NCBI RefSeq assembly: GCF_003634315.1
Contig: NZ_RBXL01000001.1
Span: 4,444,501 to 4,508,500, forward strand
Direction of reading: 5' to 3'
Source of the DNA: Thiocapsa rosea
GTDB taxonomy: Bacteria; Pseudomonadota; Gammaproteobacteria; Chromatiales; Chromatiaceae
Length of the DNA stretch: 64,000 nucleotides
Below the pieces are notes generated by a model that saw only the letters and a list, made by a program, of their open reading frames with translations, made no database searches and was not told the DNA's origin. Shown here piece after piece: positions 1 through 64,000 of this stretch (its first letter is position 1; each line of letters starts with the position of its first letter). Made by a program: the position numbers and the translations under genes.

Positions 1-149
1 GCCTGCTTTCCTCTGGTGACGCGCGGCACCGGCGGGGGGCCCCGGCCTCGGGTTCAAGCTCGGGGCCTCCCCAGCTTTTCTGGTCCTCCCTTGTTTCCAC
101 GCCGGCCCCGAATTCCGGAATGAGTTGCGGGAGGACCGGGTCGCTCGCT

Positions 150-409
150 GCGGTGCCGTGCCGCCCGGTCGGAGAGCCAGGCCACGAGACCGGCCGAGGC
201 TATCCCGTCGATGCAGAAGCCGACCGTGTGGACGGAATCGGCCCCGGCGATGCTCCGCGCGGTTTCGATCGCTTCCAAGGCGCCTTCCAGGACATCGTCC
301 TCGAATCCGACATCCTGCATCGCCGAGTCGGGATTCCTCCGACTGATCGAGAAGACGGTAGAACCGGATCGTGCAGCAAAGCCATCAAGCTGCGTTCGGG
401 GGCGAGATC
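150..409 (-). pseudogene. PHA synthase (phaC) remnant, frameshifted
   Basis: This is a fragment of a class I polyhydroxyalkanoate synthase, the granule-bound enzyme that polymerises hydroxyacyl-CoA. Reading right to left, one frame gives DLAPERSLMALLHD. A shift near 359-365 is followed in another frame by TVFSISRRNPDSAMQ and then a lipase-box-like GFCIDG. These match in order the PhaC blocks 'LxPENSL', 'TVFxISWRNPD' and 'GFCxGG'. The nucleophile Cys is kept, but the second Gly of the box is Asp, and neither the start nor the catalytic Asp/His region is present. It lies directly downstream of the pyruvate-kinase-like gene on the same strand. It is clearly not functional. Confidence 0.7.
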
Positions 410-438
410 CGTCGGCGGTCGCGACAGCTTGAAGGCAG

Positions 439-2289
439 CTACTTCAGCTGCGCCACCGACAGCTTGCGCAGCGTGGCGCGACGTTTGACGTAGTGCTCGT
501 CCATGCGTCCGATGATGCCGTCGAGGAAACGGACGGTCTCGACGATGTTCGGCCCCTTGTTGAGCATGGCGCATTCGGCTTGGATACTCATGGCGGCATC
601 CGAGACCTCGGCGCGCGACGGTGCTCCCTTTTTTGCCATGCCCTCGAGGATCTGAGTGGCCCAGATCACCGGAATATGCGCCGCCTCGCAGAGCCAGAGG
701 ATCTCCTGCTGGACCTCGGAGAGGCGCTCGAAGCCCACTTCGACCGCGAGATCGCCCCGCGCGATCATGATGCCCACGGGAGGCGAGTTGAGACTCGCGA
801 GCAGGATGCGTGGGAGGTTCTCGAAGGCCTGACGGTTCTCGATCTTCAGCACGACCCCTAGACGGTTGGCACCGAGTCGGTAGAGCGCGTCGTGCAGACG
901 CTCGACATCTTCGGGGCCGCGGACAAAGGAGAGGGCGACCATGTCCGCAAATGTCACGACTGCCGGGAGGTCCTCCAGGTCTTTGTCGGTCAGGGCGGAC
1001 ATCTCAAGCGCGGTATCGGGGAAGTTGATGCCCTTTTCGGCGCGCAGCTTCGCGCCGCGTGGCCCGGTATGGGTAATCTTCACCAGGATGCGCTGACCGT
1101 CGTTTTCCTGAACAAGACCGCCGATCTTTCCGTCGTCGAACCAGACACGATGCCCGTGTGCGACCTGCTCGAACGCAGCATCCAGCGTACAGTGAATCCG
1201 TGCGTGCTCGACGATGCGACCGGATGCGTCGCGCTCGGCCTCCCGACCGGGCTCGTCGTGACGGGTCAATATCAGCGTATCGCCGGGTAGGAGGTAGATG
1301 GGGTTGACCACCTCCGGAATGCCCACGATGCGTCCCGCTCCGACCGACTCGCCGTCGCGGAGGCCCGTCACCGGGGTCTCGTCCTCAATGTAGGCCGTTC
1401 GCTCGGTTTCGGCGATGAACGATCGATCGAGCATCTCGACGATCTTAAGCTCATGACCCTGACCGCGCGTGTCGGTCAGGCCGATGTGATCGCCGACTGC
1501 AAGTCTCTCGAGCAGATCGCCCTCGATCCGGAGGGCAAAGCGAATGTCGCCGGGGGTCGGCTCTGCCGCAGACGCCGGGGTCAACCAAATGCGAGCCGGC
1601 CTGGCGATGCAGCCGAAGACATCGCGATCGGGCGCCACTCGCTTCACCCGCCCGCTCGCACGAATGGCGCCCGTGCGGAGCTTCGGACCGGCCAAGTCGG
1701 CCTGCACGCGGCAGCTACGCCCAACCATTCGTTCGGCACGACGCAGGTTTTCCACCATCGCGAACCAGGCATCCGGACCGTCGTGGGCGCAGTTGATGCG
1801 CATGACATCCATCCCGGCGATGAGTAGATCCTGCACCAGTTGTGCATCCGAGGCGGCTTCGCTCGGCATGGTCACCATAATGCGAACGAATCGGTCGCGG
1901 GGCTCGGGACCCAGAAGCGCACGGGTGTGATCCCGAAGCAACAAGGGGCCGGAACGGAAATCCACCGGCGGCTCCGGCGCCGGACCGAGATCCTTGCCGC
2001 TGAGCTGCTCCAGGATGGCCATCACCGAGTTGAGGCTCGCCAAGGCATGGGGCTCCAGCACCCCGAGCGAAGAGAGTCCCAGGGCACCGAGGTCTTCTTG
2101 CAGACTGCGGATGTCGTGTTGACGAATGCTGAGATAGTGAAGGAAGTTGCGTGCGCTGTTGCGATGGCCGGGCTCGATCTTCTCGATCTCGGCGGCATAA
2201 GCGCGTTCGAATTCGACTGCGCCTTCGCGCAGTGTGGCGAGCTGCGCGATCGGCCTTTCCAACTGTCGCGATGTCGGTGTCGTGGTCAT
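439..2289 (-). CDS. pyruvate kinase-like protein lacking the C-terminal domain
   Basis: A 616-aa protein related to pyruvate kinase, which transfers phosphate from phosphoenolpyruvate to ADP in the cytosol. An unusual N-terminal extension of about 120 residues precedes the barrel. The barrel shows DLAGPKLRTG, the B-domain region, LKIENRQ (active-site Lys with metal-binding Glu), ARGDLAVE and ATQILEGM followed by SRAEVSDAA. The protein ends about 55 residues after that motif, so the usual allosteric C-terminal domain (roughly 120 residues) is absent. Start: an ATG at 2289 is preferred over an upstream in-frame GTG at 2325, although no strong ribosome site precedes either. The neighbours give no pathway clue. 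It may be an atypical pyruvate kinase or a paralogue with another role. Confidence 0.8.
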   Translation of the reverse strand: MTTTPTSRQLERPIAQLATLREGAVEFERAYAAEIEKIEPGHRNSARNFLHYLSIRQHDIRSLQEDLGALGLSSLGVLEPHALASLNSVMAILEQLSGKDLGPAPEPPVDFRSGPLLLRDHTRALLGPEPRDRFVRIMVTMPSEAASDAQLVQDLLIAGMDVMRINCAHDGPDAWFAMVENLRRAERMVGRSCRVQADLAGPKLRTGAIRASGRVKRVAPDRDVFGCIARPARIWLTPASAAEPTPGDIRFALRIEGDLLERLAVGDHIGLTDTRGQGHELKIVEMLDRSFIAETERTAYIEDETPVTGLRDGESVGAGRIVGIPEVVNPIYLLPGDTLILTRHDEPGREAERDASGRIVEHARIHCTLDAAFEQVAHGHRVWFDDGKIGGLVQENDGQRILVKITHTGPRGAKLRAEKGINFPDTALEMSALTDKDLEDLPAVVTFADMVALSFVRGPEDVERLHDALYRLGANRLGVVLKIENRQAFENLPRILLASLNSPPVGIMIARGDLAVEVGFERLSEVQQEILWLCEAAHIPVIWATQILEGMAKKGAPSRAEVSDAAMSIQAECAMLNKGPNIVETVRFLDGIIGRMDEHYVKRRATLRKLSVAQLK

Positions 2290-2535
2290 GAGTCGAGTGC
2301 CTGCGAATTTGGATATTGGCCGCACGCTGACGGCCGAATCCCGGAAACATAGGGCAGTTGTGTTACGGTTGTGTGATCTTGCAGCGACATAGGAGCCGCC
2401 GCGGCGGCACCGATCAGGTCTGATTCGAAGGGGGGTGTCTTCACCTGCGGGATTGCCTCGATCCGAATCGGCGGAGCGACGTGTGCGGGTTTCGGTGGTC
2501 CCCGGGGGGCCGAGCGCGACCTTCGGCCGGGATCC

Positions 2536-3189
2536 TCAGGCGGCAGGGACAAGATACTCGGGCGCGCCGTTGCCTTTCAGGAGGCGTGCGAGACGCTTTT
2601 TGAGCTTCGGCATCGTGATCAGCATGCCGAGGCTGTGTTTGCGGGCGTCCTTGACCAGTGTGGAGGGGTCGAAATAGGCCTTCGCATTTGCAACGGACAG
2701 GACGAAGGGTGGTTTGCCTTCGCGCGCCAGCAGGTAGCTCATGATCAGGGAGCCGGTGCGGTGGTTGCCTTCGATATAGAGCTGTGGCCGACTCAGGACG
2801 TAGACGTAAACCCCGGCGGCGCGGAACCAAACGGTTTCGGCGCGGTGATAGGCGAGCCAGTCCATCAAGCCCCCGATGCCGGCGTTTTGCTGCTCGTAGA
2901 AATGCTGCTCGGTCGCGGCGATGTGAACGGAGAACTCCCGACGCCTCTCGACATCCTCTCCGCACAGCACGCAGGTATTAAGTTCCAGAAGCCATTTCGA
3001 GTGCCCACGCTCGAAGGGGTCAAGCCCGCTCCTCAATGCCTCGTCGACCATCCGGTAACCGGCCATCATGTTCCGACGCACCATATCGGTCATCGGATCC
3101 CGAGGCGTGCTCAAGGTCCGGTTGATCCGGTCGAAATCGTCCTGCACGGCGCGCAGAGACGCATCGATCGCCGTCAGGTTCAGACGCAT
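2536..3189 (-). CDS. Fic-like domain protein with altered active site
   Basis: A 217-aa soluble protein with a Fic-type core. The segment QLYIEGNHRTGSLIMSYLL matches the Fic helix motif HxFx(D/E)GNxRxxR in its E-G-N-x-R part, but the motif His is replaced by Gln. Fic proteins usually transfer AMP or other phosphate-containing groups onto target hydroxyls, and the His is the general base. This copy may therefore be catalytically altered or inactive. A CxxC pair (CVLCGED) lies upstream of the core. The ATG at 3189 is chosen because residues before it look non-coding, and no clear ribosome site is visible. It follows pstS on the same strand after about 100 bp, and no antitoxin-like partner is seen. 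Confidence 0.6.
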   Translation of the reverse strand: MRLNLTAIDASLRAVQDDFDRINRTLSTPRDPMTDMVRRNMMAGYRMVDEALRSGLDPFERGHSKWLLELNTCVLCGEDVERRREFSVHIAATEQHFYEQQNAGIGGLMDWLAYHRAETVWFRAAGVYVYVLSRPQLYIEGNHRTGSLIMSYLLAREGKPPFVLSVANAKAYFDPSTLVKDARKHSLGMLITMPKLKKRLARLLKGNGAPEYLVPAA

Positions 3190-3288
3190 CGGATGACTGC
3201 CGGGATCTCGCGGGTGGGATCGGTCTGCCGCGCCGGTGCGCGCGGCTTGGGTCCGGGACGGATCCATCCCTGGATCGACCTGTTCGGC

Positions 3289-4356
3289 CTAACGGATCGT
3301 GTCGAGGGCGCGCGTCGCTGCAGCGACGATGTTGGCCGGCAGCGGAATGTAGCCCAACTCCTCGGCGATCGGCTGTCCCTTGTCCAGGGCCCAGGTCACG
3401 GCAGCCTTGAGTGCCGTCGCCTTCTCCGATTCCGGGTACTGTCCGTAGAGCAACAGCCAAGACAAACTGACGATGGGATAGGCATCTTCTGCCTCGGGAT
3501 CGGGAACGAACAGCCGCAGATTCTCGGGCATGTTGGCCTCGGCCGCCGCCTCGAGTGTGCGTCGCCCGCTCTCGGCGTCCGGCCTAACGAAGTTGCCGGC
3601 CTTGTTTTGCAGGGTGGCGATCGGAAGTCCGAGACGGCTGGCGAAATAGTATTCGATGTAGCCGATCGACCCGTGACTGATCTTGATCTTGTGCGCGACC
3701 CCTTCGTTGCCGTTGCCGGTCATGGCGCCGCCGGGCCAGTTCATGAGAGTTCCGATTCCCGGCCCCTCGGTCAGCCAGGTCGGGCTGATGGTGCCGAGAT
3801 GATTGGTGAAGACGAAGGTGGTCCCGGAGCCGTCGCGGCGGACCACCGTCTGGATCAGCTTCGAAGGAAGGTCGAGGTGCGGATTGGCCGCGACGATACG
3901 GGGATCGTTCCACTGCCAGATCTTGCCCAAAAAGATGTCGACATAGACATCGCGGGGCAGCCGCAGCTCGCCTTCCACGCCCGGCAGGTTGTAGGCGAGC
4001 ACGACCATACCGGCGGTGGCCGGGATCAGCTTGGTGCCCCGGGCGACTTGGGCGATCTGCTCGTCCGTCATGGCCGAGTCGCTGGCGCCGAAGTCGACCG
4101 TCTCGGCGATGAAGCGTTTGACGCCCTCGCCGCTGCCTCCGCCTTCATAGCTGAGTCGCGCTTCGGTTTGCTCCGCGTTGTAACGGCGAATCCACTCCTG
4201 GTAGAGCGGCTCGGGGAAGGTTGCACCCGCCCCTGTGATCTGCAACCCGGCCGGGGATTCCGTCGTCGTATCGGTCGACTCCCCGCCGCATGCCGTCAAT
4301 AGGATGGAGACAACGACCGCCGAAGCGGTGCGCTTAACCCCGGGAAGACTCGTCAT
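3289..4356 (-). CDS. pstS: phosphate-binding lipoprotein PstS
   Basis: A 355-aa periplasmic phosphate-binding protein of the high-affinity Pst transporter. The N-terminus is a lipoprotein signal ending in LLTACGG, so the mature protein should be lipid-anchored at Cys. Family blocks seen: ITGAGATFPEPLYQEW, YEGGGSGEG, DFGASDSAMTD, VVRRDGSGTTFVF and the C-terminal GYIPLPANIV. The length is normal. It is the last gene of the pst block, 71 bp after pstB, whereas pstS usually comes first. A second, broken pstS lies upstream of pstC at the usual place. This intact copy presumably supplies the working binding protein. Confidence 0.93.
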   Translation of the reverse strand: MTSLPGVKRTASAVVVSILLTACGGESTDTTTESPAGLQITGAGATFPEPLYQEWIRRYNAEQTEARLSYEGGGSGEGVKRFIAETVDFGASDSAMTDEQIAQVARGTKLIPATAGMVVLAYNLPGVEGELRLPRDVYVDIFLGKIWQWNDPRIVAANPHLDLPSKLIQTVVRRDGSGTTFVFTNHLGTISPTWLTEGPGIGTLMNWPGGAMTGNGNEGVAHKIKISHGSIGYIEYYFASRLGLPIATLQNKAGNFVRPDAESGRRTLEAAAEANMPENLRLFVPDPEAEDAYPIVSLSWLLLYGQYPESEKATALKAAVTWALDKGQPIAEELGYIPLPANIVAAATRALDTIR

Positions 4357-4427
4357 GGCCCGTCCTCGTGAACTGAAGGTGATATGCCTGGCGCGGCGCC
4401 CGCACGGGGCGGGCTCCGGTGGCTGGA

Positions 4428-5267
4428 TCAGCTGAACTCGCCCGAGACGTATTGCTTGGTGAGCTCCTCTTGGGGGTCCTCGAAGATCCGGCGGGTCTCG
4501 CCCATCTCGACCAGATAGCCGGTTCGCCCGCCTTCGGAAATGTCCACACCGAAGAAGGCGGTGGTATCGGCCACGCGGGTCGCCTGCTGCATGTTGTGCG
4601 TCACCAAAGCGACCGTGTAGCGCTCCTTGAGTTCGAGCATCAGCTGCTCGACCTGGCGAGTCGCGATGGGGTCGAGGGCCGAGCAGGGCTCGTCCATCAG
4701 CAGGACATCGGGCTCGGTGGCAATCGCCCTGGCGATGCATAGGCGCTGTTGCTGACCGCCGGACAAGGAGAGCCCGCTCTTATTCAGCTTGTCCTTGACC
4801 TCCTTCCAGAGTGCGGCGCGCTCCAGTGCCTTCTGTACGCGTTCCTCGACGTTGCCCTTGTAGCGGTTGAGCCTCAATCCGAAAGCAACGTTGTCGTAGA
4901 TGCTCATCGAGAAGGGATTCGGCTGTTGAAAGACCATCCCGATGTACCGACGCACCACGACGGGGTCGACCTTTTTGCCGTAGACGTCTTGGCCGTGGTA
5001 CTTGACGTGGCCCTCGAAACGGAAGCTCGGGATGAGATCGTTCATCCGATTCAGGCTGCGCAGCACCGTACTCTTGCCGCAGCCCGACGGGCCGATGAAT
5101 CCCGTGATCTTGCCCTTCTCGATGGGGACGTTGCTGTTGCGCACGGCGAGAAAATCGCCGTAGAAGACCTTCTCGAGCCGGCAGTCGATCACCGCTTCTC
5201 CGACCGGGGAGAAGACCGCCGCCCCTGGTGAGATGGCGTGTGCCGTTGCTTCAGCTGTTGCGCTCAT
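4428..5267 (-). CDS. pstB: phosphate ABC transporter ATPase PstB
   Basis: A 279-aa cytoplasmic ATPase that powers phosphate import by PstCA. It shows Walker [10 protein letters not shown], signature LSGGQQQR, Walker B VLLMDEP with the D-loop SALDP, and the H-loop His in ALVTHN. The start is the ATG at 5267, with GAGGT about 9 nt upstream; a longer reading frame is rejected. The N-terminal 30 residues are a weakly conserved extension ahead of the usual start of the ATPase fold. It lies 19 bp after pstA and before pstS, all on the minus strand, consistent with one operon likely under phosphate control. No Pho box was confirmed. Confidence 0.95.
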
Positions 5268-5286
5268 GACGTATACCTCGGGATGG

Positions 5287-6177
5287 TTACACCTTGGACT
5301 GCCCGATGAGGCGCGCCAGGATATTGAAGACAAGGACGATCAGGACCAGCACCAAGGAGGCGGCCCAGGCCAGCTCGATTTGGTTGTCGAAGGGCATGGC
5401 CGAGAAGTTGTAGATGAGGATGGATAACGACGCGGTCGGCTCCATCAGCTCGGACATGAAGTAGTTGCTGAAGAGCGCCGTGAACAGCAGCGGAGCGGAC
5501 TCGCCCGCCGCGCCGGCCACCGCCAGCATGATGCCGGTCAGGATGCCCGGCAGGCCGGTCGGCAGCACCACCTTCCAGATCACTTGACTGCGGGTGCAGC
5601 CCATGCCGTAAGCGGCATCCGTCATCTTTTGAGGCACCTGTTTCATCGACTCCTCGGCGGCCAGCACCACCGTCGGCAGCATGAGCACCGCCAAGGCGAC
5701 GCCGCCGGCCACCGCGGAATAGCCGAAGTTGATGACCAAGACCGCGTAGGTGAAGACGCCCGCCAAGATCGAGGGGAATCCGGTCAGGGTCTTGGCCACG
5801 AAGCGAGAGGTCCCGGCCAACGGGCTGTGAGGGTCCAGGATCGCCAAGTAGATGGCCGCGAGCAGACCGATCGGGATGCTGATGGCGGCTGCGATGGCGA
5901 CCATCACCAGGGTGCCGATGATGGCGTTGGCAAAACCGCCGCCCATCTCGAAGCCGGCCGGCGGCAGCGCAGTCAGTGCCTCGATGTCCAAACGGGCGCC
6001 GCCTTCGGCCACCAACATGATGATGACCGAGAAGAGCGGGATGCTGCCGAGGATGGCGATACCCCAGGTCATGCCGGTCAGGAGTCCGCTGGTCAGGGCG
6101 CGCAGCTCGAACGGTCGACGTTCCAGGCTCAGGCGCTGCGACTCTTGTGGCCGCGATGTCAGGTCGATGTCGCTCAT
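5287..6177 (-). CDS. pstA: phosphate ABC transporter permease PstA
   Basis: A 296-aa inner-membrane permease that forms the phosphate channel with PstC. Hydrophobic segments span most of the protein (for example [20 protein letters not shown] near residues 35-55). The EAA-type loop contacting PstB is seen in [22 protein letters not shown]. The ATG at 6177 overlaps the pstC stop by 4 nt (ATGA), indicating translational coupling. A much longer reading frame extending to 7005 is only chance opening inside pstC. The length is typical. Confidence 0.94.
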
Positions 6178-7151
6178 GCCTTGCCCTCGAACTTGCGAAC
6201 CGTGTATTGCTGGATCCCCAGCCCGACGATGTTGACGATGAGCGTGATCAAGAGGAGCACCACGGCGGCATACATGAGCGCCTGCACCTCGATCTGGCCG
6301 GCCTCCGGGAAGCTCGAGGCCAGGAGCGATGCCAGCGTATTGGCCGGCGCAAACAGCGACAGGTTGATCTGGTTGCTGTTGCCGATCAGCATCGCCAGGG
6401 CCATGGTCTCGCCGAGCGCCCTCCCGAACCCCAGAACCAAGGCGGCGAGGATGCCGGAGGAGGCGGTCGGCAGCATCACCTTGAGGATGGCCTCCCAGCG
6501 TGTCGTGCCCATCCCGTAAGCGGCCTCCTTGACCTTGTAGGGGATGCGCCGGAAGGCGTCGACCGTGATGGCCGCGACCGTCGGCAGGATCATGATGGCG
6601 AGCACCAAGGCGGCGGGTGCCATACCCGGACCGCTCAGCTCGGTGCCGAAGATCGGGATGAATCCGAGCTCGCTGTGCAGCCACTCGGCCACGGGGCGCA
6701 GCATCGGGATGACCACATAGATGCCCCAGAGGCCGTAGACCACCGAAGGGATTGCGGCCAGCAGCTCGACGATTGTCCGAAAGACCGCAGCGAGACGGGC
6801 GTGGATGAAATCTTGGGTGAGAAAGATGGCGATGGCCACACCGAAGGTCCCGCCGAGGATCAAAGCCAGAAAGGAGCTGTAGAGGGTTCCCCAGATCTCC
6901 GGCAGGACACCGAACTCCTGTGTGCCGACATTCCATGTCGTCCCCGAGACGAAGCTCAGACCATGCTGAGCCATCGCCGGAAATGCCAGTCCCCCGATCT
7001 CCCAAAGGATATAGAGGATCAGAACGACGATGAGGGCTGCGCAGGAGAGCGCGATGATGCGAAAGATGGAATCGGCAAGATAGTCGCCTCCGGACGGTGG
7101 TCCGGAGACACTGCTTGCAGAGTCGGCATGCTGGAATGGATTCACGGCCAT
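6174..7151 (-). CDS. pstC: phosphate ABC transporter permease PstC
   Basis: A 325-aa inner-membrane permease, partner of PstA. The first membrane span is near residues 30-55 (IIALSCAALIVVLILYILWE), followed by a periplasmic segment (SFVSGTTWNVGTQEFGVLPEIWGT) typical of PstC. The EAA loop is KVKEAAYGMGTTRWEAILKVMLP. The ATG at 7151 is chosen because upstream codons in the same frame are Arg-rich and lack family similarity. It is separated from the broken upstream pstS by 224 bp, which may contain the promoter now used by pstCAB-pstS. Confidence 0.94.
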   Translation of the reverse strand: MAVNPFQHADSASSVSGPPSGGDYLADSIFRIIALSCAALIVVLILYILWEIGGLAFPAMAQHGLSFVSGTTWNVGTQEFGVLPEIWGTLYSSFLALILGGTFGVAIAIFLTQDFIHARLAAVFRTIVELLAAIPSVVYGLWGIYVVIPMLRPVAEWLHSELGFIPIFGTELSGPGMAPAALVLAIMILPTVAAITVDAFRRIPYKVKEAAYGMGTTRWEAILKVMLPTASSGILAALVLGFGRALGETMALAMLIGNSNQINLSLFAPANTLASLLASSFPEAGQIEVQALMYAAVVLLLITLIVNIVGLGIQQYTVRKFEGKA

Positions 7152-7375
7152 GGGTTTGAATCTGCCTGGATGTGCGTCGATCGGAACGATGGACCGGTGA
7201 TCTCCTCGGCCTTGTCGGGCGGATCGGATGCGGTGGCCCATCCGTCCGAATCGCCTGTGACGGCGATCCGGACGGCGGATCCGCACGGGCGCAACTGCCG
7301 GCTCACCCCATGTCAACCGGCGCGCCCCATCCCCCCGAAATGCTCCGAAGCCCGCGGTCCTGGCGTGATGACGGA

Positions 7376-8018
7376 TTACTTGACCAGCTGAGAGACCTCG
7401 CGAACCTTCTCGACCACATTCGCGGGCAGCGGGATGTAGCCCATGGAGTCGGCGCTCTTCTGACCCTCGGTCAGGACATACTCGATCAGGTCACGCGCCA
7501 CCTGGGCCTTCTCGGCGTCCTGAGTCTCCGGCAGGAGCAGCCAGGTATAGCTGACGATCGGGTAGGCGTCATCGCCCGCCGGGTCCATGATCCAGGCGCG
7601 GAGATCCGGGACGTTCGAGCCCGGCAGCGTGCCTCCGGGGAACTCGGCGGTCGCCAAGGCGGCCGCGCCGGTCTCGGCGCCACCGGCCACGAATTTGCCG
7701 GCCTGGTTCTCGAGGATGGCCGACGGGGCCTTGGTCAGCTTCGCGAAACCGTACTCGATATAGCCGATCGAGCCCGGGGTCTGCTTAACGGTGGCGGTGA
7801 CGCCGTCGTTCTTGGGCGCCTTCACGAACTTGGTGCTCTTCGGCCACTGCGGCGACTTGTCGTGCCCGACAGTGGTCTTGAAGGACTCGCTGATCTCGGC
7901 CAGATGCCCTGTGAAGACGTAGGTCGTGCCGGAGGAGTCGGAACGGACCACGACCGTGATCTCTTGATCCGGCAGCTCGACGCCCGGGTTGGCGGCGGCG
8001 ATCTTCGGATCGTTCCGC
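7376..8018 (-). pseudogene. second pstS, 5'-truncated
   Basis: C-terminal two thirds of a PstS-family phosphate-binding protein. It contains RNDPKIAAANPG, VVVRSDSSGTTYVF, GSIGYIEYGFAK, DDAYPIVSYTWLL and a C-terminal GYIPLPANVV. It begins abruptly inside the block that in intact PstS reads WNDPKI. The bases before that are the end and stop codon of phnE, so the signal peptide and first lobe are missing. It differs clearly in sequence from the intact PstS at 3289-4356, so it is not a recent duplicate. It occupies the position expected for pstS in a pstSCAB operon. It is probably a deletion product, although a GTG at 7951 could start a short fragment. Confidence 0.85.
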
Positions 8019-8834
8019 TCAGATCAAGGCCGCACGCACCCGCGCGGAGACCCACTCGCTGAGGATCACGGTTGCGAGGATGGCGATAAAGATGAGGGTC
8101 ACCTGAGGCCATGCCAGGCTGTCGACCGACGACTTGAGCTGCAGCCCGATCCCGCCCGCGCCGACCAAGCCAAGAACGGTCGACTCGCGGATATTGATGT
8201 CCCAGCGGAACAGGGTGATGCCGGCGAAGGCGGGCATGATCTGAGGCACGATCCCGAAGTCCAACACCTGCGCAGGCCCGGCTCCGGTCGCCCGGATCGC
8301 CTCGACCTGCCGCGTATCGATCTCCTCGATCGCCTCGTAGAGGAGCTTGCCGATAAACCCGATCGAGCGAAGGGCGATCGCGATGATCCCGGCCAGCAAA
8401 CCCGGACCCAGGATGGCCACCAGCAGAAGCGCCCAGATGAGCGCGTTGACCGAGCGCGAAGCGACGATGATGAAGATGGCGATCGGGCGCACGAGCAGCG
8501 GACTCGGGGTCGTATTGCGCGCCGCGAGGAAGGCGACCGGGACGGCGAGGACGATCGCGAGCAGGGTGCCGAGGGTGGCGATGTTGATGGTGTCCCACAG
8601 GGGAACCCAGAGTTGGTCCATGTAGGACCAGCGCGGCGGTACCATCCGTCCGAAGAGATCCGCGGCCTGCTCCGGGGCGTCCCACACGAAGGCCCAGATC
8701 TGGTTGCGGGTCATGGCCTCCCAGGCCAGGATGAACAGCAGGACCAACAGCAGCCAGCCGAACCAGAGCGCGAGGGACTGCGGCGTCGTGCGCTTGCGCC
8801 AGATCGGGCCATCGGGGGGTTGCTGAATCGCCAT
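8019..8834 (-). CDS. phnE: phosphonate ABC transporter permease PhnE (second copy)
   Basis: A 271-aa inner-membrane permease of a phosphonate/phosphite-type ABC importer. It shows several hydrophobic spans, the EAA-type segment [23 protein letters not shown] and RWDINIRESTVLGLVGAGGIG, both typical of PhnE. The ATG at 8834 shares its A with the stop codon of the preceding phnE (TGATG), so the two are coupled. The C-terminus SEWVSARVRAALI looks complete even though the stop lies exactly at the junction with the truncated pstS. Tandem phnE genes are common in such transporters and probably form a heterodimer. Confidence 0.92.
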   Translation of the reverse strand: MAIQQPPDGPIWRKRTTPQSLALWFGWLLLVLLFILAWEAMTRNQIWAFVWDAPEQAADLFGRMVPPRWSYMDQLWVPLWDTINIATLGTLLAIVLAVPVAFLAARNTTPSPLLVRPIAIFIIVASRSVNALIWALLLVAILGPGLLAGIIAIALRSIGFIGKLLYEAIEEIDTRQVEAIRATGAGPAQVLDFGIVPQIMPAFAGITLFRWDINIRESTVLGLVGAGGIGLQLKSSVDSLAWPQVTLIFIAILATVILSEWVSARVRAALI

Positions 8835-9685
8835 CACTGTACCCGAGCGCGCACCCAACCGGAGACATACTCGGTCACCAACACGATGGCGATGATCAGG
8901 ATAAGGATCGCGGCGGCCGAGTCGTACTCATAGCGATCGAGCGCCGTATTCAGGGTCGCCCCGACCCCGCCGGCACCGACGATCCCGATCACCGCGGATT
9001 CGCGAAAATTGATGTCGAGCCGGTAGAGCGAGAGTCCGATCAGACGCGGCGTCACCTGCGAACGGATCCCGTAGTCGAGCACCTGCCACCAGCCGGCGCC
9101 CGTCGCGCGGATCGCCTCCACCTGCGCGGCGTCGATATCCTCGATGTCCTCGGCCAAGAGCTTGGCGAGAAATCCGATGGTCGCGAAGGCCAGCGTCAGA
9201 AAGCCCGCCAGTGGGCCAAACCCGACCATGGCGACGAAGAGGATCGCGACGATGATCTCCTGGAGCGAGCGCGAGAGCGCAATCAAGGCACGGCAGGCGA
9301 GATAGACGGGAGACGGGGCAATGTTGCGCGCCGCACCGATCCCGACCGGGATGGAGATCACGACCCCGACAACTGTCGCGGTCAGGGTCATGGTGAGGCT
9401 CTCGATCAAACCGGCACGGATGTCGTCCCAGCGCGAGATGAAGTCCGGCTCGACGAAGCCGCCGAGAAAGCGCAGACCGCGCTCCCAGCCCTCGCTCAAG
9501 CGGCCCCAATTGACCTCGACGGCGCCGATGCCGACGACCAGATAGACGAGGACACCGGCGTAGATCGCCCAGCGCAGTCGGCCATCAGAAATGAGCGGCG
9601 GACGCCGCCAGTGGCTCGGATAGCGCACCGCGCCTGGAGTTGCACCCTCGCCAGCCGGATCGGGCAGAACGGCCGGTCCGCTCAC
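8834..9685 (-). CDS. phnE: phosphonate ABC transporter permease PhnE (first copy)
   Basis: A 283-aa inner-membrane permease paralogous to the next gene. Blocks seen are [42 protein letters not shown] and [21 protein letters not shown]. The proposed start is GTG at 9685, overlapping the phnC stop by 4 nt (GTGA). The 249 nt of open frame before it overlap phnC and translate to Arg-rich non-family residues. It should pair with the second PhnE to form the channel energised by PhnC. No phnG-M C-P lyase genes are present in the window, so the transported compound could be phosphonate, phosphite or a phosphate ester. Confidence 0.9.
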
Positions 9686-10506
9686 AAGGCGCCGACCAGT
9701 TCGTCGGCACCCGGCACGCCTGGGCGCGCGGACGGCCGGGTGTCGGACAGATCGCTCGACGCCGTCCAATCCTCTTCGCCGTAGATCTCGGTCAGGACCA
9801 CCGGCGTCAGTCCATCCGGGCCGCCGTCGTAGACGATCGCCCCGGCACGCAGGCCGACGATGCGCATCATGAACTCGCGGGCCAGCACCACGTCGTGGAT
9901 ATTTACGATCGCCGCCAGACCCCGCTCCGCGCACACCTCGCGCAGCAACCGCATGATTTGGCGCGAGGTCTTGGGATCCAGGCTCGCGGTCGGCTCGTCC
10001 ACCAGCAGGATCTCCGGCTCCTGCGCCAGCGCGCGCGCGATCCCGACGCGCTGGCGCTGACCGCCCGAGAGTGCATCGGCACGCTTGTCCGCATGCTCCA
10101 TCAGGCCGACACGATCCAAGAGCCGAAAGGCATTCTCGATATCTGCAGGCGGAAACCGTCGGATCAGACTGCTCCAGAAGGTCACGTACCCGAGCCGACC
10201 CGAGAGCAGGTTCTCCATCACGGTCAGCCGCTCGACTAGGGCAAATTCCTGAAAGATCATACCCATGCGACGGCGCGCATGTCTGAGTCCACGGCGGCCC
10301 AACCGCGTCAGCTCCAAGTCACCTAACCAGATCCGACCCGAGGTCGGCTCGACCAGGCGATTCACGCAACGGATCAACGTCGACTTCCCCGCCCCGGAGG
10401 GACCGATCAGCCCGACCACCTGCCCCGCCGGGATTTCGAGCGACACATCGGCCAGCGCCATATCACCGGTGCGATAGCGTTTGGTCAGGGATTCGAGACG
10501 GAGCAT
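9682..10506 (-). CDS. phnC: phosphonate ABC transporter ATPase PhnC
   Basis: A 274-aa cytoplasmic ATPase. Walker A is GPSGAGKST, the Q-loop is GMIFQEF, the signature is LSGGQRQR, Walker B is ILLVDEP with SLDP, and the H-loop is IVNIHD. The ATG at 10506 begins directly with the family N-terminus [11 protein letters not shown]. The extra 25 C-terminal residues are low in similarity. It is preceded by 374 bp holding two heptamer repeat arrays that separate it from phnD on the same strand. Confidence 0.94.
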
Positions 10507-10550
10507 GGGTAATGGCGCGCGCTCGGATTTGGGAAAGGCATGGCCACTGC

Positions 10551-10617
10551 CAGCTATCAGCTATCAGCTATCAGCTATCAGCTATCAGCTATCAGCTATC
10601 AGCTATCAGCTATCAGC
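10551..10617. repeat. heptamer array 1, (CTATCAG)n
   Basis: A nearly perfect tandem array of about 9.5 copies of a 7-bp unit CTATCAG, ending in AGCTTG. It sits 44 bp upstream of phnC. It faces array 2 at 10796-10876, whose reverse complement is CTCTCAG repeated, so the two arrays form a large inverted repeat with one mismatch per unit. Confidence 0.95.
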
Positions 10618-10719
10618 TTGTTTAAGCTGACGTTCTGACCAGGTCAAGAAAAACGCGCCCCGGGGCATGTCAAACTGAGAGCCGAGGTGATTTCCTGGAA
10701 AGGAACAACCAGCGTGTAG

Positions 10720-10737
10720 GTGCGAATTTATTCGCAC
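10720..10737. other. perfect 18-bp palindrome
   Basis: GTGCGAATTTATTCGCAC is a perfect palindrome lying between the two heptamer arrays. It does not overlap a gene and is not followed by a T-run. Short palindromes of this kind occur as dispersed intergenic elements in proteobacteria; no other copy is visible in this window. Confidence 0.8.
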
Positions 10738-10795
10738 GCACATCCTTCAGGTCTTTCGGGTATGCGCAGTCGGGATGCTTATTGCCGGGACCCAC

Positions 10796-10876
10796 CTGAG
10801 AGCTGAGAGCTGAGAGCTGAGAGCTGAGAGCTGAGAGCTGAGAGCTGAGAGCTGAGAGCTGAGAGCTGAGAGCTGA
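10796..10876. repeat. heptamer array 2, (CTGAGAG)n
   Basis: Tandem array of about 11.6 copies of CTGAGAG, ending 5 bp from the phnD stop codon. Together with array 1 it makes up nearly half of the phnD-phnC gap. The intervening 180 bp contain an 18-bp palindrome and no recognisable gene. Confidence 0.95.
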
Positions 10877-10880
10877 CGCC

Positions 10881-11840
10881 TTAACGACAGTCGTAGCTCC
10901 CCCCCATCGCGGCATCGACCTCTCGAACCACCGCCCAATGGGTCTTGTAGTCGATCGGGATGAACTGGGCCTCGCCGGACTTCTCGAACTCGGCAGCCAG
11001 CGCCGAGCCCTCCCACGGGAAGCTGAAGAAGGCGTCCTTGATCGACTCGGCAAGCTCCGGCTTCAAGTTGTAGACCAGACCGTACCCGGTTGTCGGAAAG
11101 GTCTGTGATGTGTAAAGGCTCACCACCTGCTCGGGTTGGACCACGTCGCGCGCGATCATGCGCTGCAGCACCGAGTTGGCGATTGCCGCGGCCGGATAGT
11201 CCTTGTTGGCGACTCCGATGATGGAGTTGTCGTGCTTGCCGGAGAACACCGGCTCGAAGTCCTTCTCGGCCTCAAGCCCGTACTCGGCCTTCAGCATCGC
11301 CGAGGGTGCCTTGTAGCCCGAGTTGGAGGTCGGCGCGGTGAAGGCGAGCTTCTTGCCCTTGATGTCCTCGACCGTCTCGATCCCGCTGCCGGGGTAGGTA
11401 ATGATCTCCATCTCGTAGCCGTAGCTACCGTCGGCCGAGGCCATCATGGCGAAAGGCACGAAGCCGGCACAGTTGACCGCGAGCGGGTTGGATCCGGTAT
11501 TGAAGCCGGCAACATGGAGCCGACCGGCCCGCATCGCCTCGATCTGAGCCGCGTTCGACTGCACCGGAAAGAACTGAACCCGCTTGCCGGTCTTCTCCTC
11601 CAGATGCTTCAGAAAGCCATCCCAGACCTTCGCATAGACCGCCGGATCCTCCACAGGCGTGTAGGCGAAGATCAGCACATCCGGGTCGAGCCAGTCCTTG
11701 GCATCGGCAGGCGGATCCGCGGTGAGATCACCGTCGGCGTCCGTATAGCGCGGATCCATGGCGCTCGCGGGCGCGGCCAATACCGCGGCCAGCGCAGCCG
11801 CCCCAGCCAAGAACACACGGCGCGATCTCTCGAAACCCAT
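10881..11840 (-). CDS. phnD: phosphonate-type substrate-binding protein PhnD
   Basis: A 319-aa periplasmic binding protein of the Phn importer. The N-terminus is a secretion signal (RRVFLAGAAALAAVLAAPASA, close to a twin-arginine type: SRRVFLAGA). The mature part shows LIFAYTPVEDPAVYAKVW, RAGRLHVAGFNTG, IKGKKLAFTAPTSNSGYKAP and VFSGKHDNSI, as in PhnD proteins. The start ATG at 11840 has an AGGAGGT site about 8 nt upstream. It is the first gene of the minus-strand uptake block. A promoter should lie in 11841-12000. Confidence 0.93.
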   Translation of the reverse strand: MGFERSRRVFLAGAAALAAVLAAPASAMDPRYTDADGDLTADPPADAKDWLDPDVLIFAYTPVEDPAVYAKVWDGFLKHLEEKTGKRVQFFPVQSNAAQIEAMRAGRLHVAGFNTGSNPLAVNCAGFVPFAMMASADGSYGYEMEIITYPGSGIETVEDIKGKKLAFTAPTSNSGYKAPSAMLKAEYGLEAEKDFEPVFSGKHDNSIIGVANKDYPAAAIANSVLQRMIARDVVQPEQVVSLYTSQTFPTTGYGLVYNLKPELAESIKDAFFSFPWEGSALAAEFEKSGEAQFIPIDYKTHWAVVREVDAAMGGSYDCR

Positions 11841-12199
11841 CACGGCAACCTCCTTCCCGGTCGGGGAAATTCCGCGATTGTAGAGAATCGATGTGACCGT
11901 TCTTTGACGGTGCAGGCAATCGTTCGGGCGCGCGACAAGCGTTGAGCGTCGGGCCCGCGGCGGGCGGTCACGCGGCATCTGCAGCCTCGGTCTGCACAAA
12001 CACCACGTTCTCATACACGGCATCGAGCGGCATGCCCGACGCACTCCCCGCGGTTTGCAGCCAAAGGATTGCCCCAACCGCAGACAACAGTTAAACGACC
12101 AACAGGATCCCGAAGGGCAAGATTCGCAGCCGAGCGGTCCGAGCGGTCGAGCGAATCATCGGGTGTCACCGAAGCGTCATTCCAAGCCGATAGAGTCCG
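11841..12199. other. intergenic region upstream of phnD
   Basis: This 359-bp stretch contains the phnD ribosome site and presumably its promoter. Beyond about 12050 it may include badly decayed sequence of the metallophosphatase pseudogene that follows. No Pho box, tRNA or convincing small gene could be recognised. Confidence 0.4.
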
Positions 12200-13264
12200 T
12201 GGTGGCCGAAGCGGCAACGGGCGAGCGGGTGCCCTACCGCGTGCTGAGTCTCGACGACGCGGGTCGCCCGGTCCTGAGCGATGTCTTCACGCTCGCGCCC
12301 AAACCGCTGTCCGGCCAAGCCGTGAAGATCCTCCTGACGTCTGATCACCAAACGCTCCCCATGACCCCCGCCAATCTTCAATCTCGACAGCTATCTGGAA
12401 CTCTTCGCACTGCCGGATGACTCGCCCGGCGGCGAGACCTATTGGGCCGAGACCTTCGGCGACATCCGCGTCGTCGGACTCTACGTCACGCAGATCTGGC
12501 GCACGCCGACGCTGGACGCCGATCGGCCGGGCCGCTATCGCGAGACCGATCTGCTCCCGGACGACCCGCTCGACCAAGGCTGGGGCCAGCACATCTTCGA
12601 GCGGATCGACCGCGGCAGCGACCAGCTTGCGTGGCTCGAGCGCGAGTTGGCGAGTCCCGCATTCCGAAACGGCAAGTATCGCGTTGTCTTGATGCATCAC
12701 CCCATCCACAGCTTAGGCGCCAACAGCTCGCCGCCGTTTACCGATCCGGTGCGGATCGAAGAGCGCGACACGAACGGGGCACTTACGGGTGTCCGCTACG
12801 AGTATCCGCGCGCGGACGACTATCGGGTTCGGGACCTCGAGCCGCTGCTTCGACAGGCCGGTGTGCAGCTGGTCCTGAACGGACACTCGCACCTCTGGAA
12901 CCGCTTCTTCGATCAAGGTGTGCACTATTTGGAAACCTCGAATGTCGGCAACAGCTTCGGGGCCTTCCATGTCCTCGGCGGCCAAACCCGTCCGGTGCCG
13001 CCGCCCCCTTGGCGCGCCTCCAACGCCACTGCTCAGGGCGACCCGAACGGGCTTGAGCCCATTGCGCCGAGCATTGCCCCAGAAACCGATGGCGACCAAG
13101 TCATGCCCTTTATCGCGAGCAATCGGCTCACGCTCTTCTCGATCCTCGACACCGCCGACGGGTCGGTGACCAGCTATGCCTTCGACACCGGTAGGCGCGA
13201 TTCGGATGTTCGGACGATGGATCGATTTATCCTGATGCCATACGATCACCTGAATCTGCGGTAG
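12200..13264 (+). pseudogene. metallophosphatase, internally deleted and frameshifted
   Basis: Remains of a calcineurin-like metallophosphoesterase. The first part (frame of 12200) reads GERVPYRVLSLDDAGRP and ILLTSDHQTLPMTPANLQ. The frame then breaks near 12375 and continues in another frame as FNLDSYLELFALPDD, GETYWAETFGDIRVVGLY, VVLMHHPIHS and VLNGHSHLWNRFF. The His motifs near the C-terminus (GHSH) are present. The central metal-binding GDxxN and GNHE region, which should lie between the two parts, is missing, so an internal deletion is likely. It ends 11 bp from the convergent ccmI. Confidence 0.75.
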
Positions 13265-13275
13265 CCGTCAGCCTG

Positions 13276-14634
13276 TCAAGGTCGTACGCGGTCGATTGAG
13301 ACCGTCACCTGTGTGGAGCCGCTGCTCGGAATGAGGCCGGTCTCGCCCTCCAGATCGCCGGACTGGGGCATGGCCTGGCCGCTGGTTGAGACCCGGGCGC
13401 CGACGATGACCTGTGGGAAGCGTGACAGCTTCATGGTCGGCATCATGGCCATACTGTCATCAAGGCGGAGGGTCTTGGGAAGGTCTGCGACCCGGATGCG
13501 CTGCACGGCCAACGGCATCGGTGGACCTGCAGCGGCCTTGGCGTAGACGAAGACCGTGGTATCGGGCGGCGAGCGATCCAACAGCGCGGGGGCGAGTGAG
13601 ACTTCGACCTCGATTGCGGGGGCTCCCGCATCCGCCTGGTTCGCGGGTTTGGATTCGGGCTGGCGCTCGTCGTCGCCGTTGGACGCCCGCGCGTCGCCCG
13701 CAGATCCCAGCTCCCCGGCGCCATTCTTTTCCGCCAGTCCAGCCGCGGACGGCACCACCCCGGCACGCTGCTCGGCGTTGTCGATGAGCCGCCGCAATTC
13801 GGCGGCGTCCTCGCTTTCAGGGTCGATCTCGCCCAAGACCCTTTTCCAGGAAACCGCCGCTGCGGTGAATTGACCACGTTGAAATGCCGCCATTCCGGAA
13901 AGCCAGCGCGCTGTAACGTCGTTCGGGTCAATTTCCAACGCCTCGGCGATCAGCGCCGACGGCCGGCCTTCCAGGCTGTTGTCGTTGTTGGCGGCCAGCG
14001 CATCGGCGTATGCCACCAACACCTGGGAGTCCTTCGGCCTCAATGCGTAAGCCCTGGCCCATGCCGTCTCGGCTTTCGCGGCGTCTTGCATCGCAAAATA
14101 GGTGCGTCCGAGCATGATCCAGCCTTCGGTATCGTCGGGTGTCTTCTGCAACCGCTCCTCGAGCTGTGCAACCAGAACATCCAAAGACGACATTCCGTCC
14201 GCCGCGCCGTTGTGGCCCCGGGCCGCGACCTGGTCCTCCGTGCCGGCATCGAGCCGCGGAATCATTTCCTGGCTCCCCAGCATCAGGTAGAGGGCCAACG
14301 CCGATGCGGGCACGGCCACGACCAGTGCCAGCGCTGTGAGCCGCGGGTTTGGCAGCGACATGGCGCGAGGCTGTTCCCCGGTCTTGGTGTCCAGGTTGTT
14401 CAGCGCTTCGCGCTCGAGATCCTGACGAGCCGAGTCATATTGGCTCTCATCCAGCTTACCCGCAGCCAGGTCGGCATCGAGTTCAGCGAGTTGCTGTTTG
14501 AACAGACCCAGGTTGACCTTATCAAGGTCGACGTCGTTGTGATCCGTCTCGCGCGCAACGCTCAGCAGTGGCGCAAGCACGAACAGCAGGGCCAGGCCGG
14601 CGAGTCCGGTTACGAGAATCCAGAAGATGGTCAT
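13276..14634 (-). CDS. ccmI: cytochrome c maturation protein CcmI
   Basis: A 452-aa membrane-anchored apocytochrome chaperone that presents c-type apoproteins to the CcmFH heme lyase. An N-terminal membrane segment (ILVTGLAGLALLFVLAPLL) is followed by the charged NLGLFKQQLAELDADLAAGKLDE block. A second membrane span lies near residues 95-115, followed by a periplasmic TPR domain (for example DTEGWIMLGRTYFAMQDAAKAE) and a C-terminal beta-rich region. Its ATG overlaps the ccmH stop by 4 nt. The length is usual for gammaproteobacterial CcmI. Confidence 0.92.
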   Translation of the reverse strand: MTIFWILVTGLAGLALLFVLAPLLSVARETDHNDVDLDKVNLGLFKQQLAELDADLAAGKLDESQYDSARQDLEREALNNLDTKTGEQPRAMSLPNPRLTALALVVAVPASALALYLMLGSQEMIPRLDAGTEDQVAARGHNGAADGMSSLDVLVAQLEERLQKTPDDTEGWIMLGRTYFAMQDAAKAETAWARAYALRPKDSQVLVAYADALAANNDNSLEGRPSALIAEALEIDPNDVTARWLSGMAAFQRGQFTAAAVSWKRVLGEIDPESEDAAELRRLIDNAEQRAGVVPSAAGLAEKNGAGELGSAGDARASNGDDERQPESKPANQADAGAPAIEVEVSLAPALLDRSPPDTTVFVYAKAAAGPPMPLAVQRIRVADLPKTLRLDDSMAMMPTMKLSRFPQVIVGARVSTSGQAMPQSGDLEGETGLIPSSGSTQVTVSIDRVRP

Positions 14635-15119
14635 GATGATTGGTTCGTCTTGCCGTCGTGATTGGCGAGCATGTCCTTCAGTCGCAGGCGGTCGTCTTCG
14701 CTCAGTTCGGCGTCCGGCGCGGAATTCTTGCGCAGCAGTGCGCGTACCATGAACACCGCACCGATTCCGATCAGCACGAATGGCCCGAACCAGAGGATGT
14801 ACGTGGAAGGTTTCAAGGGTGGGTCGTAGAGGACAAAGTCGCCATAGCGTGCGATCAAAAAGTCGAGAATCTCGTCTTCTGACTGGCCGGCGCGCATCAT
14901 CCTATAAACTTCGTTGCGCAGGTCCTGGGCCAGCTCCGCCTTGGACCCGGCAAGGGACTCGTTCTGGCAGACCAGGCACCGCAGCTTGCTGATCAGCTCG
15001 CGAAACTCCGCCTGCTGCTCGGGACTGTCGAAGGTGAACTCCTCAAGCGTGAAGGCACCGGCGGTCAAGCTGGTTAGGAGCAGGATTGACAACAGGAAGG
15101 ACTTAATCAGTGCTGGCAT
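14631..15119 (-). CDS. ccmH: cytochrome c maturation protein CcmH
   Basis: A 162-aa periplasmic membrane-anchored thiol protein acting on apocytochrome c. The signal peptide covers about residues 1-22. The family motif LRCLVCQNESLAGSKAELAQDLR contains the redox Cys pair, and a C-terminal span (YILWFGPFVLIGIGAVFMV) anchors it. It starts 31 bp after the ccmF stop. The ccmG (dsbE) gene that normally sits between ccmF and ccmH is absent, so the thioredoxin-like partner must be encoded elsewhere or be replaced. Confidence 0.95.
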   Translation of the reverse strand: MPALIKSFLLSILLLTSLTAGAFTLEEFTFDSPEQQAEFRELISKLRCLVCQNESLAGSKAELAQDLRNEVYRMMRAGQSEDEILDFLIARYGDFVLYDPPLKPSTYILWFGPFVLIGIGAVFMVRALLRKNSAPDAELSEDDRLRLKDMLANHDGKTNQSS

Positions 15120-15150
15120 GGCGATTTCGTACGCGTGCTTCTGTCATCAC

Positions 15151-17157
15151 TCAGGCCCTCGCCGCGATGCCGCCGACGGGCGCTGTGGAGCGTGAACGCG
15201 CGGTCCGATAACGCGGATCGCTGACGGCCAGCATGCCGCCAAGCGCCATCAGTATCGCGCCGAGCCAGATCCATCGGACATAGGGTTTGTAGTACAGGCG
15301 CAGCGCCCAGTCACCGTCTCCCACATGCTCGCCGAGCGAGATATAGATGTCGCGGAACAAACCCGCATCAATGGCGGCCTCGGTCATTGGCATGCCGCCG
15401 CCTAGATAGGACCGCTTCTCCGGATAGAGTTCGGTGATCTGCTTGTCGCCATCATAGACTTTGAAGTGGCCTCGGTCGGCCATGTAATTCGGTCCGGGGG
15501 CCTTTTCGGCACCAAGGAATTCGAACCGGTAGCCGGCCAATTCGTGGCTGTCCCCCGGTGACAGACGTACGTCTTCCTCAACCTCGAAATTGGACACCAT
15601 GGTCACGCCGACGATGAACACGGCGACGCCCATGTGGGCGGTCACCATGCCGTAGAAGCGACGTCCGTTGCCGCGCAGATCAGCAATCCAACCGTCGAAG
15701 CCGCGCTTGTTCTTGAGCCGGTCGCGGACGATGGTGGCATGCGAGAACAGCAACCAGGCTCCCAGCGCGACACCGATGGGTACCCAGAAATGGCCACCGC
15801 TGAACACCGGCAGCGCCGAGATTGCGAGCACGACGACGCTGAGCGCGAAGGCGATCCAGAGCGTCTTGATGAGTCGGCCGGGTTCGTCGTGCTTCCAGCG
15901 AGCCGCGGGGCCGATGCCGAGGAGGATCCCCAGGAAAGGCGCCAATGCCAAAAACATTTGATTGAACCAGGGGAATCCGACCGAGATCTTCCCCCAGCCG
16001 AAGGCCTCGTAGATCAGCGGCGCCAGGGTGCCGAACAACACCAGCACCGCAAAGGCGACGAACAGCAGATTGTTGCCGAGCAACGCGCTCTCGCGCGACA
16101 CCAGATCGAAGCGCCCGCCTTCGGATACTTCCGGCGCACGCCAGGCATAGAGTGCCAGGGAGCCGCCGACGACGATGCACAGAAAGATCAGGATGAACAG
16201 TCCGCGCTCCGGATCCGTGGCAAAGGCATGGACCGAGGTCAGTACGCCAGAGCGAACGAGAAAGGTGCCGAGCAGGCTCAAGGAGAACGCGAAGATGGCC
16301 AACAACAGGGTCCAACTCTTGAAGGCACCGCGCTTTTCGGTGACCGCCAGCGAGTGAATCAACGCGGTGCCGACGAGCCAGGGCATCAGCGATGCATTCT
16401 CGACCGGGTCCCAGAACCACCAGCCGCCCCAGCCGAGCTCGTAGTACGCCCACCAGGAGCCGAGTGCGATTCCGATGGTCAGAAACACCCAGGCCACCGT
16501 CGTCCAGGGGCGTGACCAGCGTGCCCAGGCGGCGTCGAGCTGCCCGCCGATCAGCGCTGCGATGGCGAAGGCGAAGGCCACCGAGAAGCCGACATAGCCC
16601 ATGTAGAGCATGGGCGGGTGGATGGCGAGACCGAAGTCCTGGAGCAGCGGGTTCAGGTCACGACCCTCCGGCGGTATCGGGAAATGGCGCTCGAACGGAT
16701 TGGAGGTGAACAGCATGAATAGCAGGAACCCGATCGCGATCATTCCCTGCACCGAGATCACCCGCGCCACCACTGCCAGAGGCAGATTCTTGCTGAAGGC
16801 GGCGACCGCCGCGCCCCAGGCTGCCATGAACAACACCCAAAGTAACAGCGACCCTTCATGGCCGCCCCAAACCGCTGAAACCTTATAGATCTTAGGGAGT
16901 AGGGTGTTCGAGTGCTGGGCGACATACAGCACCGAGAAGTCGCTGGCCAGAAACGCCTGTACCAGGCAGGCGAAGGCGATGATCAAAAACGTGAACTGCC
17001 CGTACGCCAGTGGACGCGCCATGGTCATCCAGGGGCGATTCCCGGTTCCGGTACTGGCCCCGTTGCCGGCGAGCGAGCCGGCCAACGGGAAGGAAGCCTG
17101 GAGGACGGCGATGACGAGCGCGAGGATCAGTGCGACATGTCCGAGTTCCGGGATCAT
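15151..17157 (-). CDS. ccmF: heme lyase subunit CcmF
   Basis: A 668-aa polytopic inner-membrane protein that ligates heme to apocytochrome c together with CcmH. The Trp-rich segment WGGWWFWDPVENASLMPWL is the CcmF/CcmC signature. Conserved His residues lie in the flanking helices, and the C-terminal periplasmic domain (RSYLGGGMPMTEAAID, DWALRLYYKP) is complete. The start ATG overlaps the stop codon of a ccmE remnant. The window has several c-type cytochrome users, including the octaheme HaoA. ccmABCD are not upstream; the cluster is cut at 17.26 kb. Confidence 0.96.
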   Translation of the reverse strand: MIPELGHVALILALVIAVLQASFPLAGSLAGNGASTGTGNRPWMTMARPLAYGQFTFLIIAFACLVQAFLASDFSVLYVAQHSNTLLPKIYKVSAVWGGHEGSLLLWVLFMAAWGAAVAAFSKNLPLAVVARVISVQGMIAIGFLLFMLFTSNPFERHFPIPPEGRDLNPLLQDFGLAIHPPMLYMGYVGFSVAFAFAIAALIGGQLDAAWARWSRPWTTVAWVFLTIGIALGSWWAYYELGWGGWWFWDPVENASLMPWLVGTALIHSLAVTEKRGAFKSWTLLLAIFAFSLSLLGTFLVRSGVLTSVHAFATDPERGLFILIFLCIVVGGSLALYAWRAPEVSEGGRFDLVSRESALLGNNLLFVAFAVLVLFGTLAPLIYEAFGWGKISVGFPWFNQMFLALAPFLGILLGIGPAARWKHDEPGRLIKTLWIAFALSVVVLAISALPVFSGGHFWVPIGVALGAWLLFSHATIVRDRLKNKRGFDGWIADLRGNGRRFYGMVTAHMGVAVFIVGVTMVSNFEVEEDVRLSPGDSHELAGYRFEFLGAEKAPGPNYMADRGHFKVYDGDKQITELYPEKRSYLGGGMPMTEAAIDAGLFRDIYISLGEHVGDGDWALRLYYKPYVRWIWLGAILMALGGMLAVSDPRYRTARSRSTAPVGGIAARA

Positions 17158-17258
17158 TGGGCAACGCCTCCGGATTTCAGCTGTTGAGCGGCCGACTCGG
17201 CAACCCCCTCGACATGGGCGGTCTGCAGCGTGTCGGCGACCTCTGGGCGCATGTATGT
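17154..17258 (-). pseudogene. ccmE C-terminal remnant
   Basis: The reading frame that ends in a TGA overlapping the ccmF ATG (ATGA) translates to SHTYMRPEVADTLQ and continues to a Gln-rich end. This matches the C-terminus of the heme chaperone CcmE (typically '...YMPPEVAEAL...'). About 34 codons remain, the heme-binding His region is missing, and similarity ends at about 17258, shortly before repeat copy A. This suggests ccmE and probably ccmABCD were cut off by a rearrangement. Confidence 0.75.
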
Positions 17259-17324
17259 ATGACTCGCCATGCTTGCTAAACCGCGTCCAGAGCGAAATGC
17301 GTCATTATTGCGTCATTATCATGA

Positions 17325-17560
17325 GCACGATCGATGCCATGTAATCATCAACGCAACGGATCGCTTACTGGCGGCCGGTGACGCATTGGAGGCAAGCGGC
17401 CCGAGTCGTTTCTTGAGTCGTGAGGCAGAAGCGCATCGCCGCGGTGCCGGCTCGAACGCCGAGACAAAATGGTCGCGAAATGAGTTGACCAATGGGTCAA
17501 ATTGTCGTGCCTACGTGCCCAATGTCTCGATGGCATTGCCGCGGAACGATCGCGGGCACC
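17325..17560 (+). repeat. dispersed repeat, copy A
   Basis: The first of four copies of a repeat of about 210-255 bp. The core runs from GCACGATCGATGCCATGTA to GAACGATCGCGGGCACC, and both ends are shared with copy D. By eye the copies are around 85-90% identical. All four keep an open frame reading HDRCH...TDR.LAAGDALEAS...SRFLSREAEAHRRGA...NELANGTKCRAY, but other frames are also largely open, so coding is unproven. It lies next to the truncated ccmE. Confidence 0.9.
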
Positions 17561-17726
17561 GCCTTCCCCAGTCCGAGCGACTCGTGGGCCTGGCCTGGAT
17601 AATCCAGGTCGACGAGCACCTCTTGCTCGAGAGCCATGCCCGCCGGGCCGCGCGGTTCTGCAGAGGGTGGACGAACACGCAGAAGAACCTACTCAGCACC
17701 TTCACTCCGGCCGCATGGCTACAGAT
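17561..17726. other. short unassigned stretch after repeat A
   Basis: GC-rich sequence between repeat copy A and the MOSC gene. One plus-strand frame is open (GLAWIIQVDEHLLLESHARRA and onward) and looks like a gene fragment, but I cannot assign it to a family. Confidence 0.3.
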
Positions 17727-18569
17727 TCAGGTCGGCGCCGACAAGGTCTGCATCCCCGCGCTCTGATCTGTTTCGACGACCTGGATCACATCTCCGACCC
17801 GAAGTCGTCCTGTGCTCTTGGGGATCACTAGAGCGCCAAACCACACAGCGCCATCCCACTGACGATAGGATGCCAGGGTCTTCAAAGGTTCTTTGCCTTT
17901 TCTCGAAGAGCCTTCCTCGATCGTCGTAACCACGCAGCGATCACAGAGTTTCGGCACGGTGCACCTCGTCGAACCGATTGTGATCTTCTTCCAGGTGTCC
18001 TCTGCGAAAGCGTCAGCGTCCTTCACGACGACATTCGGTCGAAAGCGCGACATCGGGATCGGTTGGTCGAGACGGGCGTTGAGATCAACGAGTGATTGTT
18101 CCGATGTGAGAAGCAGGGGATACCCGTCAGCGAAGCTCACCTGATCACCTGGATCCGAACGAGCTGCATTCACTTGCCTGAGCGCGGGATCGGGCATGTA
18201 CACCAGCTCCACGTCACGCCCTAAAAATGCGCTGAACCACGAGGAACCATTGGGGAGAGTTTTCGCCTCAACGGTATCCCGCCAGACGGTGCTGATCCTG
18301 AGTTCGCCGAACAGCTCCTCGCCGGGCTCTGCGGGGAGAGCGAAGTCACCAGCGCCCGGCGCGAAGACGCGGAAGTCCTCGCCGCGGGAGTTGACCACGA
18401 CTTGGGCGAGGCGAGGTTCTTCACGACGCGTGACGAAGCGACCGGACGCATCGACGATCATGTACCGTCGGTCGTGGCGAAGCCCCCCCGGGACCACCTC
18501 AACCTCCGTGAGACCGATCCCACCGCATGACTTGATGGGATAGATGAAGAGCCCGCTGACGTGAGTCAC
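17727..18569 (-). CDS. MOSC domain protein (molybdenum cofactor-binding type)
   Basis: A 280-aa cytoplasmic protein. The N-terminal beta-barrel domain begins SGLFIYPIKSCGGIGL and contains RHDRRYMIVDASGRFVTRRE. The C-terminal MOSC domain contains SRFRPNVVV, KLCDRCVVTTI and RLRVGDVIQV. The invariant MOSC cysteine, expected to bind sulfur, is probably in CDRC. This architecture matches the YcbX/mARC-like family, which handles reductions with molybdenum cofactor and often acts on N-hydroxylated compounds. It lies between repeat copies A and B, so it may be part of the accessory region. Confidence 0.85.
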   Translation of the reverse strand: MTHVSGLFIYPIKSCGGIGLTEVEVVPGGLRHDRRYMIVDASGRFVTRREEPRLAQVVVNSRGEDFRVFAPGAGDFALPAEPGEELFGELRISTVWRDTVEAKTLPNGSSWFSAFLGRDVELVYMPDPALRQVNAARSDPGDQVSFADGYPLLLTSEQSLVDLNARLDQPIPMSRFRPNVVVKDADAFAEDTWKKITIGSTRCTVPKLCDRCVVTTIEEGSSRKGKEPLKTLASYRQWDGAVWFGALVIPKSTGRLRVGDVIQVVETDQSAGMQTLSAPT

Positions 18570-18573
18570 AGGA

Positions 18574-18903
18574 TCAATCTCCGCTCAGAACTCGCCCAAC
18601 GCGTACTTGTGCACCTCCGGCGAGTGGCAACTGGAGCGCCAGCTCATGACCCCGTTCGCTCATTTCGCGCCACGACTTCTGGACGACGCCGACGACCCTC
18701 ACGTCGTCGTGCTTTGCCGCAGACTCCGCAAACTCATGCTCCAAGAAGTACAAGCACACGGCATCCCCCATAGTTTGGCTGTTCGGATTCGTTTTCAGTC
18801 CCTCTTTGAATCGGACGTGAAGGCTGCAGCGGACGACCAGATTCTCAACTTTGCAGTCCTTGGGGTCAATCGCCGTTGTGGCGATCTTCAAGGCGCGCCC
18901 CAT
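18574..18903 (-). CDS. hypothetical protein
   Basis: A 109-aa protein I do not recognise. It begins MGRALKIATTAIDPKDCKVE and has alternating hydrophobic stretches compatible with a small alpha/beta fold. It has no signal peptide and no membrane span. The frame extends further upstream, but that part overlaps an antisense IS remnant, so the ATG at 18903 is preferred. It lies 4 bp upstream of the MOSC gene on the same strand, suggesting the two are co-expressed. Confidence 0.5.
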   Translation of the reverse strand: MGRALKIATTAIDPKDCKVENLVVRCSLHVRFKEGLKTNPNSQTMGDAVCLYFLEHEFAESAAKHDDVRVVGVVQKSWREMSERGHELALQLPLAGGAQVRVGRVLSGD

Positions 18904-18920
18904 GGCTGGGAGGTTGACCT

Positions 18921-19172
18921 CAAGGCCGCAAGACCTTCCAGTGCAATGCCTGCCATCACCAGACCTCGCTGATCGCCGGGACCCTGTTCGAAGGAACCAC
19001 ACTGGGACTGACCGTCTGGTTCCCGGCGATCTATCTCATCGGCGCGGCGAAGACCGGGCTCTCGGCGTTGGCGTCGAACCGCGACCTCGCGGGGCTTACC
19101 TCAGCTTCGATTTCAGCAAATATGCCGAGCGCTACCTCGGCACGATCACCTATTGCTTCAATGGCCGCTTAG
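18921..19172 (+). mobile_element. IS1595-family transposase remnant
   Basis: One frame reads GRKTFQCNACHHQTSLIAG, TLFEGTTLGLTVWF and AIYLIGAAKTGLSALAS, the zinc ribbon and following helix of IS1595/ISXO2-type transposases. After an internal deletion near 19080 another frame gives FDFSKYAERYLGTITYCFN, the extreme C-terminus of the same family. The catalytic domain is missing, so it is a dead fragment. Repeat copy B begins 9 bp later. Confidence 0.75.
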
Positions 19173-19180
19173 ATCCACTG

Positions 19181-19436
19181 CAATGCCACCGAGACATCGG
19201 GCACGTAAGCGCGACATTTTGTTCCATTGGCCAACTCATTTCGCGGCCATTTTGTCTCTGCGTCCGAGGCGGCACCGCGGCGATGCGCTTCTACCTCACG
19301 ACTCAAGAAACGACCCCGGTGGCTTGTCTCCAATGCGTTACCGGCCGCCAGCGAGCGATCCGTTGCGCTGATGAGTAGATGGCATCGATCGTGCTGGTGA
19401 TGAAGCGGGCCAGTCATCAATGCCAATGCAGAGTGC
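19181..19436 (-). repeat. dispersed repeat, copy B (inverted)
   Basis: Inverted relative to copies A, C and D. The core matches them throughout, and the side nearest 19436 extends further, sharing GGCATTGATGAC and adjacent bases with copy C. It marks the left edge of the A+T-richer island. It directly follows the IS1595 remnant. Confidence 0.9.
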
Positions 19437-19574
19437 TACACAGCGAAACATGTAAATATTCGCACAATCTCTCGAGATCAATCTCCTGAGAGTTATGCCG
19501 AATTTGATGGCAGAGCAGCCAAGACGTTTGTCGTTGACCCGCACGGTATGTCTGCATAATCGACTTCGATTAAT

Positions 19575-19609
19575 CTTGAGTAACCACTGTATTTATACCG
19601 CTACTCAAG
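19575..19609. promoter_or_regulatory. dyad upstream of aquaporin gene, candidate operator
   Basis: CTTGAGTA and TACTCAAG form a perfect 8-bp inverted repeat separated by 19 bp, in an A+T-rich leader about 40-75 bp before the aquaporin ATG. The spacing suits a regulator binding across the promoter. No regulator gene is adjacent. Confidence 0.45.
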
Positions 19610-19648
19610 CTTAACGTCTCTTCAACAATTCAGCATGGAATAGTTCAT

Positions 19649-20380
19649 ATGAAAAAAGAATACGCTTCCGAGTTTATCGGCACGTTCGCTCTAGTCTTTT
19701 TTGGTTGTGGCGCTGTTGCCATTAATCAATTAAGCAACGGGGCCCTTGGTTTGATTGGTATATCGGTTGTATTTGGGCTCGTTGTAATGACCATGGTTTA
19801 TACTTATGGTCATACTTCTGGTGCTCATATTAATCCTGCTGTTACTGTAGCGCTGGCTTTTGCAAAAAAATTCAATAAAGACGACGTTCTGCCTTATATT
19901 GGCGCACAATGTGCAGGAGCCATATCTGCAAGCCTACTTCATTTAATCATTCTTAAACCGCTATTCATAATGCAGAGCATCCCAGAGAAAATGTCTTACG
20001 GAGTTACCCAGCCTTTGGATGGTAGCTTCCTAACAGCTTTTACAGTCGAAGCCATTCTTACTTTCTTTTTAATGACCGTCATCCTAGGCTCCGCTGTCGA
20101 CAAAAAAGCAGCCGGGAAATTTGCCGGCATCGTAATAGGTGCAACTGTGGCATTTCTAATAATGTTCGGCGGTCCGATCACAGGTGGCTCACTGAACCCG
20201 GCAAGAAGTCTTGGCCCAGCGCTAGTCTCAGGTGAACTCTCTCACATCATTGCTTATTTAATCGGCCCGATTACCGGGTCCATTGGTGCAGTAGTTCTTT
20301 ACGCTAAATTAAACAGTTTGGATGAACAGCCGAACCAGGTGTCCCGTAATGAACCGGATCTTGAACAGTCAACGAATTAA
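19649..20380 (+). CDS. MIP-family aquaporin/glycerol facilitator
   Basis: A 243-aa inner-membrane channel with six hydrophobic segments and the two half-helix motifs SGAHINPAVT and GGSLNPARS. The second NPA is followed by the selectivity Arg. The N-terminus MKKEYASEFIGTFALVFFGCG is typical of the AqpZ side of the family. It probably conducts water and perhaps small neutral solutes such as ammonia or hydroxylamine, but the substrate cannot be read from the sequence. Its A+T-rich composition and codon use differ from the GC-rich host genes, pointing to transfer. It is the first gene after repeat copy B. Confidence 0.9.
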   Translation: MKKEYASEFIGTFALVFFGCGAVAINQLSNGALGLIGISVVFGLVVMTMVYTYGHTSGAHINPAVTVALAFAKKFNKDDVLPYIGAQCAGAISASLLHLIILKPLFIMQSIPEKMSYGVTQPLDGSFLTAFTVEAILTFFLMTVILGSAVDKKAAGKFAGIVIGATVAFLIMFGGPITGGSLNPARSLGPALVSGELSHIIAYLIGPITGSIGAVVLYAKLNSLDEQPNQVSRNEPDLEQSTN

Positions 20381-20530
20381 CGGAAACTAAAATCAGCCGG
20401 CCGGCCATCTCGATGCTGTCAAGCTCAAGGTGATATCTGTACCGAAAATGCGGGTTTTTCGGCACTCCTATTCGCCGAAAATCGTGAAGTTCTCTGTCGG
20501 CAGGTAGCGCATCCCGATAGGACTGTAAAC

Positions 20531-21136
20531 ATGGCAAATAATCTGAAAACTTTACGCAATCTACTGCTACTCACCCTGGCATTGCTGGGGGGGATTGTTA
20601 CGGCGGCATCTCTGATGTCGCCACGTAATGCAGATTCGGACCAGCCTCCTCTGCATAGACTGGGCGGTGATTTTACCCTCCAAAGCCTCAGTGGAGCGAC
20701 TTCATTATCAGATTTCAAAGGCAAAGTGTCTGCACTCTACATCGGTTACACCCACTGCCCGGATGTCTGTCCTACATCGCTTGCGATTATGTCTCAGGCA
20801 CTTAAAGACCTGTCCCCCGAAGAACTGGAACAGGTACAGCCCTTGTTTGTCAGCGTTGATCCCGAACGTGATACACCGGAGCGGCTGGCAGAATACAGCC
20901 AGTTCTTTCATCCTAAAATCATCGGCATGACAGGCACGAAGAAGGACGTTGACCTGGTGGTCAATCGCTATGGCACCTTTTATCGCAAAGTGGAGATGAA
21001 AGATTCCGCCATGGGCTACGCTGTAGACCACTCATCTCGCATCTATCTGATTAATAAGCAGGGGCAGCTGAGCAAAACCCTGATGCACGGTACAATGCCC
21101 AATGAAGTGGTTGCTGAAATTCGTAAATTACTCTAA
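20531..21136 (+). CDS. Sco1/SenC-family copper chaperone
   Basis: A 201-aa membrane-anchored thioredoxin-fold protein that delivers copper to the CuA site of cytochrome c oxidase. The N-terminal anchor is LLLLTLALLGGIVTAASLM. The copper motif is CPDVCP, with the distal His in VDHSSRIYLI. FVSVDPERDTPERLAEY is the usual family block. PCuAC follows 10 bp downstream, a frequent pairing. A second, different Sco gene lies in the oxidase cluster at 32.7 kb. A 21-bp sequence 119 bp upstream of the start is identical to part of the IS91 fragment at 24.6 kb. Confidence 0.92.
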   Translation: MANNLKTLRNLLLLTLALLGGIVTAASLMSPRNADSDQPPLHRLGGDFTLQSLSGATSLSDFKGKVSALYIGYTHCPDVCPTSLAIMSQALKDLSPEELEQVQPLFVSVDPERDTPERLAEYSQFFHPKIIGMTGTKKDVDLVVNRYGTFYRKVEMKDSAMGYAVDHSSRIYLINKQGQLSKTLMHGTMPNEVVAEIRKLL

Positions 21137-21146
21137 TGGAAACAGT

Positions 21147-21593
21147 ATGAAAAAACTTATCACCCTGCTGACCGCACTCACCCTGTCCAGCGCTGCTATG
21201 GCTGACGTTCAGGTGTCCGATTCCTACGCCCGCGCTGTCCCTCCTGGCCAGCCAAACAGCGCCGCCTTCCTGACACTGAAAAACACCAGCGACGAGCAGG
21301 TTGCTCTGCAATCAGCGTCAAGTTCTGCAGCAGACGTCGTTGAACTGCATACTCATAGCCATGTCGACGGGGTTATGCAGATGCACAAAGTTCCACGGAT
21401 CACGTTGAATGGTAATGAAACCGTCGTTCTTGAGCCGGGTGGTCTGCACATGATGCTGATCGGTCTGAACCAGAGTCTGATCACCGGTGAGCAGATCGAT
21501 CTGACACTGAACTTCAGTGATGGCTCCACCCAAACACTGAATGTAGAAATCAAAGACGTGATGGCAGCGATGGGTAAAAAACACCATCACTAA
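21147..21593 (+). CDS. PCu(A)C-type periplasmic copper chaperone
   Basis: A 148-aa secreted protein with a signal peptide (MKKLITLLTALTLSSAAMA). Copper ligands typical of PCuAC are visible: ELHTHSH, MQMHKV and GGLHMMLIGL (HxxM motifs), plus a His-rich end KKHHH. It works with Sco proteins to load CuA. The ATG at 21147 has GGAAAC about 5 nt upstream; the longer frame starting inside sco is rejected. It ends the sco-PCuAC pair just before a GC-rich foreign segment. Confidence 0.9.
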   Translation: MKKLITLLTALTLSSAAMADVQVSDSYARAVPPGQPNSAAFLTLKNTSDEQVALQSASSSAADVVELHTHSHVDGVMQMHKVPRITLNGNETVVLEPGGLHMMLIGLNQSLITGEQIDLTLNFSDGSTQTLNVEIKDVMAAMGKKHHH

Positions 21594-21938
21594 GCCCTTA
21601 CTCAACGGGCGTTGATCATCGATCGGTCCACTGTTGCAAAGCCGCCACAAGGACGAGGTGCGGCTGCCTTGCCGGGCGCGGTCGTCGTCGCGCCGGTCAA
21701 GCGGGTCAGGGCATGCGCTCGAGCACCTGCTCGCACAAGGATGGGTGGGGCCGAGCGACGAAGCGCTCGGCGGCCGTGGTGCCCGCCCGGCCGCTTGATC
21801 GCAATGCGGAGCTGCGCGCTCCGAAGAGAGCGCCGGGACCACGTCGTCGAGCATCGCCTGCTCGATGGCCGGTGCCAGGTCCGGCGCCTGCACCCGGGTG
21901 TTGACCATCATGAGAAGAAGGTCAGCGTGGCCACGATT
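21594..21938. other. GC-rich unassigned insert
   Basis: A 345-bp stretch much richer in G+C than the genes on either side. It is open in a minus-strand frame (VQAPDLAPAIEQAMLDD and onward), but I cannot assign this to a family. The sharp change to A+T-rich sequence at about 21935 marks a join. It is probably a fragment left by an insertion or recombination. Confidence 0.4.
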
Positions 21939-22766
21939 ATGTTGGAAAATGACATTTCATCAGGCAACCAAGATGAATTAATACCTTATAGTACAGTGGG
22001 AAAAAAATTGGGGCAAGAAATGCAGCAACGCGATGAGCAACTGAATAAGATTAAAGAACATCTTGCCATTGTAAGGGGGCGTATTGATGCAGCTTGTCAA
22101 AAAGCGGGAAGAGATCCTTACAGTGTACGTTTGCTGCCCGTGACCAAAACAGTTCCTGCTGAGCAGCTACGTATTGCACATGCTGCGGGTTGTCTGGAAA
22201 TGGGTGAGAACAAAATTCAAGAAGCACATGAAAAATCGGTAGTGTTAGGCGATCTGAACATTAAATGGTCGGTCATTGGTCATCTGCAAACAAATAAAGC
22301 CAAATATTTAGCTCGTTTTGCGAATGAATTTCATGCGTTGGATAGTCTTAAAGTCGCTGCGGAACTGGATAAACGATTGCAAATTGATGGCCGCAGCCTG
22401 GATGTATTTGTGCAAGTGAATAGCTCTGGGGAAGCCAGCAAGTTTGGCTTGCTACCTGATGAGGTTGGCGCTTTTGTGGATCAACTTCCGAATTATTCCT
22501 CATTGCGAATCAAAGGGCTGATGACATTGGCTGTTCTTTCGACTGACCATGAACGGGCACGTGAGTGCTTTTTGAAAATGCGTGCTGTACAAGAAATGTT
22601 GCGCCAGGAAGCCCCGGATGGTCTTTCATTCGACGAGTTATCCATGGGCATGTCGGGTGATTATGAGCTGGCTATAGAGGAAGGTGCGACGGTGGTACGG
22701 GTTGGACAGGCGATTTTTGGTAAGCGCCCATTGCCGGATAGTCACTATTGGCCAGAGTTTGGCTAG
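21939..22766 (+). CDS. YggS/PROSC-type PLP homeostasis protein
   Basis: A 275-aa cytoplasmic protein with the alanine-racemase-like barrel. Motifs are LLPVTKTV (PLP lysine), MGENKIQEA, WSVIGHLQTNKAKY, VFVQVNSSGEASKFG, GLMTLA, LSMGMSGDYELAIEEGA and VVRVGQAIFG. Such proteins bind pyridoxal phosphate and buffer its pool without known catalysis. The start is uncertain: ATG 21939 adds 27 residues before the conserved region, and ATG 22020 would give the usual 248-aa length. A+T-rich composition suggests transfer. It is isolated between GC-rich fragments, so its original context has been lost. Confidence 0.85.
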   Translation: MLENDISSGNQDELIPYSTVGKKLGQEMQQRDEQLNKIKEHLAIVRGRIDAACQKAGRDPYSVRLLPVTKTVPAEQLRIAHAAGCLEMGENKIQEAHEKSVVLGDLNIKWSVIGHLQTNKAKYLARFANEFHALDSLKVAAELDKRLQIDGRSLDVFVQVNSSGEASKFGLLPDEVGAFVDQLPNYSSLRIKGLMTLAVLSTDHERARECFLKMRAVQEMLRQEAPDGLSFDELSMGMSGDYELAIEEGATVVRVGQAIFGKRPLPDSHYWPEFG

Positions 22767-22889
22767 ATAATATGTAATGCTTCGGATGGTCTGTTGAAAA
22801 TTCTAATTTGTAAAAGTTGTTAAGTTTCCACTTTAAAATATTAGAAAGTAGGGTGGAGCTCTGGCTACGTTCCAGCCGCCACGTACGAA

Positions 22890-22970
22890 TAGGCCGCCGA
22901 GTATAGTCGGCGCATGGCCGAGAGTGCCGTGCTGCTGGTCGACGAGGTGCTTCCCGAGCAGCCGGTGCGC
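22890..22970 (+). mobile_element. IS91-type transposase fragment
   Basis: The frame reads EYSRRMAESAVLLVDEVLP followed by EQPVR, matching a conserved internal block of IS91/ISCR-type Y2 transposases ('RRMAESAALLVDEVLPEQPVRQWV'). Similarity stops after 22970. Another piece of the same family lies at 24584-24697. Confidence 0.65.
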
Positions 22971-23059
22971 CCTGTTCCTCAACGGCAGAAGTACGGCATC
23001 CCGCGTTTTTCTGCGCCAAGGCCCGGAGCGGCACCCCGTTGCCCCCCCGGTTGGGTAAA

Positions 23060-23405
23060 ATGTTCCTGGCTTTCGCTTTCTCGCACACTGTTGAGTACAG
23101 GGTGTTTGTGTGGGCTTTCCAAAGACGCCGGTATCGGGGCTACTCCGCACAAGCCGCTCCCGACCCGGCTTTTGAAGCGTCCACTCCTGGCTTACGGAAT
23201 CTTCACCCATTCGACAGCGGGGCTCTATCTCAGCATACGATTCTGGGTCATCTGGATCGCGCCCGAGGCCGCTCGGCCCGTCTTCCCGGGCACGGTGACG
23301 GAGCGCTGGGCCTTTTATTGGAGCGTATACCAGTCCTTCGTCTATTTCTACTACAACGGTTTCCTCTGGATGATGAGAGAGCCCGAGCTGCGGCCGAACT
23401 TGTAG
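23060..23405 (+). pseudogene. frameshifted membrane protein fragment
   Basis: One frame starts MFLAFAFSHTVEYRVFVWAF, then breaks. A second frame continues HSTAGLYLSIRFWVIWIAPE and ends WSVYQSFVYFYYNGFLWMMR plus a short polar tail. Both parts are hydrophobic and aromatic-rich, like pieces of one polytopic protein, but I cannot name the family. It lies between an IS91 fragment and the CBS gene. Confidence 0.45.
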
Positions 23406-23506
23406 AGCAGAAGCGCCATGTTTCGCAGTGGAAGAATGGCCGCTAGCCGTTTACACTAGCTAGCGAGTAAGGTCGGTTTCCAGAACAACGAAAAGAGGCT
23501 TTTCCT

Positions 23507-24358
23507 ATGCGAGTCCCTATGCGAGACCCGATGCGAGTCGGAGAGTACATGACTCAGAACCCGTTTACCGTGTCCGAGCAGACAAGCATGAAAGAGGCGG
23601 TGCTCATGCTCGACAGGCACCACATCCGTCATTTGCCGGTCACCAACGGTTCCAGGGTCGTTGGGATGGTGACGGATCGCGACATCCGTCGAGCCTCACC
23701 CTCGCTGCAGTCGGGTATCGAAGGGGACTACGAGCAGGTGCTGGCGGCCACTCCCGTGGCTCGCATCATGACCAAGGAGCCGGTGACTGTAATGACGGTG
23801 ACCGAAGACACGCCGCTGGTCGATGCGGTGCGCGCGATGGTGGAGAAGAAATTCGGAGCCCTTCCGGTGGTGAGAGGTGAGGAGCTGATCGGGATCATCA
23901 GCGAGATCGACGCGTTAAAACTTCTGGCAGAACGCAAAGAGGTTCTGCCTATGCGAATCGGAGAGTACATGATTCAGAAGCTGTTTACCGTTCCCGAAGA
24001 GGCTAGCATGAAAGAGGCGGTGTCCTTGCTCGGGAGGCACCACATCCGTCATTTGCCGGTCACCAACGGCTCCAGGCTCGTGGGGATGGTGACGGATCGC
24101 GACATCCGTCGAGCTACACCCTCGCTGCTTTCGGGTATCCGACGGGAGGACTTCGAGCAGGTGCTGGTGGCCACTTCCGTGGCTCGCATCATGACCAAGG
24201 AGCCGGTGACGGTGACCGAAGACACGCCGCTGGTCGATGCGGTGCGCGTGATGGTGGAGAAGAAATTCGGAAGCCTGCCGGTGGTTAGAGGTGAGGACCT
24301 GATCGGGATCTTCACCGACATCGACGCGTTAAAAGTCCTGTTGGAGGAACTGGAATAG
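23507..24358 (+). CDS. four-CBS-domain protein with internal tandem duplication
   Basis: A 283-aa cytoplasmic protein made of two nearly identical halves, each a pair of CBS domains (half 1 about residues 1-146, half 2 about 147-283). Each half has GEYM, HHIRHLPVTNGSR, GMVTDRDIRRA, VARIMTKEPVTV, EDTPLVDAVR and MVEKKFG.LPVVRGE. CBS pairs bind adenosyl nucleotides and usually act as sensors. The start ATG 23507 has AGAGG 8 nt upstream. The same AAAGAGG...CCTATGCGA stretch recurs inside the gene at about 23936, so the duplicated unit included the original ribosome site. It is a stand-alone gene between IS91-type fragments. Confidence 0.9.
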   Translation: MRVPMRDPMRVGEYMTQNPFTVSEQTSMKEAVLMLDRHHIRHLPVTNGSRVVGMVTDRDIRRASPSLQSGIEGDYEQVLAATPVARIMTKEPVTVMTVTEDTPLVDAVRAMVEKKFGALPVVRGEELIGIISEIDALKLLAERKEVLPMRIGEYMIQKLFTVPEEASMKEAVSLLGRHHIRHLPVTNGSRLVGMVTDRDIRRATPSLLSGIRREDFEQVLVATSVARIMTKEPVTVTEDTPLVDAVRVMVEKKFGSLPVVRGEDLIGIFTDIDALKVLLEELE

Positions 24359-24583
24359 CCAGCGGGCTCCCCGCACGCCTTACAGGAATCGCTGCCATCA
24401 CCGCAGTGGGTCCCCTCCGCCAGCTCGGTGACGTCTTAGTCCATCCCTTTCGTCTCTCGTGGGTGGCGCACCGCGTCCTTGCTGCAAGCGAAGGCGCCCG
24501 CTTGCTTGAGCGGGACCTCCTGCGAAGAACAGCTACCTGGTCCGGCGCGATGGAATAGCGCCTGGGTTTGACGATCACCTACC

Positions 24584-24697
24584 GCATACATCAGCCGGCC
24601 GGCCATCTCGGAAAAGCGCCTGGCGCTCACCCCGAACGGCAACGTTCGCTATCAGCTGACGTCGCCGTACCGAGCCGGCACGACGCACGTCATCTGA
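24584..24697 (+). mobile_element. IS91-type transposase fragment
   Basis: The frame reads AYISRPAISEKRLALTPNG, NVRYQLTSPYRAGTTHVI and stop. This is a typical conserved block of IS91-type Y2 transposases, where the Y of the opening block is followed by 'ISRP' and the C-terminal part by 'YRDGTTHV'. About 38 codons remain. A 21-bp piece of it (24590-24610) is repeated exactly at 20392-20412. GC-rich remains continue to about 24780, next to haoB. Confidence 0.75.
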
Positions 24698-24790
24698 CTC
24701 CGGGCATCTTGCTCTTGGCCCTTCGGACCAGCCTTCGGCCGTTCAAGATCGCTCCCGGCGATCTTGTCGAACCACTACCTTGAACTTGAT

Positions 24791-25759
24791 TTAGTTGATA
24801 ATTTGATACAGGCTTAAATAGCCGCCCCAATCGGATTTAAAGACCAATCTAAAATCAGCAAGTTCTTTTTCGGCTGCGGTGGTAAAAGGAAGCAAGCTGG
24901 CGAGTAAAGAATCTTCAAAATCCGGATCGATGATCCTCCAGGCACGAACAAAGTTCTCATCGATAGGCTGTAGCATATAACTGCCGGTTCCTTCTCCTTC
25001 ACGAGCCCATTCTCTAACCTGTTTGATTTGACCGTGCAGATCGGAATCGGTCGAAAACAAGCGCGTCTCTAAGGGCAGACCCTGGCCGGCTAAAAGACTG
25101 ATTTCTTGGATATGTGCCATATCATCGGCACTCATCAAGATATAGTTATCACCTGCATCCGTATACAACTGGCTCAAGCACGACGTAGCATCTCTGGCCT
25201 TACCGATTAAACATTGCGCGAAGATAGTCAATTGTTCTTGCTGAGAAAACCCATTACCGATCTTTTGCCAAAATAACTTTTCTTCTGAATTTGCGAATGC
25301 CTTCTCGATAGGTTGTTCTGAGACAGCCATTCTTCCGGTAAATAGGTGCAGCCGTTGAGCGTTATCCCAGTAAGTAATAAATCTATCCGAGTCTTTGGTG
25401 TGTTTTTTAACGGCAGCAGAGAGGAACCGCCACTTTTCTTGTCGGTATTGATGATGTTTCTTATTATCTATTGTATTCGTTTCTTTTTCATGTTGTCTAG
25501 GGAGAGGATAGACGATGGCTCGACGTCTTTCATCATCGACTTGGTATTGCGCCACAAACATTTCGTATTCTTTTTCTTTTGGGCTTTTGATCAAAATTTT
25601 CTCTAGAACATCGATAGGGAAGTGACTATTTATGTCTTGATATTCAGATGCTTCAACGGCTGATATGGAATAACTGAGCTGCTTATTGTTTTCATTACTA
25701 AAGGCTACTGAAGTAGTGGTTAATGCGAGAAGCAGCAATGAGATTCTAAGCCGAGACAT
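24791..25759 (-). CDS. haoB: hydroxylamine oxidation protein HaoB
   Basis: A 322-aa protein with an N-terminal signal peptide (MSRLRISLLLLALTTTSVAFS), so probably periplasmic. It is assigned to HaoB mainly by its place directly after haoA and by general character (SYSISAVEASEYQDINSHFP, FAQCLIGKARDATSC, RAWRIIDPDFEDSLLASLLP). The function of HaoB is not established; it accompanies haoA in ammonia oxidisers and some methanotrophs. The gene is A+T-rich, unlike the host. An intrinsic terminator lies between haoA and this gene, so expression should depend on readthrough or an internal promoter. An IS91 fragment lies immediately downstream. Confidence 0.7.
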   Translation of the reverse strand: MSRLRISLLLLALTTTSVAFSNENNKQLSYSISAVEASEYQDINSHFPIDVLEKILIKSPKEKEYEMFVAQYQVDDERRRAIVYPLPRQHEKETNTIDNKKHHQYRQEKWRFLSAAVKKHTKDSDRFITYWDNAQRLHLFTGRMAVSEQPIEKAFANSEEKLFWQKIGNGFSQQEQLTIFAQCLIGKARDATSCLSQLYTDAGDNYILMSADDMAHIQEISLLAGQGLPLETRLFSTDSDLHGQIKQVREWAREGEGTGSYMLQPIDENFVRAWRIIDPDFEDSLLASLLPFTTAAEKELADFRLVFKSDWGGYLSLYQIIN

Positions 25760-25802
25760 GTTGTAACTCCGAATAGAAATTTAACGGATGGGAGCAGGGG
25801 GT

Positions 25803-25840
25803 AAAAAACCCTATGCCGACCTGATTGTTTCGGCATAGGG
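25803..25840 (-). terminator. rho-independent terminator after haoA
   Basis: On the minus strand CCCTATGCCGA pairs perfectly with TCGGCATAGGG (11 bp, 10-nt loop) and is followed by TTTTTT. It begins 15 bp past the haoA stop and lies before haoB, so it may set a lower level of haoB than haoA. Confidence 0.85.
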
Positions 25841-25855
25841 TCAATAAAGGCTAGA

Positions 25856-27394
25856 CTACTTGCTGAGTTCCTCTACCTTTTTCTTCAACTCAGCCAATTC
25901 TCGGATCTGGGTATTTTGATCTTGGATCTCCGTATAACGACGCATCAACCTGGCCCAACCTTCAGAGTAGGTGAAGCCGCCTGGGTTAACATGCATTAAG
26001 CCTTTGTAATGCTTAATCAGATCATGCTCCCACATCTCGGCATGGGTACGGTCAACCAAGCTAGGGTTATTACCTTGGGCGAAGAACAGTCCAAAGAAGT
26101 CACCAGGAGCATCTTCTGCAGGCTCTGGTGGGGCAGGGCGGTTGGTCTTTTGACCTACTAGCAAGCCATCATCATACAGTTTCTGCACGATCTGCTTGGC
26201 TTCTTGTTCCACCTCAAGACCTTGAATGATGCCTTTGTCTGCCGTATCCAGCCAGGCTTTGGCAAAGCGTGCAGAGTGACATTGAGCACAGCTATCGACC
26301 CACGCTTGTTTGCGTTCTTCAAACCAAGGCTGGTCTAGGTTATCCGCAATGGCGGGGGTTGGATTAAAGGCCCAACGTACTTTACGGACCAAGTTGTGCG
26401 AATATTCACCTTTGTATTCAAAGTGACAAGTAGCGCAGGTAGGTGCAGTGTAATTGCCTTCGGTGAGGTGATCTTTCAATTGAACTTCAAAGTTCCATTT
26501 GTCTTTACCCATTGTCTCGTAGATCACGCCGTGCTTAGACAACATGTAGTTTTCAAACTCGTTGTGATCGACACCGTTGTGGCAGGTGGCACAGGCTTCG
26601 GGCTTACGGGCCTCGGCGGCAGAAAAGGTATGGCGAGTATGGCAGCCATCGCATTTGTTTTGTTGGTAGTGACACATATCACAACCTTGGGCCACTTCGC
26701 GTTGTGACATACCGGCCCAGATGGCAGTTTCCACATTGGCCTTCCAGTCCATGGCATGGGATGGATGTCCATCCGGCCACTGCCCTTGCGGCCATTTCTG
26801 CTCTTTTTCCGCTTCAGCCTCGGCAAACTCTTGTACGTGACAGGCGCCACACATGGCTCGGTCCGGCATCTTCAGCTCTGTTTCGTGCTGCATGCTGGTT
26901 TTACCGACCCCAGCATGACAATCGATACAACTTACACTCTCAAGTTGCTTGCCGGCTGCCAGGACACCACGGGATTGTAATTCTTTCTCAATCTCTTCGA
27001 GCTTGGCCTTCTTATAGAAACGCGGGTCATCATCTTTTAAACTGCGTATGTCATCCAGATTAGCATGGCCGCTGTCTTTCCAGGCATGCACCCAACCAGG
27101 GTTAATGGCTAGGTGACATTCGACACATTCTTCCGCATTGAAGTTGCCTATTAAGGTACCTGGCGGCTCATAGAAACTCACCGGATTCCAGTATTGTTGG
27201 ATCGGGATGGGTTCCCAGAGGTCGGCGTATTTTCCTTTGCCGGGATGATCAGCGTAATACTTATCTTTTAATGCTTCATAGTCATAAGCAGCAGAACTGG
27301 AAACAGCGGTGACTACGGGCAACTGGCGAGTATGAACAATATAACTGGACGCACCGATGAGTATAAACAACAGAATGGCGAATCGAGCTTTCAT
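25856..27394 (-). CDS. haoA: octaheme hydroxylamine oxidoreductase HaoA
   Basis: A 512-aa secreted multiheme cytochrome c. An N-terminal signal or anchor (about residues 5-20) is followed by eight CxxCH heme motifs: CVECH, CIDCH, CGACH, CDMCH, CDGCH, CATCH, CATCH and CAQCH. A Tyr in GGFTYSEGW (about residue 476) lies where hydroxylamine oxidoreductases carry the Tyr that crosslinks to the P460 heme, which favours oxidation of hydroxylamine over reductive relatives. A C-terminal coiled coil (ELAELKKKVEELSK) ends it. Electrons would need a c-type acceptor, and no c554/cM552 genes are adjacent. A+T-rich composition suggests transfer. Its maturation requires the Ccm system. Confidence 0.93.
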   Translation of the reverse strand: MKARFAILLFILIGASSYIVHTRQLPVVTAVSSSAAYDYEALKDKYYADHPGKGKYADLWEPIPIQQYWNPVSFYEPPGTLIGNFNAEECVECHLAINPGWVHAWKDSGHANLDDIRSLKDDDPRFYKKAKLEEIEKELQSRGVLAAGKQLESVSCIDCHAGVGKTSMQHETELKMPDRAMCGACHVQEFAEAEAEKEQKWPQGQWPDGHPSHAMDWKANVETAIWAGMSQREVAQGCDMCHYQQNKCDGCHTRHTFSAAEARKPEACATCHNGVDHNEFENYMLSKHGVIYETMGKDKWNFEVQLKDHLTEGNYTAPTCATCHFEYKGEYSHNLVRKVRWAFNPTPAIADNLDQPWFEERKQAWVDSCAQCHSARFAKAWLDTADKGIIQGLEVEQEAKQIVQKLYDDGLLVGQKTNRPAPPEPAEDAPGDFFGLFFAQGNNPSLVDRTHAEMWEHDLIKHYKGLMHVNPGGFTYSEGWARLMRRYTEIQDQNTQIRELAELKKKVEELSK

Positions 27395-27499
27395 GTTACT
27401 AACTCCTCTTAACGTTATTGATTGTTTTGGCCAAGCCCAACCGGTATGTGACGTCAGTCATCAATATCCGGTTCTTGTTCGTCGCCGCAGGAACCCGGT

Positions 27500-28942
27500 T
27501 CAATATTTCACCTCGGTCGGTAGTATTATCGCCTTAGCAGGGTGTCCGGGAGGACTAGACGAGTTCACATTATCGCCCGGATCGGCGCGGTCACCCTGAT
27601 TCATCGCTGGCTCGTAGGTTCCGGCAACATCACCACATGCGCTATAGCCGACCAGTAGGCCATCGTCACTCCACCATTCGTCCACGACACCCTGGTCGGA
27701 GCTATGCACACGGCGAATGCTACTGCCCGCACGGCTCGAGCGCTCCGGCGGCACCGATTTGATCTGACAGGTGCGAGACTTAACAAGAACCATCGGCATA
27801 CGGGACTCGAAGCGCCGCTTGCCTTCACCATAAAGCTGATCCACGATCACGGCAGCCTGGCGATTGATAGGCTCGACGAATGAAAAGACCTGTCCCTTGT
27901 GTTCAGCGCAATCACCAAGGGCGTAGATATCCGGGTCGCTGGTACGCATGGCTTCATCGACATTGATACCCTTGCCAACATCAAGGCCCGCTCGGGCCGC
28001 AAGCTCAATGTTGGGCTTCAGGCCGATCGCCGAGATCACGACGTCGCGCTCCATGGTGCGCCCATCCTCGAACTGGATCTGCAACCCACCGTCTTCCTTG
28101 GCGACATCGTTCATGGTGGTGCCGAGGAAGAACGCGATCCCGTTCTGCACGTATCGATCTTGAACGTAGGTGGAAACACCCTCGGACACCACGGCCGACA
28201 GCAAATACGGGGCTCTATCATTGATCGCGACTTCATGCCCGGCACGAGCAAGGTGATCGCCCAATTCACATCCGATCAAGCCGGCACCTAGAATCAGTAC
28301 TCGCTTGTTACCGCTGTTGAGCAATTCCGTCAGTGCCTCATAGTGATCCAGGTCATTCAGCTGGTGGATATGCTGCTGGATACGACGATCGTAGAGACGC
28401 AAAGGCACCGCGCCGGTCGCAAGCACCAACTTGGCGTACTCGACCTTGCCTTTGTCGGTTAACAAACGTTTTTTATTACGATCGAGACCAATCACCTGGG
28501 TACGTGCACGCAAGTCCACGTCCAGCAACTGCGCGCGATCCGGCCCTTTGGCAATGATCAGATCGGCACGTGACTTGCTGGTAACGGACACGGATAGATG
28601 CGGCTTGTAGTAGTAGTCACCATCGTCTTTCGTGACGATGGTGATCGGGCCTTCGGCACCATTCTGGCGCAGTTGCTCGGCGATGTTCCATCCGCTGATC
28701 CCAGCGCCAACAATCACAATGGGATCGCCTTCCTGGTCGTTGTTGCGTTCGGCTGCGGCTTGCGCATACTCAGACAAGCCGGCAAATTCAAAGCTTTCGC
28801 GAGGATCACCACAAACCGAACAAAACCATTCGGGCGGCAGGTCATCAAATCGAGTCCCGGGGGCTACTCCGTGAATCGGGTCACCCATAGCTTCGTCGTA
28901 GATATGCGCGCAAGTGCTACAACGATAGCGTTTTAAACTCAT
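27500..28942 (-). CDS. rubredoxin-fused FAD/NAD(P)-dependent oxidoreductase
   Basis: A 480-aa cytoplasmic electron carrier/reductase. The N-terminal rubredoxin domain (residues 1-52) has CSTC and CSVC iron ligands and the usual GDPIHGVAPGTRFDDLPPEW segment. The rest is a pyridine-nucleotide-disulfide-type flavoprotein with FAD motif GAGISG, NAD motif GAGLIG and IYALGDCAE. It probably takes NAD(P)H electrons through FAD to rubredoxin and then to an oxygenase. The AurF-like diiron enzyme in the same cluster is the obvious partner. The start ATG 28942 has GGAGAAGGAAG just upstream. I recall a comparable reductase in the dnf cluster of Alcaligenes, but did not verify this. Confidence 0.85.
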   Translation of the reverse strand: MSLKRYRCSTCAHIYDEAMGDPIHGVAPGTRFDDLPPEWFCSVCGDPRESFEFAGLSEYAQAAAERNNDQEGDPIVIVGAGISGWNIAEQLRQNGAEGPITIVTKDDGDYYYKPHLSVSVTSKSRADLIIAKGPDRAQLLDVDLRARTQVIGLDRNKKRLLTDKGKVEYAKLVLATGAVPLRLYDRRIQQHIHQLNDLDHYEALTELLNSGNKRVLILGAGLIGCELGDHLARAGHEVAINDRAPYLLSAVVSEGVSTYVQDRYVQNGIAFFLGTTMNDVAKEDGGLQIQFEDGRTMERDVVISAIGLKPNIELAARAGLDVGKGINVDEAMRTSDPDIYALGDCAEHKGQVFSFVEPINRQAAVIVDQLYGEGKRRFESRMPMVLVKSRTCQIKSVPPERSSRAGSSIRRVHSSDQGVVDEWWSDDGLLVGYSACGDVAGTYEPAMNQGDRADPGDNVNSSSPPGHPAKAIILPTEVKY

Positions 28943-29090
28943 CTTCCTTCTCCCCGGCATCAATGTGCTGATCTAAATGATCCTTAACCGCGCCTCTAAC
29001 AGCGGCGACCGATATTGGTCATTGCGACACGAGAGCCACAGCCAACAGCCCCTCACCACCGGTAGAACCCCGGTGCGATTTCTCAGCGGC

Positions 29091-29816
29091 TCATGCCGCT
29101 GCCTCGACGGAACCCTGAGCAGCTAGAGACACCAGCCACTTCGCCCATACCTGCTTGGCCGGGCCTTGTAGGTTTGGCCCATAGCGCTGGCCATCTTCCC
29201 GTAGTCCAGGAACCGTCAACCCTTCTACTGACGCAATTTCGTGCGCATGACCGAGGTACCAGCTTTCCAAAGCCTCGGCTTCAACTTCCAAATGGAATTG
29301 CAGCGCCAGCACATTGTCTCTGTAGCTGAACGCCTGATTTGGATAGACCGCCGACGACGCCAGCCGGGTTGCACCGGCGGGCAGATCAAAGGTGTCTCCG
29401 TGCCAATGCAGAACTTCCAATGCGTCCTGTAGGGGCGACAAGACGTTCCCCTCCACATCGCCGTGAATTTCCAACGGCGCCCAACCGATTTCCTTGGTTC
29501 CACCGGGATACACATCCGCGCCCAGCGCTCTGGCAATCAACTGACAGCCCAGGCAGATACCCAGTACAGGCCGATTGCGCGCGATGCGATCGCGGATCAG
29601 TTCCAGTTCGGTGTCCAGATACGGATAGGCGTCTGTTTCGTAGACACCGATCGGGCCGCCCAGGACGACCAGCAAATCCGGATCGTCTTTACTGATCGGG
29701 TTAAGATCCTCAACGCCCGCCATGAAGGTGCTAATGGCATAGCCGTGTTTGCTTAACGCCAGCTCCAGATTGCCCAAATGTTCAAAAGCAATATGCTGGA
29801 CCACATGTGCGAGCAT
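29091..29816 (-). CDS. class I glutamine amidotransferase-like protein
   Basis: A 241-aa cytoplasmic protein of the GMP-synthase-like GATase family, which splits glutamine and delivers ammonia to an acceptor. The nucleophile Cys lies in GICLGCQ, the oxyanion region in VVLGGPIGVYE, and the His-Glu pair in LQFHLEVEAE. The start ATG 29816 has GGGGGAG about 8 nt upstream; the longer frame begins in unrelated sequence. No synthetase domain is fused. Its neighbours (diiron N-oxygenase, rubredoxin reductase) suggest that released ammonia could be channelled to N-oxidation, or that it removes a glutamyl group from an intermediate. Confidence 0.87.
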   Translation of the reverse strand: MLAHVVQHIAFEHLGNLELALSKHGYAISTFMAGVEDLNPISKDDPDLLVVLGGPIGVYETDAYPYLDTELELIRDRIARNRPVLGICLGCQLIARALGADVYPGGTKEIGWAPLEIHGDVEGNVLSPLQDALEVLHWHGDTFDLPAGATRLASSAVYPNQAFSYRDNVLALQFHLEVEAEALESWYLGHAHEIASVEGLTVPGLREDGQRYGPNLQGPAKQVWAKWLVSLAAQGSVEAAA

Positions 29817-29965
29817 TGTGACTCCCCCTCTCTTGTGTACCGACATTCGGCGGCCACTCGTATTGCTTATAAGCGGTTCATAAGCGACGTCAGCATTCCA
29901 GTTCATTCTCCCACTCTCCCCAGCCCCTCTACCGGCAGGGGAGAGGGGCTAAGATGGATTACTGT

Positions 29966-30955
29966 TTATTGAACTGTTACTTTTTCAAGCAATCCTTCCG
30001 CCTGGAAGGAATCACAACCTTCCGGCGTGTCCAGCAAGCCAGTTTCTTCGGCAAGCTCGATCAGCTCCGAGAAGTCGACACGGAACAGGGCAACTTCGGC
30101 TTCCGCCCGGATATCACCAATCACCTCTTTGGTGTGCTCATAGTCGAGCTGTTGCAGGATGGTTTCCCAAACGCTCAGCTCCTGACTGGCGAACCAACGC
30201 ATCGGACGCGGCAGCATCTGCGCGAAGAACGCAAGCTCACGCGGCGTCAGGTGGCGGACGATTTCCTTGGTCAGGTGACGGAAGATGCCGCTGTGCGCCA
30301 ATTCATCTTTCCGGTGCGCATCGGTGGTGATTCGGTTGATCGGCTGCACACCATCGGCGTCGGACAGCAGGCTCAGATAGTCGCTGATAAACACCTCGGA
30401 CACGATGCAGGCGCACGCACGAACGATCTTCTTTTGCCAGTTCTCGGAATACTTCGCCGCCTCAAGCTCGATCTTGTTAACCAAGTCGAAGCTAGGCAAA
30501 CGCAGGTCCAGCAAGCCACGCTGTGTTCGGGCCATACGTGCGGTATTGATCACCATCAACACATGGTAGGCCTCATCCGTCAGAGTTTGGGCGGCCAGCC
30601 ATTTGATGGTTTCGTCATGCGTACCCGGCAGAGTTCCGTAGATGATTTCATTGCAAATGGGCGAGATGATTTTCGTTTCAATATCGATGGTTTTCTCGTT
30701 ATAGGCGATCCAGCCGGATGACAGAATCTTGGTGCGCATCTCGTCGCCAAGCTCGCCGTAACGCGGATGCTGGTGAAACGGGATCAACCGATCCAGGAAG
30801 TCGTCGTACACATCGCTGTACATCATTTCGACTTCGAACTCTTCGTTCTTCACCTGTGCACGTTCTTTCCACACCTCGCCCATTTTGGCAAGAGCGGCAA
30901 TACTATTATTGCCGTAGGCGGCGGGTGCATGAGAAGAAAGGGTTTGGGTTTGCAT
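29966..30955 (-). CDS. AurF-family diiron N-oxygenase-like protein
   Basis: A 329-aa helical protein resembling p-aminobenzoate N-oxygenase AurF and relatives, which use a dimetal site and oxygen to oxidise amino nitrogen. The pattern of two Glu-containing helices each followed by DExxH is seen: EKTIDIETKIISPICNE then TDEAYH, and later RACACIVSEVFISDY then KDELAH. The start ATG 30955 has GGAGAG upstream. It is the first gene of the minus-strand cluster running through to haoA. Family members make hydroxylamines, nitroso or nitro compounds. One relative (DnfA, from memory) oxidises hydroxylamine in direct ammonia oxidation. The substrate is not deducible here. Confidence 0.85.
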   Translation of the reverse strand: MQTQTLSSHAPAAYGNNSIAALAKMGEVWKERAQVKNEEFEVEMMYSDVYDDFLDRLIPFHQHPRYGELGDEMRTKILSSGWIAYNEKTIDIETKIISPICNEIIYGTLPGTHDETIKWLAAQTLTDEAYHVLMVINTARMARTQRGLLDLRLPSFDLVNKIELEAAKYSENWQKKIVRACACIVSEVFISDYLSLLSDADGVQPINRITTDAHRKDELAHSGIFRHLTKEIVRHLTPRELAFFAQMLPRPMRWFASQELSVWETILQQLDYEHTKEVIGDIRAEAEVALFRVDFSELIELAEETGLLDTPEGCDSFQAEGLLEKVTVQ

Positions 30956-31028
30956 GGGTCTCTCCAGTGGTGGATAGTTACGAGCTTTGGTCGCTTAAGA
31001 CATGCTGAAACAGCCCCGAAGGACCAAT

Positions 31029-31061
31029 CCAGGACTGCATATTTGAATATGGCTATCCTGG
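31029..31061. promoter_or_regulatory. 33-bp dyad upstream of the AurF-like gene, candidate operator
   Basis: CATATTTGAATATG is a perfect 14-bp palindrome at 31038-31051, flanked by CCAGGA on the left and TCCTGG on the right. This gives a longer interrupted dyad about 74 bp before the start codon. Its position suits a transcription regulator site for the whole cluster. No regulator gene is adjacent. Confidence 0.5.
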
Positions 31062-31151
31062 GCCACTCAGAGCATGCTCCGGCGCAAATGTGGGCGCATC
31101 ATTGCGATTCCGTCGGCAATTCGGCTCGCATGACACTACGCCCGTTCTATC

Positions 31152-31382
31152 GATGCACTCCGCATAGGCATTGATGACCGGCGCGCTACATCATGACGCA
31201 CGATCGATGCCATGTACTCATCGGCGCATCGGATCGGCCGCTTGCGGCCGGTGACGCATTGGAGGCAAGCCGCCAGAGTCGGTTCATGAGTCGTGAGGCA
31301 GAAGCGCATCGCCGCGGTGCCGTCTCGAACGCCGAGACAGAATGTCCGCGAAATGAGTTGGCCAATGGAACAAAATGTCGCG
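31152..31382 (+). repeat. dispersed repeat, copy C
   Basis: Matches the other copies from GCACGATCGATGCCATGTAC to AACAAAATGTCGCG and then diverges, so about 40 bp of the right end seen in A and D are missing. The left side extends to GATGCACTCCGCATAGG, shared in part with copy B. It marks the boundary between the nitrogen-redox cluster and the oxidase cluster. Confidence 0.9.
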
Positions 31383-31595
31383 TGTTGTGGGTCACTTTGT
31401 TTCACCGTCCAATTCCCGAATTATTTCGTGCGGAATGCTCGCGGCTTTCCCGCACTGATTGCCCCGGTGGCGCAGTGTTGGCAGGTGGAGCAGTGCGAGG
31501 AGGGCGAAGGCGGCGTGTCGGGCGCGTTGCGGCGGTGTTCAACGGGCCCGGGTCGGGCACCTGTGGGGAGGGTGCCCGGCGGGCGCGGGTCGGTT

Positions 31596-31752
31596 AGAAG
31601 GGCAGCGGATCGTCGAAGTCGGCGCCGAAGAGGTCCAGTTGGGTGATGGCAGTCTGGATCTGCACGAGCCGTTCGTCCAAGCAATCCTGGACGGCCCAAG
31701 CCTGCTCGGGCGTCCAGTCCTCGGGCAGGAGGATGGTGAAGCGTAATTGCAC
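31596..31752 (-). CDS. small hypothetical protein or gene remnant
   Basis: A 51-codon frame from GTG, reading VQLRFTILLPEDWTPEQAW, AVQDCLDERLVQIQTAIT and ending in an acidic tail (FDDPLPF). It has protein-like composition with amphipathic helices, and the frame stays open upstream to about 31800 without a better start. I cannot assign a family. It may be an intact small protein or the end of a decayed gene left between repeat C and the oxidase cluster. Confidence 0.35.
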
Positions 31753-32149
31753 CGGCCACCGGCCCGCACGGTTGCCTCCGTGGCGGGCCTTATTATTGGA
31801 TCAACGTCGGGAGGGTGTGCCGGGGCGAGCGCGAGGATGCACGCCGGTGAAGCGTCCGGGACATCCACGCTCCGCGCTCACCCCATTCCCTCACCGGGAA
31901 ACCACATCACCGGCGGAATACTCCCTGCGAAAATGGCCGGTGGTTTGCGGATCAGGATGGGAAACAACAGTTTCGCTCATGGCTGCGCGCTCTCCGCGGG
32001 ATTTCGCGGGAAAACCTCCCGATGTACCTGAGCTGTTTTCAGTTGATCCACAACACTCGCGCTCGCGGGAAGGGGCTACCCCGGCGTTATTGGCAGCCCC
32101 GATAGTCTAGCTGTCTGGAATGTCGATTGAGCCAAGTGCGCATCGCTAC
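31753..32149. other. unassigned stretch between small ORF and oxidase cluster
   Basis: About 400 bp of GC-rich sequence with chance open frames on both strands. No family, terminator or transposase fragment could be recognised with confidence. Confidence 0.3.
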
Positions 32150-32740
32150 TCATTCCAGCCGGGATCGATCCGTCTTGCGAAAGGGCCCGAACAGACCCCA
32201 GACGGCGGCTAGGATCGCGCCGATCAATGCAAGGCCCAGTAGCAGCATCCCGGTGCGTTGTTGGTCGTCTATGAGATAGTTGCTGCACAACTGCACCGGG
32301 CTGATCTGGAAGACCCAGCCCAGACGCACCAGCATGGCCCAGCCCTCCATGAGTATGACGCCGCGCCCCACCGGTCCCAGTCGACGCCAGCTCCATGTCA
32401 AGGTGGCGCCCGTGAGCGGCACGGTGAGGATTTTGAGCAGCCGGGCACCCGGATCGAAGGTTGCGAGATCCATGTTGAGCGGGAGCATCCAGTAGATCAT
32501 CCAACCGCTGCCCAGCACCAGGGCGACTCCTCCGCTGGGATCCGCACGTTCCAGCCACGCCTGCAGTTGCTCGGAGCGATAGACCCAGTAACCGCCGCAG
32601 AAGGCCAGCAGCGGCATCTGCAACAAGAGGTGTGCCTGCATGGACGCTTCGAAGAGTCTCGCCGTGACGGGAATCAGCCCGGCGACACAGAACGCCAGGG
32701 TGAGTGCGAGCGGCCACTGCCGCCACCGTTCACCCGTCAT
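32150..32740 (-). CDS. oxidase-cluster membrane protein of unknown function
   Basis: A 196-aa integral membrane protein with about five hydrophobic segments (for example WPLALTLAFCVAGLIPV, GVALVLGSGWMIYWMLPL and MLLLGLALIGAILAAVWGLF). I cannot name the family. It overlaps the end of the Sco gene by 11 nt and is the last gene of a four-gene run with oxidase subunits II and I, so a role in oxidase assembly is likely, perhaps analogous to CtaG-type copper proteins. No clear copper motif is present apart from scattered Met. Confidence 0.6.
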   Translation of the reverse strand: MTGERWRQWPLALTLAFCVAGLIPVTARLFEASMQAHLLLQMPLLAFCGGYWVYRSEQLQAWLERADPSGGVALVLGSGWMIYWMLPLNMDLATFDPGARLLKILTVPLTGATLTWSWRRLGPVGRGVILMEGWAMLVRLGWVFQISPVQLCSNYLIDDQQRTGMLLLGLALIGAILAAVWGLFGPFRKTDRSRLE

Positions 32741-33329
32741 CGGTGATCAAGCCTTCGAGCGCGGGGTCGGTCCAAGCGCTGATGCGGACCAAGTGGCCGT
32801 CTCGAATCCAATGGAGCGAGTCGCTGTGCGCGAAACCGCCGAAGCGGTCGGGGATGACGCGCAATCCAGTCTCGCGGATCAGGGTGCTTAGGATTTGCTC
32901 GTCGGCCGGGCGCGCGATGGTCCAGGACGTGCGCGTGCCGCCGAAGCGTTTTCGATACTCGGCGAGACGCTCGGGCGTGTCGTGCGCGGGTTCGATGCTT
33001 ACGGACAGCAGGCGAACCCGGTTCGAGCCAGCGGCTTCCATCGCGCGCTGGAGCTGACTGTAACGCACCCCGAGTGCTCCGCAGACCGAGGTGCAGCGGG
33101 TGAAGATGAAACTGACGAGCAGGACCTGATCGTCCCAGTCCGACAGCCGGACGAGGTTGCCCTGGTCGTCCTGCAATTGCCAGTCGGAGACCGGCGGTTG
33201 TTGGCGCATGGCCTGGGTCTGGCGCAAGGTCTCATAGGTGAATGCGGAGAGACCGGCGGTGCTATGCCAGAGCAGCCCTGCCATCAGGCACAGGGCCAAC
33301 GCCACGGAGAGCAGGGTGCGCGGACTCAT
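32730..33329 (-). CDS. Sco1/SenC-family protein of the oxidase cluster
   Basis: A 199-aa membrane-anchored thioredoxin-fold protein (anchor LLSVALALCLMAGLLWHS). The copper or thiol motif is CTSVC in FIFTRCTSVCGALG; LLSVSIEPAHDTPERLAEY is the family block, and a His occurs in GGFAHSDSLHWI. Its ATG overlaps the stop of subunit I by 4 nt. It is only distantly similar to the other Sco at 20.5 kb. It should service the CuA site of the adjacent subunit II. Confidence 0.88.
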   Translation of the reverse strand: MSPRTLLSVALALCLMAGLLWHSTAGLSAFTYETLRQTQAMRQQPPVSDWQLQDDQGNLVRLSDWDDQVLLVSFIFTRCTSVCGALGVRYSQLQRAMEAAGSNRVRLLSVSIEPAHDTPERLAEYRKRFGGTRTSWTIARPADEQILSTLIRETGLRVIPDRFGGFAHSDSLHWIRDGHLVRISAWTDPALEGLITDDG

Positions 33330-34801
33330 GCGCGTGCGCCGATTCCTGTGCTTGCCAGCCTCGCGCGCGGCAGCTTCTGCAGAATCGGCAAGGCGATCAT
33401 CAGGGTGCCGATCAGGACGATGCCGCCGGACAGGGCGCCGACGTTGCCGAGCCACTGCCAGCTCTCCTCGTGCACGGCGAAGCGACGCGGCACCGAGAGC
33501 GCCCCCGACACCAGAAAACTCAGGCAGAGCAGGGTACCGCCAGTGGCATAGACCGCCACCGCAACAAGCCCGGTACGTCCCTGCTGGCCGTTGGCGCATA
33601 GGTAGCTCGCGAATCCGAGCACCATCGGCAAGACGCCTAGCAGCAGATAGAAATGGAAATGGCCCGGCACCCAGAGGGTATTGTGCATCACCAGATTGAC
33701 GTGAATCATGCCGTCGATCACCGCCGGGATGATTCCCGCCGCCCAGCCGAACAGTGACAGCACCAGCAGACTTGAGGCGGCGTCCCAGCGAATGCCCGAT
33801 CGGTAGACGAGCATCAGCCCCCCGAAGGCGGTCATCACTAGGACGGGGATGCCGCTGGCATAGGACACGATTTGTCCCATGATCGCCATCCAGGGCGGCA
33901 TCGCGAAATCCATCAGCAAATGATGGGGGTAGACCGCCAGCACCATCAGTGTCACGGCGAGCCATGCCGCGAGAAAGGGTCGCGAGACACGCCATGGGCG
34001 TCGAGCATACAGAGGCAGGATTTCGTAGACCGCGATCACGGCCGAATAGATCGTCGCGTTGATGAACACATGGCCGAAGAAGAAGATAAGATTCTTCATT
34101 AGCAGCGCGTCGGGGGCGAGCGCCGGGTAGATCAGATGTAGCATCGTCATGATCAAAACGATCGCGCCCACGGCAATGCCGGCGACATTGACGATGAGCA
34201 CCATAGCGCTGGCCACGACCGTGGGCGAGTGCGTTGCGTCGATCGGCTCCCGGCCGAACAGCATCGGCAACCCCAAGGCACGGGCAATGCTGCCGTAGCG
34301 ACGCACGATGGCGACGCCCATGTCGAGGTAGACCAACAGAAAGGCGACCCCCAGCAGCAGCAGGCCGCCGACGAAGGTCAGTGCCGCGCCCTTGCTCCAT
34401 TGTCCCAGCGAGAAGGCGGGCAGGGGGTAGAGGAAGGTCCACGCGGCGGCGAAATGACCGAGCAGGATGGAGCCGACGATCATGGCGACGGCGACCAGGG
34501 ACAAGAGCAGCGTGGCTAGAAAGATCTTTGGATTCAGTTGCACGTGCTGACTCAAGAAGTACCAATTGACGGCGAGGGCAGCCAATCCAGCCGTGCCCAC
34601 CATCCCCGCGCCGTGCAAGGTCATCAACTGATAGAAGACATCGGGGGCGAGTGTGAGCATCGCGGCGCCCTGTGCCGCCCGCATCAGCACGCCGACCAGC
34701 ATCAGCCCGGCGAAGACCAGCAGACCGATGCCGAGGTAGAGTTTGACGACCGGCGCGCGCTGCGCTTCGGGAGTTGCATATCCTAGTTCAGTCGTGGTCA
34801 T
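33326..34801 (-). CDS. heme-copper oxidase subunit I
   Basis: A 491-aa polytopic catalytic subunit of a terminal oxidase. Heme and copper ligands are visible: TLHGAGMV (low-spin heme His), FGHVFINATIY (first CuB His), YPHHLLMD (CuB His pair) and HNTLWVPGHFHFYLLLG (heme His residues). The helix VI motif of most oxidases is GHPEVY or GHPIVY, with the CuB-crosslinked Tyr four residues after His. Here that position is Asn and the nearest Tyr is eight residues on, so this is a non-A-type, possibly unusual oxidase. It starts 1 bp after subunit II. Confidence 0.88.
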   Translation of the reverse strand: MTTTELGYATPEAQRAPVVKLYLGIGLLVFAGLMLVGVLMRAAQGAAMLTLAPDVFYQLMTLHGAGMVGTAGLAALAVNWYFLSQHVQLNPKIFLATLLLSLVAVAMIVGSILLGHFAAAWTFLYPLPAFSLGQWSKGAALTFVGGLLLLGVAFLLVYLDMGVAIVRRYGSIARALGLPMLFGREPIDATHSPTVVASAMVLIVNVAGIAVGAIVLIMTMLHLIYPALAPDALLMKNLIFFFGHVFINATIYSAVIAVYEILPLYARRPWRVSRPFLAAWLAVTLMVLAVYPHHLLMDFAMPPWMAIMGQIVSYASGIPVLVMTAFGGLMLVYRSGIRWDAASSLLVLSLFGWAAGIIPAVIDGMIHVNLVMHNTLWVPGHFHFYLLLGVLPMVLGFASYLCANGQQGRTGLVAVAVYATGGTLLCLSFLVSGALSVPRRFAVHEESWQWLGNVGALSGGIVLIGTLMIALPILQKLPRARLASTGIGARA

Positions 34802-34802
34802 T

Positions 34803-35327
34803 TCAGTGCTTCTCCGTCACGGCGATCTCTGTAACCATGGCATGGTGCGCCACACCGCAATACTCGAGACAGAGCACGCGATACTTGCCGGCGTGCTCGA
34901 AGGTAACGTCGAGGTCGTTGAAATAGCCCGGCATCGCCTGTGTTTGTGCGACGATCTTGTCGTCCGGTCCGTAGATCGCGAATCCGTGATTCACGTCTTG
35001 CGAGGTCACGCGAAACCTGACAGGCTCCCCGGCTTCGACGCTGTTCGATGCGAGTTCCCATGACCATTGCCGACCGACCGCCTGGATTATCCTGGGCGAC
35101 TCGGCGCTGGATGCCTGCAGTGGAAACGGGATGAGCGACCAGACGCTCACCAGCACCCCGGCGGCGCACAGGCCTATCATCCACCAGCGCCGAATGATGT
35201 AGCCACGTGTGGAAATGCCGCCATAGTCCTCGTCCCGTGGTCCTGAATTCAGAACGACAAAGGCGAATACCGCGGCAATGAACACCATGCCAAGAAGACT
35301 TATCAGGAGGATACTGATATGCATCAT
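34803..35327 (-). CDS. heme-copper oxidase subunit II with CuA site
   Basis: A 174-aa protein with two N-terminal membrane spans (HISILLISLLGMVFIAAVFAF and WWMIGLCAAGVLVSVWSLI) and a periplasmic cupredoxin domain. CuA ligands are complete: His in DVNHGFAIY and CLEYCGVAHHAM, so it should accept electrons from a c-type cytochrome or cupredoxin. The start is taken as ATG 35327 (a second ATG follows at once). The gene is first in the oxidase run, and repeat copy D lies about 180 bp upstream. The Sco and PCuAC proteins in the window would be its copper suppliers. Confidence 0.9.
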   Translation of the reverse strand: MMHISILLISLLGMVFIAAVFAFVVLNSGPRDEDYGGISTRGYIIRRWWMIGLCAAGVLVSVWSLIPFPLQASSAESPRIIQAVGRQWSWELASNSVEAGEPVRFRVTSQDVNHGFAIYGPDDKIVAQTQAMPGYFNDLDVTFEHAGKYRVLCLEYCGVAHHAMVTEIAVTEKH

Positions 35328-35507
35328 TATGGTCTGTCCGATGGATTGTCGAGGTAGCGACCGGCTACGGCCACATGCGGGCCTGTGCGGGCCTGTGCGG
35401 GCCAGGTTAGGGAGCACCAGGCTCACACGCGATGGAGCCAGCTGCGGTTGAGCCATCCAGCCGACTCTGCCGTCTCTGCCTTTATGCGGCGCCAGTCTAG
35501 CCGAATA

Positions 35508-35763
35508 GATGCATTGATCATCACGACGCACGATCGATGCCATGTACTCATCAGCGCAACGGATCGCTCGCTGGCGGCCGGTGACGCATTGAATGCAAGC
35601 CGCCGGAGTCGTTTCTTGAGTCGTCAGGCAGAAGGGCATCGCCGCGGCGCCGCCTCGAACGACGAGACACAATGGACGCGAAATGAGTTGGCCAATGGGA
35701 CAAAATGTCGCGCCTACGTACCCAATGTCTCGGTGGCATTGCCGTTGAACGATCGCGGGCACC
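35508..35763 (+). repeat. dispersed repeat, copy D
   Basis: The most complete copy together with A. It begins near GATGCATTGATCATCACGAC and ends GAACGATCGCGGGCACC. It closes the right side of the oxidase cluster and of the accessory region. The remaining 196 bp up to the MOSC gene hold no recognised gene. Confidence 0.9.
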
Positions 35764-35959
35764 AGGGCAATCGCATCCAAAGAGCACAAAGGCCGTCGGC
35801 GCCGACTGAGGTGGACTCGCGGTCGCGTGAGAGGCTCCCGACAGCACTCCGAGCAGCCGTCGAGTTCGATGTACTCGTCGTCGCGGGGTCACTCCATGGA
35901 CCCCGGCATGGCTTGAGCCCCCGCGGCGGATACTCTTCTGCTCGGCGATTCGCTCGGCC

Positions 35960-36475
35960 TCAGACCACGGTCACATCGTCCCCCACCCGGATCACCCCGC
36001 CCTCGCGAACCCGCAGGCAGTACCCACCATGTCGTCCGAGCGCCTTGGCCATACCCGCGCCGGCGACCCGATCCAGATACCCGCAAGGCGGGCGCACCCG
36101 ATGCCACGCCAACAGCGCCTCCCCGATCCGCAGGCTCCGGCCCCGTAGCTCGACCCCGACCAATCCGGACACCACCAGGTTGCGACGATGCTGCCCGGCG
36201 TCGAGCGGCAGACCATGCCGGCGCTCGGCACGCCGCAGGTCCTCGGCCAGAATCAGGGTGACCTGACAGCCGTCGGTGAGCCGCCAGAAGCCACGACCCA
36301 GGGCATAGCGATCCTCTGCCAACCCTTGATCGACCAGCGCGAGGGTCTGCTCGCAGGCACGCATCGGCGTCCCGGCCGCATCCGCGACGAAGATCGCCGT
36401 CACGCGACCGGCGGGCGCACGTCGGAAACGCCGAAACAGCCTCTCGAGTCGCGCCATCAGCCATTCAGCAAACAT
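35960..36475 (-). CDS. MOSC domain protein (short form)
   Basis: A 171-aa cytoplasmic single-domain MOSC protein: GRVTAIFVADAAGTPM, GLAEDRYALGRGFW, HRRNLVVSGLVGVELRG, RIGEALL, RPPCGYLDRVAGAGM and GGVIRVGDDVTVV. The conserved cysteine is in RPPCGYLD. Such stand-alone proteins are thought to handle sulfur or molybdenum cofactor; the exact role is unknown. Start alternatives are ATG 36457 or 36520. It is unrelated in length to the larger MOSC protein at 17.7 kb. Confidence 0.8.
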   Translation of the reverse strand: MFAEWLMARLERLFRRFRRAPAGRVTAIFVADAAGTPMRACEQTLALVDQGLAEDRYALGRGFWRLTDGCQVTLILAEDLRRAERRHGLPLDAGQHRRNLVVSGLVGVELRGRSLRIGEALLAWHRVRPPCGYLDRVAGAGMAKALGRHGGYCLRVREGGVIRVGDDVTVV

Positions 36476-36562
36476 AGACGCGCGATCCCCCGTGATACCG
36501 GCATGAGGACTTGGCGGCATCGGTGAACTGAATGAAAGGCTCGACTGCGGATGAGGGAGCTG

Positions 36563-37264
36563 TCACGAGGACTGGATCAGTGTCTTGCGGTAGACCCTGA
36601 CGATTCGGGTGCCGTCCCAGACATACGAGAGGTGGGGACCCTGCCGGGGGATGGTGACCGCGGGTGGGCGCAGCGCGGCGATGCACTCCCCTCCGGGGTC
36701 CCGCACGGACCGATAGACGATCCCCCAAGACCGCACCGCGCGCATCGCCAAGCCAAACGCTTGGGATGGCCGCCAATCGTCCGGGTCATGCAGATGGTCG
36801 TAGACCGCGCCCCGGACATCGTGCAGGGGCTTCGCCACTTCCCCCACGTACACCCGCATGTCGATCTCCCCGGCGTCCTCCCGTGTGTAGGCAAGAAACC
36901 GGGCGCGGTGGTACGTCGTTTCCTCGATGGCCGTGTGCAGGGTCTTGGCCGCGTAGTAAACGCCGAAGCTGCCGTCGCTGAATCGGCTGGCCACGCCGAT
37001 ATGCGTGAACGCGGCCATCACCGGCGTCGAGCCGGGACCACAAACACGGTCTTCGCGATCGACCAGTGCGATAGTTCCCACCTCGTCGCGCAAGCGCTCG
37101 TTGGTCAGCCCTTCGAGATAGTACAGCTCGTCCATCAGGTCCGGATCCACCAGCGTCTCGAAGAGGTTGATGGGCGGAAACTCCGAAGAGACGATGCGCT
37201 ACTGGTGCGTCCAGTCCAGATCGCAACAGGGCGGACGCTGCGAATCAGAGTCCCCGCTGAGCAT
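36563..37264 (-). pseudogene. RES-domain toxin gene with in-frame amber codon
   Basis: The frame opens with an ATG at 37264, inside the end of the antitoxin gene, and reads 21 codons ending CCDLDWTHQ. A TAG follows at 37199-37201, and the frame then continues RIVSSEFPPINLFETLVDP to the normal end. RES toxins have an aromatic residue at this point (W-T-x-x-Y/F-R-I-x-x-S), so the TAG most simply replaces a Tyr codon. The rest is intact, with RLRDEVGTIALVDREDR, GVASRFSDGSFGVYYAA, IEETTYHR and ALRPPA. RES toxins degrade NAD. A GTG at 37150 could only yield a shortened protein, so the toxin is probably inactive. Confidence 0.8.
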
Positions 37265-37646
37265 CCAGATACCGCCGCACATCCGCAAGATCGATCAGGC
37301 TCCCGCCGAGCATCCGCTCAAGCGCCGACTGCCCGTGAAACAGCGGCGCCATATTGGGCTTCTTCACCCATTCGTCGGCCGCACGCGGCGAAGGCAAGAG
37401 GATGTTCAGCGCCTTGGCGATACCCAGCAGGTAACTGATGCGATCCAGGACGTCCCGCCCAAGGCGCCGGGCCGTCTTCTGCGCCTTCCATTTGAAGAAG
37501 GTCGACTCCGGAGGATTGCCGAGCAAAATCCGCTCCTGAGCGGCCGTGAGCCCCCAACGTGCGGAAAGATTAAAAAATGCCTGTAGGGCGGCACTGGAGA
37601 GTCGCTCCGGATCGAAACCGGTTTGGGGATGCGGGAGTGCGCTCAT
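37245..37646 (-). CDS. RES-associated antitoxin (Xre/ParS-MbcA type)
   Basis: A 133-aa protein with an N-terminal helix-turn-helix-like part (LQAFFNLSARWGLTAAQERILLG) and the C-terminal toxin-binding domain typical of RES partners (LGIAKALNILLPSPRAADEWVKKPN, GGSLIDLADVRRYLDAQRG). It is expected to bind the toxin and repress its own promoter. The start is ATG 37646, with GGAG 8 nt upstream inside a palindrome. The toxin start codon lies within its last codons (20-nt overlap). The antitoxin is intact although the toxin is broken. Confidence 0.85.
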   Translation of the reverse strand: MSALPHPQTGFDPERLSSAALQAFFNLSARWGLTAAQERILLGNPPESTFFKWKAQKTARRLGRDVLDRISYLLGIAKALNILLPSPRAADEWVKKPNMAPLFHGQSALERMLGGSLIDLADVRRYLDAQRGL

Positions 37647-37651
37647 CTCAT

Positions 37652-37671
37652 ATGCTCCAAATATGGAGTAT
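37652..37671. promoter_or_regulatory. palindromic operator of the toxin-antitoxin pair
   Basis: ATGCTCCA and TGGAGTAT around AATA form a near-perfect palindrome (7 of 8 pairs) that overlaps the antitoxin ribosome site. This is the usual place for self-repression by an Xre-type antitoxin. Confidence 0.6.
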
Positions 37672-37881
37672 TTCATCGTATACCCTAAAAGTAGAGCTTT
37701 CTGTCAGGGTTATCCAGACCTCTGGAGAACCCTATCGGCCAGAGCCTCGATCAAGTTCCTTGCACGCGCAGGATGAAGGGCATCGCGGCACAGGTGTCGG
37801 TGGCCGCTCTCCGCCGACTTGCACCGTTCGACGGTCTCGGGCAGCGTTGAAGACTTTCCGTGCAGCAAGATGGTTGGCCGC

Positions 37882-38268
37882 ATGACCACGCTCTTCTCAA
37901 TCATCGAATCCCCGAACCATCCACGCTTCGACGCGCTCTATCAGCGTCTCGGCGTCACGCAGGTCAAGCTCGCCTCGCAACGCAAAGCGCTGCAGGCACT
38001 CAAGTCCATGTCGCCGGACTGGATCGTGGCGGAGTTCTTCTACGGTTTCGGCAACAACTACGCCGGAGCCAATGTCAGCAACCTGGACGTCTTTCTGGCG
38101 GCCTTACGCAAACAGGCACCGTCGGCACGAACGATCGTGCTGGTCGGCAAGGAACAGGCGCAATACGTCCCGCGGCTGGCCGAGCGCTTCCGGATCCATG
38201 CCGTGCTGACCTTGCCGGTCACCGAGACCGAGCTCGAAGCGGTCCTGCAGAACACCCCGGAGCCTTAG
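37882..38268 (+). CDS. hypothetical protein, CheY-like fold possible
   Basis: A 128-aa cytoplasmic protein. It shows an alternating beta/alpha pattern: PDWIVAEFFYGFGNNYAGANV in the middle, TIVLVGKEQAQYVPRLAERF, then HAVLTLPVTETELEAVL at the end. This resembles a receiver-like domain without the phosphoacceptor Asp. I do not recognise a named family. The start ATG 37882 is preferred over 37819 because the first 21 residues are low in structure. It has no operon partner. Confidence 0.6.
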   Translation: MTTLFSIIESPNHPRFDALYQRLGVTQVKLASQRKALQALKSMSPDWIVAEFFYGFGNNYAGANVSNLDVFLAALRKQAPSARTIVLVGKEQAQYVPRLAERFRIHAVLTLPVTETELEAVLQNTPEP

Positions 38269-38362
38269 CCGCGCTCGGGCATTCGGCTCGCGGTCCTTGC
38301 CGTGAATAGCCGCCTCGCCATCGGGCCGCCCCGCGTCGCCCTCGCGAACCGATCCGGCCGGC

Positions 38363-38974
38363 TCAGGTCACCGCCGGACATTGGTGCAGGTCGGTCGTGT
38401 CCGACAGCTGGCGCAGGACGAACTCGGCCACGTCCGCCCGGCTCACAAGTCCGGCCATCAGTGTGGGGTCAGTGCCGCTGCGATAGTCGCCGGTGCGCGT
38501 TCCGTCACCGAGCCCGCCGGGACGCACGATGGTCCAGTCCAGTCCGCTCGCCCGAATGAGGCGCTCCTGTTCCGTCTTGGCCGCGATGATGGGTTGCAAC
38601 ACCGTGTCCATGGCCCGCTGAAACTCCGCGCCGACCTGCTCGCGACTGTCCCCGACTCCGAGCGAGGTCACGGCGACGAGCCGACGCACGCCGTGGGTCT
38701 GCATGGCCTCAAGGATACGTTGCGTACCCTGCGCCTCGACCGGTTCGGCTCCGACTCCGGAGCCCAGCACGCAGATCACGGCATCTGCTCCCTGAACACA
38801 ACGGCCGGTCGCCTCCTGATCGAGCACATCACCCTGGATGAGCGTCACCCCGCTGCGCGCCTCGATCTTGGTTGGATCACGCACCAGCGCCGTCACGGTG
38901 TGACCTGCCGCGAGGGCCTGTTCGAGAACCTGCCGACCGGTCCCGCCGGTGGCGCCAAAGAGTGCGATCTGCAT
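38363..38974 (-). CDS. NAD(P)-binding atypical SDR (NmrA-like)
   Basis: A 203-aa cytoplasmic protein with a Rossmann fold. The nucleotide motif is GATGGTGRQ in the start MQIALFGATGGTG. It also has ALVRDP, GDVLDQ, VICVLGSG, GVRRLVAVTSLGVGDS and SGLDWTIVRPGGLGDG. These mark atypical short-chain dehydrogenases of the NAD(P)H-binding group, which act as reductases or redox-sensing regulators. The start is ATG 38974; the upstream frame lacks family similarity. The substrate is unknown. Confidence 0.85.
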   Translation of the reverse strand: MQIALFGATGGTGRQVLEQALAAGHTVTALVRDPTKIEARSGVTLIQGDVLDQEATGRCVQGADAVICVLGSGVGAEPVEAQGTQRILEAMQTHGVRRLVAVTSLGVGDSREQVGAEFQRAMDTVLQPIIAAKTEQERLIRASGLDWTIVRPGGLGDGTRTGDYRSGTDPTLMAGLVSRADVAEFVLRQLSDTTDLHQCPAVT

Positions 38975-39077
38975 AAGCGGATGTCCTCGAGGGATGTGGT
39001 TGATCGAGACGGTCACCGAACCCGGCCATCCCGGTGACCCGGAGCATGATACCCCGCTCACCAAGGGTCCTGCGCCA

Positions 39078-39480
39078 CTACGTCGATCCGCACGGGACCA
39101 TGACAGCGTAACCGAGGAGGAACGCCTCGAAGACGCTCACCTGCACCGGCCGGATCATCTGCGGGAGGTAGGCGACCAGCCGGGCGCGACGCGCGCGACT
39201 CAGGTGCGGGAGGTCGGCGCCGTCGAGTCGAATCCGGCCCGATTGCAGGGGCAGAATGCCGGCGACGAGCTTGAGCAGTGTCGACTTGCCGACCCCGTTC
39301 GGCCCGAGCACGGCGGTCAGGGCCTGCGCCGCAAGCCCGGACAAGACCCGCGAGCCCGGATAGAGGGTCCCCGCGAGGCCGAGCGCGGCACCGGCCAGCA
39401 ACGCCGCTGCGACGCGCGGGAGACGGATGTTCCAGACGATCCGGGTGCCGATCCCGTCCTGAGCGGGACCGGCGAGCAGA
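39078..39480 (-). pseudogene. siderophore ABC permease/ATPase remnant fusion
   Basis: Part of one frame reads VWNIRLPRVAAALLAGAALG followed by LAGTLYPG, the N-terminal block of FecCD/BtuC-type permeases. It then jumps directly to ALTAVLGPNGVGKSTLLKLV, SGRIRLDGADLPHLSRARRA and ARLVAYLPQ, the Walker A half of a FecE-type ATPase. Most of the permease and the second half of the ATPase are missing. It lies immediately downstream of a TonB-receptor remnant, the usual order for an iron-siderophore locus. Confidence 0.75.
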
Positions 39481-39482
39481 CG

Positions 39483-39751
39483 CATAGGGCTTGAGGGTGA
39501 GTACACTGTCGGCAACCGGCACTGTGCCGATGCCGAGCAGATCGCGATTTTCGGTTTGGCTGAAGTAGAAGTTGTAGTAGTCCCGATCCAGCGCCGGATC
39601 GCCCGTAAAACGGGTGTTGTAGTTGGACCGAGTAGACCAGCGGTGCGACGACCTCGACCGTCTCCAGTTGCACCGCCTCCTCGGAATGGCCGATCGTCGG
39701 CAGACCAGCCGCCACGGCGAGCGACAGGCCCAAAGGTTTCGCGTCCCGCAT
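39483..39751 (-). pseudogene. TonB-dependent receptor remnant
   Basis: An ATG at 39751 starts a signal peptide and TonB-box-like segment (LSLAVAAGLPTIGHS, then QLETVEVVAP). After about 35 codons a different frame gives TRFTGDPALDRDYYNFYFSQ and NRDLLGIGTVPVADSVLTLK, a typical extracellular loop and C-terminal barrel piece of siderophore receptors. The plug and most of the barrel are gone. An A+T-rich stretch upstream (39780-39815) may be its old promoter. Confidence 0.65.
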
Positions 39752-39849
39752 CCTCTTGCACTCGGATCAACCTGGATGGCGCGAATATTAATAAGCATAA
39801 TATCGTATTACCACCCACGATCCCGAAACCTTCGTCGGCGCTCACGGTT

Positions 39850-40374
39850 TCAGTAGTGCATCCGATCCGGATTGGCGGCATAGGTCTCGAGGATCTCCAA
39901 CGCCTCCTCGCGAAGCAACGCAATCTCGGGAATTGCACGCTGCTCCGCCGGCCTTGCAAGCTGCTCGTGGATGAAATGGTCATCGAAGCCGATGCGCGCC
40001 GCGTCGTGGATGCTGAACCCATAGAACACGCGCTCGATCCGCGCCCAGTAGATTGCACCGAGGCACATCGGGCAGGGCTGACCGCTGGTGTAAAGCGCGC
40101 ACCCATCCAGGCTGCTGTTTCCAATCTGCCGGCAGGCATCGCGGATCGCGACCATCTCGCCATGCGCTGTCGGATCTCGGGTGGCGATGACCCGATTCCA
40201 GCCCTCCCCGATGATGCGCCCGTCACGCACGATCACGGCACCGAAAGGTCCGCCGTCGCCCGCTGCCGAGCCCCGACGGGCCAACGTGATGGCGCGTCGC
40301 ATGAAGTGTTCATGATCGGGCCAGGCATCGGTCTCGCCGACGCCGCGACCCGAAGACTCGGACTGCACGCTCAT
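39850..40374 (-). CDS. cytidine-deaminase-fold nucleoside/guanine deaminase
   Basis: A 174-aa zinc enzyme. It has the catalytic HGE in DPTAHGEMVAIRDACRQIG and the zinc motif PCPMC in TSGQPCPMCLGAIYWA. GPFGAVIVRDGRIIGEGWN and FYGFSIHDAARIGFDD match guanine deaminase/TadA-like proteins of the GuaD type. It probably deaminates a free base or nucleoside (guanine, or an s-triazine-like ring) to release ammonia. The start ATG 40374 has GGGGG 6-7 nt upstream. A 33-codon frame ends 1 nt before it and may couple translation. Confidence 0.85.
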   Translation of the reverse strand: MSVQSESSGRGVGETDAWPDHEHFMRRAITLARRGSAAGDGGPFGAVIVRDGRIIGEGWNRVIATRDPTAHGEMVAIRDACRQIGNSSLDGCALYTSGQPCPMCLGAIYWARIERVFYGFSIHDAARIGFDDHFIHEQLARPAEQRAIPEIALLREEALEILETYAANPDRMHY

Positions 40375-40375
40375 A

Positions 40376-40477
40376 TCAACCCCCATCGGATTGTGGCTGC
40401 CAGAGCCGCTCCGTCGTGATTTCCCGGCACAGCGACATGATGGCCGCGTTCTGCTCTCCGTGGATCCGATCGTTCAT
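40376..40477 (-). CDS. possible leader peptide upstream of the deaminase
   Basis: A 33-codon frame starting ATG 40477 with a strong AGGAAGGGAG site just upstream. It reads MNDRIHGEQNAAIMSLCREI and ends LWQPQSDGG. Its stop is 1 nt from the deaminase start, and the deaminase ribosome site lies within its last codons. It could be a real small peptide acting through translational coupling, or an unannotated N-terminal frame. No family is known to me. Confidence 0.4.
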   Translation of the reverse strand: MNDRIHGEQNAAIMSLCREITTERLWQPQSDGG

Positions 40478-40647
40478 GCTCCCTTCCTCTGTGCGCTTCC
40501 AGACAGCGTTCTGCCGACATCACCCGTACACTCAATCATCATCACAAGACCGGTCTCCCGAGCGCGCGCGAAGGTTTCCAACCACGCCGGACGTGGCGTT
40601 ACACTCGGGCCTTCGGCGTGAATCTCCACCGATAGGATGAAGCAGAC

Positions 40648-41325
40648 ATGATGCCTGTCGAGGCCGTGGTGCTGGATATCGAGGGTACGACCACGTCGAT
40701 CGCGTTCGCGACCGACATGTTGTACCCCTACGCCCGGGAGCGCCTGCCCAACTATATCCGCCAACACCGCAGCGAGCCCGAAGTGGCGGCGATCATGGAC
40801 GAGGCGCGCGAGGCGGGCGGCGTGTGGAACGACGAGGCGGTGGTGGTGCGCATGTGCCATTGGATGGAGCGGGACCAGAAGGTCACGCCGCTGAAGACCC
40901 TGCAGGGGCTGATCTGGGAGGAGGGATACCGCAACGGCGAGCTGGTGACGCCCCTTTATGCGGACGTGGCCCCGGCGCTGCGGAACTGGCACGCGAGTGG
41001 GTTACAGCTCTACATCTACTCATCGGGATCGGTGCACGCGCAGCGGCTGATCTATGGCCACACCGTCGCCGGCGACCTGACGCAGCTGTTGTCCGGCTAT
41101 TTCGACACCCGCACCGGACCCAAACGGGAGGTCGGCTCCTACCGACGCATCGCCGAGGTCATCGGCGTCCCTACTCGGCGCATCCTGTTCCTGTCGGACG
41201 TGCGCGAAGAGCTCGACGCCGCCCGCGAAGCGGGGTGGCAAACGGTCTGGATGGTGCGCGAGGGGCTCGCGGGACCGGCCGCCGCCCACCGGCGAGCCAC
41301 GCGCTTCGACCGGATTCCGCTGTGA
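40648..41325 (+). CDS. mtnC: acireductone synthase (enolase-phosphatase) MtnC
   Basis: A 225-aa cytoplasmic HAD-family enzyme of the methionine salvage pathway. It enolises and dephosphorylates diketo-methylthiopentyl-1-phosphate to acireductone. HAD motif I is seen as VLDIEGTTTSIAF, motif II as YIYSSGSVHAQRL, and motif III/IV as GPKREVGSYRRIAEVIG with ILFLSDVREELDAAREAG. The length is typical. The other mtn genes (mtnABD) are not in the window. Either ATG of the MM start could be used. It is followed after 80 bp by the large histidine kinase. Confidence 0.94.
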   Translation: MMPVEAVVLDIEGTTTSIAFATDMLYPYARERLPNYIRQHRSEPEVAAIMDEAREAGGVWNDEAVVVRMCHWMERDQKVTPLKTLQGLIWEEGYRNGELVTPLYADVAPALRNWHASGLQLYIYSSGSVHAQRLIYGHTVAGDLTQLLSGYFDTRTGPKREVGSYRRIAEVIGVPTRRILFLSDVREELDAAREAGWQTVWMVREGLAGPAAAHRRATRFDRIPL

Positions 41326-41405
41326 CGAATCAACCCACTGTTCGCTGGACGACCGTCGCCGGGTCCGGACAGGTCCTCCGGCGTGATCGTTAAGGGCATG
41401 AAGAC

Positions 41406-44400
41406 ATGAGAAGGCCCGTGCCGATTCGCCAGGCGGTCATGTTGCTCCTGATCGCGGCGTCGGCGGGGCCGTTCCCGGCCCCGGCCCAGGCCATCGATGC
41501 CTCCCGCGCACCGCCGCGCTTTCTCGGCAACGACTCGATCCTGCCCTATATCCGGGTCGAGGATGGCCAGCCGAGCGGTCTGCGGGTCGATCTCACCCGT
41601 GCGCCGGTCCAGGGCGTCTCCCTGGTCGAGCCGGCCAAGGAAGTCCTTTACGTGAGCCGGGAACCAGGGAACCGCCTGATCCTGATGGGGGCTGGGTCCA
41701 TCATCCTGCTCCTCGTAGCCTCTACCGTCATCGCCCTGGCTCAAGTGTTCAAACTCAGGAAGGCGAACCGCCTGTTGGCCGAGCGCGAGCGGGCCCTGGT
41801 GCCCATCCAGGCGCTGCGCGAGAGCGAGGCACGCTTGCAGCTGGGCCTGCGAGTCGCCGGCCTGGGGCTGGCTGAGATCGACTACGCAACCGGCACCTGT
41901 CACCTCACGGCCAAGGCCGCCCAACTGTTCGGGCTGGGCAAGGACGCGCTGTCCGTCACGCGCGAGACGGTGCACGCCACCTTCCATCCGGAGGATCGCG
42001 GGCACCTGCTGGCCCTGATCGCGGAGTGCTTGGACCCGAGCGGGCCAGGCTTCTTCGACCTGGATCACCGCGTGGTCCTGCCCGGCGGCCGGATTCGCTG
42101 GCTGCGTGTGCGCAAGCAAGTGATCTTCGATGACGAGGAGCCGGCACGCGCCATGCTGGCGGCCCTCGATGTCACTCCAGAGCATGCCGCGGCCGACGTC
42201 TTACGCGACGGCGAGCGGTTCAAACAGGCCGTGCTTGACGCGATGCCCAGCGAGGTGGCGGTGCTCGACCGGGATGGAGTGATCGTCTCGGTCAACGCAC
42301 CTTGGCGGCACTTCGCTCTAAAGAACGGTCCGCGGCCCGGCGAGCCCGCACCTCGCACCGGTATCGGTACCAATTATCTCGAGATTTGCGCCACCGCCCG
42401 CGGCGACTCCGCTGAAGGCGCGAACCGCACGGCGGCAGGCATCCGGGCCGTCATGGCCGGCGAGGCCGATCAGTTCCGCGTTGACTACCCCTGCCACAGC
42501 CGGGACCAGCAGTTCTGGTACACCCTGACTGTCAGCCCCTTGCAGCGCCGGGACGGCAGCGTGGTGCTGGTGCATACCGACATCAGCGAGCGGAAGCGCT
42601 CCGAGCAGGCGTTGCGCCGGAGCGAGCGGCGCTACCGCACCCTGATCGAGGCGACCAGCGCCGTCACCTGGTCCTGTCCGCCGTCGGGGCTGCAGGTCGA
42701 GCCGCAGCCGGACTGGATGGCTTTCACCGGCCAGAGCGCCGAGGACATGCTCGGGGCGGGCTGGACGGGCGCGGTACATCCTCAAGACCGTGCAACGGCG
42801 GCGCGGGGCTGGACGGATGCGGTGAGGCGTGGCGAACCGTTCGCGAACGAGCAACGCATTCGCCGCCATGACGGCGAATGGCGCTGGATGAGCGTGCATG
42901 CGGCGCCGATCTGCGATTGCGACGGACAGGTGGTCGAGTGGATCGGCATGAATCTGGATGTGACCGAGCGCAAGACTGCCGAGGAGGCGCTCAAGCGCGA
43001 GCGCGTCCTCCTGCAGGGCATCTTCGACTCCATCCCCGTGCTCCTGGTGCTCTGGGATCCGCGCCTCAAGCGCTTCAGGCTGAACCGTCAGGCCGAGACG
43101 GTCCTGGGCTGGTCAAGCGCAGAAGCGAACGAGGGTGACTTCATGGTCAGGGTCTATCCGGACCCGGGCTATCGCGCCGAGGTCTCCGTCTATATGCAGT
43201 CGCTGCGGCCCAGCTTCCACGAGTGGCGCTGCATGACCAAGGGCGGGGAGGAGGTGCCCATCGAGTGGGCCAACGTGCGTCTGCGTGACGACACGGCGAT
43301 CGGGATCGGCGTCGATCTGCGCCCCCGCAAACAGGCCGAGGCGGCGCTGCGGGCGAGCGAGACGAAGTACCGCACCCTGTTCGAGAACATGGCCGAGGAG
43401 GTGCACTTCTGGCAGGTCGTCCGGGACGACTCCGGCGCTATCGAGACCTGGCGTCTGATCGACGTCAATCCCCCGGCCCTCGCGAGCTGGGGGCGGCCGA
43501 CGGCCGAGGAAATCAGGGGCAAGACCACCGACGAGATCTTTGGTCCCGGCGCGACGGCGCATCACCTACCCGTAGTCCGCCAGATCATGCGCGACGGCGT
43601 GCCGCACTCCTTCGAGGACTATTTCCCGCATCTGGACAAGTACTTCCGCTTGACGAGCGTCCCGCTCGGGGAGCAGTTCATCACCACCGGTGCGGACATC
43701 ACCGCCATCAAACGTGCCGAGCGGGCGCTGCTGCACTCCCGCGAGGGCTTGAGTCGGCTGGCCGAGGCTTCACTCGCGGTCATGGCCAAGACCGATCTCG
43801 GGGCGATGCTGGAGGCCATCGCCGAGGCCGCGCTTACGCTCACAGGCGCGCGGCTCGCCATCTGCGGCTACGGCCTCGGTGAGGCCCACATCCTGGTCGA
43901 ACGCGCGGCGCGCAGTGCGGATGCACCAGCCTGTCCGCCGGGGGTGATGTTCCGACCCGACCCGGGCGGCGTTCACCTATCCCTGCTCGAGGGAGCCGTG
44001 TCGCTGCGGCTCTCCGACCGGGAGCTGCACGCACATCCCCGGTGGCAGGAGCTTCCGCAGGGGCATGCGCCCTTGCGCGGACTGCTCGGTGTCCCTCTGT
44101 CGGCACGCAACGGCGCGCCGAGCGGGGTGATCTTGGTCACCGACAAGGTGCAGGGGAACTTCGAGGCCGAGGACGAGGCGCTGCTGGGGCAGCTCGCCAC
44201 CGTGGCCTCGCTGGCGCTGCAGCACGTCGAGGCGCGCCTCGCGCTCGAGGAGGCCGACCGGCGCAAGGACCGGTTCATCGCCATGCTCGGGCACGAGCTG
44301 CGCAATCCACTCGCCCCGATTCGCAACAGTCTGGCGATCCTCGAGCTGACGCCGCCGGGCGGCGAGCTATGCCGGCAGGCGCAGTCGATGATCGACAGGC

Positions 44401-45374
44401 AGGTCAGACACCTCACCCGTCTGGTCGACGACCTGCTCGACATCACCCGAATCGCGCGCGGAAAGATCACACTTCAGCGCGAGCCGTTGGAGCTCTGCGC
44501 GCTGCTCAGGTGCGCGGTGGACGACTATCGCGACGTCCTCGCCGAGAGCCGGATCGCCCTTGAGCTCAGGCTTCCCGAGGAGGCGCTGTGGATGAGCGCC
44601 GACCGCACCCGCCTCGTTCAGGTGATCGGCAACCTGCTCAGCAACGCCGGGAAGTTCACGCCGCCCGGAGGTCGGATCCAGGTCTCGCTCGCGCAGGACC
44701 GGGCGCTCGGGCAGGCGATCCTGAAGGTGTGCGACACCGGCATCGGGATCGCGCCGGAGATGCTGCCGCGGGTCTTCGAGCCCTTCGTGCAGGCCGACAC
44801 CACGCTCGAGCGCAGCCGCGGCGGACTCGGTCTGGGACTCGCCACGGTGAAGGGGCTCATCGAGATGCACGGGGGCCGCGTGCAGGTGGCGAGCGCGGGA
44901 CTCGGTTCGGGCACCGAGCTGACGCTGCAGCTCCCCCTTGAGGGGGCCGCGCGTCCTGCAGAGACGTCAACCGAGAGACGCGCTCCGAACGGTGCGCGGC
45001 GGCACATCCTCGTCATCGAGGACAACCCCGATGCCGCCGAGAGCCTGCGCCTGCTGCTCGCGCTCGCCGGCCACCGCGTCGAGCTCGCCTGCTCAGGCCC
45101 CGAGGGGCTCGAGAAGGCCCGGGCACTCGGCCCGGACCTGATCCTCTGCGATATCGGCCTGCCCGGGATGGACGGCTATGCGGTCGCGCGCACGTTGCGC
45201 CTGGACCCTACGCGCCGGGCCGCGACGCTCGTGGCCCTCTCTGGTTACGCGGCGCCGGAAGACGTCGCCAAGGCCGTCGCAGCAGGATTCGACGCCCACC
45301 TCGCCAAGCCACTGAGCCTGGAGAAGCTCGAAGCACTGCTCGGGGATGACACCCGAGGCGGAGGCGTCTCGTGA
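41406..45374 (+). CDS. hybrid sensor histidine kinase with multiple PAS, GAF and receiver domains
   Basis: A 1322-aa membrane-linked signalling protein. After a signal peptide, only about 40 residues resemble a periplasmic binding-protein sensor (FLGNDSILPYIRVEDGQPSG). A membrane span (LILMGAGSIILLLVASTVIA, about residues 95-117) follows, suggesting that most of the sensor was deleted. Then come about five PAS modules (residues ~140-780), a GAF domain (~790-940), HisKA with GHELRNPLAP, HATPase with NLLSNAGKF, DTGIGI and GLGLGLATVKGL, and a C-terminal receiver (VIEDNPDAAESLR, phospho-Asp in LILCDIGLPGMDG, Lys in HLAKPLS). No output regulator is adjacent, so it probably phosphorelays to a distant partner. 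Confidence 0.92.
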   Translation: MRRPVPIRQAVMLLLIAASAGPFPAPAQAIDASRAPPRFLGNDSILPYIRVEDGQPSGLRVDLTRAPVQGVSLVEPAKEVLYVSREPGNRLILMGAGSIILLLVASTVIALAQVFKLRKANRLLAERERALVPIQALRESEARLQLGLRVAGLGLAEIDYATGTCHLTAKAAQLFGLGKDALSVTRETVHATFHPEDRGHLLALIAECLDPSGPGFFDLDHRVVLPGGRIRWLRVRKQVIFDDEEPARAMLAALDVTPEHAAADVLRDGERFKQAVLDAMPSEVAVLDRDGVIVSVNAPWRHFALKNGPRPGEPAPRTGIGTNYLEICATARGDSAEGANRTAAGIRAVMAGEADQFRVDYPCHSRDQQFWYTLTVSPLQRRDGSVVLVHTDISERKRSEQALRRSERRYRTLIEATSAVTWSCPPSGLQVEPQPDWMAFTGQSAEDMLGAGWTGAVHPQDRATAARGWTDAVRRGEPFANEQRIRRHDGEWRWMSVHAAPICDCDGQVVEWIGMNLDVTERKTAEEALKRERVLLQGIFDSIPVLLVLWDPRLKRFRLNRQAETVLGWSSAEANEGDFMVRVYPDPGYRAEVSVYMQSLRPSFHEWRCMTKGGEEVPIEWANVRLRDDTAIGIGVDLRPRKQAEAALRASETKYRTLFENMAEEVHFWQVVRDDSGAIETWRLIDVNPPALASWGRPTAEEIRGKTTDEIFGPGATAHHLPVVRQIMRDGVPHSFEDYFPHLDKYFRLTSVPLGEQFITTGADITAIKRAERALLHSREGLSRLAEASLAVMAKTDLGAMLEAIAEAALTLTGARLAICGYGLGEAHILVERAARSADAPACPPGVMFRPDPGGVHLSLLEGAVSLRLSDRELHAHPRWQELPQGHAPLRGLLGVPLSARNGAPSGVILVTDKVQGNFEAEDEALLGQLATVASLALQHVEARLALEEADRRKDRFIAMLGHELRNPLAPIRNSLAILELTPPGGELCRQAQSMIDRQVRHLTRLVDDLLDITRIARGKITLQREPLELCALLRCAVDDYRDVLAESRIALELRLPEEALWMSADRTRLVQVIGNLLSNAGKFTPPGGRIQVSLAQDRALGQAILKVCDTGIGIAPEMLPRVFEPFVQADTTLERSRGGLGLGLATVKGLIEMHGGRVQVASAGLGSGTELTLQLPLEGAARPAETSTERRAPNGARRHILVIEDNPDAAESLRLLLALAGHRVELACSGPEGLEKARALGPDLILCDIGLPGMDGYAVARTLRLDPTRRAATLVALSGYAAPEDVAKAVAAGFDAHLAKPLSLEKLEALLGDDTRGGGVS

Positions 45375-45497
45375 AGAGCGGGCAGGTGACCCGCGCCGTT
45401 TCGACCTCCTGCAGGCCGCAACGCCGGTGGATTGTCAGGGGTCCGCCCCGCACGATTGCACCATCATCTCCACCATCTCAAACACCTGCAGGCTTGA

Positions 45498-45854
45498 TCA
45501 ACCACCTGCAGGCTTGACGCGTACGGCGGGTTTATCGTCGTCCGGGGGGCCGGCCAGCGGCGAGCCGGCTTTCCAGGTCAGCAGGCGATAAGCACCGTCG
45601 GACGTCGGACGCAACAGGCCGACCCAGCCTTTCCCCCAATCGATGCGGGCGGATCCGTCCTCTTGCGTCCAAGTTCCGCTGCTGCGGTAGTCGCCGATCT
45701 GCTCGGTGGCGATGCCGCCCGGCAGGAGCCCGATGACGATCGGGGTATCGGGTCGCGACAGACTGGGCGCGGACCAGATTCCCTCCAGCGCCTCGTCGGC
45801 AGCCACGACAGCGGTAAGGAGCAGCAACAGGAAGGCAAGAACAGGACGCGACAT
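45498..45854 (-). CDS. small secreted protein of unknown function
   Basis: A 118-aa protein with a clear signal peptide (MSRPVLAFLLLLLTAVVAADE). The mature part is beta-rich (LEGIWSAPSLSRPDTPIVIG, GDYRSSGTWTQEDGSARIDW), recalling small lipocalin-like domains, but I cannot assign a family. The start ATG 45854 has GAGGTG upstream; a longer frame to 46139 has no such support. It is isolated, and convergent with the histidine kinase. Confidence 0.65.
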   Translation of the reverse strand: MSRPVLAFLLLLLTAVVAADEALEGIWSAPSLSRPDTPIVIGLLPGGIATEQIGDYRSSGTWTQEDGSARIDWGKGWVGLLRPTSDGAYRLLTWKAGSPLAGPPDDDKPAVRVKPAGG

Positions 45855-46150
45855 CGGACACCTCGAGGATGGGGATGCGGAAACGGCCCGGCAGAGACGA
45901 ATGCACGACATGTGCAACCACGCCCTGGACCAGTCTCCCTGAGTCACCCTTAGGGTAGCAAAATCCACGCGATCGCCTACACAAGGCGCATTCCGGAAAC
46001 TGTCTTCCCATCGTCGGCGCAACCACGGGTATGGAATCTTCCGGAAATCGCCTAATATCAGACGCAGAGATGCAGCATGGCCTCCATCGGGCCAACCACA
46101 CGCCGCGTCGATCGTTTTTCTCTCCTTTGAGCCCCTCACATTTGCCGTAG

Positions 46151-47038
46151 ATGATCAAAGCTCACTCTCAACGCGTGTTGCAGCCGTACTCGGCTCAAGT
46201 GCAAATCGCTGAATCCGATCATGCGCGAGCACTTTCGATGGATGGCGATGTGTGGGAGTTTCAGTTTATCTATGCAAACAATCGCAGCGCGAAAGCGAGC
46301 GTCGGTCGACAGCAAGGCCGCTTTATCAGGGCTGCGCACATCAGGCATTGCGATCTCAAACGGGTGATCGAAAATCCTGTCACGGAAGATGGCCGCGTGG
46401 ACCAACGCATACTGGAGTTGGCGACGTTTCTGATCGGAGCACGACTGCCCTTCGAGGCCGCCGATCGCTATGAGTACTGGCTCCTTGATCCTAAAGACTG
46501 TTCGCCGCTCGCTTTGATCTTCTCGTGTGTCGACTCCTCGGAGATGGCGTCGTTTCCGAAACTCACTGATTGGGCCGCGCTCCCGGCCGCCGTGATGCCG
46601 ATCGAAACGAGTGAGGCGGAGCGCAGCAGCTCATATGGGCCCGTGAACTACCGGTTGGAACGATGTGTCGCAGAACGGGCGGGTACCAAACCGAGAGCGC
46701 AATGGTTCACCCGGAGGTACAACGAGAGCGAGGATTTCCCCCCTTTCTTAGTCCGCGAGGACTGGGAAAACGACGAACATCGGGATCTTTGTCGCCGTTA
46801 TCTGCATCGACAAGCCCCCCGTTTGCTGATGCTGCATGGAGTCATTCCTGAGGAACGGCGCAGAATGGAGTTGGCGGCACGGGCGAACGCGCTGGACGTG
46901 GCGCGCTTCTATCCGCTTTATCCGGAAATCGCCGATAACGACGTGATGGATAAGATCCGCATCGAAGCTCGGCTTCGGTTGGCCGCAGGGGAGACATCCT
47001 ATGCGATGGGACGCCGGGATGGTGTTCTGTACCAGTGA
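46151..47038 (+). CDS. hypothetical protein
   Basis: A 295-aa soluble protein with no signal peptide, membrane span or motif that I recognise. It is rich in charged residues and aromatic pairs (YANNRSAKASVGRQQGRFIR, FLIGARLPFEAADRYEYWLL, LDVARFYPLYPEIADNDVMD). It stands alone before the apr promoter region. Base composition is slightly less GC-rich than the neighbours. It is probably a real gene, because the frame is long and codon use is regular. Confidence 0.6.
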   Translation: MIKAHSQRVLQPYSAQVQIAESDHARALSMDGDVWEFQFIYANNRSAKASVGRQQGRFIRAAHIRHCDLKRVIENPVTEDGRVDQRILELATFLIGARLPFEAADRYEYWLLDPKDCSPLALIFSCVDSSEMASFPKLTDWAALPAAVMPIETSEAERSSSYGPVNYRLERCVAERAGTKPRAQWFTRRYNESEDFPPFLVREDWENDEHRDLCRRYLHRQAPRLLMLHGVIPEERRRMELAARANALDVARFYPLYPEIADNDVMDKIRIEARLRLAAGETSYAMGRRDGVLYQ

Positions 47039-47496
47039 TACGGTTGCCTCCGAAATCTCCACGTTGCACTGCAGCATCGGCAAGACGCCGATGCGCGCAT
47101 ATCATGAATTGCGCTGAGCGTCAAGGCTGTAGATATCCCAAACAGGTCTTTCACCTGCGGCCCGGTTAACGCAAGGCGGCAAGCAGGGCAACGCGAACAA
47201 ATCGCAAAAAGCCTTTAAAAAACAAAACATCAAGAGCGCGTGCGATATCGCAGCTCGCGCCAGCCTCATAAGAATCAGTTATGAGCGCCGAAAATGTCTG
47301 AGTCGCGTAGCATGTGCTGAAACGCTTATACTCTGAAGACCATGTCGCGGAAGGCGTCGCAACGGAGCCGATTTTCCGATGGGGCGGTTGGATGTCCGTT
47401 CCTTCGGCGTAGCCAGTCGACCTGATGCGGGGGCGGATCGGGTCACCGTTTCCTCGAGGTAGCCGAGGTCCATTCATAATTTGGAGTCACCATCCA
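47039..47496. other. apr upstream region
   Basis: The 458 bp before aprM contain an A+T-richer stretch (47190-47290, with TTTAAAAAACAAAACATC) likely to hold the apr promoter. There is a GGAG site 11 nt before the aprM ATG. No gene or terminator was recognised. Confidence 0.45.
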
Positions 47497-48360
47497 ATGA
47501 TCGCAAGTAATCCTTTCGCGATTTTGTCCGAGAGCCTTTCACTTGATCCAGGCGTCATGCAAGCGTACGTCGTTCTGATGGTCCTTCTGGTCATCGGCGG
47601 CACACTGCTCGACGTTGTCCATAAGAAGAGTGCCAAGTACTTTTTCGAGAAGGGGCAGTCGCTGAAGAAGATCGCCAAGCGCGAGGTCGGCGGTGGAGAG
47701 AAGATCGGCATCGCCATGAGTACGGTGGCGAATGAGGTGTTGACCTCGAGCGAGTTCAAGAATCAAGACCGGCGTATCTCGCACCTGTTCACCATGTATG
47801 GCTTCGTCTTCTTCGTGATCACCACGGCCGTGATGATCTTCGGCCTGCCCGTCGCCGCAGGCGAGGGCTCGGGCCTGACGCCTCTACTGTGGCATCTGGG
47901 CGCCCTGTCGATCTGCATCGGCGGCTACTGGTTCTGGTTCAAGATCCGCGTCGATGTGCGCTCCGAGGGTAACGCGTGGCACAACGTGCACCAGTCCGAC
48001 ATCTTCATTGTCTCCCTCTTGCTGATGGCGACCTTTGCGCTGATCTGGTCCTTCCTGCAGGCGGTCGCAGGCGCGACTGCGGTGCTGAGCGTCCTCGCAT
48101 TCATCGTCTTCATCGTCGCGGCTACCACGCTGTTCAGCACCATCCTGTGGTCGAAGTTCGCACACATGTTCTTCAAGCCCGCGGCGGCGTTCCAAAAGAA
48201 GGTGGCGGTTGCGGACGGATCCCGCGACAAGCTGCCCGAGATTCCCGATCTGTCGAGCGCCGAGTGCAAAGAGCGCTACCCGGACATCCCGGAGTATATG
48301 GGCGCGAATCCGCCGAACATGGGGCTCGGCATCAAGCGCGAAGCTCCGGCCCACTATTGA
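47497..48360 (+). CDS. aprM: adenylylsulfate reductase membrane anchor AprM
   Basis: A 287-aa membrane protein that in some purple sulfur bacteria and sulfur oxidisers anchors AprBA to the quinone pool. The hydrophobic segments (AYVVLMVLLVIGGTLLDVV, LFTMYGFVFFVITTAVMIFG, FIVSLLLMATFALIWSFLQA, VLSVLAFIVFIVAATTLFST) resemble the HdrE/NarI-type cytochrome b fold. Conserved His residues occur in RISHLFTMYG and NVHQSDIF. It is directly followed by aprB and aprA, confirming the assignment. Confidence 0.92.
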   Translation: MIASNPFAILSESLSLDPGVMQAYVVLMVLLVIGGTLLDVVHKKSAKYFFEKGQSLKKIAKREVGGGEKIGIAMSTVANEVLTSSEFKNQDRRISHLFTMYGFVFFVITTAVMIFGLPVAAGEGSGLTPLLWHLGALSICIGGYWFWFKIRVDVRSEGNAWHNVHQSDIFIVSLLLMATFALIWSFLQAVAGATAVLSVLAFIVFIVAATTLFSTILWSKFAHMFFKPAAAFQKKVAVADGSRDKLPEIPDLSSAECKERYPDIPEYMGANPPNMGLGIKREAPAHY

Positions 48361-48399
48361 TCTCGAGCTGCGAGCTCTAGCCACGAAGAGGAAACGAAT

Positions 48400-48882
48400 A
48401 TGCCAACCTTCGTCTACATGACGCGCTGTGACGGTTGCGGCCAATGTGTCGACATCTGCCCCTCGGATATCATGCACATCGATCCGGTGGTGCGCCGCGC
48501 TTACAACATCGAGCCCAACATGTGCTGGGAGTGCTACTCCTGCGTGAAGGCGTGTCCGCACAACGCCATCGACGTCCGCGGCTACGCGGATTTTGCCCCG
48601 CTCGGCCACTCGGTCCGGGTCCAACGCGACGAGGAGAAGGGTGTCATCGCCTGGCGGATCATCTTCCGCAATGGCGAAAAGGACATGAATCTCCTGGCCC
48701 CGATCACGACGAAGCCTTGGGGCAAGCACATTCCGCAGTTGGCGGACGTTCCGTCTCCCAGTCAGGACATGCGCGACAGCGAGCTTCTGTTCAACGAGCC
48801 GAAATACATCCGATTCGATGACGGTGGTCTGCACACGCTCGAGAAGGCCGGGCTCCAACTGAAAGTAGGGGTGTACGAATAA
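48400..48882 (+). CDS. aprB: adenylylsulfate reductase beta subunit AprB
   Basis: A 160-aa iron-sulfur subunit that passes electrons between AprA and its partner. Two [4Fe-4S] motifs are present, CDGCGQCVDICP and CWECYSCVKACP. A C-terminal tail (DSELLFNEPKYIRFDDGGLH) wraps around AprA in known structures. The stop codon overlaps the aprA ATG (TAATG). In purple sulfur bacteria the complex runs oxidatively, making APS from sulfite and AMP during sulfide and thiosulfate oxidation. Confidence 0.97.
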   Translation: MPTFVYMTRCDGCGQCVDICPSDIMHIDPVVRRAYNIEPNMCWECYSCVKACPHNAIDVRGYADFAPLGHSVRVQRDEEKGVIAWRIIFRNGEKDMNLLAPITTKPWGKHIPQLADVPSPSQDMRDSELLFNEPKYIRFDDGGLHTLEKAGLQLKVGVYE

Positions 48883-50765
48883 TGGCTTACAAGACAGTCG
48901 TTGAGGACGGCATCGACGTCCTGGTGTGCGGTGCAGGACTGGGCGGCACAGGTGCTGCGTTCGAGGCCCGCTACTGGGGTAAAGATAAAAAGATCGTGGT
49001 TGCCGAGAAGGCGAACATCGATCGCTCCGGCGCGGTGGCCCAGGGTCTGTATGCCATCAACTGCTACATGGGCACCCGGTTCGGCGAGAATAACCCGGAA
49101 GACCATGTTCGCTACGCGCGCATCGACCTGATGGGCATGGTCCGCGAGGACCTCCTGTTCGATATGGCGCGCCACGTGGACTCGACGGTGCACCAGTTCG
49201 AGGAATGGGGCCTGCCGTTGATGCGCAACCCGAAGACGGGTGCGTATCAGCGCGAAGGGCGCTGGCAGATCATGATTCATGGCGAGTCGTACAAGCCGAT
49301 CGTCGCCGAGGCGGCCAAGAAGTCCGCTGACCAGGTCTTCAACCGGGTCTGCATCACCCATCTGTTGATGGACGAAGCCAAGGAAAACCGCGTTGCCGGC
49401 GCCGTCGGGTTCAACGTGCGCACCGGCAACTACCACGTCTTCAAGTCCAAGACGGTGGTCGTCGCGGCAGGCGGTGCCTCCAACATCTTCAAGCCACGCT
49501 CCGTCGGCGAAGGTGCCGGCCGCGTGTGGTACGCACCTTGGTCGTCGGGCTCCGCCTATGGCCTGATGATCGGTGCCGGTGCAAAGATGACCCAGATGGA
49601 GAACAGGATCGTTCTCGCCCGCTTCAAGGACGGATACGGTCCGGTCGGTGCGTACTTCCTGCACCTGAAAACCTACACGCAAAACGGCATGGGCGAAGAG
49701 TACGAATCCAAGTGGTTCCCGGCCTTGGAGAAAATGGTCGGTAAGCGCTACCTGGATGTGGAGGCGTCGCACCTGTCGCATCGCCCGATTCCCACCTGTC
49801 TGCGGAATCACGCGTTCATCAACGAGGTGAACGCCGGCCGCGGTCCGATCCACATGGTGACCATGGAGGCGTTCCAGGATCCGCATCTCGAAGAGATCGG
49901 CTGGCACAACTTCTTGGGCATGACCGTCGGCCAGGCCGTATTGTGGGCAGCGACGGATGTCGACCCGAAGTATGAGAATCCGGAGCTGACGACCTCCGAG
50001 CCCTACGTGATGGGTTCGCATGCCACCGGGTGCGGCGCTTGGTGCTCAGGTCCCGAAGACATCTCCCCACCGGATTATTTCTGGGGCTACAACCGCATGA
50101 CCACGGTGGAAGGTCTGTTCGGTGCGGGCGACGCTGTCGGTGGCACACCGCACGCCTTCTCGTCCGGTTCCTTCACCGAAGGCCGGCTCGCGGCCAAGGC
50201 GGCCTGCAAGTACATCGATGACGGGAAGGGCGAGGGCATCCGCGTCTCCGACGAGCAGATCAATCGTCGCAAGGAAGAGATCTACAAGCCGATGGAGCAC
50301 TACAAGGTCTATCGGAACGAGATCACCGCCGGTTCGGTCAACCCGCACTACATCAACCCGCGTCAGGGTCTGGATCGTCTGCAGAAGCTGATGGACGAGT
50401 ATTGCGGCGGGGTCACGGTCAGCTACATGACCAACGAGAAGCTGCTGAATATCGGGCTTAAAAAGCTCAAGCTTCTGGAAGAGGACCTTGAAAAGATTGC
50501 CGCGGAGAATATCCACGAGCTGCTGCGGGCCTGGGAGCTGAAGCATCGTCACCTCACCTCCGAGGCGGTCATGCATCACACGCTGTTCCGAAAGGAAACC
50601 CGCTGGCCCGGATACTACTATCGCGGTGACGTGATGAAGGTGGATGACGAGAACTGGCATGTGCTCACGGTCTCCCGTCGGGATCCCGAGACCGGCGAGT
50701 ACACCATGGAGAAGGCGCCGTTGTACCACTTGATCGATGACAAGCCAGAGGCGAAGGCTGCGTAA
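48882..50765 (+). CDS. aprA: adenylylsulfate reductase alpha subunit AprA
   Basis: A 627-aa FAD-containing catalytic subunit of the fumarate reductase/succinate dehydrogenase flavoprotein superfamily. The FAD-binding start is VLVCGAGLGGTGAAFEARYW. Other characteristic blocks are QGLYAINCYMGTRFGENNPE, VVVAAGGASNIFKPRS, RPIPTCLRNHAFINEVNAGR and GAGDAVGGTPHAFSSGSFTE. The length is normal. It ends the aprMBA operon; the next plus-strand gene starts 225 bp later. Confidence 0.97.
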   Translation: MAYKTVVEDGIDVLVCGAGLGGTGAAFEARYWGKDKKIVVAEKANIDRSGAVAQGLYAINCYMGTRFGENNPEDHVRYARIDLMGMVREDLLFDMARHVDSTVHQFEEWGLPLMRNPKTGAYQREGRWQIMIHGESYKPIVAEAAKKSADQVFNRVCITHLLMDEAKENRVAGAVGFNVRTGNYHVFKSKTVVVAAGGASNIFKPRSVGEGAGRVWYAPWSSGSAYGLMIGAGAKMTQMENRIVLARFKDGYGPVGAYFLHLKTYTQNGMGEEYESKWFPALEKMVGKRYLDVEASHLSHRPIPTCLRNHAFINEVNAGRGPIHMVTMEAFQDPHLEEIGWHNFLGMTVGQAVLWAATDVDPKYENPELTTSEPYVMGSHATGCGAWCSGPEDISPPDYFWGYNRMTTVEGLFGAGDAVGGTPHAFSSGSFTEGRLAAKAACKYIDDGKGEGIRVSDEQINRRKEEIYKPMEHYKVYRNEITAGSVNPHYINPRQGLDRLQKLMDEYCGGVTVSYMTNEKLLNIGLKKLKLLEEDLEKIAAENIHELLRAWELKHRHLTSEAVMHHTLFRKETRWPGYYYRGDVMKVDDENWHVLTVSRRDPETGEYTMEKAPLYHLIDDKPEAKAA

Positions 50766-50990
50766 GCCTTTGCGAAGAAAGCCGGGGCCTCGGGAATCGG
50801 GGCCTCGGACGTCTTCTCGCGGTTTTCCCATGCGTGTTGGACGAGTGCCGGGCGAAGCGTCATGTGCGCTTGCGTCGTTGCCAAAGATTAGGTATGGCGT
50901 TTATCGAGAGGGTTGCATCGCTGTAAAGCCAGCGGTTTCAGCTCGAGTTCGTCACAAGATTGCCAAGACGTACACCGATGGCGATGCGAA

Positions 50991-51341
50991 ATGAATATCA
51001 ACGATAAGTCCGACGAGGAAATCCTCGAGATCGCCCATCCGATGTGGGACGAGTTGGTGCAGTACTCCAACAAAGGTCAATACGGCAAGTTCATCAGGAA
51101 GTTCTCCTATGAGCTGCTGCTCGGTTTAAATGAGGTCGAGCTTGGTAAGCAGTTCGCGCATAGCGAATTGTCGCGGAACCTGGTCGAAGAGCGAGACTTC
51201 CTTGGGCTCATTCGGCGTGGCGAGCATGTGACCGTTCTCTATCGTATGCGCAGTACGACGAAGGAGGGGGAGTGGCTGGGAAGAATGGTTCTCGGCTATG
51301 AGAAAGGTGAGGTCCGTATCTTCGCCGTGTCGATTTTCTGA
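50991..51341 (+). CDS. small hypothetical protein
   Basis: A 116-aa soluble protein reading MNINDKSDEEILEIAHPMWD, KFIRKFSYELLLGLNEVELG and VTVLYRMRSTTKEGEWLGRM. It looks like a single alpha/beta (possibly cystatin-like) domain, but I cannot assign a family. The start ATG 50991 is chosen because the 26 codons before it are Ser/Cys-rich. It precedes the FKBP gene by 5 bp, so the two are probably co-translated. Its place after apr suggests a role in sulfur or redox metabolism, which is only inference. Confidence 0.65.
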   Translation: MNINDKSDEEILEIAHPMWDELVQYSNKGQYGKFIRKFSYELLLGLNEVELGKQFAHSELSRNLVEERDFLGLIRRGEHVTVLYRMRSTTKEGEWLGRMVLGYEKGEVRIFAVSIF

Positions 51342-51346
51342 GCATC

Positions 51347-51856
51347 ATGGCAGACACCATCCAGCACAATAAGTACGTCGAGCTCAAATATCGCGTGGTC
51401 GACGCCAAGACCCGCCATGTATTGACGGCTGTGGATTTTCCGTTGGGCTATGTCCATGGCGTGAACGACGTGCTGTCCTCTCAAGTCATGGCCGAGCTCG
51501 AGGGAAAAGCGGTCGGTGATACGCTATCGGTCGCGCTGGACTGCAACACCTTGTTCGGTGCGCGGGATGAGTCTCTGGTCGTGACCGACCTCGTCGAGAA
51601 CGTTCCTGAAGAGTACCGAGAGGTCGGCACCAGTATTCTGATGGAAAACGACCGGGGCGAGACGAAGACCTTCCTGGTTACGAGGGTCGATGATAAGACG
51701 TTGACGATTGATGGAAATAATCCCTTGTGTGGCCGAGACGTCGTCTTTGAGCTTGAGATATTGACTGTTCGAGATGCGACGGAGGCCGAGATGGCGGCCG
51801 GCGGTAAGGTCGAAAAGCCGCCGGCGCTGACGGGTGTAAAGCAAGTACCCTTTTAG
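51347..51856 (+). CDS. SlyD-like FKBP-type peptidyl-prolyl isomerase (copy 1)
   Basis: A 169-aa cytoplasmic isomerase/chaperone of the SlyD type. The FKBP half is split around an insert-in-flap domain. It shows YVELKYRVVDAKTRHVL, DFPLGYVHGVNDVLSSQVMA, ELEGKAVGD, FGARDESLV and IDGNNPLCGRDVVFEL (the usual 'DxNHPLAG' block, here NNPLCG). It has no His-rich metal tail. It is clearly paralogous to the gene at 52684-53181 on the opposite strand. Two such genes close to apr may help fold or metallate its iron-sulfur and flavin partners, but that is speculation. Confidence 0.85.
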   Translation: MADTIQHNKYVELKYRVVDAKTRHVLTAVDFPLGYVHGVNDVLSSQVMAELEGKAVGDTLSVALDCNTLFGARDESLVVTDLVENVPEEYREVGTSILMENDRGETKTFLVTRVDDKTLTIDGNNPLCGRDVVFELEILTVRDATEAEMAAGGKVEKPPALTGVKQVPF

Positions 51857-52011
51857 CGACGCGTCAGAAACACGTTGAACAACGACAACGGGAACAGTGC
51901 TCAACCGCGTCCAGAGCGTGATGCTCACTTTCGAGTGAGTTCGACGTTTGGTCCATCCACGACCCTTTGCGGGGACGCGATTTAGAATTGTACATTTTTT
52001 AATTCTTTGAA

Positions 52012-52047
52012 CCGCGCCGGCTCCGACAATGATCGGACTTGGCGCGG
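52012..52047. other. strong hairpin in intergenic DNA
   Basis: CCGCGCC (7 bp) and TCCGA (5 bp) pair across the region with one internal 3-nt mismatch and a 6-nt loop. No T-run follows on either strand, so it is not a standard terminator. It lies in a 298-bp gap that otherwise holds only short repeats of AACCGCG. Confidence 0.5.
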
Positions 52048-52154
52048 CCAAGCTAATCCGACAAACTACGCATACCGTTCCGGGCGCGGTTTAGTTCCTC
52101 AGCGAATGATCAATAAAGACCTGAACAAGGGCTTCGGTCCTGGGTAATTAAAGA

Positions 52155-52475
52155 ATGCAGCTGAATCTCGATCCGACACTATTTGATGAGCAGCAATTCA
52201 TTCTAGTCCGCGCACTGGCGCAAGGTATCAGGGTTAAACTGCAGGAAGCGGGCTTGAGTGGTGAGCCGCTGGACGAGGCGACAGCAAGCATTGCGTTCAG
52301 TGTTGCCAGCATGATCGATGACACGTCGGCGATCGAAGTCGACGGGAAGGATGTCCATCCGTACTTGACATTCCGCACGGCGGATGACGAGTTGACTCAC
52401 TGCGGTGAAAACGCATACACGCATGAGTTCGTGTATGAGGCCCTGCAAATCCTGTCCAGAGAAGGTGACGTATGA
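52155..52475 (+). CDS. small hypothetical protein
   Basis: A 106-aa acidic protein (MQLNLDPTLFDEQQFILVRA, SIAFSVASMIDDTSAIEVDG, HCGENAYTHEFVYEALQILS). No family is recognised and there is no signal peptide. Its TGA overlaps the start of the next small gene by 4 nt. The protein-like composition and coupling make it likely real. Confidence 0.6.
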   Translation: MQLNLDPTLFDEQQFILVRALAQGIRVKLQEAGLSGEPLDEATASIAFSVASMIDDTSAIEVDGKDVHPYLTFRTADDELTHCGENAYTHEFVYEALQILSREGDV

Positions 52476-52633
52476 GCGAGCAATCGAAGAGCAGACCAAA
52501 GGTTCCGGAAGGCAAGGTGCGCTTCCATAAGACCAAGCAAATGGAGCCCAATGAGAAGGGTTTTGTCGGATATGAAACCCTGTGGGACTCTTTGCAGAAA
52601 GAGGTCGAGTATAAGACCCCGAAGCGGCCCTGA
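52472..52633 (+). CDS. very small basic protein
   Basis: A 53-codon gene whose ATG overlaps the preceding stop by 4 nt (ATGA). It reads MSEQSKSRPKVPEGKVRFHK, then QMEPNEKGFVGYETLWDSLQ, and ends KTPKRP. It is rich in Lys and Pro. It is probably translated with its upstream partner. Unknown function. Confidence 0.5.
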   Translation: MSEQSKSRPKVPEGKVRFHKTKQMEPNEKGFVGYETLWDSLQKEVEYKTPKRP

Positions 52634-52683
52634 TCTCCAGTGGGGCAGGATGCCCCGCTGTTTCGATTGTCCAAGCCTCTGAA

Positions 52684-53181
52684 TCAACTCTCGGGGTTTG
52701 CCTCGACGTTTCCTCCGCGCTCTTTTTCTTCCGCCGTTGCATCGCGGACCAACAGGACTTTCACCTGGTAGATAACCTCCCTGCCACAGAGCGGGTTGTT
52801 GCCGTCGAAGGTGATCTTGTCTCCTTCTATCTTGGTCACCAGAAAACTCTTCATTTGGCCGAGAGTGTTCTCCATCAGGATCCGGGTGCCGACCTGGCGA
52901 TACTCGCGCGGCACGACGGCGACCTTTTCAGTGATCACCAGTGACTCGTCTCTCGGACCGTACACCTCATTGCAGTCGACAAGCAGGTCGACCCGTTGGC
53001 CTTGCGCCTTGCCTTCAAGCTCTCGGGTGATCGCCGGTGCCAATATCTCATTCACGCCGTGAACGTAGTTGAGGGGGCGCGAGATTTCGGTCAGAACATC
53101 GCCGGTCTTACTGTCGCGCACGAGATAGGTGAGCTCGACATAGGTGCCGTCGGCAATGGTGTTTGTGCTGGTTTCGGTCAT
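52684..53181 (-). CDS. SlyD-like FKBP-type peptidyl-prolyl isomerase (copy 2)
   Basis: A 165-aa paralogue of the FKBP at 51347-51856 in opposite orientation. The same blocks appear in order: YVELTYLVRDSKTGDVLTEI, RPLNYVHGVNEILAPAITRE, LEGKAQGQ, YGPRDESLVITE, FDGNNPLCGREVIYQVKVLL and VRDATAEEKERGG. The conserved length and lack of frameshifts suggest both are functional. It converges with the 53-aa gene. Confidence 0.85.
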   Translation of the reverse strand: MTETSTNTIADGTYVELTYLVRDSKTGDVLTEISRPLNYVHGVNEILAPAITRELEGKAQGQRVDLLVDCNEVYGPRDESLVITEKVAVVPREYRQVGTRILMENTLGQMKSFLVTKIEGDKITFDGNNPLCGREVIYQVKVLLVRDATAEEKERGGNVEANPES

Positions 53182-53279
53182 AGATGTCCGGGGAAGTGTA
53201 CAGGTTGGGAAGGATAAGGTGATTTCCGGAAAAGGATCTACCGGAAGCGCCGCAACCAGGAAAAGTGGTCGAACGCTCT

Positions 53280-53371
53280 ACTCGTTGTCGTTGTCGTTGT
53301 CGTCATCGGATTCCGGACGAACACGACAACGATAACGACAACGACAACGATAACGATAACGACAACATTAA
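53280..53371. repeat. hexamer microsatellite with inverted arms
   Basis: About 3.5 copies of GTTGTC, then a 25-bp spacer, then about 10 copies of a degenerate hexamer CGACAA/CGATAA. The arms are complementary and could pair. A plus-strand frame reads an Asp-Asn repeat, but it has no start signal and is not considered a gene. It lies in the 522-bp gap between the second FKBP and the hydroxylase-like gene. Confidence 0.85.
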
Positions 53372-53703
53372 GGTATCAGGGTTGAAAGCAAAGATCCCAT
53401 GCTGCTGCGTGGCAGCGGGGCGTAAGCACCCCTCAATGCGGGACGGATGGAGTCGATTCAACTGCATCCGACAACCCTCGCCGGGACCTCTCGCAATGCC
53501 GCGAGGATCCTGTTCAGTTCGGCGTCAAGGGCGGAAAGTCCTGCAGGACCTCGGTGCCCGTCTCCCGCGATGCCCCATGGGCGAGACCGGGGAAAATTGT
53601 TGACTCCGTAAGCGAAAAACATTCAACGCATCGGTTTATAGTTGACGGACGATCTGCGAATATCGGTTTCACTAGGCCATCCCGGCAGTCGGAGGCACAT
53701 CTC

Positions 53704-54570
53704 TTGGACAGCTTTATCCAGACCCACGAGGCGACGATCCGCCTCGTCTTTTTCTTCGGCATCTTTGCGCTCATGGCGATTTGGGAGGTTCGCGCGCCGC
53801 GCCGTGAGCGCACCTTGACCCGACTGCAACGCTGGACCAGCAACCTCGGTCTGGTCGCCTTGAATACGGTCGTGCTGCGTATCCTGTTTCCCGCTGCGGC
53901 GGTCGGGATGGCGCTCTTTACGAGTGCGCAAGGGTGGGGGCTGCTCAACGCGATCGCGCTGCCGGGCTGGCTCGCGGTGCTCATTGCCGTGGTGGTGCTC
54001 GACTTCGTCATCTGGGTGCAGCACGTGCTGTTTCACGCCGTGCCTGCGCTGTGGCGGCTGCATCGCGTTCATCATGCCGACCTGGACTACGACCTGACCA
54101 CAGGCGCTCGCTTTCACCCGATCGAGATCGTGCTCTCGATGCTGATCAAGTTCGCGACCATCGCCGCGCTCGGCCCGCCGGTGGTGGCCGTCATCCTCTT
54201 CGAGGTCATCCTCAACGGCATGGCCATGTTCAATCATGCCAATGTGCGCCTGCCTCTCGGCGTCGATCGCGCCCTGCGTTGGTTCGTGGTCACACCCGAT
54301 ATGCACCGCGTCCATCACTCGATCGAGGACGACGAGACCAATTCCAACTTCGGCTTCAACCTGTCCTGGTGGGATCGGTTGCTCGGCACCTACCGGGACC
54401 AGCCGCGGGCCGGCCACGAGGGCATGACCATCGGGATCCGCGACCACCGCGATCCGCGCCGGGTCGATCGGCTCGACGGGATGCTGGTGCTGCCCTTCAT
54501 CGGACAGGTGACCGATTACGCGATCAATCGACGGAGCTGGGAGGATCATCCGCCGGATCCGCGGCCGTGA
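53704..54570 (+). CDS. fatty acid hydroxylase/sterol desaturase family protein
   Basis: A 288-aa integral membrane diiron enzyme. His clusters of the family are seen: HVLFH, HRVHH, FNHAN and HRVHHS, with hydrophobic spans around them (LVFFFGIFALMAIWEV, LAVLIAVVVLDFVIWVQ, VVAVILFEVILNGM). Such enzymes hydroxylate or desaturate lipids such as fatty acids, hopanoids or carotenoids. The start is a TTG at 53704 with GGAGG 8 nt upstream; an ATG at 53554 lacks a ribosome site and adds a non-family stretch. It stands alone before the exopolysaccharide operon. Confidence 0.87.
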   Translation: MDSFIQTHEATIRLVFFFGIFALMAIWEVRAPRRERTLTRLQRWTSNLGLVALNTVVLRILFPAAAVGMALFTSAQGWGLLNAIALPGWLAVLIAVVVLDFVIWVQHVLFHAVPALWRLHRVHHADLDYDLTTGARFHPIEIVLSMLIKFATIAALGPPVVAVILFEVILNGMAMFNHANVRLPLGVDRALRWFVVTPDMHRVHHSIEDDETNSNFGFNLSWWDRLLGTYRDQPRAGHEGMTIGIRDHRDPRRVDRLDGMLVLPFIGQVTDYAINRRSWEDHPPDPRP

Positions 54571-54864
54571 ACAGACCGCTCCCGCGGATGGTCTTCCCGG
54601 TGGCACGCGCGTCGACGACACTCGACGGGGCCTGGATAAACGCTGCAGCGCAAGTGGCTCGATCAGCGGCCGGCGTGAGCTGGCTCCATGATCCTGGTAG
54701 TATCGGCGCCCAACAGGTAGCGATGTGCGGCGGCGTCGCTGCCCCTCGGCCGGGCGTGCGGCCGACACTCCCTTGATCGCCTGAGGGGCCTCAATTGGCA
54801 GAGGGAGATCAGTCGTCGGAACTCCCGGCTCGCACTGACAACCGGCGACTGATCAGGACGCTCG

Positions 54865-55806
54865 ATGATCCCGACCGGTTGGATGCGAGAAGCGGGTGTT
54901 AACGCGTGCACGGGCGGAGCCATGGCGACAACGGACGAGCAATCATCTTCCACGGATGACGGAGCGACACGACGGCGCGAAATCCGTCTGGGCATCAAAG
55001 GGTTGCGTCTGCCATTCCTCGGAACACGGTTGGAGACGCGCGGCATCTTTCCGTATGTGCTTCTCGATATCAGCACGCACGGTGCCCGGATCATTCTCCC
55101 GGACTGGGCGGTGCGGCGCGAGCTGCTGCATGCGGGTGAGCACATCGATTTTCATCTGCCCTTCATGTTGGATGGCGTGACCTACAATCAGGGGCGCGTC
55201 GCGTGGACGCAACGCGACGACATCCAGTATGGACAGGTGTGCGGCGTGGACATCGAGACACGATCGGCGCTCTACTATCCTGTGTTTCTCGAGCTTAAAG
55301 CCGGCAAGGTCGCCATCGATTTGCATGACATGCAGTCGAGTGAGCGACTGCTGTTGCGAATTCTCAAAGATACCATTCTCCTCAAGCGCGGCATTCTGAT
55401 CTACTTCGGACATTTCAAGCCGATCGTTCAACGAATGATCCGCAGCGATCCGGAGCGCGCGGCTATGCTGCGGTCGTATCTGTTCGAAGACACCGAGTCG
55501 CGCGTGGAGCGGAATATCGCGGCTCTCGAGCGTCAACGCCTTGCGATCGAAGGTACGGACGATCTGCTCGGCGAGTTGGCGACGGTCCTAGACCTTGACG
55601 CGTTGCGTGTCCTGATGGAACCGGAGATCGAACCCATGGTATGGATCAGCACCTTCTCCGAGGGTCTGATGCGCGAATACTTGTCCGCGATCATGAGCTT
55701 GGAGGCCAAGATTTTTTATAATTTCAATACGATCGTGATGATCTATGCCGATGCACTAATGCGCTCGATCGGAGTCGACAGCATGGAGACCCATCATGGA
55801 TCTTGA
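54865..55806 (+). CDS. PilZ-domain protein, likely c-di-GMP sensor
   Basis: A 313-aa cytoplasmic protein. The N-terminal half has PilZ features: RRREIR (RxxxR) and DISTHGARI (DxSxxG), followed by GRVAWTQRDDIQYGQVCGVD. These are the residues that bind cyclic di-GMP. The C-terminal half is helical and of unknown type. It overlaps the next STAS gene by 11 nt. The start could also be ATG 54922 (MATTDEQSS). As the first gene of a seven-gene operon with a GT2 it probably controls polymer synthesis. Confidence 0.8.
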   Translation: MIPTGWMREAGVNACTGGAMATTDEQSSSTDDGATRRREIRLGIKGLRLPFLGTRLETRGIFPYVLLDISTHGARIILPDWAVRRELLHAGEHIDFHLPFMLDGVTYNQGRVAWTQRDDIQYGQVCGVDIETRSALYYPVFLELKAGKVAIDLHDMQSSERLLLRILKDTILLKRGILIYFGHFKPIVQRMIRSDPERAAMLRSYLFEDTESRVERNIAALERQRLAIEGTDDLLGELATVLDLDALRVLMEPEIEPMVWISTFSEGLMREYLSAIMSLEAKIFYNFNTIVMIYADALMRSIGVDSMETHHGS

Positions 55807-56137
55807 GTTGGAAGACGCCGGTGAACTTGTCATCATCCGACTGCCTTACCCACGCTTCACCCTCGCGCAGCGCGATGACTTCATGTCCGAGATGATTTCC
55901 ATCATCAGCCGCGGATACCGATCCTTCATCCTCGATCTATCTGCGGTGACCTTCATCGATTCATCGGCCTTAAGCACCCTCATCTCGATGCTGAAAACCA
56001 TCGGTCCGCGAAGCCGTATGGTGGTGTGCGGACTCAACGAGGCCGTCGAGTATGTCTTCCGGCTCACCAATCTGCATCGTGTCATCGAGATCCAACCGGA
56101 TGTTGCCCATGCCCGGAAGGCGCTGCAATCTGACTGA
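55796..56137 (+). CDS. STAS-domain anti-sigma-factor-antagonist-like protein
   Basis: A 113-aa single STAS domain. Blocks include SFILDLSAVTFIDSSALSTL, with the phosphorylatable Ser in DSS, and RMVVCGLNEAVEYVFRLTNL. Such proteins usually switch partner proteins by phosphorylation. No kinase or phosphatase is adjacent. Its position between the PilZ protein and the TPR genes implies post-translational control of the polymer machine. Confidence 0.87.
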   Translation: MDLELEDAGELVIIRLPYPRFTLAQRDDFMSEMISIISRGYRSFILDLSAVTFIDSSALSTLISMLKTIGPRSRMVVCGLNEAVEYVFRLTNLHRVIEIQPDVAHARKALQSD

Positions 56138-56182
56138 TCGGGCGCCGTGCGACGCCGGCGGTCGTGAACGGATCACGCCGTC

Positions 56183-56905
56183 GTGACTTGGAGCAGCGCC
56201 CGGTCGCAGAAGGTTACCTATGCTCTGATCCTCATCCTCAGCGGGGTGACCGCGCTGCTCGCCTATCCGCTCGTCTATCCCGATCGGTCCCTCTTCCGGC
56301 AAGGCGAACACGCATGGCAGGCGGGTCGTGAGTCGGACGCCATGTCGCTGTACGCGCAAGCCCTGGCGAACGGGCTGAATCGGTCGCACGCACTCTATCG
56401 CATGGTGACCGAGGCCCTGCAGGCAGGCGATATGCCGTTGGCCGAACAGGCGCTCGCGCGACTGACGGACAACGCCTCACGCGCGCGTCTGCGGGCATCC
56501 GATCTGCTTCCAGTTGCCGGAGCGCTCGATGCGGCTGGACGCTACGACCTGGCCAGCGCTCTGCTCGAGCACCATGCGAATCTCTTTCCCGAGGATTGGA
56601 GTTCAGCGCTGTATCGCGCTGATCTGTTGCGTCGCTCGCAGCGTTACGACGACGCAGAAGGCATCTACAGGGCCGTGCGGGATGCGGCGCCGGCTCAGGT
56701 TGCTCGAGTCGCTGCATTGCAATGGGCCGAGATGTTGGGTTGGCAGGAGCGATTCGCCGCTGCAGAGGAACTCTTGCGCGAACAACTCGACGCAGACCCG
56801 CTCGACCGTGACGCGCGCATCCTCTTCGGTCGCATCCTGTTCTGGAGCGGGCGCCTCGACGAGGCAATCAGCGAGTATCAACAGGCTTTGGGGGAGACGA
56901 AATGA
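56183..56905 (+). CDS. membrane-anchored TPR protein
   Basis: A 240-aa protein starting with GTG 56183. An N-terminal membrane segment (VTYALILILSGVTALLAYPL) is followed by TPR-like repeats (SDAMSLYAQALANGLNRSHA, YDLASALLEHHANLFPEDWS, LDEAISEYQQALGETK). It is probably inner-membrane anchored, facing the periplasm. It overlaps the next gene by 4 nt (ATGA). TPR proteins of this type act as scaffolds in exopolysaccharide export (as AlgK or PelE do). Confidence 0.75.
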   Translation: MTWSSARSQKVTYALILILSGVTALLAYPLVYPDRSLFRQGEHAWQAGRESDAMSLYAQALANGLNRSHALYRMVTEALQAGDMPLAEQALARLTDNASRARLRASDLLPVAGALDAAGRYDLASALLEHHANLFPEDWSSALYRADLLRRSQRYDDAEGIYRAVRDAAPAQVARVAALQWAEMLGWQERFAAAEELLREQLDADPLDRDARILFGRILFWSGRLDEAISEYQQALGETK

Positions 56906-57660
56906 CTGACACGAGCGCGTCACGCTGCGCCCCTGGGATTCACGACGCGGCTGACTCCGCGCGCAGAGGCCAGCGATGGATCGGGCTCGGTCTCGTGCTG
57001 TTGATTGGCCTTTTGGGCCTGTCCTCGCCACGCGCCCAGACCGATGCGCCGGCATCGCCCCGCGGTCCTGCTGTTCAGGCGGGTACGCCCGGCACGACCT
57101 TTGGTCTGACCGAGCCGAGTCGCCCGGCGCCGCCGCTGCAGCGCGAGGGCGACCTGATCCCGGACTGGCAGGCCTGGCTCGAGCTGGCCCGGCTGCAGAG
57201 TTATATCAGTGACTACGATGCCTCGCTGAAGGCCTACGACAAGGTCATCGAGCTACGCCCGGATGACACCCAGGCACGCCTGGAACGCATCAAGGTCCTG
57301 GTCTGGGCCAATCGCCCCGAGGACGCCTGGACGGCCCTTCAGGCCATTCCGGAGAAGGACTTGGATGCCGAATCCAAGCTGATCATGGCGGATCTCTATG
57401 CAACACGGAAGGAGTACGCACGGGCGTCGGCACTCTACCGCACCCATCTTGAAGCGGCGCCGAACGACGAGGCGGTCAGGTTGAAGCTTGCGGAGGTGTT
57501 GTCCTGGGAAGAGCGTTATGAGGAGTCGCTCAAAGAGTATCGACTCCTGCTCGAGCGGCGCCCCGATGACCAACAACTGCGCCGGAAGTACGCGTTTGTC
57601 CTGTCTTGGGCCGGCAAGCTCGAAGATGCCGCGCGCGAGCTGAAACGGACACTGCCTTGA
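56902..57660 (+). CDS. secreted or anchored TPR protein
   Basis: A 252-aa protein with an N-terminal hydrophobic segment (WIGLGLVLLIGLLGLSSPRA, probably a signal or anchor) and a TPR region (YISDYDASLKAYDKVIELRP, DAWTALQAIPEKDLDAESKL, YEESLKEYRLLLERRPDDQQ). It resembles the first TPR part of the following large protein. It ends 15 bp before that gene. Confidence 0.75.
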   Translation: MTDTSASRCAPGIHDAADSARRGQRWIGLGLVLLIGLLGLSSPRAQTDAPASPRGPAVQAGTPGTTFGLTEPSRPAPPLQREGDLIPDWQAWLELARLQSYISDYDASLKAYDKVIELRPDDTQARLERIKVLVWANRPEDAWTALQAIPEKDLDAESKLIMADLYATRKEYARASALYRTHLEAAPNDEAVRLKLAEVLSWEERYEESLKEYRLLLERRPDDQQLRRKYAFVLSWAGKLEDAARELKRTLP

Positions 57661-57675
57661 GTCGATGGGAGGAGT

Positions 57676-60420
57676 GTGATGGCTGAGCGTCGGGCACGCC
57701 CGCTCGCGACGGCACCGAGCGCCAGTGGTCCATCGGTGGCCAGACGGCGCTGGGCTGTCGGGATTGTGTCGGGTCTCATCGGGCTGCTTGCACTCGGGCT
57801 TCTTGCACTGGCGCAACCTGCGGCGTTCGCCCGGCCGAGTCCCGGCTCGACCATCGTGCCCGAGTCCGCTTGGATCGATGATCGCGAAGCGCGGCTCGAG
57901 CTTGCCCGCGTGCTCGCGGCCTTGGGACAGGTGCGTGAAACCCGCGAACAGGTTCTTGCGCTCGCCGCGGACGCACCGCGCGATCCCGCGCAGCAGCTCG
58001 CGCTGGCGAACATCATGATGACCTGGGGCGATTTTCGTCGCGCCGAGGCGCTCCTGCGACCACTGCTCGCGCGTGACGATCTGAATGCGCCGACTCGGCG
58101 TCGCGCCGCGCTCGATCTAAGTCGCGTCTTGCTGGCCGCGCAGCGTTACGAAGAAGCCGAACAGGAACTCTTGCAGGCTTTGCATGGCTCCGGAACGGAT
58201 CGCGAGGCATGGCATGATCTGGTCGCACTGCGCATCGCCGAGCAAGACTTCGACGGCGCACTCGCCTTGCTCGAGGGGTCAGCGCCCGTCCCGGCGGATG
58301 ATCCCAACCGCCTGCGTCAGCAGGCACGGGCACTGTCCGCGGCCGGTGCCCATGAGGCGGCACTCGATCTGCAAACGGCGTTGGTCGAGCAGGGCGAGGA
58401 ACGGCGCAACGATGCCGTGGCGCGTGCCCGCAGCCTGATCCGGCTTGAGCGGGATGACCAGGCGGATGCACTTTTGGAGCGGTTGTTGGCCGATGACCCC
58501 AACGACATCGATGTGCGCTATCTCTGGTTCACGCTGGATCCCGATCGCGAAGAGGACCCCTGGTGCGAGGCGCAACCGCCGCGCCTGACACCCGAGCAAC
58601 TGGTGCGTTGGGGCGAGCTTGATGCGCGCGCGGGTCGCAACAAGGAGGCGATCGTCTGTCTGGAGGCGGCGTTGGAGCAAGACCCCACGCATTTCCAAGC
58701 GCGCCTGGCGCTGGCGGAAACGGCGGCGACCGTGCGTGACTTCGAGCGCTCGCTCGCACTCCTCGACGCACTCCTGGATGACTTTCCGGACACCTCGAAG
58801 CTTCAGCTGACGCGGGCGCGCGTCTTGTCTTGGGCCGAGCGCTACGCGGACGCACAAGAGGCGTATGCAGAGCTTCGCGAGGCCCGCCCGGAGGACCCGG
58901 TGCCGACGCGCGAGGCCGCGCGCGTCGCCATGTGGAGCAAGGACGCCGGCGCGGCGACTCGACTCTATCGGGAGATGCAGGTCTCCCGTCAGGTCGAGCG
59001 CTTCCAGCCCGAGGTCGAGACGCTGCGTGCGCGGGTTCAGCTCCCGGCGATCGAGGCGGCCTTGTCCGATCTCGGCGACGCACTCGGCGAAGGCCGTGTC
59101 TATCCCATGCTCGGTCCGCTCGAAGCCGCGCTGGCGGAGGAGGGCGATGCGCTGACGCCGGAACTCGCCGATCGGCTCGCCGTGCTGGTGATCGCGCTGC
59201 GGCCGGTCGATCGCATCCAGGAAAGCGCGTTTCTCGAGGAGCAGGCGAAACTCAATGCGTGGCATCGTCGTTTCAGAACGGCCAACACGCGTTTCGGAGA
59301 GCTCATCGCGGTGCAACCCGGAAACCAGGAGGCACTCTTCGACCAAGCGCAAATGCAGTGCATCGTCGGCTTGTATGATGAGTCGCTCGACACCTACCGA
59401 TCCCTGTTGAACCTCGACCCCCTGCACAGTCGCGCCAGCGAAGCGGTCGAACGCATTGCGGTCAGCTCCCGTCCGGCCTTGGGCTTGAACCTCAGCGTCT
59501 GGAGCGAAGAAAGCCCCGGCGGCACGCGCTTGGCCGCGATCGACCGTCAACACACGGAGTTCGCGGCCGAGATTCCTCTGAAGAACGGACGCTATCAGGT
59601 CAGCGTCGGGCAACACCTCTGGCAGGAGCGACCGAAACCGCTCGACGATGTCCGCGGCGGCGATCAATTGCTGGGCACCTATGAGGCGCAAGGACAGAGT
59701 CTCGGTTTCAGTGGTGTCCTCTCGCCTTGGCTGAGCGGCGCCGCGGAAATCACCTACAAGGATTATCAATCCTCCGCGCTCGCCGATCCGACCTTGGGCC
59801 GGGCTGCGCTGACCGTGAATCTGCGGGACTGGGCTGACCTCGGTCTGGAATACGTGCGGACCGAGATGCTCGCCAACGGCTTCGCCCTCGAGCAGGGGAT
59901 CCTCGCCAATCTGTGGCGCATCCAGGTGGCCGCTCCATTAAGGCGCTGGCTGGATCTCGATCTGCTCGCCGAATATCAGGACTACAGCGATGCGAATCAG
60001 GGCATTGTGCTGCGTGGCGATCTCGGCGCAGTCCTCACGGATCATCCGCGCGAGCTCAAGCTCACCCTAACCGGTGAGTATCGGGATGTTCGCAACCAAA
60101 ACGTCTTTGAATTCGACGGCCCAAACCTCGTGAACATCCAGTATCCGTACTGGACACCACGCGATTATGTCGCCGGCGCCTTGACCCTGCAGTGGCGACA
60201 CGATTTGGCGGAGTTTCTATTCTGCGGCGCTCGCCAACATGTTTATCTGCTCAAGCTCGGTTTGGGTACCGACACGGATCATAATGCCGGCATCCGCTTT
60301 GAAGCTGAATATCGCTACGATTTCGCACCGCGTTGGAGCTTGACCGCTCAGGGCATGATTCAGCGCTCCCGCGAGTGGGATGCCGAAGGGCTCTGGCTTG
60401 GGCTCGGTTACCGCTTTTGA
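57676..60420 (+). CDS. TPR/outer-membrane beta-barrel export protein (PgaA/PelB/BcsC-like)
   Basis: A 914-aa exported protein. After an N-terminal signal or anchor (residues ~26-52), TPR-like repeats run to about residue 600 (for example YADAQEAYAELREARPEDPV). A C-terminal part of about 300 residues, with alternating pattern and terminal aromatic residue (EGLWLGLGYRF), looks like an outer-membrane beta-barrel. This design matches proteins that carry a polysaccharide across the outer membrane. It sits between two TPR partners and the GT2. Confidence 0.8.
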   Translation: MMAERRARPLATAPSASGPSVARRRWAVGIVSGLIGLLALGLLALAQPAAFARPSPGSTIVPESAWIDDREARLELARVLAALGQVRETREQVLALAADAPRDPAQQLALANIMMTWGDFRRAEALLRPLLARDDLNAPTRRRAALDLSRVLLAAQRYEEAEQELLQALHGSGTDREAWHDLVALRIAEQDFDGALALLEGSAPVPADDPNRLRQQARALSAAGAHEAALDLQTALVEQGEERRNDAVARARSLIRLERDDQADALLERLLADDPNDIDVRYLWFTLDPDREEDPWCEAQPPRLTPEQLVRWGELDARAGRNKEAIVCLEAALEQDPTHFQARLALAETAATVRDFERSLALLDALLDDFPDTSKLQLTRARVLSWAERYADAQEAYAELREARPEDPVPTREAARVAMWSKDAGAATRLYREMQVSRQVERFQPEVETLRARVQLPAIEAALSDLGDALGEGRVYPMLGPLEAALAEEGDALTPELADRLAVLVIALRPVDRIQESAFLEEQAKLNAWHRRFRTANTRFGELIAVQPGNQEALFDQAQMQCIVGLYDESLDTYRSLLNLDPLHSRASEAVERIAVSSRPALGLNLSVWSEESPGGTRLAAIDRQHTEFAAEIPLKNGRYQVSVGQHLWQERPKPLDDVRGGDQLLGTYEAQGQSLGFSGVLSPWLSGAAEITYKDYQSSALADPTLGRAALTVNLRDWADLGLEYVRTEMLANGFALEQGILANLWRIQVAAPLRRWLDLDLLAEYQDYSDANQGIVLRGDLGAVLTDHPRELKLTLTGEYRDVRNQNVFEFDGPNLVNIQYPYWTPRDYVAGALTLQWRHDLAEFLFCGARQHVYLLKLGLGTDTDHNAGIRFEAEYRYDFAPRWSLTAQGMIQRSREWDAEGLWLGLGYRF

Positions 60421-60438
60421 TCCGGAGAATCAGAAGGT

Positions 60439-62082
60439 ATGGATAAGGGGTCCGCACACAAGAGGCCGATCTTTTCGATCGCTTTGATCACGGCTGTTGT
60501 CGCCCTCGTTCTGTACCTGATCGTGCGGACGTCGTTATTCGTCCTCGCCGACTATGTCTGGTACGAGAAGAGTATCGCCTTGCTCTTGTTGTTCGCCGAA
60601 TTCTTCATTATGTTGCATGCGTTCGGCTATTTCCTGAATCTCTACCATGTCCTGCATCGGGACTCCGCACCGCGACAAATCTCCATGGACGAGGTTCCGG
60701 AGTTGACGGACTACCCGCCCGTCGCCATTATCGTGTCATCGTTTAAAGAGCCATTGGACATCATCGAAGGCACTTTGACCTGTTTTTATAATCTGACCTA
60801 TCCCAACAAGCACGTCTATTTTCTCGACGACACCCGGTATGATCGCCCGGGTGATGATCCCGAGCAGATGCGTCGATATCGCGAGCAGATCGATGCCCTG
60901 TGTGAAAGGATCGGCGTCAATCTCTTCCGTCGCAGTTGGCGCGGCGCAAAGGCCGGCATGATCAATGATTTCCTCGATTTCATCGAAGGCCATCCCAAGC
61001 CGGGGTTTACCTTCCACAGTTTCGAAGAATCGTTCGCGCTCAAGCGCGAGAAGGAAAAGTACATCATCGTTTTCGATGCGGACATGAATCCTTTGCCCGA
61101 TTTCGTCGATCCACTCGTCGCCTTCATGGAAGCCAATCCAACGCTTGCGTTCATTCAAACGCCGCAATACTACACCAACTTCGAGACGAATCGGGTCGCA
61201 CGCGCCTCGGGTCTCCAACAGGCGGTTTTCTACGAGTACATTTGTGAAGGCAAGAGCGAACAAGATGCCATGTTCTGTTGCGGCACAAACGTGATCTTCC
61301 GGCGTGAGGCATTGATGGACGTCGAGGGTTTCGACGAGTCTTCGGTGACGGAGGACTTTGCGACCTCGCTTAAATTCCATGCTCGGGGTTGGAGTTCGGC
61401 TTATCTGAACAAGATCTGTGCCTTCGGCATGGGTCCGGAGGATCTCGGCGCTTACTTCAAGCAACAGTTTCGCTGGGCACTCGGCACCGTCGGCCTCTTT
61501 CGAACGATCGTCGGCGCCTTCGTACGCAATCCCCGCATGCTCAGCGCGTCGAAGTGGTGGGAGTACTTTCTCTCCGGGACTCACTATTTCGTGGGTTGGG
61601 CATTGCTGATCATGATGACGACACCCGTCGTCTATCTGTTCTTCGAGACCCCGAGCTATTTCGTCCGCCCCGAGATCTATGCCCTCTTCTTTCTGCCGTA
61701 TTTCATCCTGACGATGACGCTCTTCATCTATTCCATGGCCCAGCGTCGTTACGGATTCAAAGAATTGGGGAGCGGGATCGTCTTACAGGCGATTACGCTA
61801 CCTGTCTATCTGCGGGCATCCTTACTCGGGATCATCGGAGTCAAGGGGACCTTCGGCATCACACCCAAGGGCGGGAGCACGAGTTTGCCCCTGATCAAGC
61901 TCTGGCCTCAGATCCTGCTTGCCGCCATCTGCGTGGCCTCGATCGGATGGGGGATCAGTCGACTGTATTTCGAGCGTGATGCGATATGGGCGGTGACGGT
62001 CAATATGGTGTGGTGTGTCTATCATGCCGGGCTGTTGTCCGCGGTGATCTATTTCAATCACCCGGAGGAGGACGGGGCATGA
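60439..62082 (+). CDS. processive family 2 glycosyltransferase (cellulose synthase-like)
   Basis: A 547-aa inner-membrane polymerase. Two N-terminal spans are followed by the GT-A domain with IIVSSFKEP, LDDTRYD, DADMNPLPD (DxD-type metal motif), VTEDFATS (TED) and QQFRWALGT (QxxRW), the set seen in processive synthases of cellulose, hyaluronan or PNAG type. Further spans follow near residues 380-400, 415-440, 490-510 and 515-540. The polymer cannot be named. The neighbouring GH26-like hydrolase favours a mannose- or glucose-based beta-glycan. The stop overlaps the next ATG (ATGA). Confidence 0.92.
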   Translation: MDKGSAHKRPIFSIALITAVVALVLYLIVRTSLFVLADYVWYEKSIALLLLFAEFFIMLHAFGYFLNLYHVLHRDSAPRQISMDEVPELTDYPPVAIIVSSFKEPLDIIEGTLTCFYNLTYPNKHVYFLDDTRYDRPGDDPEQMRRYREQIDALCERIGVNLFRRSWRGAKAGMINDFLDFIEGHPKPGFTFHSFEESFALKREKEKYIIVFDADMNPLPDFVDPLVAFMEANPTLAFIQTPQYYTNFETNRVARASGLQQAVFYEYICEGKSEQDAMFCCGTNVIFRREALMDVEGFDESSVTEDFATSLKFHARGWSSAYLNKICAFGMGPEDLGAYFKQQFRWALGTVGLFRTIVGAFVRNPRMLSASKWWEYFLSGTHYFVGWALLIMMTTPVVYLFFETPSYFVRPEIYALFFLPYFILTMTLFIYSMAQRRYGFKELGSGIVLQAITLPVYLRASLLGIIGVKGTFGITPKGGSTSLPLIKLWPQILLAAICVASIGWGISRLYFERDAIWAVTVNMVWCVYHAGLLSAVIYFNHPEEDGA

Positions 62083-63104
62083 TGGCACGCATGATCGGTG
62101 GCCCGCTCCTGATGCTTGGGATGCTGCTGTGCGCATCCCCGAACGTCTTCAGTCAGGGTGTGCGGGAGGGTCTGTTCTTCGGCGTGGGTCTCGATGGTGA
62201 TCGGTTGACGGAACAGCGCCTGATGGCGGTTCGCGATGCCACGGGGATTGCGCCTTCTCTTGTGGTCATCTTCCAACAGTGGCCGGGGCCCGATACGCCG
62301 GATGCGGGCCGCTTCCCGCTCACGAGCGTCCAAGCCATCGGGCAGGCCGACGCACTGGCGTGCGTGACCTGGGAGCCCATGTTCCTCGTGCAGGGCGGCG
62401 AGCGAGCAATCGCGGCGGATGCGATTCTCGGTGGCGGCTATGATGATTATCTGCGCCTGTGGGCGCGCGCGGCACGCGACTACGGGCAACCTGTCCTTGT
62501 GCGGTTTGCACATGAGATGAACCTCGCGCGCTATCACTGGGGAAGCGACGCAGAGGGCTACGGCCCGGAATCACCCGCGCGTTACCGCGCCATGTTCCGC
62601 TATGTTGTCGAGCGTTTCCGAGAGGAGGGGGCGGACAACGTCTTCTTCGTGTTCTGCCCGAATTCCGAATCTGTTCCGCATCCCCAGTGGGACGGCGCGA
62701 CCTGGAATACAGCCAGCGCCTATTATCCGGGCGACGATGTCGTGGATATTCTCGGTGTCGACGGATACAACTGGGGAACCACGCAGACCCTCGCCGAACA
62801 CGGATGGGAAAGCCGATTCAGTTCATTCGCCGACATTATGCGGCCGATGTTCGATGAGCTCCGAGGGCTCAACGCAGAGAAGCCGATCGTCGTGTTCGAG
62901 ATGTCCAGCGTGGTGCAAGGCGGGGATAAGGACGCATGGATCAGAGCAGCCGTCGAGGACATGATGGTTTGGGGGATCTCTGGATTCGCCTGGTTCGAGG
63001 TCGACAAAGAGAACGACTGGCGCCTCGCAACCGGCGTCAACCCGGATTTGGCTGACTGGCTGCGCGAGCGTGTGCAAAGACACGCGCGAACCCTTCTCGA
63101 GTAG
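62079..63104 (+). CDS. secreted GH26-like glycoside hydrolase
   Basis: A 341-aa protein with a signal peptide (residues 1-26, ending NVFSQG) and a TIM-barrel glycosidase. Motifs: TWEPMF near strand 3, RFAHEMN (acid/base Glu) near strand 4, VDGYNWG, and FEMSSV (nucleophile Glu) near strand 7, as in GH26 mannanases and related families. It probably trims or releases the polymer made by the GT2, as BcsZ or PelA hydrolases do in other systems. It is translationally coupled to the GT2. Confidence 0.85.
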   Translation: MMARMIGGPLLMLGMLLCASPNVFSQGVREGLFFGVGLDGDRLTEQRLMAVRDATGIAPSLVVIFQQWPGPDTPDAGRFPLTSVQAIGQADALACVTWEPMFLVQGGERAIAADAILGGGYDDYLRLWARAARDYGQPVLVRFAHEMNLARYHWGSDAEGYGPESPARYRAMFRYVVERFREEGADNVFFVFCPNSESVPHPQWDGATWNTASAYYPGDDVVDILGVDGYNWGTTQTLAEHGWESRFSSFADIMRPMFDELRGLNAEKPIVVFEMSSVVQGGDKDAWIRAAVEDMMVWGISGFAWFEVDKENDWRLATGVNPDLADWLRERVQRHARTLLE

Positions 63105-63139
63105 GCGCACGGCGCGGCGGCGCGGCGGCGCGCAAAAAA

Positions 63140-63154
63140 TGATAATCGTTCTTG
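63140..63154. promoter_or_regulatory. Fur-box-like sequence upstream of catalase-peroxidase
   Basis: TGATAATCGTTCTTG matches the first half of the Fur 7-1-7 consensus (TGATAAT) and weakly the second. It lies about 260 bp before the katG start in a 306-bp gap that otherwise holds no gene. A GC-rich run followed by AAAAAA at 63105-63139 precedes it and may act as a terminator of the exopolysaccharide operon. Confidence 0.35.
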
Positions 63155-63161
63155 TTGCTAA

Positions 63162-64000
<839 letters not shown>

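Follow-up and report, generated by a model that had tools for sequence, protein, structure and literature searches.

A conserved gene cluster of purple sulfur bacteria predicted to form hydroxylamine from glutamine nitrogen and to oxidise it

Related systems for hydroxylamine formation and oxidation

The Dirammox cluster of Alcaligenes (dnfT1RT2ABCD) encodes the diiron oxygenase DnfA, the FNR/2Fe-2S reductase DnfB, and the amidotransferase DnfC. According to passages of PMC11440038, strains with dnfABC required glutamine synthetase for hydroxylamine formation from ammonia but not from glutamine, purified DnfA bound hydroxylamine and not glutamine, and direct glutamine oxidation is disputed. 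In vitro evidence for direct oxidation is cited in an excerpt of PMC11160463, which also describes E. coli with DnfAB alone as already producing some hydroxylamine; the amidotransferase is therefore not strictly required. In the same excerpt, Alcaligenes made almost no hydroxylamine once dnfC had been deleted, no HAO-like protein was found in Alcaligenes faecalis, whose hydroxylamine builds up and appears to break down abiotically, and secondary metabolism is put forward as a role in Alcaligenes. For trichostatin, the excerpt reports N-hydroxylation of the glutamine amide, with an AurF homolog yielding glutamate monohydroxamate and a hydroxyamidotransferase as its partner. PMC9478400 describes DnfA as oxidising hydroxylamine in vitro, with N2 as product, and as showing no binding of ammonia. 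The products of the Dnf enzymes, as well as the purpose of hydroxylamine in organisms without ammonia monooxygenase (AMO), are disputed.

Judged from its genes, a five-gene cluster conserved in several purple sulfur bacteria seems equipped to turn glutamine nitrogen into hydroxylamine and to oxidise the latter, a predicted and possible nitrification without AMO. A literature search found no paper describing the combination of an AurF-like protein, a glutamine amidotransferase (GATase), and a rubredoxin reductase with haoAB. Like Dirammox, the cluster places a diiron oxygenase, an NAD(P)H reductase, and a DnfC-clade amidotransferase side by side, with the same diiron ligands and spacing. It differs in its oxygenase, which is 27% identical and of a separate lineage, in its reductase, which is of the rubredoxin type and follows the GATase, whereas DnfB lies between A and C, and in the attached haoAB. 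Relatives of GlyA, MocR, class III aminotransferase, and FNR/2Fe-2S proteins were not found in the window, by which we mean the whole 64-kb stretch of DNA analysed. Eight CxxCH motifs, a P460 tyrosine, and an adjacent HaoB are shared with haoA-haoB of ammonia oxidisers and methanotrophs, from which the cluster departs by the undetected AmoA, the linkage to AurF, GATase, and rubredoxin reductase, and a HaoA without C-terminal membrane tail. The pairing of an AurF homolog with an amidotransferase resembles TsnB7/TsnB9 of trichostatin, although the GATase of the window is of class I and no NRPS/PKS domain was found in the ORFs scanned. If the prediction holds, the cluster would define an organic-nitrogen nitrification route missed by amoA-based surveys.

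Layout and enzymes of the cluster

The five genes follow each other on the minus strand (24791-30955) with gaps of 59-149 nt, which vary with the chosen starts (Table 1). An earlier note on this DNA had read them as an AurF-family protein with two DExxH helices, a class I GATase, a rubredoxin-FAD-NAD reductase, an eight-CxxCH HaoA with a P460-type tyrosine, and HaoB, and all five ORFs proved to be as described. The window contained no tRNA, and its promoter- and terminator-like sites were not more frequent than in shuffled sequence.

Table 1. Coordinates of the cluster and neighbouring features in the window.
Feature	Position	Strand	Basis
AurF-family diiron N-oxygenase (DnfA-like by context only), 329 aa	29966..30955	-	PF11583, seven ligands, AlphaFold model, trees
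Class I glutamine amidotransferase, AurF-linked/DnfC clade, 241 aa from likely start	29091..29816 (ORF listed from 29906)	-	PF00117, tree, model, start
Rubredoxin fused to FAD/NAD(P) rubredoxin-type reductase	27500..28963 (likely ATG 28942)	-	PF00301 + PF07992
HaoA, octaheme P460-type hydroxylamine oxidoreductase, 512 aa	25856..27394	-	PF13447, residues, tree
HaoB, 322 aa	24791..25759	-	TIGR04392 below cut-off, synteny
Heme-copper oxidase cluster	32150..35300	-	Pfam for Cox1, Cox2, SCO; synteny
Cox2	34803-35300	-	Pfam
Cox1	33326-34801	-	Pfam
SCO	32730-33329	-	Pfam
Membrane protein of heme-copper oxidase cluster	32150-32740	-	synteny
Cytochrome c maturation genes	13276..17157	-	Pfam; synteny
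CcmF	15151-17157	-	Pfam
CcmH	14631-15119	-	Pfam
CcmI	13276-14634	-	Pfam
Aquaporin (MIP)	19649..20380	+	PF00230

The AurF-like oxygenase matched its family with 153.8 bits (cut-off 29.6) and carries both DExxH motifs (D127-H131 and D217-H221) and seven of seven diiron ligands (E93, E128, H131, E187, H214, E218, and H221) at the spacing published for DnfA (E88...H216). Since CmlI and AurF share the same ligands, these do not single out DnfA. Inspection by eye showed no signal peptide. The AlphaFold model (pLDDT 86.6) was best matched by CmlI 5hyh (TM 0.92 of the target). Fold and ligands are like those of the arylamine N-oxygenases CmlI and AurF, and identity was 29% to CmlI, 28-29% across CmlI/AurF, and 27% to the DnfA types. 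The latter were represented by five dnfABC-type loci (L077, L078, L087, L088, and L089) from genomes placed in the same family or order as Aquabacterium soli and not by Alcaligenes DnfA itself; four of them have the exact DnfA residue numbering, L088 being the exception. With zero mismatches allowed, the published primer dnfA-upF (PMC9136411) matched 0 of 78 and, in a larger set, 0 of 89 loci, and the gene part of primer dnfA-F (PMC9136411) 0 of 85.

The first oxygenase tree comprised 52 rows (the window protein, CmlI, AurF, and 49 of the 69 loci matched), leaving out additional copies of genes already represented as well as L084, a weak homolog, and seven long rows were deliberately removed for the second. 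A 31-row group with the window oxygenase was separated at 95/88 from the rows of dnfABC, marine, and CmlI type, and in two trees CmlI/AurF and the NRPS-linked N-oxygenases lay on the opposite side of a 100/99 branch. Grouping with secondary-metabolite enzymes, named in the earlier note as an outcome that would speak against a combined pathway, was thus not seen for this protein. Membership in the DnfA lineage was ruled out by the 27% identity and the separate group, and assignment to the CmlI/AurF arylamine N-oxygenases by the 100/99 split. By sequence, the oxygenase is a third lineage apart from both, which appears as sister to DnfA or not according to where the tree is rooted, and its substrate may therefore differ.

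The GATase has the catalytic residues Cys118, His205, and Glu207. Its listed start is improbable, and the ATG at 29816 is probably correct because a GGGGGAG stretch lies before it. In a tree of chosen loci, from which duplicates and paralogs without locus were omitted and in which rows L034 and L139 are identical, it shared one clade with dnfABC-linked GATases, including PDB 9xfs (34 of 43 rows, support 96/96), where the five rows of the window GATase formed their own group and were not nested in the dnfABC rows. Seven paralogs fell outside the AurF-linked clade at 97/99, and those of six same-genus genomes without AurF fell apart from it. The model (pLDDT 87.8) had Alcaligenes DnfC 8khs as best fold match (rmsd 1.3 A, 45% identity). 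Clade and fold mark the enzyme as DnfC-type, with predicted hydrolysis of glutamine and glutamate gamma-hydroxamate. The dnf resemblance named in the earlier note stood for the GATase and did not extend to the oxygenase, which is no close DnfA. For the reductase, whose best PDB sequence match was the rubredoxin reductase 2v3a, the ATG is a likelier start than the listed TTG, and the fusion is predicted to donate electrons to the oxygenase.

HaoA scored 495.7 bits against its Pfam family and 593 bits against the HAO of N. europaea (4fas). Its eight CxxCH motifs lie at 90, 156, 182, 238, 248, 268, 320, and 369. In the alignment with the N. europaea enzyme, Y476 takes the place of Tyr467, and D267/H268 are retained. 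In the tree, it joined the HaoA of two AmoA/PmoA-positive genomes and not the Tyr-less homologs. HaoB matched TIGR04392 with 138.7 bits, under the cut-off of 200, while its gene is syntenic and its syntenic relatives are 73-84% identical. Both proteins have a signal-like N-terminal stretch by eye.

Hydroxylamine source, proposed route, and alternatives

Searching the entire genome (G000) and eight other Chromatiaceae for AmoA (PF02461) yielded no match, and the same search was positive in two other HaoA-bearing genomes, G170 and G282. For AmoA, this extends to the entire genome what the earlier note had stated of amoCAB in the window. With AmoA undetected, hydroxylamine must have another source. 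Among 15 HaoA-bearing genomes tested, AmoA occurred in two, AurF in four, and neither in nine, the last being eight with complete or unread surroundings and G440, whose contig ends inside haoA; HaoA therefore often lacks either source.

The position of HaoA directly behind the Dnf-like module is independent evidence for hydroxylamine as its product. The route outside AMO proposed in the earlier note, with HaoA as its second half, is the best-supported reading. The analysis shows the gene order and its conservation, the families and clades, the active-site residues, and the undetected AmoA, whereas substrate, product, and flux are the parts that we infer. With fair probability, the cluster combines a Dnf-like generator of hydroxylamine with an enzyme that oxidises it. 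Electrons from NAD(P)H would pass in the cytoplasm through the rubredoxin-reductase fusion to the AurF-like diiron enzyme, which with O2 would N-hydroxylate the side-chain amide of glutamine to glutamate gamma-hydroxamate. The DnfC-type amidotransferase would split this into glutamate and free hydroxylamine, which may pass to the periplasm, possibly via the neighbouring aquaporin. There HaoA, aided by HaoB, would oxidise it to NO (or nitrite), with c-type cytochromes and perhaps the nearby heme-copper oxidase as electron acceptors.

Several observations count against this route. Its enzymes are divided between compartments, and its first step requires O2, which fits poorly with anaerobic phototrophic life. 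The low identity of the oxygenase to DnfA types, the dispute over glutamine as substrate of DnfA, the hydroxylamine made by DnfAB alone, HaoA in genomes with neither AmoA nor a detected AurF, the lone AurF of G557/L012, and the unequal dS of the two halves point in the same direction.

That phototrophic sulfur bacteria have a full nitrifying pathway free of AMO, in which nitrogen of glutamine (hence ammonia) becomes hydroxylamine by the Dnf-like module and is oxidised by HaoA, with electrons conserved via the Ccm/heme-copper oxidase island or fed to the photosynthetic chain, is a tentative extension that we regard as possible but doubtful. If true, assimilated ammonia would become an electron donor at low oxygen.

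Alternatively, the AurF-like enzyme and HaoA could both consume outside hydroxylamine, arising as a side product of nitrite reduction or from neighbours, the former acting as DnfA does in yielding N2 (in vitro, PMC9478400), while the GATase hydrolyses the gamma-glutamyl hydroxamate that glutamine synthetase forms on taking up hydroxylamine. Such detoxification agrees with HaoA occurring without AurF and AmoA in G468, G469, G527, and further genomes. It would, however, unite two unrelated hydroxylamine oxidisers and a glutaminase-type enzyme redundantly in one unit, HaoA has no need of an NADH reductase, and the near-complete loss of hydroxylamine production without dnfC (excerpt of PMC11160463) points the other way, so that we judge it unlikely. 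Less likely still is a biosynthetic N-oxygenase module whose product is a hydroxamate, nitro, or azoxy metabolite, HaoA then serving to remove hydroxylamine that escapes. AurF-family relatives elsewhere adjoin NRPS/PKS genes and the same excerpt argues for secondary metabolism in Alcaligenes, but a Pfam scan of 34 ORFs, part of those in the window, detected no NRPS/PKS domain, the 100/99 branch separates the oxygenase from NRPS-linked and CmlI/AurF types, and the flanking genes are respiratory and cytochrome c genes.

Conservation and surroundings

The window shares all five genes and their order with Halochromatium glycolicum, Thiorhodococcus minor, and GSL.Bin27, which answers the search for neighbours in other genomes suggested in the earlier note. 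The case that haoAB and the upstream genes never co-occur elsewhere, named there as speaking against a combined pathway, thus does not apply. With this order kept in four genomes and dN/dS of 0.11-0.33 in two comparisons of cluster genes, the arrangement exceeds chance. Among 210 genomes of the family, AurF was found in five, HaoA in eight, and both in four, always adjacent (hypergeometric 4.4e-6, which assumes independent genomes, and these are not independent). G250 (HaoA 74%) was rejected as a further case, since the 12 kb around its haoAB held no match to AurF, GATase, or rubredoxin reductase, and G440, with its contig ending within haoA, is at most a candidate.

Synonymous divergence (dS) was higher in HaoA (0.70-0.83) than in the three genes that open the cluster (0.17-0.48), and the halves may therefore not always have moved jointly. 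A chance or mobile juxtaposition of the Dnf-like module and haoAB with no common pathway is nonetheless very improbable given the kept order and constant adjacency, even with the unequal dS, a dispersed repeat of ~230 nt that flanks the cluster in the window (one copy just upstream of AurF, likewise in T. minor), AurF alone, without GATase or HaoA, in G557/L012 (Chromatiales), and a G440 HaoA nearer to that of the window (94%) than to those of its own genus (88-89%).

A GATase of this family lay within 10 kb of 29 of the 39 AurF-like loci, and six had an AsnB-type amidotransferase instead; TsnB9 is presumably AsnB-like as well. YiiM-type MOSC genes were near 14 of the 39, which counts for the proposed route; counting against it, no MOSC gene was present within the stretch read of the five dnfABC-type loci (0/5). 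PMC3831636 describes reduction of an N-hydroxylated base by the E. coli proteins YiiM and YcbX.

Upstream of the five genes, H. glycolicum and GSL.Bin27 also carry the heme-copper oxidase cluster, with its order unchanged. The Ccm genes lie 7.6 kb beyond HaoB in the window and immediately after it in L010 and L011. An aquaporin, which at a guess could be a channel for small neutral nitrogen compounds, was also near the cluster in L010, L011, L042, and L047 (4 of 39 loci). Separate rubredoxin reading frames were found near AurF in L024, L025, L028, L030, L031, and L045. H. glycolicum DSM 11080 and T. minor DSM 11518 are named carriers of the cluster and allow testing.

Gene content and conserved neighbourhood

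The earlier note had described, from sequence alone, a row of five minus-strand genes without AMO and with an eight-CxxCH HaoA carrying a P460-type tyrosine. All five open reading frames were recovered on the minus strand, with Pfam matches to AurF, a class I glutamine amidotransferase (GATase), rubredoxin plus pyridine-nucleotide reductase, and Multi-haem_cyto (495.7 bits); HaoB was matched by NCBIfam below the family cut-off. Against HAO of N. europaea, HaoA scored 593 bits; its eight CxxCH motifs, Y476 (the equivalent of Tyr467) and Asp267/His268 are retained, which upholds this description. The P460 tyrosine in HaoA is a mark of the oxidative direction. All seven diiron ligands are present in the AurF-like protein, as are Cys118, His205 and Glu207 in the GATase, whose start is probably 29816 rather than 29906.

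A contig scan with a three-sequence AurF alignment yielded 39 AurF-like loci. At three further loci, L010 of H. glycolicum, L011 of GSL.Bin27 and L013 of T. minor, the five genes are likewise adjacent and identically ordered. Their identities to the window, from AurF through to HaoB, are 90-91, 84-90, 85-89, 84-85, and 73-79%, and dN/dS is 0.11-0.33 (window against L010 and L013). L010 and L011 share with the window the arrangement Cox2-Cox1-SCO-membrane protein, five genes, CcmF-CcmH-CcmI, apart from two points. Their aquaporin gene precedes AurF, where the window has it beyond HaoB, and in the window CBS, YggS-like, PCuAC-like, SCO, aquaporin, and MOSC genes separate HaoB from CcmF. L013, a short contig, has the downstream CBS gene in common with the window. 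The window's CBS gene encodes a four-CBS-domain protein with an internal duplication; its place beyond HaoB is the same in T. minor (L013) and in the Chromatiaceae genome G440. An Rrf2-family regulator (cysteines NsrR-like by eye) and an aquaporin gene precede the five genes in L010 and L011, and the same Rrf2 family occurs near AurF in L027 and L045.

Coordinates of the features (window positions unless a locus is named)
Feature	Sequence	Position	Remark
Five-gene cluster	window	24791-30955	minus strand
Four-CBS-domain gene	window	23507-24358	
MOSC_N + MOSC gene	window	17727-18569	
Dispersed repeat, copy 1	window	17325-17560	copies in both orientations
Dispersed repeat, copy 2	window	19174-19401	
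Dispersed repeat, copy 3	window	31198-31433	
Dispersed repeat, copy 4	window	35528-35763	
Dispersed repeat	L013 (T. minor)	96-270	82%
Rrf2 regulator/aquaporin region	L010 (H. glycolicum)	7566-7976	
Rrf2 regulator/aquaporin region	L011 (GSL.Bin27)	from 7345	

Distribution of AurF, HaoA and AmoA

Of the 210 family genomes examined, 8 carry HaoA (at E up to 1e-60), 5 carry AurF, and 4 carry both, adjacent in every case. G557, the genome of L012, carries AurF and gave no HaoA or GATase match; G468, G469, and G527 carry HaoA and were negative in the AurF search. G440 holds haoAB on a contig ending inside haoA, with no AurF or GATase elsewhere in the genome. Neither AurF nor HaoA was found in the 10 other genomes drawn from the window's genus. 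HaoA (E up to 1e-20) was present in 3 of 38 searched AurF-locus genomes (all except that of L016), namely H. glycolicum, GSL.Bin27, and T. minor. At class level, HaoA matched at E up to 1e-40 in 13 of 258 genomes, five of these being of a 35-37% type, and the AurF search of 369 genomes returned the window's own genome, G162, and, weakly, G063.

AmoA (PF02461) was matched in two of 16 genomes searched, the HaoA-bearing G170 and G282, and in neither the window's genome nor eight other Chromatiaceae, which bears out the absence of AMO as far as AmoA is concerned. In this set, 9 of 15 HaoA-bearing genomes, including G440 with its cut surroundings, lack both AmoA and a detected AurF. The presence of HaoA by itself does not imply an AurF-HaoA pathway. 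No description of AurF/GATase combined with haoAB was found among the matches listed for titles and abstract starts of the open-licence literature; the combination could be described outside it.

Relationships of the proteins and signs of mobility

The window's GATase family was present in the fetched flanks of 29 of the 39 AurF-like loci and an AsnB-type amidotransferase in six (L033, L036, L037, L038, L039, and L048), with neither type in L012, L014, L030, and L040 (L030 is cut by a contig end). Hosts of AurF with the asparagine-synthase type were four Planctomycetota MAGs, one Legionella MAG, and one Burkholderiales MAG. In the 43-row GATase tree, AurF-linked rows form one branch side (34 rows, support 96/96) that includes dnfABC-linked rows, PDB 9xfs among these, as well as two extra copies, L137 and L138, that were read without their surroundings. 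Seven paralogs, six from same-genus genomes that lack AurF and one from G250, separate at 97/99, and L136 and 1o1y also fall outside. The AlphaFold model of the GATase matched the fold of 8khs, titled DnfC of Alcaligenes sp. (TM 0.96 of target, rmsd 1.3 Å, 45% identity). The suspected likeness to the dnf genes of Alcaligenes therefore holds for the GATase. T. minor carries a second, partial GATase on a separate contig (L137; G546 contig 387), 86-87% identical to the window's.

For the oxygenase, this likeness stood as regards the seven diiron ligands, which CmlI and AurF share as well, and failed as regards placement in DnfA. Its model was best matched by the arylamine N-oxygenases CmlI and AurF. 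In the 52-row tree, and in its repeat without seven long rows, a branch with support of 100/99 sets off the CmlI side and keeps the window oxygenase apart from these secondary-metabolite enzymes. In the repeat, its own larger group of 31 rows is split at 95/88 from the dnfABC, marine dnf-like, and CmlI rows. As both groups split off, three lineages are distinguished; a sister relation between the window's lineage and DnfA holds or fails with the choice of root, and long branches meet at this point. The oxygenase shares 29% identity with CmlI and 27% with the closest dnfABC rows (range for all five, 24-28%). Given this identity, the separate 31-row group, and the root-dependent sisterhood, membership in DnfA was dropped.

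In the 21-row HaoA tree, the window paired with G440 (100/100). H. glycolicum, GSL.Bin27, and T. minor joined this pair next (100/100), followed by G250 and the two genomes matching AmoA/PmoA (8 rows, 100/100). Five weaker homologs without the tyrosine lie on a separate side.

In both comparisons (L010 and L013), HaoA had a clearly higher dS (0.70-0.83) than the first three genes, AurF, GATase, and reductase (0.17-0.48), and HaoB (0.34 and 0.77) lay between these and HaoA or near HaoA. The HaoA of G440 (L066, in the Halochromatium-containing genus g16) shares 94% identity with its counterpart in the window, against 88-89% with the HaoA proteins of its own genus, which suggests transfer of haoA inside the family. 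Flanking the cluster are four copies of a ~230-nt dispersed repeat, 88-90% identical where aligned and possibly a MITE-like element; one of them lies just upstream of AurF, as does a copy in T. minor. The five-gene unit has been relocated and may be mosaic in composition.

A proposed route from glutamine and associated genes

Excerpts of the literature on Alcaligenes dnfABC state that hydroxylamine formation requires glutamine synthetase from ammonia and not from glutamine (PMC11440038), and that glutamate gamma-hydroxamate is hydrolysable by DnfC (jointly PMC9478400, PMC11440038, PMC9136411, PMC12575085, PMC11160463). In further excerpts, purified DnfA converts hydroxylamine to N2 (PMC9478400) and does not bind glutamine (PMC11440038); PMC11160463 refers to in vitro work in support of DnfAB hydroxylating glutamine and states that A. 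faecalis yielded no HAO-like protein. From this literature and the gene content, we infer that in T. rosea the glutamine amide would be converted to a hydroxamate, the hydroxamate to hydroxylamine, and hydroxylamine to NO. With its shared GATase partner and adjoining reductase, the window oxygenase is claimed by analogy to work like DnfA. Rubredoxin reading frames directly follow the oxygenase in L024, L025, L030, L031, and L045 and the GATase in L028, and in the Chromatiaceae clusters rubredoxin and reductase form a single fusion protein, which supports rubredoxin as the putative electron donor. Since signal peptides were seen by eye in HaoA and HaoB and not in the first three proteins, hydroxylamine would have to cross the membrane, perhaps via the aquaporin, a route that is a guess. 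The O2-requiring first step would call for a micro-oxic lifestyle; the oxidase encoded nearby is compatible with one and does not prove it.

At 12 cyanobacterial loci (L014-L023, L026, and L046; including Nostoc, Moorena, Okeania, Calothrix, and Leptolyngbya), the AurF-like genes share 43-51% identity with that of the window. The window's GATase family is present in 11 of these, and HaoA was absent from the 11 genomes searched (L016 excepted); the loci are a putative Dnf-like module. Two kinds of protein accompany AurF, a conserved one of ~450 aa in 14 of the 39 loci and a secreted-looking one of ~246 aa in 10 (companion-protein loci L015, L017, L021, L022, L024, L027, L032, L035, L041-L045, and L047), and one scanned member of each gave no Pfam match. 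MOSC-type enzymes of the YcbX/mARC/YiiM kind are reducers of N-hydroxylated compounds. The stretches read at the five dnfABC-type loci contain no MOSC gene. The window's MOSC gene is YcbX/mARC-like by architecture, and a YiiM-like MOSC occurs in 14 of the 39 AurF-like loci (L010, L011, L024, L027-L029, L031, L032, L041-L045, and L047).
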